NCBI GenBank assembly: GCA_945905925.1
Contig: CAMDQN010000053.1
Coordinates: 1 to 43,203 of the forward strand
Direction of reading: 5' to 3'
DNA from: Singulisphaera sp. GP187
Lineage (GTDB): Bacteria > Planctomycetota > Planctomycetia > Gemmatales > Gemmataceae
DNA: 43,203 nucleotides
Below are positions 1-43,203 of the stretch, one piece after another; position 1 is the stretch's first letter; each line of letters begins with the position of its first letter. The notes beneath the pieces were generated by a model. That model was not told the origin of the DNA. It was given only the letters and a program-made list of their open reading frames with translations, and ran no database searches. A program made the position numbers and the translations under genes.

Positions 1-50
1 CGAAGTTGTTCTTGAAGAGCGCCTGCCGACAAAGTGGGGATGCTGGACAT
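1..50 (-). CDS. Possible 5' end of a minus-strand gene running off the window
   Basis: An ATG at 50-48 on the minus strand opens a frame without stops to the window edge (about 16 codons, beginning MSSIPTLSAG). It is preceded at normal spacing by an AGGAG ribosome-binding site (AGGAGAAGCCA then ATG). The helicase gene upstream on the same strand ends at 225, with a strong hairpin between them. Too little is visible to assign a family. The call rests only on the start context. Confidence 0.35.
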   Translation of the reverse strand, partial: MSSIPTLSAGALQEQL

Positions 51-148
51 TGGCTTCTCCTGTCAACGCACGCGAATTCGCAACTCCTTCAACACGTCAA
101 CGGATAGCACTCTCATATGTAGACGCCCCCGGAAGATTTGCCACACCC

Positions 149-204
149 AAGGCGAGCGCGCCACGTCAGCGCATCAGTTGGCGCTGACGTGGCGCGCTCG
201 CCTT
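149..204. repeat. Perfect 24-bp inverted repeat, 8-nt loop
   Basis: Positions 149-172 are the exact reverse complement of 181-204, with the loop at 173-180. It lies 21 nt downstream of the helicase stop codon, so the transcript would end in a very stable hairpin. There is no T-run on either side, so it is either a Rho-independent-like 3' stabiliser or a member of a dispersed palindrome family. Confidence 0.85.
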
Positions 205-224
205 CGGCTTGCGGCTAAACAAAC

Positions 225-2687
225 TCAGTCAAGAATTCCCTGTGCAAACCCATCGACCTCTTCAACAGGTTTGGGCGCCTCCGGTGTCGTCGCGATGGCG
301 ACCTTCGCGTGTTCCTCGCCTTCGACCACGTCCGCACCGTGAGCGCGCTTGATCGCCTCTTCCGTGCTGGTCGGATCGACGGCACGACAAATGTCCGTGA
401 GCTTGTCGGAAATCTCCGTGAGTTCCTTCTTCCACTCCTCTGGTGTCATGCCCGGCGGCGTGAGTTGCTCGAACTCCTGCGTCAACAGCATCAGCCTCAG
501 CAGATGACGGAAGATCAACCCTTCCTGCTTCGTCAGGTCTTTGGTCGTGACGTAGGTGTTGAAGTTGCCGTAGTTGATCACCTCGGCCGCAGCCCACACG
601 GGCGTTGTGACGAAGTCGCCGACCTCGGGGTACTTCGCGTCGAAGAGAAGGCGCGCCTTGTCCGCGAGTACCGGCGGGCGCTCGTCCCACGGCACCCATT
701 CCTCTTCTTCCTCTTCAGCGCCCTCGACCTTCGGTGTCTTCGCGACGATCAAGCCTTTCGCGATCAACTCCGGGTCGAGTTTCTCTGTTTGCAGCGGTCC
801 CGGCGACAGATCCCACGGCACGCGAACGAACTTGAGCAACGGTCGCGGGAGTTCGAGGACGCTTTCGAGAAGTTGAAGCCGCTCCTCGCGATTCGCGACG
901 CCGAGCAGGTCGATGAGGAACGCCCCGTACAGCGGATGACAGGCGCGGAACACGAGCAACTTGTCGAGTTCGGGCGTCGGTGTCGCAGTGACGGGTGCGT
1001 AGAGAGGCTCCGAAGAACCCCTCCCCCCAACCCCCTCCCCTAAACGGAGAGGGGGAGCCGAGCCAAGTTGCGCCGCGAGCGCTTGTTCGAGGAGCGTCGG
1101 CTTCTTCTCTTTCTCCCCCTCTCCGTTTAGGGGAGGGGGTTGGGGGGAGGGGTTTTCTTCCACAACCGGTGGCGGCGGATCCAGAACCAGAAACCCGTTC
1201 ACGTGGAGTGTGACGAGCATCCGCGTGAGTTGCTTCATCCCGGCTTCGACGCGCGGTTGGTCGAGCAGACGCTTGCGAACCACGCTGCGAATCTTCTCCA
1301 CGTCCGGCGACACCTTCAGCAGGTACGCGAGCAGGCGCCACGGGAGCGGCCCCTTGCTGTACAACCGACCCGCCGGCGCGTTCTTCAGCCGCTCGAAGTC
1401 AGCCTCGGTCCAGTACTTCTTCTGACTGTTGCGCGTCGGCTTCTTCTTGAGCAGCGTCTTCTTCGCCTTCAACAAACCGGGGTCTTTCGTGTTCTCGGGA
1501 ATCTGATCGTACTGCTGCTTCCAGCGCAGTATGCGCACGTCGTCCTCTTCGGGATACGCGAACACGTAGCCCTCGGTGTCGTACTGCGGGCGCCCGGCAC
1601 GGCCGAAGATCTGGTGCGCGGTACTCGCCTCGATCAACTTCTCCTTGCCGAATGGCCCTTTCACGAGCGACGTAAGCACGACCGAGCGAGCCGGGAGGTT
1701 AATGCCCGCCGCGAGCGTTTCCGTACAGAGCGCGACAGACAGCAACTTCTTCTCGAATAGTTCCTCCACAACTCGGCGGTACTTCGGCAGCAACCCCGCG
1801 TGGTGAACCCCGACACCCCGCCTCAGCATCTGCTTGAGCTTCGGTCCGACTCCGTGCGGCCATTCGAGTTTATCGCACTCCTTATTCAGCGCGGTCTTCT
1901 GTGCCGCGTTCATAAGCTCAAGTCCCTTCAGTTGCTCGGCCACATTCCAGCACTCGTCGCGGTTGAACGCGAACACCAGTGCCGGTGTCTTGCGGGTCGC
2001 GTCGTCGCCTTTCGCGATGTCCACGAGCAACTCGTTCAGGAACTGATCAGGCACCCACTTATAGGTAAGGGGAATCTTCCGCTCTTTCCCTTCAACCAAT
2101 TCGATCTGCCGCCCGTGTTGGCGGTCAAGCCAGTTCGTGAACTCCACCGCGTTGCCAACGGTCGCGGAGAGCAGCAGCAACCGGATGTGCTTCGGGAGCA
2201 TGTTGAGCGAGAGTTCCCACACGATGCCGCGTTCCGGGTCCGCGAAACTGTGGAACTCGTCCATCACCACCGCGCTTGTGTGCGTGAAGTCGTAGCCGTC
2301 CGCGTGGAGCAATCGATTCAGCAGAATCTCCGCGACCACGATTAAGACACGCGCGTTCGGGTTCACGCGCCGGTTGCCGGTCACTAATCCCACGTCTTCG
2401 GCTTTGAAGCCCCACCGGACTGCGGCGGCTTGCATCTCGGTGAACTTCTGCTCGGTGAGCGCGATGAGCGGCGTCGTGTAATACGCGACGGTGTTCGTGT
2501 GGAGTGCCTCGAAGAGCGCCGCGTGCGCGATTAGCGTTTTGCCGGTGCCGGTCGGCGCGCAGACCATCACGCCCTGCTCCGCCGTGAACCACGCAAGCAA
2601 CGCCTCTTCCTGCACCGGGTAGGGAGGATAAGGGAGTTGGTCGATGTACTTCGACGCGAGTTCGGACCGACTATCGGATGCGCTCAT
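225..2687 (-). CDS. Ski2-like DExH-box helicase with an in-frame palindromic insert
   Basis: A superfamily 2 RNA/DNA helicase of the Ski2/Mtr4 type (820 aa). Walker A APTGTGKT is at residues 44-51, the DEFH form of the DExH box at 143-146, motif III SAT at 174-176, and the family-typical motif VI GRAGRPQYD at 362-370. The protein would unwind nucleic acid by ATP hydrolysis in the cytoplasm; its substrate cannot be read from the sequence. The C-terminal third (about 400-820) has no motif I recognise and is acidic near 690-710. Residues about 510-558 are low-complexity Pro/Gly sequence encoded by a perfect 42-bp inverted repeat, which looks like an insertion in a linker. Start ATG at 2687-2685. 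No close operon partner on this strand except the possible gene below 50. Confidence 0.88.
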   Translation of the reverse strand: MSASDSRSELASKYIDQLPYPPYPVQEEALLAWFTAEQGVMVCAPTGTGKTLIAHAALFEALHTNTVAYYTTPLIALTEQKFTEMQAAAVRWGFKAEDVGLVTGNRRVNPNARVLIVVAEILLNRLLHADGYDFTHTSAVVMDEFHSFADPERGIVWELSLNMLPKHIRLLLLSATVGNAVEFTNWLDRQHGRQIELVEGKERKIPLTYKWVPDQFLNELLVDIAKGDDATRKTPALVFAFNRDECWNVAEQLKGLELMNAAQKTALNKECDKLEWPHGVGPKLKQMLRRGVGVHHAGLLPKYRRVVEELFEKKLLSVALCTETLAAGINLPARSVVLTSLVKGPFGKEKLIEASTAHQIFGRAGRPQYDTEGYVFAYPEEDDVRILRWKQQYDQIPENTKDPGLLKAKKTLLKKKPTRNSQKKYWTEADFERLKNAPAGRLYSKGPLPWRLLAYLLKVSPDVEKIRSVVRKRLLDQPRVEAGMKQLTRMLVTLHVNGFLVLDPPPPVVEENPSPQPPPLNGEGEKEKKPTLLEQALAAQLGSAPPLRLGEGVGGRGSSEPLYAPVTATPTPELDKLLVFRACHPLYGAFLIDLLGVANREERLQLLESVLELPRPLLKFVRVPWDLSPGPLQTEKLDPELIAKGLIVAKTPKVEGAEEEEEEWVPWDERPPVLADKARLLFDAKYPEVGDFVTTPVWAAAEVINYGNFNTYVTTKDLTKQEGLIFRHLLRLMLLTQEFEQLTPPGMTPEEWKKELTEISDKLTDICRAVDPTSTEEAIKRAHGADVVEGEEHAKVAIATTPEAPKPVEEVDGFAQGILD
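1016..1154. repeat. Coding inverted repeat: two perfect 42-bp arms, 55-nt spacer
   Basis: Arms 1016-1057 and 1113-1154 are exact reverse complements and flank a 55-nt spacer. The repeat lies wholly inside the helicase gene and is translated in frame as Pro/Gly/Glu-rich sequence (NPSPQPPPLNGEGE on one arm, PPLRLGEGVGGRG on the other). The C-tract pattern (CCCCTCCCC, TAA, GGAG) is shared with the palindrome at 14023-14129. Confidence 0.92.
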
Positions 2688-2717
2688 GCGTGCAGTTTAG
2701 CAGAACCGGCGAACCGG

Positions 2718-2796
2718 CGAACCCCAGCCGCAAGGCCGGGGGTGTTCGTCGCGTACCCCGACCGCGCCCCACCCCCGGCCTTGCGGCCGGGGTTCG
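2718..2796. repeat. 26-bp inverted repeat between divergent genes
   Basis: Arms 2718-2743 and 2771-2796 are reverse complements with one mismatch and a 27-nt spacer. Each arm also contains a small palindrome (GGCCTTGCGGCC or its variant). A short direct repeat GAACCGGC occurs twice just before the first arm. It occupies the divergent intergenic region between the helicase (start 2687) and the oxidoreductase (start 2880), so it lies where promoters of both genes are expected. Confidence 0.85.
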
Positions 2797-2879
2797 CCCG
2801 AAACCGGTTGCTCCGCGCTCGCCCGCCGGGTATCGTGCATCGGTCTGTCTCTTCCCTCCTTCGCTGCCGGAGAACTCGC

Positions 2880-4331
2880 ATGAGTCGCGTTTCACGCCGT
2901 CGGTTCCTTCAAACATCGCTCGCCGCTGCCGCGACCGTCACCATCGGCGGCACCAAGTCTTCCGCGCGTGTCATGGGCGCGAACGACCGCATCCGCATCG
3001 CGGTTGCCGGGCTGAACGGTCGCGGAAGCGCACACGTCGGCGCTTACCTCGGCATGAAGAACGTCGAGATCGCGTACCTCGTGGACCCGCACAAGGGAAC
3101 CTACAAGAAGCACCTCGATTCGATCGCCAAGAAGGAACTGCCCGCGGCGGCCACGCTCACCGACATCCGCAAGGCGCTCGAAGACAAGCAACTCAACGCG
3201 GTGTCCATCGCGACCCCGAACCACTGGCACTCGCTCATGACCATCTGGGCGTGTGAAGCCGGCAAGGACGTGTACGTCGAAAAACCGATGTCGCACAACA
3301 TCCACGAAGGCCGGATTGCGGTGCAGATGGCTCACAAGCACAAGCGGGTCGTTCAGCACGGCACACAGAGCCGCAGTTCGCAATCGTGGGAAGATCTCGC
3401 GGCCCTCGTGAAGAGCAAGAAACTCGGCAAGTTGCTCGTGTCGCGCGGCCTGTGCTACAAGGACGGCGGCACCGGCGGTAGCACTCGCGGCGACATCGGA
3501 ACCAAGCCCACGAAGGCTCCACCCGCGGACCTCGACTTCAACATCTGGCTCGGGCCGGCGCAAGAACAACCGTACCACGAGAATCTGGTTCACTACCGCT
3601 GGCACTGGTTCTGGGACTTCGGCAACGGCGACATGGGCAACCAGGGCGTTCACCAGATGGACATTGCGCGCTGGCTGATCCCCGGCGCAACGTGGCCGAA
3701 GTCGGTCATCAGTTTCGGCGGGCGCTACGCGAACGGCGACCAGGCTGAGACACCCAACACGCAGGTCACGGTTATGGACTTCGGCGAAACGCAACTGATT
3801 TTCGAGACCCGCGGGCTGAAGTCGAAGAAGTACCTCAACGCGGACGTCGGGAACATCCTGCACTTCGAGGAAGGCGTGGTCGCGGGCGGCAAGTTCTATC
3901 CAAAGGGTAAGGGCGACGGTGAGGCGGTGCCGAAGGTCGTGGCCGAGAAGAAGATCAGTGGCGACCACTTCGCTAACTTCATCGACTGCGTCCGTAGCCG
4001 CGACACCACGAAGCTCCACGCGGAGATCGAACTCGGGCACGTCTCCAGCGGTCTGTGCCACCTCGGTCACATCAGCCACAAGCTCGGGAAGGACGAAGCC
4101 TACGATCCGAAGCTCGGCAAACTCAGCGGCAACGAGTTCGGCACCGAGGCACTGGAACGAATGGCTGAACACCTCAAGGAAAGCGGCATCAAGTTCGAGG
4201 GCAAGAACCTCCGCGTAGGGAGGAAACTCGACTTCGACGTGAAGACCGAGCGGTTCATCAAGGACGAGCAGGCCAACGCGCTGTTGACTCGCAAGTACCG
4301 CGCCCCGTTCACCGTGCCGGATAAGGTTTGA
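2880..4331 (+). CDS. Tat-exported Gfo/Idh/MocA family oxidoreductase
   Basis: An NAD(P)-dependent sugar or polyol dehydrogenase-like protein (483 aa). The N-terminus carries a twin-arginine signal (SRRRFLQ, residues about 5-11, then an Ala-rich hydrophobic stretch), so it is probably exported folded with its cofactor. The Rossmann loop VAGLNGRG follows near residue 42, and the family EKP motif (VEKPMSHN) lies near residue 134. The region DFGNGDMGNQGVHQMD in the C-terminal domain is typical of the planctomycete members. Start chosen at ATG 2880 because the Tat signal begins there; the open frame extends further upstream through the intergenic repeat. The substrate is not predictable. Such exported paralogues are numerous in planctomycetes (family knowledge). 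Confidence 0.93.
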   Translation: MSRVSRRRFLQTSLAAAATVTIGGTKSSARVMGANDRIRIAVAGLNGRGSAHVGAYLGMKNVEIAYLVDPHKGTYKKHLDSIAKKELPAAATLTDIRKALEDKQLNAVSIATPNHWHSLMTIWACEAGKDVYVEKPMSHNIHEGRIAVQMAHKHKRVVQHGTQSRSSQSWEDLAALVKSKKLGKLLVSRGLCYKDGGTGGSTRGDIGTKPTKAPPADLDFNIWLGPAQEQPYHENLVHYRWHWFWDFGNGDMGNQGVHQMDIARWLIPGATWPKSVISFGGRYANGDQAETPNTQVTVMDFGETQLIFETRGLKSKKYLNADVGNILHFEEGVVAGGKFYPKGKGDGEAVPKVVAEKKISGDHFANFIDCVRSRDTTKLHAEIELGHVSSGLCHLGHISHKLGKDEAYDPKLGKLSGNEFGTEALERMAEHLKESGIKFEGKNLRVGRKLDFDVKTERFIKDEQANALLTRKYRAPFTVPDKV

Positions 4332-4346
4332 GCGGGTGATCAGAAA

Positions 4347-4472
4347 CCTGGGGCTTACGCCCACAGGCTAAGAACAGTCTCCCTTCCTGGGCTGAAAACC
4401 AAGACCGCAATTGTCTTTGTCTTTAGCCCCGGATGGGGCGGCTGTTCGTAGCCTGTGGGCGTAAGCCCCAGG
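4347..4472. repeat. Perfect 24-bp inverted repeat around a 78-nt nested palindrome
   Basis: Arms 4347-4370 and 4449-4472 are exact reverse complements. Between them is a second, imperfect inverted pair (CTGGGCTGAAA near 4387 against TTTAGCCCCGG near 4422). The whole would form a branched cruciform or a long structured RNA. It fills the 187-nt gap between the oxidoreductase and amidohydrolase genes. Confidence 0.88.
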
Positions 4473-4518
4473 CACCATTGGCGCGCTCATATCTCTAAAT
4501 CATTTCTAAAGGCCACCC

Positions 4519-6186
4519 ATGTCTACTCTTCTCCTTCTCTCCCTTCTCACTCCTTGCGCCAAACCCCCGGTCGCGGCGGACCTCATCGTTCACAACGGTA
4601 AGGTCTGGACCGGTGACGCGAAGCACCCCGACGCGCAAGCGGTCGCAGTGTGGCGAGACCGCATCATCAAGGTCGGCACCGACGCCGAAGTGAAACCACT
4701 CGCGGGCGCGAGTACGAAGCTCATCGATCTAAAAGGCGGTCGGCTCGTGCCCGGTTTCTACGACAGTCACTTGCACTTCCTCGGCGGCGGATTGTCACTC
4801 GCGAGGATCGATTTGAAAGACGCGAAGGACGAAGCCGAGTTCGGCAAGCGCCTCGTCATCTTTGACAAGAACACCGCGCGCGAGCGCTGGATCGTGGGCG
4901 GGCTGTGGGACCACGACCACACCTTCAAGGGCGAGTTACCGACGGTCGCGACCATCGACAAGTTTGTCAAGGACCGGCCGGTGTTCATCCGCCGGTACGA
5001 TGGACACATGGGTCTCGCGAACTCCTCGGCGCTGAAGCTCGCGGGCATCACGGCCGACACGAAGGAAGTTCCGGGTGGCGTGATCTACCGGCTCGCGGAC
5101 GGCAAGACGCCTTCGGGCGTCCTCAAAGACAACGCGATGTCACTCATCGAGAAACTCATCCCCGAACCCGGCGACGAGGAGATTCTCGAAGCGGTGCTCG
5201 CAGCACAGAAAGCCGCGGCCGAAGCCGGAATCACTAGCGCACAAGACCTCGACGGCACCGGCTCCGAAACGCGGCGCAAGCTGTTCCGCATCTATCAGCG
5301 GCTCGCGCGCGAAGGAAAGATGACGTGCCGCATCGACCTGCGCTGGCCGATTGCCTTTCACAAAGAGTTGGCGAACGCGGGCTTAACGGCCGACTTCGGC
5401 AACGACTTCATCCGCGGCGGCGGCGTGAAAGGCTTCATGGATGGCTCGCTTGGCAGCAGCACCGCGAAGATGTTCGCCCCCTATGTGAGCGACGCGAAGA
5501 CCACCGGAGTGTACGTCACCGAACCAGACACGATGCGGAGTTACATCAGGAGTGCGGACGCGGCCGGGTTGAACGTGTGCGTTCACGCGATCGGCGATCA
5601 GGCGAACGCGGTGTTGCTCGACCTGTTCGCGGACGTGGCAAAACAGAACGGCGCGAAGGACCGGCGATTTCGGATCGAACACGTTCAGCACCTGCGCCCC
5701 GAAGACTACAAGCGATTTAAGGAGTTGGGTGTGATCGCGTCGATGCAGCCGTACCATGTGATCGACGACGGGCGCTGGGCAGAAAATCGCATCGGGGCGA
5801 AGCGGTGCGCGAGCTCCTACGCGTACCGGTCACTGCTCGACGCGGGGGCGAAGCTCGCGTTCGGCTCCGACTGGCCAGTCGCACCGCTCGACGTACTCGC
5901 GGGCATCGACGCGGCCGTAAACCGCCACACGCTCGACGGCAAGCACCCCAACGGCTGGTTCCCCGAACAGCGCATCACGGTCGCTGAAGCGGTCGAAGCG
6001 TACACGCTAGGAAGCGCGTTCGCGGGCCATCAGGAGAAGGATCGCGGGAGCATCGCGGCCGGCAAACTGGCGGACTTTGTGCTGCTCTCGCGCGACATCT
6101 TCGGCCCCGCGGAGAAGGACAAGATTGCCGACACAAAGGTGCTAATGACAGTGGTGGGTGGGAACGTGATCTTCGAGCGGAGGTGA
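4519..6186 (+). CDS. Secreted YtcJ-type metal-dependent amidohydrolase
   Basis: Amidohydrolase_3/YtcJ family (555 aa), hydrolysing amide or related bonds with a metal-dependent TIM barrel. The metal-binding HxH is seen as YDSHLHF (His84, His86), followed by HAIGDQAN (about 356), the RIEHVQH motif, and FGSDWP with the catalytic Asp near residue 451. The N-terminal composite beta-domain (DLIVHNGKVWTGD) is present. Residues 1-20 are hydrophobic and end in Ala residues, fitting a signal peptide. Start ATG 4519 follows AAAGG at about 5 nt. It is transcribed in the same direction as the oxidoreductase but separated by a large repeat. The substrate is unknown. Confidence 0.9.
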   Translation: MSTLLLLSLLTPCAKPPVAADLIVHNGKVWTGDAKHPDAQAVAVWRDRIIKVGTDAEVKPLAGASTKLIDLKGGRLVPGFYDSHLHFLGGGLSLARIDLKDAKDEAEFGKRLVIFDKNTARERWIVGGLWDHDHTFKGELPTVATIDKFVKDRPVFIRRYDGHMGLANSSALKLAGITADTKEVPGGVIYRLADGKTPSGVLKDNAMSLIEKLIPEPGDEEILEAVLAAQKAAAEAGITSAQDLDGTGSETRRKLFRIYQRLAREGKMTCRIDLRWPIAFHKELANAGLTADFGNDFIRGGGVKGFMDGSLGSSTAKMFAPYVSDAKTTGVYVTEPDTMRSYIRSADAAGLNVCVHAIGDQANAVLLDLFADVAKQNGAKDRRFRIEHVQHLRPEDYKRFKELGVIASMQPYHVIDDGRWAENRIGAKRCASSYAYRSLLDAGAKLAFGSDWPVAPLDVLAGIDAAVNRHTLDGKHPNGWFPEQRITVAEAVEAYTLGSAFAGHQEKDRGSIAAGKLADFVLLSRDIFGPAEKDKIADTKVLMTVVGGNVIFERR

Positions 6187-6200
6187 TGCTTCGTCCCAAG

Positions 6201-6222
6201 CCCAGGGATCGCAGTCCCTGGG
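6201..6222. repeat. Small palindrome between convergent genes
   Basis: CCCAGGGA at 6201-6208 pairs with TCCCTGGG at 6215-6222 across a 6-nt loop. It lies between the ends of the amidohydrolase (6186) and the minus-strand secreted protein (6232), a position fitting a bidirectional transcription end. There is no T-run. Confidence 0.6.
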
Positions 6223-6231
6223 CGCAACAAC

Positions 6232-6726
6232 TCAATCCTTCTTCGGCGCCAAATCAAACTCGAAGGCGCCTTCGATTGTTGTGCCGTCGTCGTTCAGTGG
6301 GTGCTTCCACGTCCCCTTGATCTTCTTGCCCTGGAGCGTCGCGATGTACGGAATCTTGGTAATCGCCTCGGTGTTCTCCACGTCCTTCGAGCCGACCGAT
6401 TCCCACTCGATCTTGTAGCCCTTCTCCGGCTTGTCCTTGTCCACCGGCTTGATCGTCCCGCGAACGAGGTACGTCAGTTTCAATTCATCGGTCTTCTCGA
6501 ACAGATCGGCCTCGAACTTCTCGCCGTCGCGCTTGGTGATGGTGAACTCACAGTGGAACTCCGGCGGGGCACCGCCGGCGCCTTTGTACTCTCCCTTCTG
6601 AGTGAGTTTGCCTTTCCAAACGGTGCCGATCAGAACCGGGTCGCCGTCCTTCGCCGGGGCCGCCCGCACCAACGCGCCGGCGGCCAACACTACGACCACC
6701 ACTACCAGTTTGAACGTGCGTTTCAT
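6232..6726 (-). CDS. Small secreted hypothetical protein
   Basis: A 164-aa protein with a clear signal peptide (MKRTFKLVVVVVVLAAGALVRA, cleavage after ARA-like residues). The mature part is Lys/Glu-rich, predicted all-beta, with no cysteines other than one and no motif I recognise; the repeated pattern of short strands (GTVWKGKLTQKGEY, ITGT-like turns) suggests a lipocalin-like or calycin-like barrel, which is only an inference. Start ATG 6726 is set by an excellent AAGGAGG ribosome-binding site, although the frame stays open upstream to 6885. It is divergent from aspS. Confidence 0.82.
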   Translation of the reverse strand: MKRTFKLVVVVVVLAAGALVRAAPAKDGDPVLIGTVWKGKLTQKGEYKGAGGAPPEFHCEFTITKRDGEKFEADLFEKTDELKLTYLVRGTIKPVDKDKPEKGYKIEWESVGSKDVENTEAITKIPYIATLQGKKIKGTWKHPLNDDGTTIEGAFEFDLAPKKD

Positions 6727-6903
6727 TCGTGTTCCTCCTTCGACGTGTGAAACCATTCTCGCGCCGCGTAACGCACACCGCCAGTGCAATCGCGCCAGCG
6801 TTTCGCGTTCGACCCACACGGGCGTTCGGCGAACCGACCCCTCACAGCCCCTGTCCGTATACTGCCCCTTCAGAGATCGCAACATTCACGCCGGGAGATG
6901 GCA

Positions 6904-8820
6904 ATGGCCGAGTGGCAACGAACGCACACCTGCGAACAACTCCGCGAGGAACACGTCGAGCAAACGGTCACGCTCAACGGCTGGGTACTGAGCGCCCGTG
7001 ACAACGGGCACCAGACCTTCATCGACCTCCGCGACCGCTACGGGCTGACGCAGGTGGTGTTCCACCGGGCCGATAACGCCGATCTGTATGCCCAGGCCAA
7101 AGATCTAAAAAGCGAGTGGGTAATATCCGTGACCGGTCTCGTGCGCAAGCGACTCGAAGGCGCGGAGCGCGCCGACATTTCCACGGGCGCTGTTGAACTC
7201 GAAGCACAGGTGATGCGCGTACTGAACCAATGTCCGCCGCTGCCGTTCGAGGTACACGAGTTCGACAACAAGCTCGCGAACGAAGACTTGCGCCTCCAAT
7301 ACCGCTATCTCGACTTGCGCCGGCGGTCGCTCCAGCGTGTGCTGATTTTGCGCCATCGATTATGCAAAGTGATTCGCGACTACATGGACGCGCACAACTT
7401 CCTAGAAGTCGAAACGCCGCTGCTCGGCAAGAGCACGCCCGAAGGCGCGCGCGACTACCTCGTGCCGAGTCGCGTGTTCAACGGTGAGTTCTTCGCGCTG
7501 CCGCAGTCGCCGCAGTTGTACAAGCAACTGCTGATGATCTCCGGCTACGACCGGTACTTCCAAATCGCGCGATGTCTGCGCGACGAGGACTTGCGAGCCG
7601 ACCGCCAACCGGAGTTTACGCAACTCGACGTGGAGATGTCCTTCGTCGAGCGCGAGGACGTGACCGGCGTCATGGAGAAGCTCGCGGTCGAAGTCTTCGA
7701 CAAGTGCCTCGGCGTGAAACTGAAGACGCCGTTCCCGCGACTCAGCTACGCGGAGGCAATGGCGAAGTACGGCTCCGACAAGCCCGACCTGCGGTTCGGG
7801 CTGGAAATCGTGGACGTGACCGACATCGCGGGGTTGAGCGAGGCGCCCTTATTCAAAGACGCGATCGCGGCCGGCGGCGTGGTTCGCGCAATCAACGCGA
7901 AAGGCGGAGCCGCAGCACAAGACGCGAAGAAGGCACCGCTCTTCAGCAACACCGCGCTGAAAGGAGGTGGCGAACTCGCAAAGGTTACGGAGACATACAA
8001 GGCGAAAGCGCTGGCGTGGCTGAAGGTCGAAGCCGGCAAGTTCACCGGATCTGTCGAGAAATTCCTCTCGGACGAACTGAAGGCGACGCTCGCGGAGCGC
8101 CTCGGCGCCGCCGATGGTGACTTGCTTCTGTTCGTCGCGGACACCGAAGCGGTGGTGTGTGACGCGCTCGGCGCGCTGCGCGTGCATGTCGCGACGCGAT
8201 TGAAGCTCTACCAAAACTGGTGGGAAGAGAAGGCCGAACACGACGCCGCCGAGAAAAAGAAATCGGACACAGCCAAGAAGAAAAAGGAAGCCTACGCGCC
8301 GGTTCCGTTCCAGCCCCGACCGGAACACTTCAACTTCCTCTGGGTGCTCGACTTCCCGATGTTCGGGTGGGACGACGAGGAGAAGAAGTGGGCCGCGATG
8401 CACCACCCGTTCACCGCGCCGATGGACGACGACCTGCCACACTTCTGGCAGAACGAGTCACTCGGCAAGGTGCGAGCGAAGGCTTACGACTTGGTGCTAA
8501 ACGGCTATGAGGTCGGCGGCGGCTCGATCCGTATTCACCGGCAGGACGTGCAAAGTCGCGTGTTCGAGATTCTGGGAATGACCACCGACGAAGCGCAGGC
8601 ACGGTTCGGGTTCTTGCTCGACGCGCTCAAGAGCGGGGCGCCGCCGCACGGCGGGATCGCGCTCGGTCTCGACCGCTGGGCGATGATCATCGCGGGCACG
8701 ACGAACATTCGCGATGTGATCGCGTTCCCGAAGAACCAGCGTGCCCGCGACCTGATGACCGGAGCCCCAGCGTGCGTCGATGAACGGCAGTTGAAAGAAC
8801 TGGGTATCAAGTTGAGCTGA
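6904..8820 (+). CDS. aspS: Aspartyl-tRNA synthetase
   Basis: Class II synthetase charging tRNA-Asp (638 aa). The N-terminal OB fold (NGWVLSARDNG, residues 23-33), motif 1 (LEVETPLL, about 166), motif 2 (RCLRDEDLRADRQPEF, about 222) and motif 3 (GLDRWAMI, about 587) are all clear, with the bacterial GAD insertion between motifs 2 and 3. It is longer than the usual 590 aa, partly because of a Lys/Ala-rich segment near residues 445-465 just before the LDFPMFGW strand. Two ATGs compete, 6898 and 6904; GGGAG sits directly against the first and at normal spacing from the second, so 6904 is preferred. A factor-independent terminator follows the gene. Discriminating versus non-discriminating type cannot be settled here. 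Confidence 0.96.
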   Translation: MAEWQRTHTCEQLREEHVEQTVTLNGWVLSARDNGHQTFIDLRDRYGLTQVVFHRADNADLYAQAKDLKSEWVISVTGLVRKRLEGAERADISTGAVELEAQVMRVLNQCPPLPFEVHEFDNKLANEDLRLQYRYLDLRRRSLQRVLILRHRLCKVIRDYMDAHNFLEVETPLLGKSTPEGARDYLVPSRVFNGEFFALPQSPQLYKQLLMISGYDRYFQIARCLRDEDLRADRQPEFTQLDVEMSFVEREDVTGVMEKLAVEVFDKCLGVKLKTPFPRLSYAEAMAKYGSDKPDLRFGLEIVDVTDIAGLSEAPLFKDAIAAGGVVRAINAKGGAAAQDAKKAPLFSNTALKGGGELAKVTETYKAKALAWLKVEAGKFTGSVEKFLSDELKATLAERLGAADGDLLLFVADTEAVVCDALGALRVHVATRLKLYQNWWEEKAEHDAAEKKKSDTAKKKKEAYAPVPFQPRPEHFNFLWVLDFPMFGWDDEEKKWAAMHHPFTAPMDDDLPHFWQNESLGKVRAKAYDLVLNGYEVGGGSIRIHRQDVQSRVFEILGMTTDEAQARFGFLLDALKSGAPPHGGIALGLDRWAMIIAGTTNIRDVIAFPKNQRARDLMTGAPACVDERQLKELGIKLS

Positions 8821-8842
8821 TGTGGTCCGCCGCGGACCACAT
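8820..8842. repeat. Short palindrome overlapping the aspS stop
   Basis: ATGTGGTCCG at 8820-8829 pairs with CGGACCACAT at 8833-8842. It begins on the last base of the aspS stop codon and precedes the true terminator by about 80 nt. Confidence 0.6.
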
Positions 8843-8920
8843 TGGGCGGATTTCCGCGCAAGTCGCCCGCGGCGTCGCGTTCGCATTCCGCTTGCAGGCA
8901 CCAACTCTTCCCCGAGTTGA

Positions 8921-8954
8921 AGACCCACCGAAACGGTCCCGGTGGGTCTTTTTT
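8921..8954 (+). terminator. Intrinsic terminator of aspS
   Basis: AGACCCACCG at 8921-8930 pairs with CGGTGGGTCT at 8940-8949 around a 9-nt loop and is followed directly by a run of T to 8954. This is a textbook Rho-independent terminator. It ends 20 nt before the stop of the convergent cytochrome gene; read on the minus strand the A-run gives no terminator for that gene. Confidence 0.9.
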
Positions 8955-8974
8955 GCGCGCCGCGCTTCTCGGCT

Positions 8975-10834
8975 TCACTTCTTCGGTGGACCGACGACCG
9001 GCCAACCGCCTTTCGGTGCCAACCCGCTGTGGTTCACCTTCGGCCAGTATTTGTAGATGTCGAAGTGCGGGTCGTTGTCCTGGTCGTGGCACTTCATGCA
9101 CGCTCCGCCGACGCGGTTGAGGGTCACTTGCACCGCAGGCGCAATGGCGACCTTGCCGCGCTCACCCGTCTTCGGGTCGAGCTTCGCCAGCTTCTCCATG
9201 AACGCGTTGTCGGGCATCTTCACGTTACCCTCAATGCCCTGCTTCCAGAGCGAGAGCAGTTTCGTGACGTCCTTGTCGTTCGGGTTCGCTGCGTGCCCGC
9301 TGCCGGGGCCGTGGCAACTCTCGCAGCCGACGTGCTTCAGGTGCGGTGTCGTCTTCTCGTCCTGATACCCGGTCTGGTGCTCGAACCCGACCACGTGGCA
9401 CTTCACGCACTCGCCGTCAAACTGCCGCAGGTTCGGGCGCTTCGCGAGTTTCTCCAGCGCGTCCAGCGCGTGCCCGTGGTTCGTCTTCGCCCACTGTGCG
9501 TGTTCGGCTGCGTGGCATACCTTGCACGCGTCGGAACCCACGTACTTCAGTTCCACTTTCGGCTTCAGTGCCTGCGCGTGAATCTGCGCCGCGTGCGGCG
9601 TCCGCGGGTAGTCTTTCGCCAAGTCGATTTCGGCTTTCACCGACTTCGCGTAGGATTCGAGGATGGGGAGCGTCTTGTTCTTCGCACGCGATTCCGCCTC
9701 GGTGCCGGGCGTGATGAACTCCTCGCCCATCGGCACGAGTTGGTACTTCAAATCGAGTCCGCCGTTCTTGTTCTTGAACGCACCCAACACGCCGACGTGC
9801 TGCCCCTTGTGGCCGACCTGGACGACCAGCGTGTTCGTCCCCGCGACCTGTTGCGGCATCAGCGGCGGCAGCGCGTCGTCGGCCTGACACAGGATCACGT
9901 TGAACTGCGGGAAGTCCTTCGCAACCTTCGCCGCGTCCGCGCTCGTGCCCTGATAAATGAGCACGTTCAGTTGCGGCTTCTTCGCGTGTTTGCCGAGTTC
10001 GGCGGTCGCGGCTTTCAGCGTGGCCCCGACATCGGCGAAGTCGATCGAGGTATCCAACTTATCGGCGCGCGCCGCCAGCGCGAGCGGCGTCCCGACGACG
10101 CCCGCGACGCCGACCGGCACCTTGCCCACGTCCGCGACTTCGGTTAAGCCCACCAGCGGGCGCGTGTCGCCGGGCGTGACCGGGAACCGCTGGAGCCGCG
10201 GCACCACCTTCCCGGCGTTGTCCAGGCCGACCGCGTTACCCGCGAGCGTGAACGGGCGCTGTTCCTTTTGAAGCGCGTACGCGCCGAGCAGCATGTCGAG
10301 TTGCCCGGTGAGGTCCGTCTTGCCAACGCCGACCGCGATGTAGCCCATCTCGCGCAGCGCGTTCATCGTGGCGATGTACTTGAGCCGACCTTGATCACGA
10401 ACCGCGGGCTTCTCGGGGTACAGGTCGCCGAGGTCGATCCCCGCGACCGGCCAACCCTTCGCCTTCAGTGTTTCGATGAAGTACGCACGGCGCTCCAGTC
10501 CGCCGGTCTGCGGGCGACTGCACCCGCACGGTTGGAGCAGCCCGAACGTCTGTCCACTGAAAACAATGACCGCGTCCGGCGTCTGGTTCGCCGGCCACTT
10601 GTCGAACAACGGTGCGCCACCGACGAGCGTTTCCTTGGTTTTGGTGGGATCGGCGGGAACGCGTATATTGGGAACCACAACCGTCGGTTCCGACGGGTTC
10701 TCAACCGCGACTGGCATGAGGTGTGTTTCTGGCGTGCCCGCGACGCACCCAACAGCGATCAGCGCTCCCAAGAGCGCGACAAACGCGAACCGCCATGATG
10801 AGGACATGCGGGCGAGCGGGGTCGGATCGGTCAT
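8975..10834 (-). CDS. Lipoprotein with 5'-nucleotidase-like domain and C-terminal tetrahaem cytochrome c554-like domain
   Basis: A 619-aa exported protein. The N-terminus has a signal with a possible lipobox (LIAVGC). A calcineurin/5'-nucleotidase-like fold follows (about 95-400), ending in the family's typical strand pattern (VVQVGHKGQHVGVLG). The metal-binding DxH is replaced by GQT in FSGQTFG and the GNHE/D position reads GKTD, so phosphatase activity is doubtful; a PCGC motif stands next to the first of these. The C-terminal domain holds four CxxCH haem sites at residues 437-441 (CKVCH), 476-480 (CVKCH), 504-508 (CESCH) and 579-583 (CMKCH), in the arrangement of the cytochrome c554 family. 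Start ATG 10834 follows AGGAGGA; the frame is open further upstream. Electron transfer at the outer side of the membrane is inferred. Confidence 0.88.
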   Translation of the reverse strand: MTDPTPLARMSSSWRFAFVALLGALIAVGCVAGTPETHLMPVAVENPSEPTVVVPNIRVPADPTKTKETLVGGAPLFDKWPANQTPDAVIVFSGQTFGLLQPCGCSRPQTGGLERRAYFIETLKAKGWPVAGIDLGDLYPEKPAVRDQGRLKYIATMNALREMGYIAVGVGKTDLTGQLDMLLGAYALQKEQRPFTLAGNAVGLDNAGKVVPRLQRFPVTPGDTRPLVGLTEVADVGKVPVGVAGVVGTPLALAARADKLDTSIDFADVGATLKAATAELGKHAKKPQLNVLIYQGTSADAAKVAKDFPQFNVILCQADDALPPLMPQQVAGTNTLVVQVGHKGQHVGVLGAFKNKNGGLDLKYQLVPMGEEFITPGTEAESRAKNKTLPILESYAKSVKAEIDLAKDYPRTPHAAQIHAQALKPKVELKYVGSDACKVCHAAEHAQWAKTNHGHALDALEKLAKRPNLRQFDGECVKCHVVGFEHQTGYQDEKTTPHLKHVGCESCHGPGSGHAANPNDKDVTKLLSLWKQGIEGNVKMPDNAFMEKLAKLDPKTGERGKVAIAPAVQVTLNRVGGACMKCHDQDNDPHFDIYKYWPKVNHSGLAPKGGWPVVGPPKK

Positions 10835-11018
10835 CGCGGGTCGTCCTCCTGAACGGCGGGCGGGTTCACTCCCACTACAGATTTCGGCCTGAACCCGGCG
10901 ACGTGTCGAGCGCCGGAACCGGCGACCGGGTGCGGAAGGTCGAGAGCGTGCCCAGTTGCGCGGCTTGGGCAAGTGCGAGCACGCGGCACGCCCGACACTG
11001 CCCGCACAACCGACACAC

Positions 11019-12608
11019 TCAACCCGGGTCGCCAGACCCTTTCACCGGGATGCGGATACGTTGCGGATTCAGTCCCTTCGACTCGATCACAATGATCGGA
11101 TTGTCGAGGATCGCGCCGAACTGGCGACCTGGGGGTACCGTGACTTTCAGATCATACACACCGCGCCCTCCGCGGTCGGCCTTCTTTACGACTTCGTATT
11201 TGATGAACTTCGGGCGGCACTCACCTTCGACCACCGCCAGTTCCATCCCGGGCGCGTCGGTCACGAGTTCACCGATCGAGCGCCCGGCAAACGCCCCATC
11301 CGCGTGCTTCTCCCCGAACCCTTCACGGCCCTTGAACGGCGGGATTTCGATGCTGGTCTTGCCGTTTGCCAGGCCCACCGGCCCTTTCACCATCGCGGTG
11401 ACCAGTACCGCCTGCGGCTTGGCATCTCCGGCCGTAATGTAGATGGTGCGTTCCATCTGCCCGATGTCGAGTTGGGTGTCACCGACCTTGCGGCGCACCG
11501 TGACCGTGACCCGGTACGCGGTCAGCACCTTCGTGAACTTCTTCTGCCGGTCGAGATCACGTTCGACATCCAACAGGGCCGATTCGGGAAGGCGCTCCAC
11601 CTTCTTGGCGACCTCGACGAACTTCCCCACCTCGATGCCGGTCGGAGCCTGAACGACACACGTAGGCTCGGGGAGGTCACCGAACTCCCACTTGGGGTCG
11701 GGCTTGCGGGTGGCGGAGTACACCAGGAACGTGTATTCCGCGTCCTTCGTCAGTTGGTTGATTTCGCCAACGTCGATCGTCGGCGTGGACACCACAAACG
11801 GCTGGGACGGGGCGTAGAAAATCTGAAACGAGTGCTCGCCGCGTTGATCGGGACTGCCATCGACCTCCGTGGCGAAACCGGAGACGAGCGGAACCTTCGG
11901 GTTGTCACTCACGGTGAACGTGAGTTCCAGAATGCCCCACTGCGGCGCCCACTTATCGGGCGGATCGGCGGCCGCGGGCACCTTGTACGTCGCATGCGGG
12001 TTCTCGCTAAATTTGTGTCTTGTCCATTCGAGCCGCTCGAAGTCCGCGGCTGGGTCCGCGAGGCCGACCCCAAACGCGTTGAACGCGCCGATCGGCAGAG
12101 ATGCCAGCGCGGTCCGGTGCATGTACGCCTTCATCACGGCCGGCGGGATCGCGGCCACACGCCCGCCGCTGCAGGCACCGCAGTTGACCCCCTGGAGTTG
12201 GAGAGTCACCGAGCGTGAGTTCCGGTTCTCGAACCAGAATGCGGCGCACCGCACCTGCGGACCGGTTTCGTAGAAGCCCTGGAAAACGCGGTCCTGCACA
12301 CTGAACTGGAACGGGAGTTCCTTAGACGGGTCGCGCGACGGGGCCAGGAGCGGGAAGTGCTGATACTCCGGTGCGAGCGACGGCGGATCCCACGCGCGCG
12401 TGCTGCTGAAGAACCGCAGCGGCGGTTCGTTGTTCGTCACTCCAGACGTGCCGGGCTTCTCCTTACCGACATCGGATGGCTTCGGCGGTGTGTAAACCGA
12501 GAAGAGCGTGATGCCAAAGATGACGGCCATGAGCGCGACGATTGGGACCGCGACTTTCAGCGTGGACTTCAGCCCACCCGCGGGCGTTGCGTTCGCGTCT
12601 TGGCTCAT
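11019..12608 (-). CDS. Membrane-anchored protein with Ig-like/DUF1573-like features
   Basis: A 529-aa protein with one N-terminal membrane segment (about residues 17-38) and a long periplasmic part. Residues about 120-160 resemble the DUF1573 type of Ig-like domain, which usually ends in a CGCT motif; here it reads CGAC (Cys143, Cys146). A second beta-rich unit begins near TPTIDVGEINQL. The family placement is weak and rests on local resemblance only. Start ATG 12608 has GAGGAG at good spacing. The cytochrome gene follows on the same strand after 184 nt, and the M16 peptidase precedes by 108 nt, so a shared transcript is possible. A Cys pair in the same cluster as an exported haem protein could mean a metal or haem partner, but that is a guess. 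Confidence 0.7.
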   Translation of the reverse strand: MSQDANATPAGGLKSTLKVAVPIVALMAVIFGITLFSVYTPPKPSDVGKEKPGTSGVTNNEPPLRFFSSTRAWDPPSLAPEYQHFPLLAPSRDPSKELPFQFSVQDRVFQGFYETGPQVRCAAFWFENRNSRSVTLQLQGVNCGACSGGRVAAIPPAVMKAYMHRTALASLPIGAFNAFGVGLADPAADFERLEWTRHKFSENPHATYKVPAAADPPDKWAPQWGILELTFTVSDNPKVPLVSGFATEVDGSPDQRGEHSFQIFYAPSQPFVVSTPTIDVGEINQLTKDAEYTFLVYSATRKPDPKWEFGDLPEPTCVVQAPTGIEVGKFVEVAKKVERLPESALLDVERDLDRQKKFTKVLTAYRVTVTVRRKVGDTQLDIGQMERTIYITAGDAKPQAVLVTAMVKGPVGLANGKTSIEIPPFKGREGFGEKHADGAFAGRSIGELVTDAPGMELAVVEGECRPKFIKYEVVKKADRGGRGVYDLKVTVPPGRQFGAILDNPIIVIESKGLNPQRIRIPVKGSGDPG

Positions 12609-12716
12609 ACTTGTGGCTCCTCAGGCAAAGGGCGTCGCTAGATTCTACGTTGAAAGACGGTGTGGTGTTCGCATCTTGGTTGCGCGTGATTTCGGCACTG
12701 CCACCCCTGACTCCCG

Positions 12717-15575
12717 TCACTTCTTCTTCGCGAGCGGTTTGCCGTCCTTGTCGATCGGGCCGACCGCGACGAGCAGAAACGCCTTCGGGTCGAGGTGCTT
12801 CTTCGCCATCTCCTGCACGACCGCGGGCGTCACCGCGTCCACCTCCTTGCGATACTTCTCCAGGAAGTCGAACCCGACCCCGTAGCGCTCGGCCGCGAGC
12901 AACTCACTCGCCACGCCGGACATCGTCGTGAACTTGAACGGCAGACTGCCCAGGAGGTACTTCTTCGCGTCGTCCACTTCCTGCTTGGTCGGTTCCTCGT
13001 CGCGGAGCTTGTTCACCTCCTTGAAGAACCCGTGCTTCACGTCGAGGAACTTGTCCGGGAACGTGCCCACGAACCCGGTGAACGTGCCGGGTTGCTTCCC
13101 CGCGCTCGACGCGATAGTTGCGTTCACGGTGTACGCTAACCCGAGCCGGTCACGGAGATTGGCCGACAATCGGTCCGTGAACCCCGGGCCGGTGCCGAGC
13201 ACGTTGTCCATCACCAGCAACTTGTAGTAGTCCGGGTGGTCGCGCGTGATGCCGAGTTGCCCGATGTAGACGTGAACCTGCGCCGCGTTCGCGTCGGAGA
13301 CGATCTTCTCGCCGCCGATCGGCTTCGGCGGGGCCGCGACTTCGGGCTTGCCCAGATCGGACTTCTTCCAGCCCTTCGTGAGCGACTCGATCTTCTTCGT
13401 CATCTCCTCAATCTTGAAGTCGCCGACGAGCGCGATCGTGGTGAAGTTCGGCGCGAACGTGAGTGCATGGAACTTTTTCACATCCGCCGCGGTCAATTTC
13501 TCGACGATCTCCTTCTTGCCGAGCGACGGCCGGCCACTTGGGTGCGTACCGTACACCGTGGAGTAGAACAGCCGGCTCGCCTTGGTCCGCGGTTGTGTCT
13601 CCGCGTCCGCGATGGCCGAAAGCTGTTGCTCGCGCATCCGTTCGAGCGCGTCCTGCGGGAAACTCGGCGTCTGGATGCACTCAAACAGCAGCCCCAATCC
13701 CAGATCGGTGTCGGGCGTCAACACGCGGAACGAGCCGCCGCTGGACGCGAGCGTGAGGCTCCCGCCGGTGTCCTCGATGAGCGCCGAAATCTCTTTCCCC
13801 GTATGCTTCGCGCTGCCTTCTTCAAGTAGATTGCCCGTGAGCGTGGCGACGCCGAGTTGGTCGAGCGGTTCTCGCAGGCGCACGTCGGCCACTTCGAGCG
13901 ACCCGACCACGACCGGTAACCGGTGGTCTTCGAGGAGGATTACTGTGAGACCATTCGGCAACACGACCCGCTTCGCTGCGGTGAGGGTGAATCCGCCGGC
14001 ACCGGGAGCGTCGGCGCGCGAAGAAGACCTCTCCCCCCAACCCCCTCCCCTAAGAAGGGAGGGGGAGTCAGACTGCCGGTTGTATTTAGCCCCTCCCTTC
14101 TTAGGGGAGGGGTTGGGGAGGGGTTCTTCGCCCCCGCCCTTCTTCTCCTCCTTCGGCACGCTCCACACGATTGCGGACTGTTTGCGCACGAGGTACTGCT
14201 TCGCGACGCGCTGAATGTCCGCCTTCGACACCTTCCCCACGGCTTCGAGATAGTTCTCGAAGAACTTCGCCACGTCCTCGCCACCGGGGTAGGTGCTGGT
14301 GCGCGAGACCGCGTCGGCCAGGCTGTGAACGCTCTCCCGCGAGAAGATGAACGACGCCAGAATCTTCCGCCGGGCGCGGGCGAGTTCGGCGTCCGTGACC
14401 AGTTCGGCCGCGAGCTTCTCAATCTCCGCGAACACGAGGCCTTCCGCTTTCTTGCGGTCCTTCCCCTGAAGCAATTCGACGTTCACCCCGAACCAGCCGG
14501 GGTAGCGGCCAGCGTAATTGCCGGCGCTCACCTCCGACGCGATTCGCTCGTCTTCCACTACCTTGCGGTAAAGACGAGAGGTCTTGCCGCTCGCGAGGAT
14601 GTCCGAGATCACGTCGAGAATCGGATCTTGCGGCGCGCCGACCGTGACCGTGTTGAACCCTACCATCAGGCGCGGCACGTCGAACTTCGACTCGAATTCC
14701 TTCCGCGCCGGCTCCTTGCGCTCGGGTAAGAACGTGGCTTTCTTGCGCGGCGGCAACTCTCCTTTCTTGATCGGCCCGAACAGCGTGGTGATCTTCTTCA
14801 GCGCCGCGTCCGCGTCGAACCCACCCGCGACGACGAGCGCCGCGTTGTTCGGGTGATACCACTTGTCGTAATATCGCTTGATGATCTCTGCGGTCGCGCC
14901 GCGAACGTGTTCGCGCTGCCCGATGACCGGATGCGAGTACGGTGATTCCTTCGGCCACAGCAGCGGCAGCATCGCCTTGTATTCCAGATCCCACGGGTTG
15001 TCCTCGCCGCCCTCTAGTTCCGCGACGACCGCGCCCTTCTCCTGCTCGAACTCGTGCTTCGCGTCGATCAGAACGTTCCGCATCCGGTCGGCTTCGATCT
15101 CCAGCGCCTGTTCCCACCGGTCGGCGGCGAAATCGAAGTGATAGACAGTCATGTCCTCGGAGGTATACGCATTGTTGCGCCCGCCGTTGCGCTGCGTGGC
15201 GCGGTCGATGTCGCCGGGCATGAGCTTCGCGGTGCCCTTGAACAGCAGGTGTTCGAGGTAGTGCGAGAGACCCGTTTGGTCCTTCTCTTCATCGCACGAG
15301 CCGACGCGATACGCGACCATCGTGGTAACGACCGGCGAACCCTTCACCGGGAGCAAATAGACACGAAGCCCGTTTTCGAGTGTGACGAGTTTCAGGTCTT
15401 TGAACATCCCCTGTGCGGTCTTCACCAACTCCGCGTCGGTCTTGGGGTCCGGCGCACATTCGGCCGACTCTGTGAGCGTGACGGGCGCGATGGGTGGCGT
15501 GGCGCGCGTCGGAGTGAGATGAATGGGTATCGCAAGCGTGACGAGGGAGAACAAACCGAGCGCGAACCGCGACAT
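12717..15575 (-). CDS. Exported M16 family zinc peptidase, two-lobed single chain
   Basis: Insulinase/pitrilysin-family metallopeptidase (952 aa) with a signal peptide (residues about 1-26). The active lobe has the inverted zinc motif HYLEH (105-109) with the downstream Glu region AVVAELEGGEDN. The second lobe (about 530-952) keeps the fold but lacks HxxEH (TLTGNLLEEGS in its place) and would complete the clam-shell, as in single-chain M16 enzymes. The two lobes are joined by a linker (about 483-517) encoded by a GC-rich palindrome, giving low-complexity Pro/Gly/Arg/Ser sequence. Expected role: degradation of peptides in the periplasm. Start ATG 15575. The DUF1573-like gene lies 108 nt downstream. 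Confidence 0.93.
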   Translation of the reverse strand: MSRFALGLFSLVTLAIPIHLTPTRATPPIAPVTLTESAECAPDPKTDAELVKTAQGMFKDLKLVTLENGLRVYLLPVKGSPVVTTMVAYRVGSCDEEKDQTGLSHYLEHLLFKGTAKLMPGDIDRATQRNGGRNNAYTSEDMTVYHFDFAADRWEQALEIEADRMRNVLIDAKHEFEQEKGAVVAELEGGEDNPWDLEYKAMLPLLWPKESPYSHPVIGQREHVRGATAEIIKRYYDKWYHPNNAALVVAGGFDADAALKKITTLFGPIKKGELPPRKKATFLPERKEPARKEFESKFDVPRLMVGFNTVTVGAPQDPILDVISDILASGKTSRLYRKVVEDERIASEVSAGNYAGRYPGWFGVNVELLQGKDRKKAEGLVFAEIEKLAAELVTDAELARARRKILASFIFSRESVHSLADAVSRTSTYPGGEDVAKFFENYLEAVGKVSKADIQRVAKQYLVRKQSAIVWSVPKEEKKGGGEEPLPNPSPKKGGAKYNRQSDSPSLLRGGGWGERSSSRADAPGAGGFTLTAAKRVVLPNGLTVILLEDHRLPVVVGSLEVADVRLREPLDQLGVATLTGNLLEEGSAKHTGKEISALIEDTGGSLTLASSGGSFRVLTPDTDLGLGLLFECIQTPSFPQDALERMREQQLSAIADAETQPRTKASRLFYSTVYGTHPSGRPSLGKKEIVEKLTAADVKKFHALTFAPNFTTIALVGDFKIEEMTKKIESLTKGWKKSDLGKPEVAAPPKPIGGEKIVSDANAAQVHVYIGQLGITRDHPDYYKLLVMDNVLGTGPGFTDRLSANLRDRLGLAYTVNATIASSAGKQPGTFTGFVGTFPDKFLDVKHGFFKEVNKLRDEEPTKQEVDDAKKYLLGSLPFKFTTMSGVASELLAAERYGVGFDFLEKYRKEVDAVTPAVVQEMAKKHLDPKAFLLVAVGPIDKDGKPLAKKK
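14023..14129. repeat. Coding inverted repeat in the M16 peptidase linker
   Basis: Arms 14023-14066 and 14090-14129 are imperfect reverse complements (a few length differences in the C-tracts), separated by about 23 nt. The core CCCCTCCCCTAAGAAGGGAGGGG is palindromic in itself. The C-tract arrangement closely matches the element in the helicase at 1016-1154, but it is read in different frames, giving PLPNPSPKKGG and SPSLLRGGGWGE on the protein. Confidence 0.88.
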
Positions 15576-15877
15576 GACTAGTCCTTCCTGACCGGGGAAC
15601 GGGTTCTTCGCCAGTGTAGCGGTTCCTGTTGGTGGCAGCGAGTGCGTCGGTGCAACGCGTCGCGACTCCTGGTTCGTAGTCGCAGCAGAAACACGCGCCC
15701 AAATATTTGCTTCCGACGAAATCTCCCCTAAATTCCATCAACTCACTGTTACCGGCTTAATCGCTCTTTTCTACGCTGCTTGCCCCGGAAACGGGCCTGA
15801 TCCACCGACTCATGGCACATTGATTGCGGAGAACTGATGCGAGCCGGTGAGGTGTCGTCCCGCAGGACTGATTCCCC
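15576..15877. other. Divergent intergenic region
   Basis: 302 nt between the starts of the M16 peptidase (minus) and the DUF5658-like gene (plus). It holds a relatively A/T-rich patch near 15700-15735 (AAATATTTG, AAATCTCCCCTAAATT) that could contain promoters. No convincing -35/-10 pair, hairpin or small gene was found. Confidence 0.5.
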
Positions 15878-16354
15878 ATGTTCTGGAAACTCTTCGTGTC
15901 GCTCGGGTTGGTGGTGTTCGTACTGCTCAGCGTGACCGATTGGGTGTTCACGTTCACACTCTTGCAGACTCATCCCGAAGCGATTGAAACCAACCCGTTC
16001 GCGGCGGCGTGTCTGGAACAGCACGGGTGGACCGGGTTGGCGGTCTACAAACTCGGTGGCGTGCTGGTCTTCGTCGGCGCGATCTACCTTCTGTTCCGGC
16101 GTCGTCCGGTAGTCGCGAGCGGGGTGGTCGCTCTCGGCTGCGCGGTTCTGCTCTCGGTCACCACGTACACGCACCGCCTCATCTGCGATGTCCGGCGCAA
16201 CGCGGCCGAGAACGCTTACCTCACTGCGCCGGTCAAACGGCCCGTGACCACGGGACACAACGCGAACAATCTACCGGTACCAGAACGGTGCTGGTTCGCA
16301 CCGGATTCACCGGCGCAGACAGTACCCAACTTTGCGACGACCTCGCGCGAGTAG
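15878..16354 (+). CDS. Small membrane protein, DUF5658-like
   Basis: A 158-aa protein with three likely membrane segments (about 5-27, 54-74 and 80-100). The first segment is followed by an acidic/polar loop ending in EAIETNPFAAA, and the second contains a conserved-looking Lys (YKLGG); this TDW...E.NP...K pattern resembles DUF5658 membrane proteins, an identification made from memory of the pattern. The last 45 residues are polar and predicted cytoplasmic. Function unknown. It is convergent with ilvD, 141 nt away. Confidence 0.75.
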   Translation: MFWKLFVSLGLVVFVLLSVTDWVFTFTLLQTHPEAIETNPFAAACLEQHGWTGLAVYKLGGVLVFVGAIYLLFRRRPVVASGVVALGCAVLLSVTTYTHRLICDVRRNAAENAYLTAPVKRPVTTGHNANNLPVPERCWFAPDSPAQTVPNFATTSRE

Positions 16355-16495
16355 CACACATCACGTCTCTTCGCTCAGCTCCAACACGCGGCGGATCACC
16401 GCGGGGGTATTCTCGCACAATCGTGTTGGTCGCCTTTACGCCCACCGCGCCGACGGCGTGCCCGCTCGCGGTTGGCAGTGCGAGGTTGCCTGCTT

Positions 16496-18178
16496 TCATC
16501 CCGTGACGGCACCTTCACTCGCGGAGCGCACGAGCTTCGCGTACTTCGCTAACACGCCGCGCTCGACACGCGGAGCCGGCACCTTCCACTTGCCCTTGCG
16601 CGCCTGAAGTTCCGCATCCGAGATGTTCAGCGTGAGCAACTTGTTGTCGCCGTCGATGGTGATGGAATCGCCGTTCTGCACGAGCGCGATCGCCCCGCCG
16701 ACCCACGCTTCGGGCGAAACGTGACCGACCACCAGCCCGTGCGTGCCGCCGCTGAATCGCCCGTCGGTGATCAAGCCCACGGTCTCGCCCAACCCCTGCC
16801 CCATCAGCGCGCCGGTGATGCTGAGCATCTCGCGCATCCCGGGACCGCCGACCGGACCTTCGCCGCGAATCACCACCACGTCCCCCGCGACGATCTTCTG
16901 CGCCTGGATCGCGGCGAAGCACGCCTCCTCGCCGTCGAACACCTTCGCCGGGCCGGTGATGGCGCGCTGCTTCAACCCCGCGACCTTCGCGACCGCGCCT
17001 TCGGGCGCGAGATTGCCCTTCAGGATCACGTGAATGCCGTGGCTGAATAGCGGCGCCTCGAACGAGTGAACCACCTTCTGCGGTTTCGCGAACACGCTCG
17101 GCACCTCGGCGAGGTTCTCCGCGAGCGTTTGCCCGGTCACGGTCATGCAGTCGCCGTGCAGCAAGCCTTTATCCAGCAGCGCGCGAAGTACGGCCGGCGT
17201 GCCGCCGACGCGGTACAGGTCGAACATCACGAACTTGCCGCCCGGCTTCAGGTCCGCGAGGTGCGGCACCGTCCCCGCGAGCCGGTCGAAGTCATCCAAG
17301 GTCCACTCCACGCCGGCCTCGCGTGCGATCGCCATCAGGTGCAGCACCGCGTTCGTGCTGCCGCCGAGCGCGAGCACGAAGGTATATGCGTTCTCCAGGC
17401 TCTTGCGCGTGATGATGTCGCGCGGACGGAGGTTCTTTTCGATGCACCGCACGACGGCCTTGCCCGCGAGGAACGCTTCGCGGTCCTTCGCCGCGGTCAC
17501 GGCCGGATTGCTTCCACCATAAGGCAGCGACAGCCCCATCGCCTCGATCGCGCTGGACATGGTGTTCGCGGTGTACATGCCGCCGCAGGAGCCGTGACCC
17601 GGACAACTCGCGCACTCCACCTTGTGAAGCGTCGTCGCGTCTATGCTCCCGGCCTGAAACTTCCCGACCGCCTCGAAGATGGACACGATGTCCACGTCTT
17701 CGCCGGACGGCCCGACCCCCGGCATGATGCTGCCGCCGTACACGAACACGCTCGGGATGTTTAGCCGGGCCATCGCCATCACGCATCCGGGCATGTTCTT
17801 GTCGCACCCGCCGAACGCGACCAGACCGTCGTGGTTCATCGCGCCCGCGACCGTTTCCAAACAGTCCGCGATCACCTCACGCGACACGAGGGAATACCGC
17901 ATTCCTTTGTGACCCATGCTGATGCCGTCGGAGACGGTGGGCGCGCCGAACGTCTGGGGTACGCCACCCGCAGCGCGAACACCCTCGCGCCCCTTCTCCG
18001 CGAGCCGTCCCAGGTGCGCATTACATGGGGTGATGTCGCTGAACAGCGACGCGATGCCCACGATGGGCTTCTCGAAGTCGTCGTCCGTGAACCCGACAGC
18101 GCGGAGCATGGCGCGGTTCGGCGCGCGACCGGGGCCGCCCGTGGTGGTCAAACTCGTGCGTGTGGTAGCGTCAGCCAT
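16496..18178 (-). CDS. ilvD: Dihydroxy-acid dehydratase
   Basis: IlvD/Edd family (560 aa), converting 2,3-dihydroxy-isovalerate or -methylvalerate to the 2-oxo acid in valine, isoleucine and pantothenate synthesis. Iron-sulphur ligands are visible as [18 protein letters not shown] and [17 protein letters not shown], and the C-terminal signature [11 protein letters not shown] is intact. The length matches the family. Start ATG 18178; the N-terminal extension before the conserved AMLRAVGF is short. No leader peptide or T-box was seen upstream. It stands alone, with no other ilv or leu gene in the window. Confidence 0.96.
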
Positions 18179-18441
18179 TGCGTAACCCTCATAACCGCCT
18201 GGATCGAACGAACAGGATTAACTGGTGCAACCCGATGCGTCTGTTATCGGGATCGTGGTCGCGCCGGCTATGCGGCGGATGCGTGTTTTCCGGGTGTCGC
18301 GAAATTCCGCGATTGCGCGGAAAAAGCTGGTCGGGGAGTTTGCACCGGTTCCATGTGTGAACTAGGTAATGGGTGTCCTCGCTCGCCCGACTCGCAAGTC
18401 TCCGAGCGAAACGCCCAACAGTTCCTCACTTGGAGTGTCCG

Positions 18442-18630
18442 ATGCGCAGTTTGACCAAGCGTCTGGTTTCGTTCATGAAGGCGGAAGACGGCCCGACGGC
18501 AGTCGAGTATGCCGTGATGTTGGCCCTCATCGTCGTGGTGTGCATCGCCGCCATCACCACTCTCGGCTCCAACGCCAACAGCACCTTCAGTTTCGTCGGC
18601 AGCGGGATCAAGCCGCCAACCGGCAGTTGA
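18442..18630 (+). CDS. Flp/Fap type IVb pilin, first copy
   Basis: A 62-aa prepilin. The short basic leader ends in EDG, and cleavage after this Gly gives a mature start PTAVEYAVML with Glu at +5 and Tyr at +6, the hallmark of Flp pilins, followed by a 20-residue hydrophobic helix. It would be processed by a TadV-like prepilin peptidase and assembled by a Tad secretion machine, none of which is in this window. GGAG lies upstream of ATG 18442; the frame continues to 18373 without pilin-like sequence. A hairpin follows at 18656-18685. A second, almost identical pilin begins at 18937. Confidence 0.93.
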   Translation: MRSLTKRLVSFMKAEDGPTAVEYAVMLALIVVVCIAAITTLGSNANSTFSFVGSGIKPPTGS

Positions 18631-18936
18631 GTACACTCCCACCGAGGAAGCAATCAACAACCCCACCGATTTCGGCGGGGTTGTTACATTTTGAATCGGA
18701 GTGTTAAAAGCGTGTGCGAGAGCAGGTTGTGGGTGTCGGGGTTCCCGCCGGTAACATCCGACTCGGTCGAACAAATCGGAAAAACCTTCCCGCACGTCAA
18801 AGTCGCGCTGCTAAGCCTGTTTGTTCGCCTCGTGCAGTGACCCGCCCCAAGCCCAACGGGTCACGCGCGACACAACACCCGTTTGGTTTCCTTTCACGAT
18901 CGGCGCATAGCCGACCCTCGATTCGGGAGTTCTGAC
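18631..18936. other. Region between the two pilin genes
   Basis: 306 nt. The first 60 nt carry the hairpin at 18656-18685. The remainder holds no convincing gene, and its sequence does not resemble the region upstream of the first pilin, so each pilin probably has its own promoter. Confidence 0.5.
18656..18685 (+). terminator. Terminator-like hairpin after the first pilin gene
   Basis: AACAACCCC at 18656-18664 pairs with GGGGTTGTT at 18677-18685, with inner CCG/CGG pairs. It is followed by ACATTTT, a weak U-tract. It probably ends the first pilin transcript and separates it from the second copy. Confidence 0.7.
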
Positions 18937-19125
18937 ATGCGGACCGTAGCAACCAAGTTGGTTTCGTTCATGAAGGCGGAAGACGGCCCGACGGCTGTCG
19001 AGTATGCCGTGATGCTGGCCCTCATCGTCGTGGTGTGCATCGCCGCCATCACCACACTCGGCTCCAACGCCAATAGCACATTCTCCTTCGTCGGCTCCTC
19101 GATCGCGCCTCCAACCGGGTCGTGA
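18937..19125 (+). CDS. Flp/Fap type IVb pilin, second copy
   Basis: A 62-aa prepilin identical to the first copy at 55 of 62 positions. Differences lie at residues 3-7 of the leader and at 55 and 57 near the C-terminus; the stretch from the leader's LVSF to residue 54 is unchanged. The EDG/PTAVEY cleavage site is conserved. The DNA of the shared part differs at only a handful of mostly synonymous sites, implying a recent duplication or gene conversion. Start ATG 18937 with GGGAG upstream. A dispersed inverted repeat follows at 19152. Confidence 0.93.
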   Translation: MRTVATKLVSFMKAEDGPTAVEYAVMLALIVVVCIAAITTLGSNANSTFSFVGSSIAPPTGS

Positions 19126-19151
19126 CCGACGGCGAGACAAGAACAAGTTTG

Positions 19152-19210
19152 GTAGGACAGGCCGTTGCGGCCTGTCATCACTTCCGACAGGCGGCAATGG
19201 CCTGCCCGAC
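19152..19210. repeat. 25-bp imperfect inverted repeat
   Basis: Arms 19152-19176 and 19186-19210 match as reverse complements at 21 of 25 positions, and each arm is itself nearly palindromic (GACAGGCC/GGCCTGTC). It lies 26 nt after the second pilin gene, where it could end transcription, but no T-run is present. Confidence 0.75.
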
Positions 19211-19328
19211 ATTCCAGACGCTCGCACCACCTCTTGCTCTGCAGTGAATACTCTTCGATCTCAAGCGATGCGCGTGTAGTCTACTCACAACTGTCGCGTA
19301 AATGCTCCGGTTCCTACAAGGTGTTCCG

Positions 19329-20054
19329 ATGCGTATTCTCTTCGCGCTCCCGTTCGTCGCGATGTTCGCTGTTGCGCTGCCCGCGGACTACAAACTCCCC
19401 GCCGGTTTCAAGGAGTTATACAAACAGGACTTCGCGAAGCCGGAAGCCGCGAACGACTTCGTGTTCAGCGACCCAGCCGTGTGGAAGCACGGCAAAGATA
19501 AGGACGGCGGTTACCTCGAACTCGCTTACGACCGGAAGACCTACAAGAGTCCGTACAACCCGAAGAGCCGCAGCCCAATTCACATCGCACTTGTCGCGAA
19601 CAAGACGTTTACCGACTTCGTTCTCGATTGCGAGTTGCAATCCACCACCGAATCCTACGGCCACCAGAGTATGACACTGTACTTCGGGTTCACGGAGCCG
19701 CAGAAGTTCTACTACGTCCACATCGCGCGGGCCGCGGACATGAACGCGCACAACGTCTTCATCGTAAACGAAGCGCCTCGCAAGAATTTCGCGAAGGAAA
19801 CAACGAAGGGCATCGACTGGAAGAAAGACACCTGGCACAAGGTGCGCATCGTGCGCGACACCGCGAAGGGCACAATCGAAGTGTGCTTCGACGACCTGAG
19901 CAAACCGATGATGAAGGCCGAAGACAAGACGTTTGGGGCCGGGCACATCGGGTTTGGGTCGTTCGACGACACCGGTCGCGTGCGGAACATCCGCATCAGT
20001 GGCACGAAGGCCGACGACAAGAAAGCCGACTTCTTCAAGCCGTTGGCGAAGTAA
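19329..20054 (+). CDS. Secreted DUF1080-type protein (concanavalin-like fold)
   Basis: A 241-aa protein with a short signal peptide (residues 1-18) and a 3-keto-disaccharide hydrolase/DUF1080-like jelly-roll. Visible marks are FKELYKQDF near the start, the alternating strand pattern SPIHIALV...DFVLDCELQ, FYYVHIARAAD, and the closing HIGFGSFDDTGRVRNIRI, which is characteristic. Family members occur in large numbers in planctomycetes and are thought to bind or cleave carbohydrates outside the cytoplasm. Start ATG 19329 fits the signal peptide; an upstream in-frame ATG at 19302 would add nine residues. Convergent with the proline-rich protein gene. Confidence 0.85.
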   Translation: MRILFALPFVAMFAVALPADYKLPAGFKELYKQDFAKPEAANDFVFSDPAVWKHGKDKDGGYLELAYDRKTYKSPYNPKSRSPIHIALVANKTFTDFVLDCELQSTTESYGHQSMTLYFGFTEPQKFYYVHIARAADMNAHNVFIVNEAPRKNFAKETTKGIDWKKDTWHKVRIVRDTAKGTIEVCFDDLSKPMMKAEDKTFGAGHIGFGSFDDTGRVRNIRISGTKADDKKADFFKPLAK

Positions 20055-20069
20055 GGAGTTGGCCGGCGC

Positions 20070-20543
20070 TCACTTCCGCTCGCTGACCGGCACAACAGGT
20101 CCGGGCGGAACCGGCTCCGACATTCGCGGCACGATCGGTTCCAACATCGGCGGAACGCCTGGGAACAGCACGTCGAGCGTCGGGAGTTTCCGCCCCGGTC
20201 GGAGCGCGAGGTTGGGCGGTGTTTCCAACACCAGCGGCGGAATCGGCGGCGGCGTGAGGTACGACCCGTGATAGGTGCTGTAGATGACGCCCGGATACCC
20301 GGTGCGGTCGCCGAGCGGGCCGTAACCCAACCCGCCATACGGCGCGACGTGGTAGCCAAGCGGTCGCGGAGTGATCGTGCCGAGTCCCTGCGGGTGACTG
20401 AGCGGAAGCGGTAGGTACAGTGGCTTGGGCAGAGCTGGCGGCGCCGGTGACAGCGCGCCGCCGCCGCGCCCCGGTTGGGCGAACGCAATGGGAGCGATCA
20501 GGATCAGAAGCCCGAGGGCGACGAGCTTCGTGCAAGCCCACAT
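20070..20543 (-). CDS. Proline/glycine-rich secreted hypothetical protein
   Basis: A 157-aa protein with a signal peptide (about 1-22, ending AFA). The mature part is dominated by Pro, Gly, Leu and Tyr (PLPLSHPQG, PYGGLGYGPLGDRTGYPG), with several PP pairs, and lacks cysteine. No domain was recognised; a surface or cell-envelope role is possible from composition only. Start ATG 20543 chosen for the signal peptide and the upstream TGAGG; the frame is open to 20711. The gene converges with the DUF1080 gene, 15 nt apart. Confidence 0.72.
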   Translation of the reverse strand: MWACTKLVALGLLILIAPIAFAQPGRGGGALSPAPPALPKPLYLPLPLSHPQGLGTITPRPLGYHVAPYGGLGYGPLGDRTGYPGVIYSTYHGSYLTPPPIPPLVLETPPNLALRPGRKLPTLDVLFPGVPPMLEPIVPRMSEPVPPGPVVPVSERK

Positions 20544-20704
20544 GACAACCTCACTTGTGTGACCAATCACGACGCCGACGAGTGAGCGGGAATCAGTTCC
20601 GCAGATCGAGTCGACATGCGTCCCGCGGCGCGGCCGGTGATGTTCGTATTCTAACACGCGACTCCACAGGCGCGCAGCGCGATCGGACCGACACACGGGA
20701 ACCC

Positions 20705-20995
20705 ATGACACCTCTGTTCGCCTGTCTCCCGGTGTGTATGACCTTCGCGGTGATCTGCTTCATCGTGCTTATCGTTGTGATCTTCGACTTGGCTCACCGC
20801 ATTCCCGGCGACGACCAACCCGCCGAACCGACCTCGCCACGCATCCCGGGCCAGAAGATGGGACCGCCGCCGTGGTGTGTGTTCCCGCTCATGCTGCTCG
20901 CGGTCGCGGCTGCCATGCTCGTGTTCGCGCACTTCTGGCCGGAGTGCGGCGGATTCTCCAACTCTTCGCGTCCCCGCACCGCCGGAACCGTATAA
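20705..20995 (+). CDS. Small two-helix membrane protein
   Basis: A 96-aa hypothetical protein. Two hydrophobic helices (about 6-27 and 57-76) flank a proline-rich hydrophilic loop (GDDQPAEPTSPRIPGQ). Start ATG 20705 is preferred over the open frame upstream, which has no hydrophobic character. Its stop codon overlaps a perfect TATAAT hexamer, and the DEAD-box gene starts 37 nt downstream. Function unknown. Confidence 0.65.
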   Translation: MTPLFACLPVCMTFAVICFIVLIVVIFDLAHRIPGDDQPAEPTSPRIPGQKMGPPPWCVFPLMLLAVAAAMLVFAHFWPECGGFSNSSRPRTAGTV

Positions 20996-20996
20996 T
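20991..20996 (+). promoter_or_regulatory. Candidate -10 box for the DEAD-box helicase gene
   Basis: A perfect TATAAT at 20991-20996 lies 36 nt before the ATG at 21033. No good -35 element was seen at the usual distance, and the hexamer is partly the stop codon of the preceding gene, so this is only a candidate. Confidence 0.3.
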
Positions 20997-21032
20997 GACT
21001 GTTCAAACCAATTGGGTGTTCTCGGAGTCGTG

Positions 21033-22304
21033 ATGCCGTTCAAAGCCCTGGGTCTTCATCCTTCTCTCGTCCGCGCCACGCAAGAACTCGGATACAAGGA
21101 ACCCACCCCCGTGCAAGCCGGCGCGATCCCGTACGCGCTCGCCGGCCGCGACGTGGTGGGCACCGCACAGACCGGCACCGGGAAGACGGCAGCGTTCTTG
21201 CTGCCGATCCTCCACCGGTTCATCGGGCAGCCTCGCGGTGGTACGCGTGCGCTGATCCTCTCGCCGACGCGCGAACTCGCCGAACAGATTAGCGAAGTCT
21301 GTCGCGGACTCGCGAAGCACACACAGATTCAGAGCGCGCTGGTGGTCGGGGGGCGCCCGATGGGACCGCAAGAGAAGGCGTTGCGGGCGGGTGTGGACAT
21401 CATCGTCGCAACCCCCGGCCGGTTGCTCGACTTCCTCCAGCGCGGCGCTACGAAGTTCGAGCGCGCGACCACGCTCGTCCTCGACGAAGCCGACAGCCTA
21501 TTCGACATGGGCTTTCTGCCCGACGTGAAGCGGATTATCGCGCGAATGCCGGTTCGCGCGCACACGATGCTCTTCTCCGCGACCATGCCGCCGGTGATCG
21601 CGAAACTCGCCAACGAGGTTCTGCGCGACCCAGCGTCGGTACAGATCGGCAGGCGCAGTTCCACCGCGGTCGGCATCACGCAGGCTGCGTACCCGGTGCC
21701 CACGCACCTCAAGACGGCGCTCCTCCGGCACCTGCTGCGCGAGACCGAAATGCCGTCGGTGCTCGTGTTCACGCGAACCAAGCACCAGGCGAAGAAGCTC
21801 GCGAAAGTGGTCGCGACTGATGGATTCACGGTCGCGGAGTTGCACAGCAATCGCACACCGTCGCAACGGGCCACCGCGATGGAAGGGTTCCGGCGCGGGA
21901 ACTACCAGGTGATGGTCGCAACGAACATCGCCGCCCGCGGCCTCGATGTGAACCACATCACACACGTCATCAGCACCGACGTGCCGGACGTGCCGGAAGA
22001 CTACGTTCACCGGATCGGGCGGACCGGGCGCGCCGGGGCAAGCGGCGACGCGTTCATTCTGGTGTCGCGTGATGAAGAGGAATCGCTCGCGCGGATCGAG
22101 CGTCAGGTGGGTCAGCGCCTCCCGCGAATCACGCTGCCGGACTTCGACTACACGCTTGCCGCGCCGCCACCGGCACCGAACGCGCAACCGGAGCGCGGGC
22201 AGGGGAAGCCGGGCAAGCCACAAGGGCAACACAAGCCGAAGGGAAGCGGACCACCGAAGGGAAGACCGGGCGGCGGGTCAGGGCGCCCCGGGAACCGGAG
22301 GTAG
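21033..22304 (+). CDS. DEAD-box ATP-dependent RNA helicase (RhlE-like)
   Basis: A 423-aa RNA helicase with all motifs: Q motif region GYKEPTPVQ (20-28), AQTGTGKT (45-52), PTREL (78-82), TPGR (127-130), DEAD (151-154), SAT (182-184) and HRIGRTGRAG (about 326-335). The two RecA lobes are followed by a basic Gly/Pro/Lys tail (last 45 residues), typical of RhlE-type helicases acting on ribosome assembly or mRNA decay. A link with the RNase E/G encoded at 27-30 kb is possible in principle, but the genes are not adjacent. Start ATG 21033 fits the conserved F-x-x-L-G-L start; the frame runs further upstream. It converges with tRNA-Leu 10 nt downstream. Confidence 0.94.
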   Translation: MPFKALGLHPSLVRATQELGYKEPTPVQAGAIPYALAGRDVVGTAQTGTGKTAAFLLPILHRFIGQPRGGTRALILSPTRELAEQISEVCRGLAKHTQIQSALVVGGRPMGPQEKALRAGVDIIVATPGRLLDFLQRGATKFERATTLVLDEADSLFDMGFLPDVKRIIARMPVRAHTMLFSATMPPVIAKLANEVLRDPASVQIGRRSSTAVGITQAAYPVPTHLKTALLRHLLRETEMPSVLVFTRTKHQAKKLAKVVATDGFTVAELHSNRTPSQRATAMEGFRRGNYQVMVATNIAARGLDVNHITHVISTDVPDVPEDYVHRIGRTGRAGASGDAFILVSRDEEESLARIERQVGQRLPRITLPDFDYTLAAPPPAPNAQPERGQGKPGKPQGQHKPKGSGPPKGRPGGGSGRPGNRR

Positions 22305-22314
22305 AAGTGTTGAG

Positions 22315-22398
22315 TGGCTCGGGCGGGACTTGAACCCGCACGCCCTTCCGGGCACAGGCTTCTAAGACCTGCATGTCTGCCAATTCCATCACCGAGCC
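22315..22398 (-). tRNA. tRNA-Leu (anticodon UAG)
   Basis: An 84-nt class II tRNA on the minus strand. The acceptor stem GGCTCGG/CCGAGCC is perfect, the D-arm contains AATTGGCAGAC, the anticodon loop is CTTAGAA with anticodon TAG (reads CUN leucine codons), the long variable arm GCCCGGAAGGGC is present, and the T-loop GGTTCAAGTCC is canonical. The discriminator is A, as required for Leu. CCA is not encoded: the gene is followed by CTC, so a CCA-adding enzyme is needed. Confidence 0.95.
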
Positions 22399-22456
22399 GC
22401 GTTCACCGTCACGGACACATTGTAGCATCCAGAAGTTCGCCGAGGCGAACAACGTC

Positions 22457-22499
22457 TTTCAAAGTAGTAGGCACACGGAGTGTGCCTACTACTTTGAAA
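22457..22499. repeat. Perfect 20-bp palindrome with 3-nt loop
   Basis: Positions 22457-22476 and 22480-22499 are exact reverse complements around GGA. The sequence (GTAGTAGGCACAC core) is less GC-rich than its surroundings. It sits 5 nt beyond the stop of the phosphatase gene and would form a very tight hairpin at the end of that transcript. Confidence 0.9.
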
Positions 22500-22504
22500 A
22501 CAAC

Positions 22505-23092
22505 TCACTGCTTCGTCTTCCCCCGCGGCTTGTACTCCTTCAAATACCTCGCGATGTGCTGGTGCATGTCCTCGGGCGCGAACCCGTAGTGCTGCATCTC
22601 GGTCATCGCGCGTTCCGGCGTCCAGCCGTGATACTCCATGCGGAAGATCGCGCACATCGTCCCGGTCCGGTGGATGCCCGCGAAGCAGTGCACCAAAACT
22701 GGGTGATTCCGCTCGTCTGCCATGAAGCCCACGAACTTCGACACGTTCTTGTCGGCGGGAATCTCGCCCTTCTCATCCTGTCCCCAAACCCGCGGTTCGA
22801 GGCGTTCGTACCGCACGCCGCGCGATTCACAGAACAACTGCTCCCAGTCGTCTGGGGCGTCGTCACCGTGCCGCCGCGCGCCGCGGAGCGAGACGACCAG
22901 TTTGATCCCCTTCTCGCGGATCGCACGGTCCAGACCCGTCGGCGTGAGTTGCCCGCTCCGGTACAACACGCCGTCCTCCACCACGCGAAAGTTCCGATGG
23001 TGAGTGTTCGCGTGTGACGAATACACCAGCGGGGCCGCAACCACCAGCGCGAGCACCGCGGACGCGAGAACGAACTGCCAACGGGTCGGCAT
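22505..23092 (-). CDS. Membrane-anchored dual-specificity/tyrosine phosphatase
   Basis: A 195-aa protein with an N-terminal membrane anchor (about 8-25) and a Cys-based phosphatase domain. The P-loop is HCFAGIHRTG (Cys136, Arg142, the CX5R signature). The preceding region, FRVVEDGVLYRSGQLTPTGL followed by a KLVVSLRG strand, is typical of the Siw14/plant-fungal atypical DSP type, which acts on phosphotyrosine or inositol pyrophosphates. The catalytic domain would face the periplasm if the anchor is N-in. Start ATG 23092; its GGGAG ribosome-binding site is in the 3' arm of a hairpin. A polytopic membrane protein gene lies 67 nt upstream on the same strand. Confidence 0.88.
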   Translation of the reverse strand: MPTRWQFVLASAVLALVVAAPLVYSSHANTHHRNFRVVEDGVLYRSGQLTPTGLDRAIREKGIKLVVSLRGARRHGDDAPDDWEQLFCESRGVRYERLEPRVWGQDEKGEIPADKNVSKFVGFMADERNHPVLVHCFAGIHRTGTMCAIFRMEYHGWTPERAMTEMQHYGFAPEDMHQHIARYLKEYKPRGKTKQ

Positions 23093-23100
23093 GAGTTGGG

Positions 23101-23126
23101 CTCCCGATTGAGTTTCCGATCGGGAG
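23101..23126 (-). promoter_or_regulatory. Hairpin covering the phosphatase ribosome-binding site
   Basis: CTCCCGAT at 23101-23108 pairs with ATCGGGAG at 23119-23126. On the minus strand the 3' arm contains GGGAG at 8 nt from the ATG at 23092, so the hairpin would hide the ribosome-binding site. This could make translation depend on ribosomes or a factor opening it. Confidence 0.5.
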
Positions 23127-23159
23127 ACTAGCACGGCAGAAGAATTCGCGAAAGGCGGA

Positions 23160-24524
23160 TCAGACCGCGAGCGATTTCTCGTTCGTGGCACCCGACCGCA
23201 CGCGCCGCCAAGCCGCGCCAGCCAATCGCGTCAGTCCGCTCCCCGGGGCCAACGGCGGCGGCTCCGCGGCCGTCAAATTCGGCCTGAACACCATGAGGAG
23301 CAACAGCGGCAGATACCACAGCACGTACAGCCCGCCGCGGTCCGCATGCCAGAACTGGATGCCGATCAACACCGCGGCCGACTGCGCGATCAGGTGCGAG
23401 AGGTTCTTGCGGGCTGGCCAGAAGGTCACGCTCCCGAGGAACCCCACGAACAGCACGAATAGCGGGAGCCGGTACGCCCAGTGCGTGCCGCTCCAGATGC
23501 TCTCGGTGGTCGGCGCGGACCACGGCTTCCAGTGGGTCAAGTTGAGCGCCTCGACGATCCCTTGCCCGGTCGGTCCGAGCAACAGCGCGAGCGCAGTGAT
23601 GCCAACGCTGGTGACGCTCGCGGCGAGGAACGCCAAGCCAAACCGCATCGCGCCGCGCTGGCTAAAAAACCCGAACCAGAGCGGGAACAGCAGCGCCGGG
23701 AAGACGCCGCAACCGACGGCGAGGCCGAGCAACCAGCCCGCCAGTGTCGGTCGCCGGTAGCAAAAAATCGCCCACACGATAAACGCGGTGGGCAGGACAT
23801 GGTGGAATTGACTGATGTTGTACGCGGTGTACGGCACCAGCGTGTACAGCGCCGCCGCGGCCACGCCTGTCTTGATGTCGCCGAAGTGCCGCCAGCCGAT
23901 CATGAGCAGCCCGACGATCACGGCCGCGTGGCCGCTCATCGCCAGCCCGCGTTCCGCCCAAAAACGAATGGCGTCCGGCGATGCGTGCCGCCCGTTGGTG
24001 TTGTGCGCCTGCTGCACGACGGCGGTCGCGGTATCCTGAACGTGTTCGATAGTCGCGGGCCGCTTCCCCACTTGTTCCTGGCTCGCTTGATCGGGCGTGC
24101 GGCGGACGGCCACCGCCGTCATTGCGACGAACAGCGCGAGGCCCAACCACGCGAGGCCGGCGGTGTTCAGGTTCGCGGTCAGCGGCGGACGGCGCACCAG
24201 CGTCACATCAAGGATCGCGCGCACGAACCAGTAGAGCGAGCCGACGAGCAACCACCCATACCCCACCGTGCGCTCGCGCATTCCCCGCGACTCCAAAACC
24301 GCGCCCTCCGCCCCTCCGAGCCGCTCGGCGGCGGCGAGCATCGCTGCGGCTTCCTGCAAGATCAGGAACCCCGGTACGAGCAGGAACAGCGTCAACAAAT
24401 CGAGATTGCGGACCGAGTGCGGGCGCGCGAACTGGAAGAACAGCGCGACCGTGAGGAACAGCGAGAAATAGAACCACGTCGTCGCGTTCGGCAGTTGGAA
24501 ATCAAGGAAGATGGACGACTCCAC
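23160..24524 (-). CDS. Polytopic membrane protein of unknown function
   Basis: A 454-aa protein with about ten hydrophobic segments, and a hydrophilic loop at about 140-190 after the fourth. The pattern of segments, with an early luminal loop and aromatic/His-rich stretches (ISQFHHVLPTAF, FWHADRGGLYVLWYLP), resembles GT-C type integral-membrane glycosyltransferases (GT87-like), but no diagnostic Asp motif was identified, so this remains a suggestion. Start ATG 24524. It may be cotranscribed with the downstream phosphatase. Confidence 0.72.
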   Translation of the reverse strand: MESSIFLDFQLPNATTWFYFSLFLTVALFFQFARPHSVRNLDLLTLFLLVPGFLILQEAAAMLAAAERLGGAEGAVLESRGMRERTVGYGWLLVGSLYWFVRAILDVTLVRRPPLTANLNTAGLAWLGLALFVAMTAVAVRRTPDQASQEQVGKRPATIEHVQDTATAVVQQAHNTNGRHASPDAIRFWAERGLAMSGHAAVIVGLLMIGWRHFGDIKTGVAAAALYTLVPYTAYNISQFHHVLPTAFIVWAIFCYRRPTLAGWLLGLAVGCGVFPALLFPLWFGFFSQRGAMRFGLAFLAASVTSVGITALALLLGPTGQGIVEALNLTHWKPWSAPTTESIWSGTHWAYRLPLFVLFVGFLGSVTFWPARKNLSHLIAQSAAVLIGIQFWHADRGGLYVLWYLPLLLLMVFRPNLTAAEPPPLAPGSGLTRLAGAAWRRVRSGATNEKSLAV

Positions 24525-24749
24525 GGCAGTGCCCCCGACTGTTGCAAATTCGGTTGCGTGTGCGAACGGGCAGCGCTCTGAACAGTTTGTAGATATGTAC
24601 CGCGCGAACCTGCGTCAAGCACCCGGCACAGATCGCTGCGATTCTCTGTCTCACGCAACCGGCATTCTCGCTAGATCCAGCGCACCAAGACACACCGGAC
24701 GCGTAGGATTCCTGTCCCGGTCGAATAACGGCACTCACGAGGCGGCCCG

Positions 24750-25520
24750 ATGCGGATTCTCCTGACCAACGATGACGGCATCTACGCGCCTGGCTTGCGC
24801 GCGTTGCGCGCCGAGTTGCTCAAGTTGGGGAAAGTCACGGTGGTCGCGCCCGCGACCGAGCAGAGCGCCGCGGGCCACTCGGTGACGCTACTCACGCCGC
24901 TTCTGGTCAACGAGGTGTTCGAGGACGATGCGACCACGTTTATCGGCTGGGCGGTCGAGGGGCGCCCGGCCGACTGCGTGAAACTCGCGCTGCTGGAACT
25001 GTTGCCGGAACCGCCGGACGTGATCATCAGCGGGATGAACGCGGGGAGCAACGCGGGCATCAACGTGCTGTATTCGGGCACGGTCGCGGCTGCGATCGAG
25101 GGCGCGTTCTACCGTCACACCGCGATCGCGGTCTCGCTCGAATACGACAAGCAAATTTACGACTTCCACACGGGCGCGAAGTACGCGCGGCAGGTCATCG
25201 AACAGATTCTCGCGCACAACCCGGCACCGGGTAGCCTGTTCAACGTGAACATCCCGGTGCTGGAGTTGGCGCCGATTCGCGGGGTAAAAGTACTACCACA
25301 GAACGTGTCGCCGTACACGGAGGAGTTCGACCGGCGTGTAAATCCGCGGGGCCGCACGTACTTCTGGACCGGCCCGAGCTTCAGTTGCCCGGACCCGCAC
25401 CCGGACACGGACGTGACCGCACTCGCCGAGAGCTACATCACCGTCACGCCGCTACACTTCGACCTGACGAACCACGCGCGAATGGACGCGCTCAAGAAGT
25501 GGGAGTGGAAGGTGGAGTGA
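24750..25520 (+). CDS. surE: 5'/3'-nucleotidase SurE
   Basis: A 256-aa metal-dependent nucleoside monophosphatase involved in survival under stress. The N-terminal signature is intact: ILLTNDDGIYAPG with the metal-binding Asp8 and Asp9. The second conserved block SGMNAGSNAG and the YSGTVAAAIEG helix are also present. Length is normal for the family. Start ATG 24750. The stop TGA overlaps a possible GTG start of the following cupin gene (GTGA), suggesting translational coupling. Confidence 0.96.
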   Translation: MRILLTNDDGIYAPGLRALRAELLKLGKVTVVAPATEQSAAGHSVTLLTPLLVNEVFEDDATTFIGWAVEGRPADCVKLALLELLPEPPDVIISGMNAGSNAGINVLYSGTVAAAIEGAFYRHTAIAVSLEYDKQIYDFHTGAKYARQVIEQILAHNPAPGSLFNVNIPVLELAPIRGVKVLPQNVSPYTEEFDRRVNPRGRTYFWTGPSFSCPDPHPDTDVTALAESYITVTPLHFDLTNHARMDALKKWEWKVE

Positions 25521-25543
25521 ACGGAGCAAACTGTGGCATCGCG

Positions 25544-25990
25544 ATGCGTCAACTTCGTGTTCGCGTGAACCACCGCGGCGCCAGAACCAGCACGCCGACC
25601 AGAAGCCCAACCAAACTTCCGCTCGTGGCAGCCCGCCAAGGGGACACTGCTTCAAACGAATCGCTTTGCTCCGCGTGGCCGGGCGCGTTCACCGTGCTGG
25701 AAGGTTCGTACCGAATGTGGATCGGGTCCACGCCCGATCTGGAGTCGCGCGAGCCGATCACCGTGACCGAAACAGTCCTCACGGCGGGCAGCCGCTACGA
25801 GATCATCGAACCGCGAACGTGGCACTCCGTCACGCCGCTCGAAGAGTGCTGGACGGTGATGGTGAACGGGTTGCCGTGGAAGGAACAGGCGCACGTCCGC
25901 GCCCCGACCACGACCGGGAAAGATTTGGACAAGATGCCGCCGGACGAACTCGCAGCGCACCTCGCGAAGTTCAAGCGTTTGCTGTGCTAA
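25544..25990 (+). CDS. Small cupin-like protein
   Basis: A 148-aa protein. The C-terminal half has a beta-barrel pattern like single-domain cupins of the hypothetical HSV.P type: LEGSYRMWIG, VTETVLTAGSRYEI, then EPRTWHSVTPLEECWTVMVNG. The N-terminal 50 residues are Arg/Thr/Pro-rich and do not resemble a cupin, so the usual first metal motif is not seen; the real protein may start later or the region may be altered. An alternative GTG at 25517 overlaps the surE stop as GTGA and would add nine residues. The 3' end overlaps the convergent selD by 20 nt. Confidence 0.68.
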   Translation: MRQLRVRVNHRGARTSTPTRSPTKLPLVAARQGDTASNESLCSAWPGAFTVLEGSYRMWIGSTPDLESREPITVTETVLTAGSRYEIIEPRTWHSVTPLEECWTVMVNGLPWKEQAHVRAPTTTGKDLDKMPPDELAAHLAKFKRLLC

Positions 25991-27032
25991 CGACGCGAAT
26001 CCGACCCGCCCCTTCGCCACTGATTCGGCCCACGACTGCGCTCGCAAGCGTGCCGGCCACGGACAGCGCCCGCACCACTTCGGCCGCGACGGCTACCGGA
26101 ACGGCCGCGAGCAACCCGCCGCTCGTCTGCGCGTCACACAGGAGCAACTGCTCCTCCTGCGACACGTCCGAAGTGTACTCAACCCAGTCGGACAAGAACT
26201 TCCAGTTCGCGCGTGTGCCGCCGGGCGCGATACCGGTATTCACGTACTCGCGCGCCGCAGGCAACACCGGCACGCGAGCCGCCCACACTTCCGCAGTCAC
26301 GGCGCTCGCGGCAGTGATGTTGCGCAAGTGGCCGAGCAGCCCGAACCCGGTCACGTCCGTGAGCGCATGAACCGGAAAAGCCGTCAGCACTTCGGCCGCG
26401 GCGCGGTTGAGCGTCGTCATCACGCGAATCGCTTCGGTAATCGCACCCTTCGTGTCTTGATCGTTCTTCGCGGCGGTGGAGATGATGCCCAGGCCAAGTG
26501 GCTTCGTGAGGATCAGCACATCGCCCGGTTTTGCACCGGCATTGCTCAACACGCGATTCGGGTGAACCGTGCCCACGACCGCGAGGCCAAAGATCGGTTC
26601 TTCGCTCTTGATCGTGTGCCCACCGACGATGGCGATGCCTGCTTCGCTCGCGATCTCCGACGCACCCGCGAGGATTTCGCCAAGCACTGCGGACGGAAGC
26701 GTGTCGGGGAAACCGACGACGCTCAACGCCGCAGTCGGTTTGCCGCCCATTGCGTACACATCGGAGAGCGCGTTCGCGGCGGCCACGCGGCCGAAGTCGC
26801 GCGGGCTGTCCACGATCGGCGTGAAGAAATCGGTGGTGAGGACGAGAGCGAGGTCGTCCGACAGCTTGTAGATGGCTGCGTCGTCGGCAGTGGAGCTACC
26901 GACGAGTACGTTCGGGTCGGTGATCGGCGGTAGCATGCCGAGCAGCGGCAGGAGAAAGCCCGGTGGGTGTTTCGCGGCGCACCCGGCGCGCTTCGCGAGC
27001 TTCGTGAGGCGCAGTGGTTCGGCGGTGTTCAT
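25971..27032 (-). CDS. selD: Selenide, water dikinase
   Basis: A 353-aa ATP-dependent enzyme producing selenophosphate for selenocysteine or selenouridine. The active site reads LTKLAKRAGCAAK (Cys18, Lys21), the Cys form rather than the Sec form. The glycine-rich N-terminal loop, the DDAAIYKL metal region, TTDFFTPIVD and GGHTIKSEEPIFGLAVVG blocks are all typical. Start ATG 27032 fits the family; the frame runs on into the upstream repeat. It is last in the minus-strand run after RNase E/G, 92 nt away with palindromes in between. No selA, selB, selU or tRNA-Sec is present here. Confidence 0.95.
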   Translation of the reverse strand: MNTAEPLRLTKLAKRAGCAAKHPPGFLLPLLGMLPPITDPNVLVGSSTADDAAIYKLSDDLALVLTTDFFTPIVDSPRDFGRVAAANALSDVYAMGGKPTAALSVVGFPDTLPSAVLGEILAGASEIASEAGIAIVGGHTIKSEEPIFGLAVVGTVHPNRVLSNAGAKPGDVLILTKPLGLGIISTAAKNDQDTKGAITEAIRVMTTLNRAAAEVLTAFPVHALTDVTGFGLLGHLRNITAASAVTAEVWAARVPVLPAAREYVNTGIAPGGTRANWKFLSDWVEYTSDVSQEEQLLLCDAQTSGGLLAAVPVAVAAEVVRALSVAGTLASAVVGRISGEGAGRIRVVSTANA

Positions 27033-27049
27033 GGGAAGCTCGCCTTGGC

Positions 27050-27117
27050 GAACCCCGCCCTCAAGGGCGGGGGTGCTCTGCCCGGCTGAAACACCCCGCC
27101 CTTGTGGGCGGGGTGCG
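27050..27117. repeat. Paired GC-rich palindromes between rne and selD
   Basis: Two palindromes, GAACCCCGCCCTCAAGGGCGGGGGTG (27050-27075, read here in two parts) and one near 27091-27115 (CACCCCGCCC, TTGT, GGGCGGGGTG), are each self-complementary and also reverse-complementary to each other. Design is similar to the repeat at 2718-2796 with a different core. Confidence 0.8.
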
Positions 27118-27123
27118 CCCGCA

Positions 27124-30045
<2,922 letters not shown>

Positions 30046-30081
30046 GGCGCTCTTCGTGTTTCTTGTGGTGTGGGGTGTTCG

Positions 30082-30939
30082 TTATTCGACGACCGGGCCG
30101 TTGGGCGACGCGCCCCACCCGGCTTCGATGGGTTGTTGGTTCGATTCTTCGTTCAGCCGCGCGGAAAGCGCGGCCACTTCCGCACCGGACAGCGGGACGC
30201 TGTCGGCGGGGCCGTCCGGCGGAACGTCCGCCGGGTCAATGGTCGTGGTGATCTCGTCGCGAATTTCGACGACGGTGCGTGAGAGAACCGCGCCGGTATC
30301 AATCAAGTCTTCGATGCGCAGGAGGTGAAGCAGTTCGTCAACGCGTGCCGACCCGGTTTGCGTGACCCACAGGTCGAGGCGGAGTAAAGGCCAACCTACC
30401 CCCCCGGCCCCCCTCCCTGAAGGGAAGGGGGCCGGGGGGGTAGGTTGTCTTTCAACGCTCACGCCCCGGAAGTACGGTCGGATGTTCAGTCGCTTCGGAC
30501 TCGGCTTCAGGCGCTCAACCCACACCTTCGGCTCGGCCATCAGCGCGGTCGCGGCGGCTTCGATTTCGGGCACGCGCTCGGCCGGCAGCGACATCTCGTA
30601 CACGACGCGACGCGGCATCGCGGTCGCCTTCATCGGAACCGGCTTCACGCTGGTGAAGACCAAACCCGTGGGCGCCTGTGCATTAAGAGCCGCGAGCAGT
30701 TCGTCGGAGTCACGCTGTTCAGTGAGTTCGAGTTCGACGACCTCGTCGCACCCGACGACGCCGAGCGAAAGTGAGAGCGCGAACACGTAGCGTGGAGTGG
30801 GGTGGAAACCGGCGGTGGATTTAAACGGCACGGCGGCCCGACGGAGCATCCGCTCGGAACACCGCATCAGGTCGTGATGGCTCACCAGCCGGAGCGTGCC
30901 CGACTTGACGAACCGGAAACGGAACTTGTCACCGAGCAT
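30082..30939 (-). CDS. DUF2344/TIGR03936-type protein
   Basis: A 285-aa protein starting FRFRFVKSGTLRLVSHHDLM, the standard opening of the DUF2344 family, followed by the AGFHPTPRYVFALSLSLGV block. In many bacteria this protein is encoded with or fused to a radical SAM protein (TIGR03960) and located next to rng/rne, and here it is directly upstream of RNase E/G. The radical SAM partner is not in this window; the next gene upstream is ptsI. Residues about 165-183 are Pro/Gly-rich and come from an in-frame 27-bp hairpin. Biochemical role unknown; rRNA or tRNA-related work is inferred from its neighbours. Confidence 0.9.
   Translation of the reverse strand: MLGDKFRFRFVKSGTLRLVSHHDLMRCSERMLRRAAVPFKSTAGFHPTPRYVFALSLSLGVVGCDEVVELELTEQRDSDELLAALNAQAPTGLVFTSVKPVPMKATAMPRRVVYEMSLPAERVPEIEAAATALMAEPKVWVERLKPSPKRLNIRPYFRGVSVERQPTPPAPFPSGRGAGGVGWPLLRLDLWVTQTGSARVDELLHLLRIEDLIDTGAVLSRTVVEIRDEITTTIDPADVPPDGPADSVPLSGAEVAALSARLNEESNQQPIEAGWGASPNGPVVE
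30391..30447. repeat. Coding GC-rich hairpin in the DUF2344 gene
   Basis: CCAACCTACCCCCCCGGCCC and the following C-rich bases (30391-30418) pair with 30421-30447 across a 2-nt gap, giving about 27 near-perfect pairs. It is read in frame as a Pro/Gly-rich segment (QPTPPAPFPSGRGAGGVG). Its core differs from the elements at 1016 and 14023, but the position inside a gene is the same. Confidence 0.88.
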
Positions 30940-30960
30940 CGCGTCCGGGAAACCCGGCCG

Positions 30961-31060
30961 AAAGGTAGAACGTACAAGTAAAAAGTAAAACGGCCGTTTG
31001 GGAATGCGTGTGATTCCTCTGCTCCTTTTACCTTTTACGTTATACCTTTTACCTTTCTGA
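30961..31060. repeat. A/T-rich imperfect inverted repeat
   Basis: AAAGGTAGAACGTACAAGTA near 30960-30980, continuing as AAAAGTAAAAC, is repeated in reverse complement near 31022-31058 (CCTTTTACCTTTTACGTTAT, ACCTTTTACC). The stretch is strikingly A/T-rich in a GC-rich genome and lies between ptsI (stop 31162) and the DUF2344 gene. Confidence 0.65.
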
Positions 31061-31161
31061 CAGGTTTCCCCCTCCAGACCCCCCGGCGCATAAGCGGGGC
31101 CGATCAGCCGGGCCGGTCACGGCGGTTTGGATGCCCCGCAGTTCGACCGGTAACCCCGCCC

Positions 31162-32970
31162 TCAATCGACCGTCTCCGAGGGGAGAATTTTGCGTAAATG
31201 ATCGCGTAAGTAACTGCTCACCTGACTGGCGGTTTCCATGCCGAGAACGTGCCGGGCGACATCTTCCGCCTCGGCAACCCTCAGCTCGCGGACCACCCGT
31301 TTGATTTCGGGGATCTTGCGTGGGGTCGCGCTGAACTGGCGCAACCCCAACCCCACCAGCAGCGGGATGTAGAGCGGTTCCCCGCTCATCTCCCCACACA
31401 CGTTCACCTCGAACGGCCGGCGCCCGTGTTCCTGGCGCCGCGCGTTTTCCTTGTGGGCTGCTTGCACCACCATCCAGATGAGCCGCAGAACGGCAGGGTC
31501 TGTCGGGTTGTACAAGTTCGCTACGTGTTCGTTGTTCCGGTCTGCAGCAAGGGTGTACTGGATCAGGTCGTTCGTCCCGATGGAGAAGAAATCGACCTCG
31601 CGCGCCAGCACGTCAGCTATCAATGCGGCGGACGGCACTTCGATCATTGTACCGACCGGCACCTCGCGTTTGAAGAGGATTCCTGCGTACTCCAAATCCT
31701 CCTTCACCTCGTTCAGCAGAGTCTTGCACTGCCGCAGTTCGTCCACAGTGCTGATCATGGGGAACATCACGCGCAAATCGCCGTGTTGCGCGGCCCGCAG
31801 AATCGCCCGCAGTTGTGTCTTGAACAAATCGAGATTGTGCAGGCAGAGCCTGACGCTGCGGAGACCTAAGAACGGGTTCTTTTCGTTCGCGACAGCACCG
31901 GACACACTGGAGAACTTATCGGCGCCGAGGTCGAGCGTGCGGATCACGACAGGCCGGTTCGGGCCAAGTGTCGTGAGCACCGCGGAGTATGCGGCGTAGT
32001 GTTCCTCCTCGCTCGGGTGCGAGGACTTGTTGAGGTAGAGGAACTCGGTGCGATACAGCCCGACCCCGTCGGCTCCGCGGTCGAGGCAGTGGGCCGCTTC
32101 CTGCGCCAGTTCAATGTTGCCGAGCAGCCGGATCGAAACCGGGATGTCGTCGCGAGTAACCGACGGCTTGTCGCGGAGGTGTTCGTAGCGGTCCGGGCGA
32201 GCAAGCAGACGGGCGCGCTTCTCCTCGTAGCGCGCGAGGGTGGCCTCATCGGGATTAATGATGAGGACGCCTTCACCACCGTCCACGATGACGGTGTCGC
32301 CGCCCGACACATCGGTGAGAAAGCGCCCGATGCCGACAACGGCGGGAATTTCCAGCGCGCCGGCGAGGATCGCCGTGTGACTGGTCGGCCCGCCGCTCTC
32401 GGTCGCGAACGCACGGACGGTTCGCGGGCCGAAATCGGCCGTGTCCGACGGCATCAGATCGTTCGCGAGAACCACGACCGGTTCGGTCAGGTTGTTAAAC
32501 GGGTTGGTCGGGTTCCCGAGCAACGCGGCGAGAAGTTGCCGCTCCAGGTCGATGAACTCGGTGGCGCGGCGGCGGGCTTCCGCAGCCACGTGGTCGCCAA
32601 GACGCTGACCGGAGTCCTCCAACCGCTTCACGAAATCGCGGATGACGCGACTGACCGCGTACTCGGCGGAATAGTTCTCCGCGCGAATACGGGTTTCGAT
32701 CTGCATCCGAACGACGCGGTCCTCGAGCATCGATTGCTGTGCGGCGTAGATGTTGCCGAGCGCCGGGCCGAGGCGGACGGTCATCCGCTCACGATCGTCG
32801 CGCGCGGTCGCCGCGGTCTCAGCGAGGGCGAGACCCAACCGCACGATCTCGGCGTCCACCTGCTCGGGGGGCACGGTGCGGTGCGAAATGAGAACGCCCT
32901 CGGTATCCAGCACGAGGGCCGGACCGATGGCGATGCCCGGGGAGACTCCGATACCTTGCCTGTATTCCAT
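31162..32970 (-). CDS. ptsI: PTS enzyme I (phosphoenolpyruvate-protein phosphotransferase)
   Basis: A 602-aa enzyme that takes phosphate from PEP and passes it to HPr. The N-terminus GIGVSPGIAIG and the active-site block SGGPTSHTAIL (phosphorylated His198) are clear. The PEP-binding barrel has RTLDLGADKF, in place of the usual RTLDIGGDK, and the active-site Cys is in VCGEMSGEP. There is no N-terminal GAF domain, so it is not the PtsP form of EI-Ntr. Start ATG 32970. It is the last of four genes hpf-IIA-HPr-EI on this strand, 81 nt after HPr. Confidence 0.95.
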   Translation of the reverse strand: MEYRQGIGVSPGIAIGPALVLDTEGVLISHRTVPPEQVDAEIVRLGLALAETAATARDDRERMTVRLGPALGNIYAAQQSMLEDRVVRMQIETRIRAENYSAEYAVSRVIRDFVKRLEDSGQRLGDHVAAEARRRATEFIDLERQLLAALLGNPTNPFNNLTEPVVVLANDLMPSDTADFGPRTVRAFATESGGPTSHTAILAGALEIPAVVGIGRFLTDVSGGDTVIVDGGEGVLIINPDEATLARYEEKRARLLARPDRYEHLRDKPSVTRDDIPVSIRLLGNIELAQEAAHCLDRGADGVGLYRTEFLYLNKSSHPSEEEHYAAYSAVLTTLGPNRPVVIRTLDLGADKFSSVSGAVANEKNPFLGLRSVRLCLHNLDLFKTQLRAILRAAQHGDLRVMFPMISTVDELRQCKTLLNEVKEDLEYAGILFKREVPVGTMIEVPSAALIADVLAREVDFFSIGTNDLIQYTLAADRNNEHVANLYNPTDPAVLRLIWMVVQAAHKENARRQEHGRRPFEVNVCGEMSGEPLYIPLLVGLGLRQFSATPRKIPEIKRVVRELRVAEAEDVARHVLGMETASQVSSYLRDHLRKILPSETVD

Positions 32971-33051
32971 TCGCCAAAACGTCCGAATGCCCGTAGTTGA
33001 GAGGCAACGACCAGTTTGGGCGAACCGGTTGTCGGGATCAAACTGAACGCG

Positions 33052-33447
33052 TCAGATCGTGTAGTTCTCGCCACCAGGGGAACCGAGAACGCCCGCCAAA
33101 GGGTCGATGGCTTTGGACGCATCCGGCCCATCGACTTCGAGAATCACATCCGAGTCTGGCATCGCCATCAACCCGATCAGATCCCAAAGGCTGTTGCCAT
33201 CGGCCCGTGTCTCGCCGTTCCATACAACCACCGTACACACGTACTGGGCGCACGTCCGCTTGAACCAGTCAGCGAGCCGCGGGTGAAGGCCGTTCGGGTT
33301 CACGATGCGAACGACTCGGCGGAACGGACCTTCCCCAGACGCTGCGGTTCCCGTCAGCGGGTTGGTGTCGGGCAGCAACGGCAGACGGGTGCCTTGCGGG
33401 AGCACGTCCCGCGGCCCTGGCCCGTTTCCACTCAACTTGCCGGTCAT
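33052..33447 (-). CDS. HPr-like phosphocarrier with an N-terminal extension
   Basis: A 131-aa HPr-fold protein. The phosphate-accepting His is His55 in NPNGLHPRLA (canonical GLHARPA), and a Ser at position 86 (GNSLWDL) lies exactly 31 residues later, the same distance as His15 to Ser46 in Gram-positive HPr. The C-terminal DGPDASKAIDPLA block matches HPr. The first 42 residues are an extension rich in Gly, Pro and Leu, not found in ordinary 85-90 aa HPr. Start ATG 33447 has GAGGGG at good spacing; a GTG two codons earlier is the alternative. It lies between IIA and EI in the operon. Confidence 0.88.
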   Translation of the reverse strand: MTGKLSGNGPGPRDVLPQGTRLPLLPDTNPLTGTAASGEGPFRRVVRIVNPNGLHPRLADWFKRTCAQYVCTVVVWNGETRADGNSLWDLIGLMAMPDSDVILEVDGPDASKAIDPLAGVLGSPGGENYTI

Positions 33448-33555
33448 CGCCACCCCTCAGTTCGCCCACTGAACCGCAGACACCTCTTCCTTGTGGTGCA
33501 GGCGTCTCGCCCACGCTTCGCGATGCAGGGCGCAGGCCCGCACTCCACGAAAAAC

Positions 33556-34074
33556 TCACCACCCCGGCGCGGCGTTCTCCAGCAGCGCCCAAATTTCCTC
33601 ACGCGTTTGACACGCCCGCAACTGCCGCACGAAGTCGTCGTTCCGCATGGTGCGGACAACCGCTTCGAGCGCGCGAAGGTGATCGCCTGGCCGGTCCTGC
33701 GGCGACACGAGCAAGATGAACACGTACACCGGTTCGCCGTCGAGGCTGTCAAACGGCAATCCGTCGCGGGAGAGCGCGAGGGTGCCAATGAGCCGGTCCG
33801 CGGCCGGGTGCCGCGAGTGGGGAATCGCGATGTGCCGCCCGATCCCCGTGGTTCCGAGTTCCTCACGCCGGAGCACCGCCCGAACGATCTCGTCCACGTC
33901 GGACACGCGGAAGTGACCGGCCGCGTGCAGCGCCACGACCATCTCCCGCACGACCTGTTCTTTCACGGTCTTCACGGTCGCCGGGTCGCGAGGCGTGCTC
34001 GGCACACCCGGTGGCGCGCTCGCGGCCAGAGATGGGGTGATCGCGTCGCGGACGATGAAGTTACACAGGCGCAT
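33556..34074 (-). CDS. ptsN: PTS IIA component, fructose/nitrogen (PtsN) type
   Basis: A 172-aa EIIA of the fructose/Ntr family. The phosphorylation site is His86 in GIGRHIAIPHSRHP (canonical G-h-A-h-P-H), with the conserved block VYVFILLVSPQDRPGDHLRAL downstream. The first 30 residues form a Pro/Ala-rich segment before the domain. No EIIB or EIIC is near, so it probably serves regulation through its phosphorylation state. Start ATG 34074. Its gene lies 32 nt after hpf and 108 nt before HPr. The symbol ptsN is used by position and type; a fructose-type IIA cannot be excluded. Confidence 0.88.
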   Translation of the reverse strand: MRLCNFIVRDAITPSLAASAPPGVPSTPRDPATVKTVKEQVVREMVVALHAAGHFRVSDVDEIVRAVLRREELGTTGIGRHIAIPHSRHPAADRLIGTLALSRDGLPFDSLDGEPVYVFILLVSPQDRPGDHLRALEAVVRTMRNDDFVRQLRACQTREEIWALLENAAPGW

Positions 34075-34106
34075 TTCGACCTCTCCTCAGTGCCCGCTCG
34101 TAATCG

Positions 34107-34442
34107 TTACTTGGCGCTGTTCCCGCCGCAGTCCGCGTCGCGGCGGTGGTCCTGGATCTTCTCTTTGTGGTGCGTAATCTGGTGCTTCACATGGGCCGCG
34201 GCCTTGTTGAACGCGACCACCACGTCGTCGTCCTCGTCGGCCCCGACAAACTCGTGTTTGTGTTCGGCGGTCGCCAAAATCTCGACTTTCAACTTGCCGT
34301 TGGGGTCACGGTGCAGGTCCACGGTCACGGCGATCATCGTCAGACGGTTGAAGAAGTGGAGCAACTTCTCGCTTTTGTCCTTGAGTTGTTGCTGAACCTC
34401 GTCGCTCAAATGCCCGTGTCGGGCGGAAACTGTTACCTGCAC
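34107..34442 (-). CDS. hpf: Ribosome hibernation-promoting factor, short form
   Basis: A 111-aa HPF/RaiA-type protein (QVTVSARHGHLSDEVQ, then KLLHFFNRLTMIAVTVDL) that binds 30S subunits during slow growth. It lacks the C-terminal dimerisation domain of long HPF. The start is set at GTG 34442, because GAGG lies at suitable spacing and the protein then begins exactly as in the family; GTG codons at 34454 and 34478 are less likely. It heads the PTS run, a linkage known from the rpoN-hpf-ptsN operons of proteobacteria, but rpoN is absent here. Confidence 0.9.
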   Translation of the reverse strand: MQVTVSARHGHLSDEVQQQLKDKSEKLLHFFNRLTMIAVTVDLHRDPNGKLKVEILATAEHKHEFVGADEDDDVVVAFNKAAAHVKHQITHHKEKIQDHRRDADCGGNSAK

Positions 34443-34533
34443 GGATGACCTCACTCTTAGCTTGACTTTGCTCGACACCTCGGGTGGTGATTGTATCCCT
34501 CGAACGCGTGTGGTGCAACTTTGTGGCGTGTTA

Positions 34534-34660
34534 GGTGTTTGGTGTTTGGTGTTTCGTTAGCCGCAACCCCACAGGGGTGAGCGACGCACACGCAGACTGC
34601 GAAGCAAGTGACTCGCGGCGCGTGGGCCGAAGAGAACGTGCCTCCTGCGGGGTTGCGGCT
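34534..34660. repeat. Tandem GGTGTTT units and a 17-bp inverted repeat
   Basis: GGTGTTT occurs three times in a row near 34534-34556. Arms 34559-34575 and 34644-34660 are reverse complements with one mismatch. The second arm ends 9 nt before the stop of the efflux adaptor gene, so the element forms its 3' flank on the minus strand. Confidence 0.7.
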
Positions 34661-34669
34661 CACCGAACA

Positions 34670-35725
34670 CTACTCTTTTCCGATCCGCACCCGCATCCGC
34701 TGGCCGACGAGCAGTCCGTCTGTAGAGCCCTCGAATGTGACGACGCACTCGATTGTTCTCACGTCGTTTACCTCACCTGGCTCGAACAGCGCCGCGCGTT
34801 TACGCGCCACGAACGACCCGACGCGCTGCACCCGTCCGACCCACTGCGGCGAATCAGCGCGCGTGTCGTCGGTCACGACCGCGCGCAGGTTCGGTTTTAC
34901 GCGGCCGAGGAACTCCTGTTCGAGTTCCGCCCGGACCACGAGAGCGCCGTCGGGCCGGAACACCAGCGCCGGTTGCACGCCACCGGGCACGACCGTTTCG
35001 CCGGGAGAAACACTCACGCGAAGCACCACGCCGGCCGACGGGGCCACAAGCACGCAGTCGCGAACGGCCTTCTCCGCTTGCTCCAGCGCGACCTGGGCCA
35101 ACGTTTTCTTTGACTCGACGGCGCGCACCTTCAGATTCGGGTTGAGTGCCGTCAGTTCCGCGAGCCGGTCGGCCTCGACCATTTCGAGCCGTTCGGCCTG
35201 ACGCACTTCGGCCTCCGCCGCGATTAGTTCGCTCGCGGTCACGGTGCCGAACGCCTTCGCGGCTTCGCGCTCCTTGAGCAACTTACGCGCGGTCAGGGTG
35301 CGGTCGAGCGCGCCCGCGATCGCGACCTTCTGCGCCGCGACCCGTGTGGGGTGCAACTTCGCCTCGATCGCGGCCGCCTCGATGTCGATCTCGGAAGCAG
35401 CGAGCGCGGCCTTCGCTTCGTCCACGCGAAGTTTCAGCGATTCGTCGTCGAGCCGAAGGAGCGGTTTCCCGGCGGCGACCGACTGCCCTTCGGATACGAA
35501 CAATTCGGCAACCTTCCCGGGCGTGGCTGGGTCGAGCGACGCGGCGGGGAGCAACCCGTCCACGCGCCCGGAACACACAACGTCGAGTTCCGAAAGGGAC
35601 GGAGTGGGCGCGCCGGTATCGCCCTTGGGCCGGGACAACCACCACCCGACCACGACAAGCGGCGCGAGCAGGAACACCACCGCGCTGAACGCGCCCAGCC
35701 CGGGAACCCGTCGCCGCTCGGACAT
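34670..35725 (-). CDS. HlyD-family efflux adaptor (membrane fusion protein)
   Basis: A 351-aa periplasmic adaptor. The N-terminal membrane anchor is at about 11-30. The barrel-sandwich/biotinyl-lipoyl halves flank an alpha-helical hairpin: GKVAELFVSEGQSVAAGKPLL (about 69-89), helical Ala/Glu-rich residues about 95-220, then DCVLVAPSAGVVLRVSVSPGETV. It would connect an inner-membrane pump (ABC or RND) to an outer-membrane exit; no pump gene is in the window, so its partner is unknown. Start ATG 35725. It is on the same strand as hpf-ptsN but separated by 228 nt and a repeat. Confidence 0.88.
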   Translation of the reverse strand: MSERRRVPGLGAFSAVVFLLAPLVVVGWWLSRPKGDTGAPTPSLSELDVVCSGRVDGLLPAASLDPATPGKVAELFVSEGQSVAAGKPLLRLDDESLKLRVDEAKAALAASEIDIEAAAIEAKLHPTRVAAQKVAIAGALDRTLTARKLLKEREAAKAFGTVTASELIAAEAEVRQAERLEMVEADRLAELTALNPNLKVRAVESKKTLAQVALEQAEKAVRDCVLVAPSAGVVLRVSVSPGETVVPGGVQPALVFRPDGALVVRAELEQEFLGRVKPNLRAVVTDDTRADSPQWVGRVQRVGSFVARKRAALFEPGEVNDVRTIECVVTFEGSTDGLLVGQRMRVRIGKE

Positions 35726-35954
35726 CTGTTGACCTCAGTTCGAGCCCACTGACGATTGTATTGGGAGATCGTGGCGCGAGGACTCCCGGCAACTACGCAG
35801 GTTCGCCAACCGCGATTGCTTTCCCAGGTCCACATGCCGCGAGTTAGCCCAGGCTAAATTATTGAATACGGCGCCGCGAATGTCCCGATAGCGATGGTTG
35901 CACGACCGTGCCGGTCCGTGAACCGCGCGCGATTCGCGTTCGAGGGAGTTCGCC

Positions 35955-37028
35955 ATGCGTCCGATTCGCACGTGTCGAGTACCAATGATCGCGACGGTCG
36001 CGTTCCTCCTCGGGAGTGCGTCAGTCGCTCGCGCACAGTTCGTACCGCCGGGACCGGTTCCGCCGGCATCCGCCCAACCTGCCGCATTTGTTCCGATTGC
36101 CGACGCGCCCGAACCAACCGCCTGGCCCGCGGACATGTCGAAACTGTACGAACCGTCGCTGACGACTGAGCGCCCGGTGAAGTACGGCCGACTCAACATG
36201 AACAAGTACCGTGGAGATTTCCAGCAGGAAACATTGTTCGAGTGGTCCGTCGGCCGCGACCCGCAGAAGAACGGTGACGCAGAGAACGACGAACCAGAAG
36301 AAGAGCGGCTCTCGTCCGACCGACCGGACTTCACGGAGGCGTCTTCTACTGTGGGCCGTGGGCGCGTGCAGCTCGAAAGCGGGTACACGTTCTTCAGCGA
36401 CAAGTCAGGCGGGTTACGAACGCACACGCACAGTTACCCCGAAGCGCTGCTCCGCATCGGGCTGTTCGCGGACTGGTTTGAGTTGCGGATCGGGGAGAAT
36501 GTCTTCACGCAGACGACGCGCAACGGACCGATGCGCACGAGCGACACCGGTTCCGTAGACCTCTATCTCGGAGCCAAACTCGCGCTGGCCAAGCAGAAAG
36601 GCGTGCTGCCGGAAACCGCTCTCATTCTGCAAGGGACCGTGCCCACGGGGGCGAGCGCGTTCACGACGAACCGCGTGCTCTACGGGGCGAACTACCTCTT
36701 CAGTTGGGAACTCAACGACTTCATGTCGTTCGGTGGGAGCTTTCAGGCGAACAAGGCAATCGACGACAACCGACTGGAATATGCGTTGCTGTCGCAGTCA
36801 CTGACCGTGGGGTACAAACTGGCGGAGAATCTAACCGCGTACACGGAGTGGTTCGCGTTGTACCCAACGCTCGCGACCGCGACCGGCGGCGGGTCGCAGC
36901 ACTTCCTCGACGGCGGCTTCCAGTACTACGTCACCAAAAACTTCGCGCTGGACATCCGAATCGGCCTGGGCCTCAGCAGCAGTGCGGACGACTTCTTCAC
37001 CGGGGCCGGCTTCGTCGTCCGGTACTAA
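35955..37028 (+). CDS. Outer-membrane beta-barrel protein, phenol MetA-type
   Basis: A 357-aa protein with a signal peptide (to about residue 27, ARA) and a proline-rich spacer. From about residue 110 the sequence follows the Phenol_MetA_deg/transporter pattern: SSDRPDFTEASSTVGRGRVQ, then long alternating strands ending FALDIRIGLGLSSSADDFF and the terminal aromatic residues RY, typical of outer-membrane barrels. The substrate is unknown; despite the family name no phenol role should be inferred. Start ATG 35955. Single gene, divergent from the adaptor gene. Confidence 0.83.
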   Translation: MRPIRTCRVPMIATVAFLLGSASVARAQFVPPGPVPPASAQPAAFVPIADAPEPTAWPADMSKLYEPSLTTERPVKYGRLNMNKYRGDFQQETLFEWSVGRDPQKNGDAENDEPEEERLSSDRPDFTEASSTVGRGRVQLESGYTFFSDKSGGLRTHTHSYPEALLRIGLFADWFELRIGENVFTQTTRNGPMRTSDTGSVDLYLGAKLALAKQKGVLPETALILQGTVPTGASAFTTNRVLYGANYLFSWELNDFMSFGGSFQANKAIDDNRLEYALLSQSLTVGYKLAENLTAYTEWFALYPTLATATGGGSQHFLDGGFQYYVTKNFALDIRIGLGLSSSADDFFTGAGFVVRY

Positions 37029-37062
37029 TGCGCGTACAGTAATCGCAGAGCGACATTCTTTC

Positions 37063-37117
37063 GTAGGGTGGGCACCGCCCACCATCTTCGCTTTGTGGTG
37101 GGCGGTGCCCACCCGAC
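37063..37117. repeat. 22-bp inverted repeat before the TrmB-like gene
   Basis: Arms 37063-37084 and 37096-37117 are reverse complements with one mismatch and an 11-nt spacer (GGTGGGC-type core, each arm also palindromic). It ends 16 nt before the ATG at 37134, so it lies in the 5' leader of that gene. Confidence 0.85.
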
Positions 37118-37133
37118 AAGGCAGCGACGCACC

Positions 37134-37889
37134 ATGACCGAGCCGAACCGAATCGAGCGCGAGTTCGGGGTGCCCTTCCCCGGTGTCATTCTCGATCAGG
37201 AGAAGTGGACCCAGACCGCGCTGAAGGTCATGCCCGACGGGCACCTGAACTGGGCCGAACTGTTCGGTCGCGATGCGCCGGTCGTGCTCGACCTGGGGTG
37301 TGGGAACGGGCGATACCAGATCGGCTCCGCGCTCGCGCGCCCAGACCACGACCACCTCGGCATCGATATTTTGCCCGTCGTGATCCGCTACGCGCGCAAG
37401 CGCGGCAACCAGCGTGGCCTTTCCAACCTGAAGTTCGCGGTACTCGGCGGGCGGGAACTTCTAACCGACCATATCGCGCCGCACTCGGTCGCGGAAGTAC
37501 ACTGTTACCACCCGCAACCGTACTACGACCATGCGAAGGTACACTTGCGGCTCATCACGCCCGCGTTCCTCGCGACGGTTCACCGGGCGCTGAACCCGAG
37601 CGGGCTGTTCGTGATCCAGACCGACAACCCGGGCTACTGGAAGTACATCCGGGCCGTCGTGCCGGTGTTCTTCGACTTCCACGAGTTGAGCGGAAAGTGG
37701 CCGGATTCGCCGCGAGGCCGGACGCGACGCGAAATCATCGCCACTCAAAAGAAGTTGCCGGTGTTTCGCGCCGAAGCCACTGCTCGGACGGACGTGAGCG
37801 AAGCCGACGCGATCGCACTGGCCGAATCGCTCCCGCCACCGACATTCGACGCGGACCGCCGCTTGCGTGACCTAGATCGGCTGGGGTGA
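37134..37889 (+). CDS. TrmB-like tRNA (guanine-N7) methyltransferase
   Basis: A 251-aa SAM-dependent methyltransferase. The SAM loop is VLDLGCGNGRY, followed by the GIDI acidic residue. The family motif usually read as FPDPWPKKRH is replaced by CYHPQPYYDHAKVH, and the next block TPAFLATVHRALNPSGLFVIQTDNPGY matches TrmB (RRL..P.FL......L.pgG.....TD...Y). The overall fold and order are those of TrmB, which makes m7G46 in tRNA, but the Asp of DPW is changed, so the target may differ. Start ATG 37134, with GCAGCGACGCACC upstream and no strong RBS. The AarF-like gene starts 69 nt after its stop. Confidence 0.83.
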   Translation: MTEPNRIEREFGVPFPGVILDQEKWTQTALKVMPDGHLNWAELFGRDAPVVLDLGCGNGRYQIGSALARPDHDHLGIDILPVVIRYARKRGNQRGLSNLKFAVLGGRELLTDHIAPHSVAEVHCYHPQPYYDHAKVHLRLITPAFLATVHRALNPSGLFVIQTDNPGYWKYIRAVVPVFFDFHELSGKWPDSPRGRTRREIIATQKKLPVFRAEATARTDVSEADAIALAESLPPPTFDADRRLRDLDRLG

Positions 37890-37958
37890 CGTTTGCTTCA
37901 TGTCTTCCGCCGCTGTGCGGCGAATGACAACAGAACGACAACCTCTCGGACCTCGCCC

Positions 37959-39653
37959 GTGATCAACCTGACTGACATCCCGCAACTGGCACGCAGCGCG
38001 GGGCGACTCGCCGAGATCACCCGCGTCCTCGCGAAGTACGGGTTGGCCGACGCGCTCGCGCGCCTCGACAACCGGTTCGTGCGGCGCTGGACTGCCGACA
38101 CCAAACTGGGGCGCATCTCCTCTCATTCGCGCGAGGCGCGCATCAGGCTCGTGCTCACCGAACTTGGCACCACGTTCATCAAGTTCGGGCAGGTTCTCAG
38201 CACGCGGCGCGACCTCATCGGGCCGGCACTCGGAGACGAGCTGGCGCAACTTCAGTCGAGCGTACCGAGCGATCCGTTCGAATTGACACGCGCAACTGTC
38301 GAAACGGAACTTGGGAAACCACTCGAAGAACTGTTCGCGTCGTTCGAGCCAGAACCACTCGCGTCCGCAAGCATCGGTCAGGTTCACAAGGCCACGCTGC
38401 GCGACGGCCGCAATGTCGCGGTAAAGGTGCAGCACCCGGACATCCTGCGCAAGGTGACGGACGATCTCGCGATCCTCGCGGAACTCGCGAAGCTCGCGGA
38501 GCAGTACCTCTCCGAGTTCCGCGTGTACCGGCCGATCGCGGTGGTCGCCGAGTTCGAGCGCGTGCTGACTCGCGAACTCGACTTCCGGCGCGAACTGCGT
38601 CACCTACAACTGTTCCGGCAGGCGTTCGCCAAAGACCCGTGCGTGCGGTTCCCGGAACCGTTCCCGGCGTTCTCACGCGAGCGCGTCCTGACAATGGAAC
38701 TGTTCGAGGGAATCCCGTTCAGCAAGCCGGACCTAATCAAGACCGCGGGCGGGAACTTCGCGGACCTCGCGCGACGAGGTGCGAAGGCATTCCTCGACAT
38801 GATCTTCCGCGACGGCTTGTTCCACGCGGACCCGCACCCAGGCAACATGCTGTTCCTTCACCCGACCGAAGCGTGTCCGGCCGGTGCGATCGGGTTGCTC
38901 GATGTGGGCATGGTGGGTCGCATCGAAGACCGCCTGCGCGCACGGATCGACGCTGGCGTCGGCGCGGTGCTGATGAAAGACGCCGCAACCGTGACCGAAC
39001 TCATCGTCCAGGTGGGCGACGTGCCAGCGTCGTTCGACCCCGCGGCGCTGGAATGCGAGGTGGCTGAGCAGTTGTCGTTCTACCACGGGATGCCTCTGGA
39101 ACAGTTCCAACTCGGCACCGCGCTCGACGAACTCACGGATGCGATCCGCCGCTACCACGTGATGCTGCCACCGCCGCTCGCGCTGTTGTTGCGCGTGTTG
39201 GTGATGCTCGAAGGCACCGGTCGGATGCTGGCACCGGACTTCAATCTGGTGGAACTGCTTGAACCGTACAAGAAGACGGGGATGCTTAAGAAACTGTCGC
39301 CGAGGAGAGCGTTGCGTCGGTTGATGGGCGCGGTCAGCGACTGGGACGATCTCATACGCGCGTTCCCGCGACAGCTCCACAACGTGATGCAGATGTTCCA
39401 GCGCCGCGAGATCGGCGTGGAACTGAGCCATCGACACTTGGAGCCTTCGGTCAATCGCTTGGTATTCGGGTTGATGGTGAGTTCGCTATTCGTCGGTTCG
39501 GCGATGATGTGGGCGTTGAAGGCGGAACCGCTGGTGTACGGGGTGTCAGGATTTGGTGTGCTGGGGTGTTTCGCGAGTGCGGCATTGGGTTACCGACTGT
39601 TCCGCGCGATCCAGCACTCCGGCAAACTCGAAGAACGCGACTGGAAGAAGTGA
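37959..39653 (+). CDS. ABC1/AarF/UbiB family atypical kinase
   Basis: A 564-aa membrane-associated protein kinase-like protein tied to quinone synthesis or homeostasis. It has the KxGQ motif (FIKFGQVLS), the Ala-rich loop SASIGQVHKA, the invariant Lys in VAVKVQHP, the HADPHPGN catalytic loop and LLDVGMVGR at the usual DFG position. Two hydrophobic helices close the C-terminus (last 70 residues). The start is placed at GTG 37959, where similarity begins (INLTDIPQLARS); a TTG at 37893 in the same frame is possible. Substrate and partner unknown. Confidence 0.9.
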   Translation: MINLTDIPQLARSAGRLAEITRVLAKYGLADALARLDNRFVRRWTADTKLGRISSHSREARIRLVLTELGTTFIKFGQVLSTRRDLIGPALGDELAQLQSSVPSDPFELTRATVETELGKPLEELFASFEPEPLASASIGQVHKATLRDGRNVAVKVQHPDILRKVTDDLAILAELAKLAEQYLSEFRVYRPIAVVAEFERVLTRELDFRRELRHLQLFRQAFAKDPCVRFPEPFPAFSRERVLTMELFEGIPFSKPDLIKTAGGNFADLARRGAKAFLDMIFRDGLFHADPHPGNMLFLHPTEACPAGAIGLLDVGMVGRIEDRLRARIDAGVGAVLMKDAATVTELIVQVGDVPASFDPAALECEVAEQLSFYHGMPLEQFQLGTALDELTDAIRRYHVMLPPPLALLLRVLVMLEGTGRMLAPDFNLVELLEPYKKTGMLKKLSPRRALRRLMGAVSDWDDLIRAFPRQLHNVMQMFQRREIGVELSHRHLEPSVNRLVFGLMVSSLFVGSAMMWALKAEPLVYGVSGFGVLGCFASAALGYRLFRAIQHSGKLEERDWKK

Positions 39654-39670
39654 TCGGAGAACGTCGAGCG

Positions 39671-39688
39671 CCGGCCCTCAGGGGCCGG
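39671..39688. terminator. Small palindrome between convergent genes
   Basis: CCGGCCC at 39671-39677 pairs with GGGCCGG at 39682-39688 around TCAG. It lies between the end of the AarF-like gene (39653) and the end of the minus-strand gene at 39713. It could end both transcripts, though no T-run is visible. Confidence 0.45.
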
Positions 39689-39712
39689 AGATTAGCCAGG
39701 TCGCGGTTGATC

Positions 39713-40213
39713 TCAACCCGGTTTCGGCTTCTGGAAGGTGCTGAGACTCGGCTTCGCGGCGGGCGGGGGCGGCTTCGGGGCCGGGTGCTTCGAGACCGCT
39801 TCCGAAACTGCGGGCTTCTCCCCTTCTTCGGCGGGCGCGGTAATGCCGTTCGCGGACAGCCATGCGCGGGCCAGCGCGAGCGTCAGACCATGCGGACCGT
39901 CGCCGGCGGTTTCGACGGTTTGGCCGTTGGCAGCCAATGTCCCGGTCCAACTGGCATCGGCTTTGCGAGTCAACGTGAACTGCGAGCCTTCCGGGAGGAG
40001 TTTGAACGCTTCACCCTTCTTCGGCACGTTCGCGGCGGCCTGGCGCTGCTCGTCGTTGAGCTTCGCGACGCATACCTCACAGCGAGTCTTCTGAAACTTC
40101 GCCAGTCGCTGCGCGCGGTACCGGTCCACCGCGTAATGCTGAAACTCGCGTAGGCACCCACACGCGCGCGACATCATCGGCCGCGCGATGACTTCACCAG
40201 TCGGTACTCCCAT
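39713..40213 (-). CDS. Hypothetical protein with Cys pairs
   Basis: A 166-aa protein. The N-terminal half contains CGC (residues 18-20) and CEVC (about 45-48), which together could hold a metal ion; a central beta-like part (SQFTLTRKADASWTGTLAANG) is followed by a helix and a Pro/Ala/Lys-rich tail. No family recognised. Start ATG 40213 has an excellent GGAGGTG. It may be cotranscribed with the upstream decayed gene and the UvrC-like gene. Confidence 0.7.
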   Translation of the reverse strand: MGVPTGEVIARPMMSRACGCLREFQHYAVDRYRAQRLAKFQKTRCEVCVAKLNDEQRQAAANVPKKGEAFKLLPEGSQFTLTRKADASWTGTLAANGQTVETAGDGPHGLTLALARAWLSANGITAPAEEGEKPAVSEAVSKHPAPKPPPPAAKPSLSTFQKPKPG

Positions 40214-40389
40214 CGGTCCACCTCCGAGCGCTGGGCAGGCGCAATGCCATCATACAACACGCTCCCAGTTCGTCCGCAAGGGGACGAGCGGAAAGCGCCC
40301 GGAGGGTGGTTTGGTGGGTCTAATCGATTGCGGGGAAGTGGCCCGGCTGATGCCACGGAAAACGGCCAGAGAATTGACGATGCCCGGCG

Positions 40390-40728
40390 CAAAGATCGCG
40401 GTCAGTTCAAGCCGTAGTAACCGACCCCCGGATCCTCGCCCGCGATCGCCGCATCCACGATGACGAGGTGTTCGAGCATCATGTACGCGGACCAGTACCG
40501 GCTGCTATCCTCCAGCCCAGATGCGCCGGATGAGGACCCGACGCGCGGCGCTGACATGATCGAGTGCGCGCACATCCTGTCCGCTTTCGAGCAACACCAC
40601 TGGCTCGCCCGCTTCCGCGACAAGAACAGCGTAACGGTTCTGAACGCGAGGCGCGAGAAGAACGGTTTCGCCCGCGGGAGTCCCGCACTGGGAGCCTGAA
40701 GTTGCGGCTCCGATTCGCTATCGGTCAC
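40390..40728 (-). pseudogene. Decayed DinB-like gene with frameshifts
   Basis: From GTG 40728 the frame reads as a DinB-like start (PRAKPFFSRLAFRTVTLFL), then degrades into Cys/Ser-rich sequence. A neighbouring frame over about 40620-40515 reads EPVVLLESGQ...VSAARRVLIRRI before stopping, and the first frame then resumes with GLEDSSRYWSAYMMLEHLVIVDAA, a typical DinB helix. Two opposite frameshifts would join these into one protein. The match to DinB is from memory of the family pattern and is an inference. The 3' part ends early (stop at about 40393). The GTG overlaps the UvrC-like stop (GTGA), so the gene was probably coupled to it. Confidence 0.5.
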
Positions 40729-41948
40729 GAAATGTTCCCATCGGGTGTCTTCGTTTCGATCGCGCATGCGGCTTCAGCCTTCGCATGTGGGAACAACTTC
40801 ACGCGCTCGTCTGCGTACTTGCGGAACCACCCCGATACGAGCAGCACACTGTCCACTGCCACGTCCGACAGCACGGCAGGGGCCGGGTGACCGGTGAAAG
40901 TCGTCGCAAGCAGCGCCGACACACGCGCGGCCGATTCCGCTTCGGGCGGGAACGCGACCGCTTTCACCTCGCCGCGGTGAATCAGGTACCAGCGTGTCTG
41001 ACCGTCCGCGCCCGCGAGTGGGTAGACGAACGAATTACGGTCGCGCGCCGTGCGCAGAAGGCTGAGGCGGTCGTCGAGCCACTGAAGCGCCCGAAGCTTG
41101 TCTCGCAACGAGGTTGCTCGCTCGAACTCGAACGCGGACGCCGCTTCTTCCATCTGCGATTGAAGCGTGCGCAGCATCGACTTGTTGCGGCCGTCGAGGA
41201 ACGCCTTTGCGCCGCGCGCGCCGGCCGAGTAATCCATTCGCGCACACGCCCCGACGCACGGCCCTGAACAGGTGCCCAATTCGAACCGTAAACACTTCGC
41301 GCTGCGTTCCACGTCGAACAACTCGCCCTGCTCCGCGAACGACAAGGCCACCGTTTGCGGGCAGTCGCGAAGCTTGAACCAGTCGTTCAGTCTTCGTGCC
41401 GCGTCCTCGGACTTGTACCGTTTCACGAACGGCCCGTATGTGCCCTGTTCTTTGCCAGTCGGCTTCGGTGTAACGTACACGTATGGGGCCGGCGACTTGC
41501 CAATGCAGATGTAGTGGTGCCGCTGAAAACCCGGGACGCCAAGGACGTTGAACTTGGGTCGCAACCGCTGGATCAGTTCGAGTTCGCGCAGCAGTGCGGC
41601 GAACTCGTCACCGGTCTGCTCCCACACGAGGCGCTTCGTTAGTTCAATGATCTTGCCGGCTTTCGGGTCGCGGCTGTTCTCGCGGAAATACGACAGGAGA
41701 CGGCAGCGCAGGTTCTTCGCCTTGCCGACGTAGATGAGCCGGTCGCGGTTGTCGAGCATCCCGTACACGCCGGGCGCCTTCGGGGCGTGCTTCTTGGTGC
41801 CGCGTTTCAAACGACTGACGCGCTTCCCGCGAACTTCAAACACAGGCGCGAGTTCGTCGGCTGGGCGGAACCGGCTCGGCCCGAACCCTTCGAACTCGTC
41901 CGCGAAGAGCCGCGGTTGCGATCGCCCGTCCGTGGGGTTGCGACTCAT
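40725..41948 (-). CDS. UvrC-like GIY-YIG nuclease without the RNase H domain
   Basis: A 407-aa protein. The GIY-YIG nuclease has GVY (60-62), YVG (73-75), a conserved Arg in NLRCRL, and the catalytic Glu in ELELIQRLRPKFN. A Cys cluster follows (CLRFELGTCSGPCVGAC, as in the UvrC iron-sulphur region), then a UvrB-interacting helix (MEEAASAFEFERATSLRDKL). The C-terminal RNase H-like nuclease of full UvrC (about 600 aa) is missing; the protein resembles the shorter UvrC-like/Cho-related type that cuts near DNA damage. Start ATG 41948; an in-frame upstream ATG at 42011 is less likely. The decayed DinB-like gene follows with overlap. Confidence 0.88.
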   Translation of the reverse strand: MSRNPTDGRSQPRLFADEFEGFGPSRFRPADELAPVFEVRGKRVSRLKRGTKKHAPKAPGVYGMLDNRDRLIYVGKAKNLRCRLLSYFRENSRDPKAGKIIELTKRLVWEQTGDEFAALLRELELIQRLRPKFNVLGVPGFQRHHYICIGKSPAPYVYVTPKPTGKEQGTYGPFVKRYKSEDAARRLNDWFKLRDCPQTVALSFAEQGELFDVERSAKCLRFELGTCSGPCVGACARMDYSAGARGAKAFLDGRNKSMLRTLQSQMEEAASAFEFERATSLRDKLRALQWLDDRLSLLRTARDRNSFVYPLAGADGQTRWYLIHRGEVKAVAFPPEAESAARVSALLATTFTGHPAPAVLSDVAVDSVLLVSGWFRKYADERVKLFPHAKAEAACAIETKTPDGNIS

Positions 41949-42056
41949 GTTTTGGTGTTCGGAACTTGTGCAGAGTGGTGTACACGGGTATTCTATCACC
42001 AACTCTAGCACGAGGGGAACCGCGAAACTTCCACCGAGTTACCGGAGCCTTTTTCG

Positions 42057-42545
42057 ATGCAAATCAAACTCGTCACCGGTATCGTACTCGCCGCGCTGTT
42101 GGGGCAGTTACTGCCTGCTCGCACCGCCGATACCGGAACAATCTACGCAACGCTTGCCGCGCAGAAGGAACACACCGTTCTGACGATCGCCGCGAAGGAA
42201 GCGGGCGAGATCGCGGCCCTCAATGGCGCGGGGCCGTGGACGCTGTTCGCGCCCACCGACGCCGCGTTCAAGAAACTCGACGACGAAACTATCGGCGCCA
42301 TCGCAACCAAGAAGGAAGTGGTGCAACGACTCCTCCGCTCACACCTCGTGATGGGGAAATACACCGCCGCGGACCTGAAGAAGTTGAACGGGATGGCACT
42401 GAAGACAGTCCACGGGAACACGCTGAAAGTCGAGAACACGAAAGACGGGGTGCGAGTCGGCGGCGTGCTCGTGAGTACCGACTTCGTGTGCAGTAACGGC
42501 GTGATCCACGTCACCAACGCGGTACTGCCGATCCCGAAGAGGTGA
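42057..42545 (+). CDS. Secreted fasciclin (FAS1) domain protein
   Basis: A 162-aa protein with a signal peptide (about 1-24) and one FAS1 domain: TIYATLAAQKEHTVLTIAAKEAG, the H1-like motif GPWTLFAPTDAAFKKL, RLLRSHLVMGKYTAADL, and the closing GVIHVTNAVLPIP. FAS1 proteins are cell-surface or periplasmic adhesion modules; partner unknown. Start ATG 42057, the first in-frame one, at the signal peptide. Divergent from the UvrC-like gene 108 nt upstream. Confidence 0.94.
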   Translation: MQIKLVTGIVLAALLGQLLPARTADTGTIYATLAAQKEHTVLTIAAKEAGEIAALNGAGPWTLFAPTDAAFKKLDDETIGAIATKKEVVQRLLRSHLVMGKYTAADLKKLNGMALKTVHGNTLKVENTKDGVRVGGVLVSTDFVCSNGVIHVTNAVLPIPKR

Positions 42546-42657
42546 GTTTGGGTGAGTGCCGCTTGCCGAGCAGCACTGGTTTCCGTGGCGTTTCGCTTCG
42601 CGGTCACCTGTGTTGCTTCCCGTACTCCGTCGCCGTGCAACTCGGCAAGCGACCTAC

Positions 42658-42705
42658 AAAAAAATCGCGCCCGCGTCGCCCATTCTCGGGCGCCGCAGGC
42701 GCGAT
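42658..42705 (-). terminator. Intrinsic terminator of the BON-domain gene
   Basis: ATCGCGCC at 42664-42671 pairs with GGCGCGAT at 42698-42705, with further pairing inside. On the minus strand the stem is followed by a run of seven T (A-run 42658-42664 on the plus strand). This fits a Rho-independent terminator for the gene ending at 42727. Confidence 0.88.
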
Positions 42706-42726
42706 CTGTTGTTTCGGCAATCGACA

Positions 42727-42954
42727 TCAGTCCGCTTCGTCGGAGAAGACCTCGATGCGGTTCAGAAGGGTCCGCTCGCCCACCGCCACACGAATGGTTT
42801 CTTGCGCCATCTGCTTGAGGTAGTAGCTGGACACCTGTCCCGTGAGGACCACCTCGCTCTCGTTCTCGGTGACGCGCAACCGTCGGAGTTGCCGGAGCGG
42901 GCTGGTCCGCAGCACGTCGATGAGTTCAGACGTCAAGACGGGGCAGGTGTTCAT
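42727..42954 (-). CDS. Small BON-domain-like protein
   Basis: A 75-aa protein with the alpha-beta pattern of a BON domain: ELIDVLRTSPLRQLRRLRVTENESEVVLTGQVSSYYLKQMAQETI, then GERTLLNRIEV. BON domains bind phospholipid or other proteins; without a signal peptide the protein is probably cytoplasmic. Start ATG 42954 has AAGGAG at good spacing; the open frame upstream has no BON character. A strong terminator follows at 42658-42705. Confidence 0.85.
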   Translation of the reverse strand: MNTCPVLTSELIDVLRTSPLRQLRRLRVTENESEVVLTGQVSSYYLKQMAQETIRVAVGERTLLNRIEVFSDEAD

Positions 42955-43203
42955 CGCGTCGCTCCTTCGGATGTGATGTTGGGCTAAGTCTTCCGAACCG
43001 GCAGAATCTACCAACGGTTGTAAACACCGGGCGTCGCAGAAATTCGGAACTCCCTCTGAGATTGAGTCGAATTGGTGAAATGAGTTTGTGAGTCCTTCCG
43101 GGTACAGGTCGAACCAAACTCCTTTTCTAACCATGGATGCTACACGCCGGCGGAACCGGTTGCAACGACTTTTCGAGTTTTTCCACCGTTTCCCGACACT
43201 TGA
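42955..43203. other. Non-coding 5' flank of the BON gene
   Basis: 249 nt to the window edge. It should hold the promoter of the BON-domain gene. No hairpin, tRNA or convincing coding frame was seen. Confidence 0.5.

Follow-up and report, generated by a model that had tools for sequence, protein, structure and literature searches.

The perfect 42-bp palindrome translated within a helicase gene of Singulisphaera sp. GP187 was, judging from its sequence and those of its relatives, almost certainly one copy of a dispersed element that resides within genes. Comparison of orthologous sites further suggested that the sites very probably persist while the elements that occupy them turn over in place. 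The stretch of DNA analyzed, hereafter the window, comprised 43,203 nucleotides of one contig, and the palindrome was arranged in it as follows.

225..2687, minus strand: DEAD/Ski2-like helicase open reading frame of 820 aa, carrying the palindrome in frame
1016..1057, no strand: arm 1, 42 nt, of type A, with five departures from the family consensus, each also present in arm 2
1058..1112, no strand: loop, 55 nt, about 36 nt of which share homology with the linker native to orthologues that lack arms
1113..1154, no strand: arm 2, exact reverse complement of arm 1

The two arms were 100% complementary over 42 nt each, with 55 nt between them, and the reading frame ran uninterrupted across the palindrome in a protein with Pfam matches to DEAD and Helicase_C, confirming the perfect inverted repeat in an intact helicase frame that the sequence-only reading had described. 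The 25-mer core of the arm had two matches in the window, the two arms themselves, and was found in 0 of 100 dinucleotide shuffles. RNA folding of the region gave -121.3 kcal/mol (z -11.3 against 200 dinucleotide shuffles), and no Rfam family was matched at its gathering score in positions 1-16000 of the window.

A search of the genome with the 151-bp element, which the sequence-only reading had named as the place where its idea of a dispersed element could fail if the repeat occurred nowhere else, yielded 88 matches, or 40 distinct places after strand merging; this count is a lower bound, as 40 of 211 candidates were scored. The copies shared one build, (GAAG)AACCTCTCCCCCCAACCCCCTCCCCTAAGAAGGGAGGGGGAG, then a loop, then the reverse complement of the arm. 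A degenerate pattern of the arm matched 167 times in the same genome (87 and 80 matches), and the reversed-pattern control matched 0 times. The pattern was present in 19 of 59 genomes, this one included, among which the reversed control matched equally often in G030 and G035. The stretches from the genome of the window, parsed by script, comprised 41 doublets (39 once two duplicates were removed) and 12 unpaired arms; 26 of the 39 doublets were symmetric with no indel in either arm, 18 of them being perfect. A non-consensus position was shared by the two arms in 14 cases and confined to one arm in 23, and arm-to-arm mismatches within copies totaled 23, compared with a mean of 47.6 after shuffling (0 of 5000 shuffles were as low). 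With its C-rich inverted arms of about 42 bp around a variable loop, the palindrome has roughly an even chance of being a non-autonomous mobile element.

Inverted repeats of any kind with arms of at least 18 numbered 86 in 426 kb of G000, 65 in 399 kb of G003, 22 in 400 kb of G007, and 0 in 400 kb of G017, with mirror-repeat controls of 1, 0, 1, and 0, respectively. Among the 59 genomes searched, G011 and G017, two members of the genus, yielded no arm matches, no Y1_Tnp, and no DUF559 match; of these two, the palindrome survey covered G017 (loci L385-L404). A scan of named genomes found at least 64 stretches, and those listed were all from Planctomycetia or Gemmataceae except one from Sphingomonas. 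A type A-like arm was seen in an alphaproteobacterium, Sphingomonas gilva (L340, 7560-7760), and the frame directly after it is presumably rimM. Some draft assemblies ended or held runs of N inside palindromes (contigs C427 and C431 of G015, at L044 and L217; QueG of G009, at L254), and copies may therefore be undercounted in draft genomes.

Copies in conserved genes were found mostly between Pfam domains, in linkers or loops. Twenty-two copies were picked by similarity only, with their flanks sought in G003, G015, and G018, and 19 of these (L009, L015, and L030 lay outside the test) were examined for an in-gene position. Fourteen of the 19 were in genes, as mismatches in both flanks were concentrated at a shared codon position and a single open frame ran through the element; the other five were intergenic or unclear. 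These numbers were taken from the comparison of orthologues because a simple gene caller labeled some in-gene copies intergenic, such as that in a type III polyketide synthase (L010), and so undercounts them. Pfam matches flanked or surrounded many copies, and two of 20 scanned frames had no match. The copy in RecO was located between its two domains, that in QueG within the N-terminal domain, that in an acyltransferase/AMP-binding fusion between domains, that in MgsA inside a split Pfam match, and that in a glycosyltransferase inside the domain. Further hosts by Pfam were RecD2, the type III polyketide synthase, a methyltransferase, an SF1 helicase, and an NADH dehydrogenase-like antiporter, while a CobW host (L015) was recognized from Pfam evidence only. 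The usual translated insert read EPLPPTPSPKKGGG...PPPFLGEGVGGRGS.

In RecO, QueG, MobA, and the helicase, the element was in frame in a conserved gene and absent from other orthologues, as is typical of Rickettsia palindromic elements (RPEs). With at least 40 places in the genome and 14 of 19 tested copies in genes, the earlier proposal of a dispersed palindromic element tolerated within coding regions, with an RPE-like habit, was upheld. In-frame palindromes as such are already known: the available part of one report (PMC3733652) describes RPEs and intragenic REPs that are translated in frame, with RNA helicases among their hosts, as in the C-rich family, and notes that two Xanthomonas species carry REPs in recB at nearly the same position. 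The likeness to what that part of the report describes is one of habit; here, family turnover was counted site by site, and a nuclease partner is proposed. REPINs, in the part of Bertels and Rainey (2011, PMC3116915) available to us, are inverted repeat doublets with a spacer and a predicted hairpin, present in many dispersed copies. The C-rich family, itself an inverted doublet around a spacer in many dispersed copies, resembles them in doublet, spacer, dispersal, and hairpin build. REPINs are described in the same part as extragenic and near RAYTs, whereas 14 of 19 tested C-rich copies were in genes and 0 of 30 Y1 loci had their arms. Genes with long, perfect inverted repeats that are translated were also reported in Nematomorpha mitochondria; according to the available part of that study (PMC6649704), both arms there encode conserved protein regions, whereas the C-rich arms encode an inserted Pro/Gly-rich peptide.

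The helicase linker differed in its occupant among species when read by eye. Type A was found in G000 and G015, type B in G003 and G005, other palindromes in G004, G010, G013, G014, G016, and G018, and degenerate or multiple arms in G001, G007, G009, and G012, while G008, G011, and G017 had no palindrome. The arms in the close relative G015 showed 2 mismatches in 25 nt where readable (by eye). The recent insertion suggested by the sequence-only reading was therefore unsupported, as the element is also present in G015, where its arms have already diverged, and G003 and G005 carry type B at the same linker. Concerted evolution of the helicase arms, considered from G015, was dropped, as the arms of G015 differ where readable. 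About 36 nt of the loop were homologous to the arm-free orthologues of G011 and G017 (0 of 500 shuffles each), and the arm 2 end of the loop was similar to loops in other copies. The addition of about 48 residues that had been read from the frame thus did not hold for all of them, part of the loop being native. At the helicase site, the loop is native and the arms vary among species, the opposite of the loop change seen at other sites.

A second copy was present in the window, in a peptidase gene.

12717..15575, minus strand: M16 peptidase open reading frame of 952 aa, with the second copy between its two halves
14026..14125, no strand: asymmetric family copy in the M16 frame, with one type A arm, one shorter arm, and a 16-nt centre

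The C-tract arrangement that had been noticed in this peptidase was indeed a palindrome, although its two arms differ, and the occupant of this site also varied among species. Reused linkers in relatives were those of the helicase, M16, RecO, QueG, and MobA. Across 35 orthologous pairs of site and genome, in which one-sided flank matches were left unscored and "none" means no inverted repeat of at least 14, nine pairs had an A/B type element, 16 another palindrome, one a remnant, and nine none; a palindrome was thus again present at 25 of 35 pairs, 16 times from another family. The "other" class included L021 in G018, which is a weak palindrome of 16 bp, and the "none" class included L005 in G003, where short inverted parts are visible. 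In all seven same-type pairs compared (of nine), arms were 90-100% and flanks 76-97% identical, while loops were no closer than shuffles. That 25 of 35 pairs were again palindromic, with unrelated loops in seven of seven same-type pairs, pointed to sites that persist as their elements are exchanged. In G003, a palindrome was present at 12 of 16 sites, compared with 449 of 10000 random 100-bp intervals of that genome (4.5%); because the intervals were drawn without regard to how permissive a linker is, tolerance by itself may explain some of the shared occupancy.

Beyond the 35 pairs, the L023 and L015 sites in G003 held C-rich palindromic inserts by eye, and L023 in G018 was a near-empty site without a palindrome, too diverged for a target duplication to be read. 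No transposition event was observed. The RecO linker, compared at 30 loci, had inserts of more than 70 nt, differing in type, at nine and only 8-36 nt at 21. Inserts in the QueG linker likewise varied within the genus, and the linker measured 21-72 nt in 13 loci from other genera. In the recO linker of G006 (L230), an 8-nt stretch like an element end was accompanied by an in-frame stop, which could be a scar or an assembly collapse. Insertion into the loops of other palindromes was rejected as a general rule, as loop stems were not enriched relative to shuffles (5 of 26 at p <=0.05). Nested cases, with a palindrome within the loop or arm of another, were seen by eye at L082 (G001), L068 (G006), and L218 (G003), the G003 cases being at the L021 and L023 sites.

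The DUF559 domain was first seen in a MobA-like frame adjoining one copy (L008). In G000 and G003, a single open frame was composed of MobA, an arm, DUF559, an arm doublet, and MobA again, an arm-DUF559-arm cassette in which DUF559 lies between the same arms. By eye, the mobA linker held a DUF559-less element of the family in G012, another C-rich palindrome in G015, and a different one in G016, and it was empty between conserved flanks in G004, G008, G011, and G036. Of 30 mobA loci, 26 were readable, and 22 of these had a linker of 0-72 nt.

DUF559 (PF04480) was found in 35 of the 59 genomes, in 43 of 294 of the phylum at E 1e-15, and in 38 of 95 of the taxonomic family, a set that overlaps the first. 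About one locus per genome was examined, and six weak or fused matches were kept apart. Neighborhoods were scored for a C- or G-rich pyrimidine/purine tract of at least 20 nt within 350 bp on either side, a measure fixed after the first 24 DUF559 loci had been seen, with the other two sets serving as a fixed test. Such tracts were present at 39 of 68 loci (16 of 24 in the first set, then 11 of 29 and 12 of 15; no locus was counted twice) and absent at this threshold from the other 29, as well as from all six weak or fused matches. Single 350-bp windows further out at the same loci had tracts in 4 of 315 cases (0/110, 2/135, and 2/70), and random pseudo-genes in 83 of 1800. Random places gave 179/4259 in G000, 87/3990 in G003, 31/4000 in G007, and 5/4000 in G017, and short predicted genes gave 6/55, 0/55, 1/69, and 0/44, respectively. 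The A/B arm pattern itself was found no more than 400 bp from DUF559 in 8 of 24 loci. Across the 59 genomes, a strong DUF559 match was associated with at least five arm matches (13/11/4/31, Fisher p 0.0009, phylogeny ignored). Arms were also numerous in G029 (175 matches), and present in G033 (14 matches), with no DUF559 at E 1e-3 in either, and G010 had 84 arm matches and DUF559 only as a weak match in a longer frame.

In 22 DUF559 sequences, E16, D44, E55, and H61 were invariant and D57 near-invariant, and these residues would be the catalytic ones. The DUF559 profile matched PDB entries 3hrl (E 1.1e-35) and 3r3p, "Mobile intron protein" (E 0.0025), the chain of which we take to be I-Bth0305I. 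EDxHD enzymes are a described family of homing endonucleases, I-Bth0305I among them (PMC3943268, available in part), and their likeness to DUF559 lies in this match to 3r3p; no intron or intein was seen at the DUF559 loci here, where C/G-rich palindromic DNA adjoins instead. A Caulobacter DUF559 protein was called Vsr-like in the available part of another report (PMC12907096). No link between DUF559 and palindromes was found by title among the literature matches listed from a single library.

These observations suggested the DUF559 endonuclease as a candidate mover of the C-rich palindromes, a reading to which we give slightly less than an even chance. DUF559 is related to Vsr and to mobile-intron endonucleases; in this model, it would introduce a nick or a break at a palindrome, and the repair, templated by a copy elsewhere, would leave a new element at that site, much as in homing. 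Existing copies would thus be the source of the elements that displace others at the same places, with frame and position subsequently filtered by selection acting on the host protein. Cutting and repair of this kind would account for the co-location of DUF559 with the palindromes, for loops that differ where the arms are retained, and for the turnover of hairpin for hairpin, of which IS1272 offers a precedent involving a different enzyme (PMC5678879), but leaves unexplained the native part of the helicase loop and the arm-rich genomes without DUF559 (G029 and G033). More broadly, we tentatively propose that DUF559 proteins move a class of mobile elements that is widespread but undescribed, C/G-rich palindromes that spread in the manner of homing by replacing hairpins with hairpins in genes and between them; host proteins would contain fixed "sockets" where palindromes of any family come and go, and the arm-DUF559-arm cassette in mobA would be the autonomous form. 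Bacterial genomes contain palindromic repeats for which no mover is known, a long-standing puzzle. If DUF559 were the mover, a domain of unknown function would gain a role, and orphan palindromes would gain a testable partner. An in-frame repeat that turns over at fixed sites in RecO, QueG, and MobA also indicates that parasitic DNA can act as a renewable source of protein linkers.

DUF559 genes may instead be passengers inserted into palindromes. Replication template switching and gene conversion would then spread and rewrite the palindromes, which gather in permissive linkers, and no dedicated mover would be needed. The concordance of the arms within a copy (23 mismatches against a shuffled mean of 47.6), unrelated loops within the same arms, the sharing of sites by several palindrome families, and genomes with arms but without DUF559 are all consistent with this explanation. 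We nevertheless consider it unlikely, as 167 arm matches in one genome and none in G011 and G017 suggest an efficient spreader, and the presence of DUF559 tracks that of the arms.

Movement of a REPIN by a REP-associated tyrosine transposase (Y1, RAYT), the arrangement known from Pseudomonas, was an expected explanation, given the same build of an inverted doublet with a spacer, the presence of Y1_Tnp in 48 of 59 genomes, with three matches in the genome of the window, and a GTAG near the end of type B (by eye). However, among 30 Y1 loci, one of them from that genome, none had A/B arms in the flanking DNA, read to about 1.5 kb either way, and none had C/G tracts within 350 bp, so the RAYT was demoted as partner of the C-rich arms; several of these loci carried other palindromes. 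G007 had 33 arm matches and no Y1 match, and Y1 presence was not clearly associated with at least five arm matches across the 59 genomes (16/32/1/10, Fisher p 0.15, phylogeny ignored), making this origin improbable. A different palindrome in the window (CCTGGGGCTTACGCCCACAGGCTA..., 4347-4472) looked, on inspection by eye, like repeats that adjoin Y1_Tnp genes in relatives (L116, for example), and a classical REP/RAYT system therefore seems to coexist with the C-rich one.

The palindrome could also be a miniature of an ordinary insertion sequence that targets or replaces hairpins, as IS1272 does. According to the available part of one study (PMC5678879), IS1272 replaces inverted repeats without target duplications, which is comparable to the exchange of palindrome for palindrome seen here; it is described there as a full insertion sequence with a transposase, whereas both old and new occupants here are small palindromes. 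No longer element with A/B ends and a transposase was met in the loci read, and this explanation seems quite improbable. That the hairpin is kept by selection at domain boundaries, for example by slowing ribosomes, is very improbable: the RNA hairpin is very stable (z -11.3) and differing palindromes occur at the same linkers, but many relatives' genes have short linkers there (RecO, 21 of 30; MobA, 22 of 26), and the selection on DNA or RNA structure offered by the sequence-only reading likewise found no support, as relatives have other palindromes, or none, at the same sites.

More palindromes, of several families, were seen in the window at 149-204, 2716-2798, 22457-22499, 27047-27119, 30392-30447, and 37066-37114, of which that at 30392-30447 is a compact type B hairpin.
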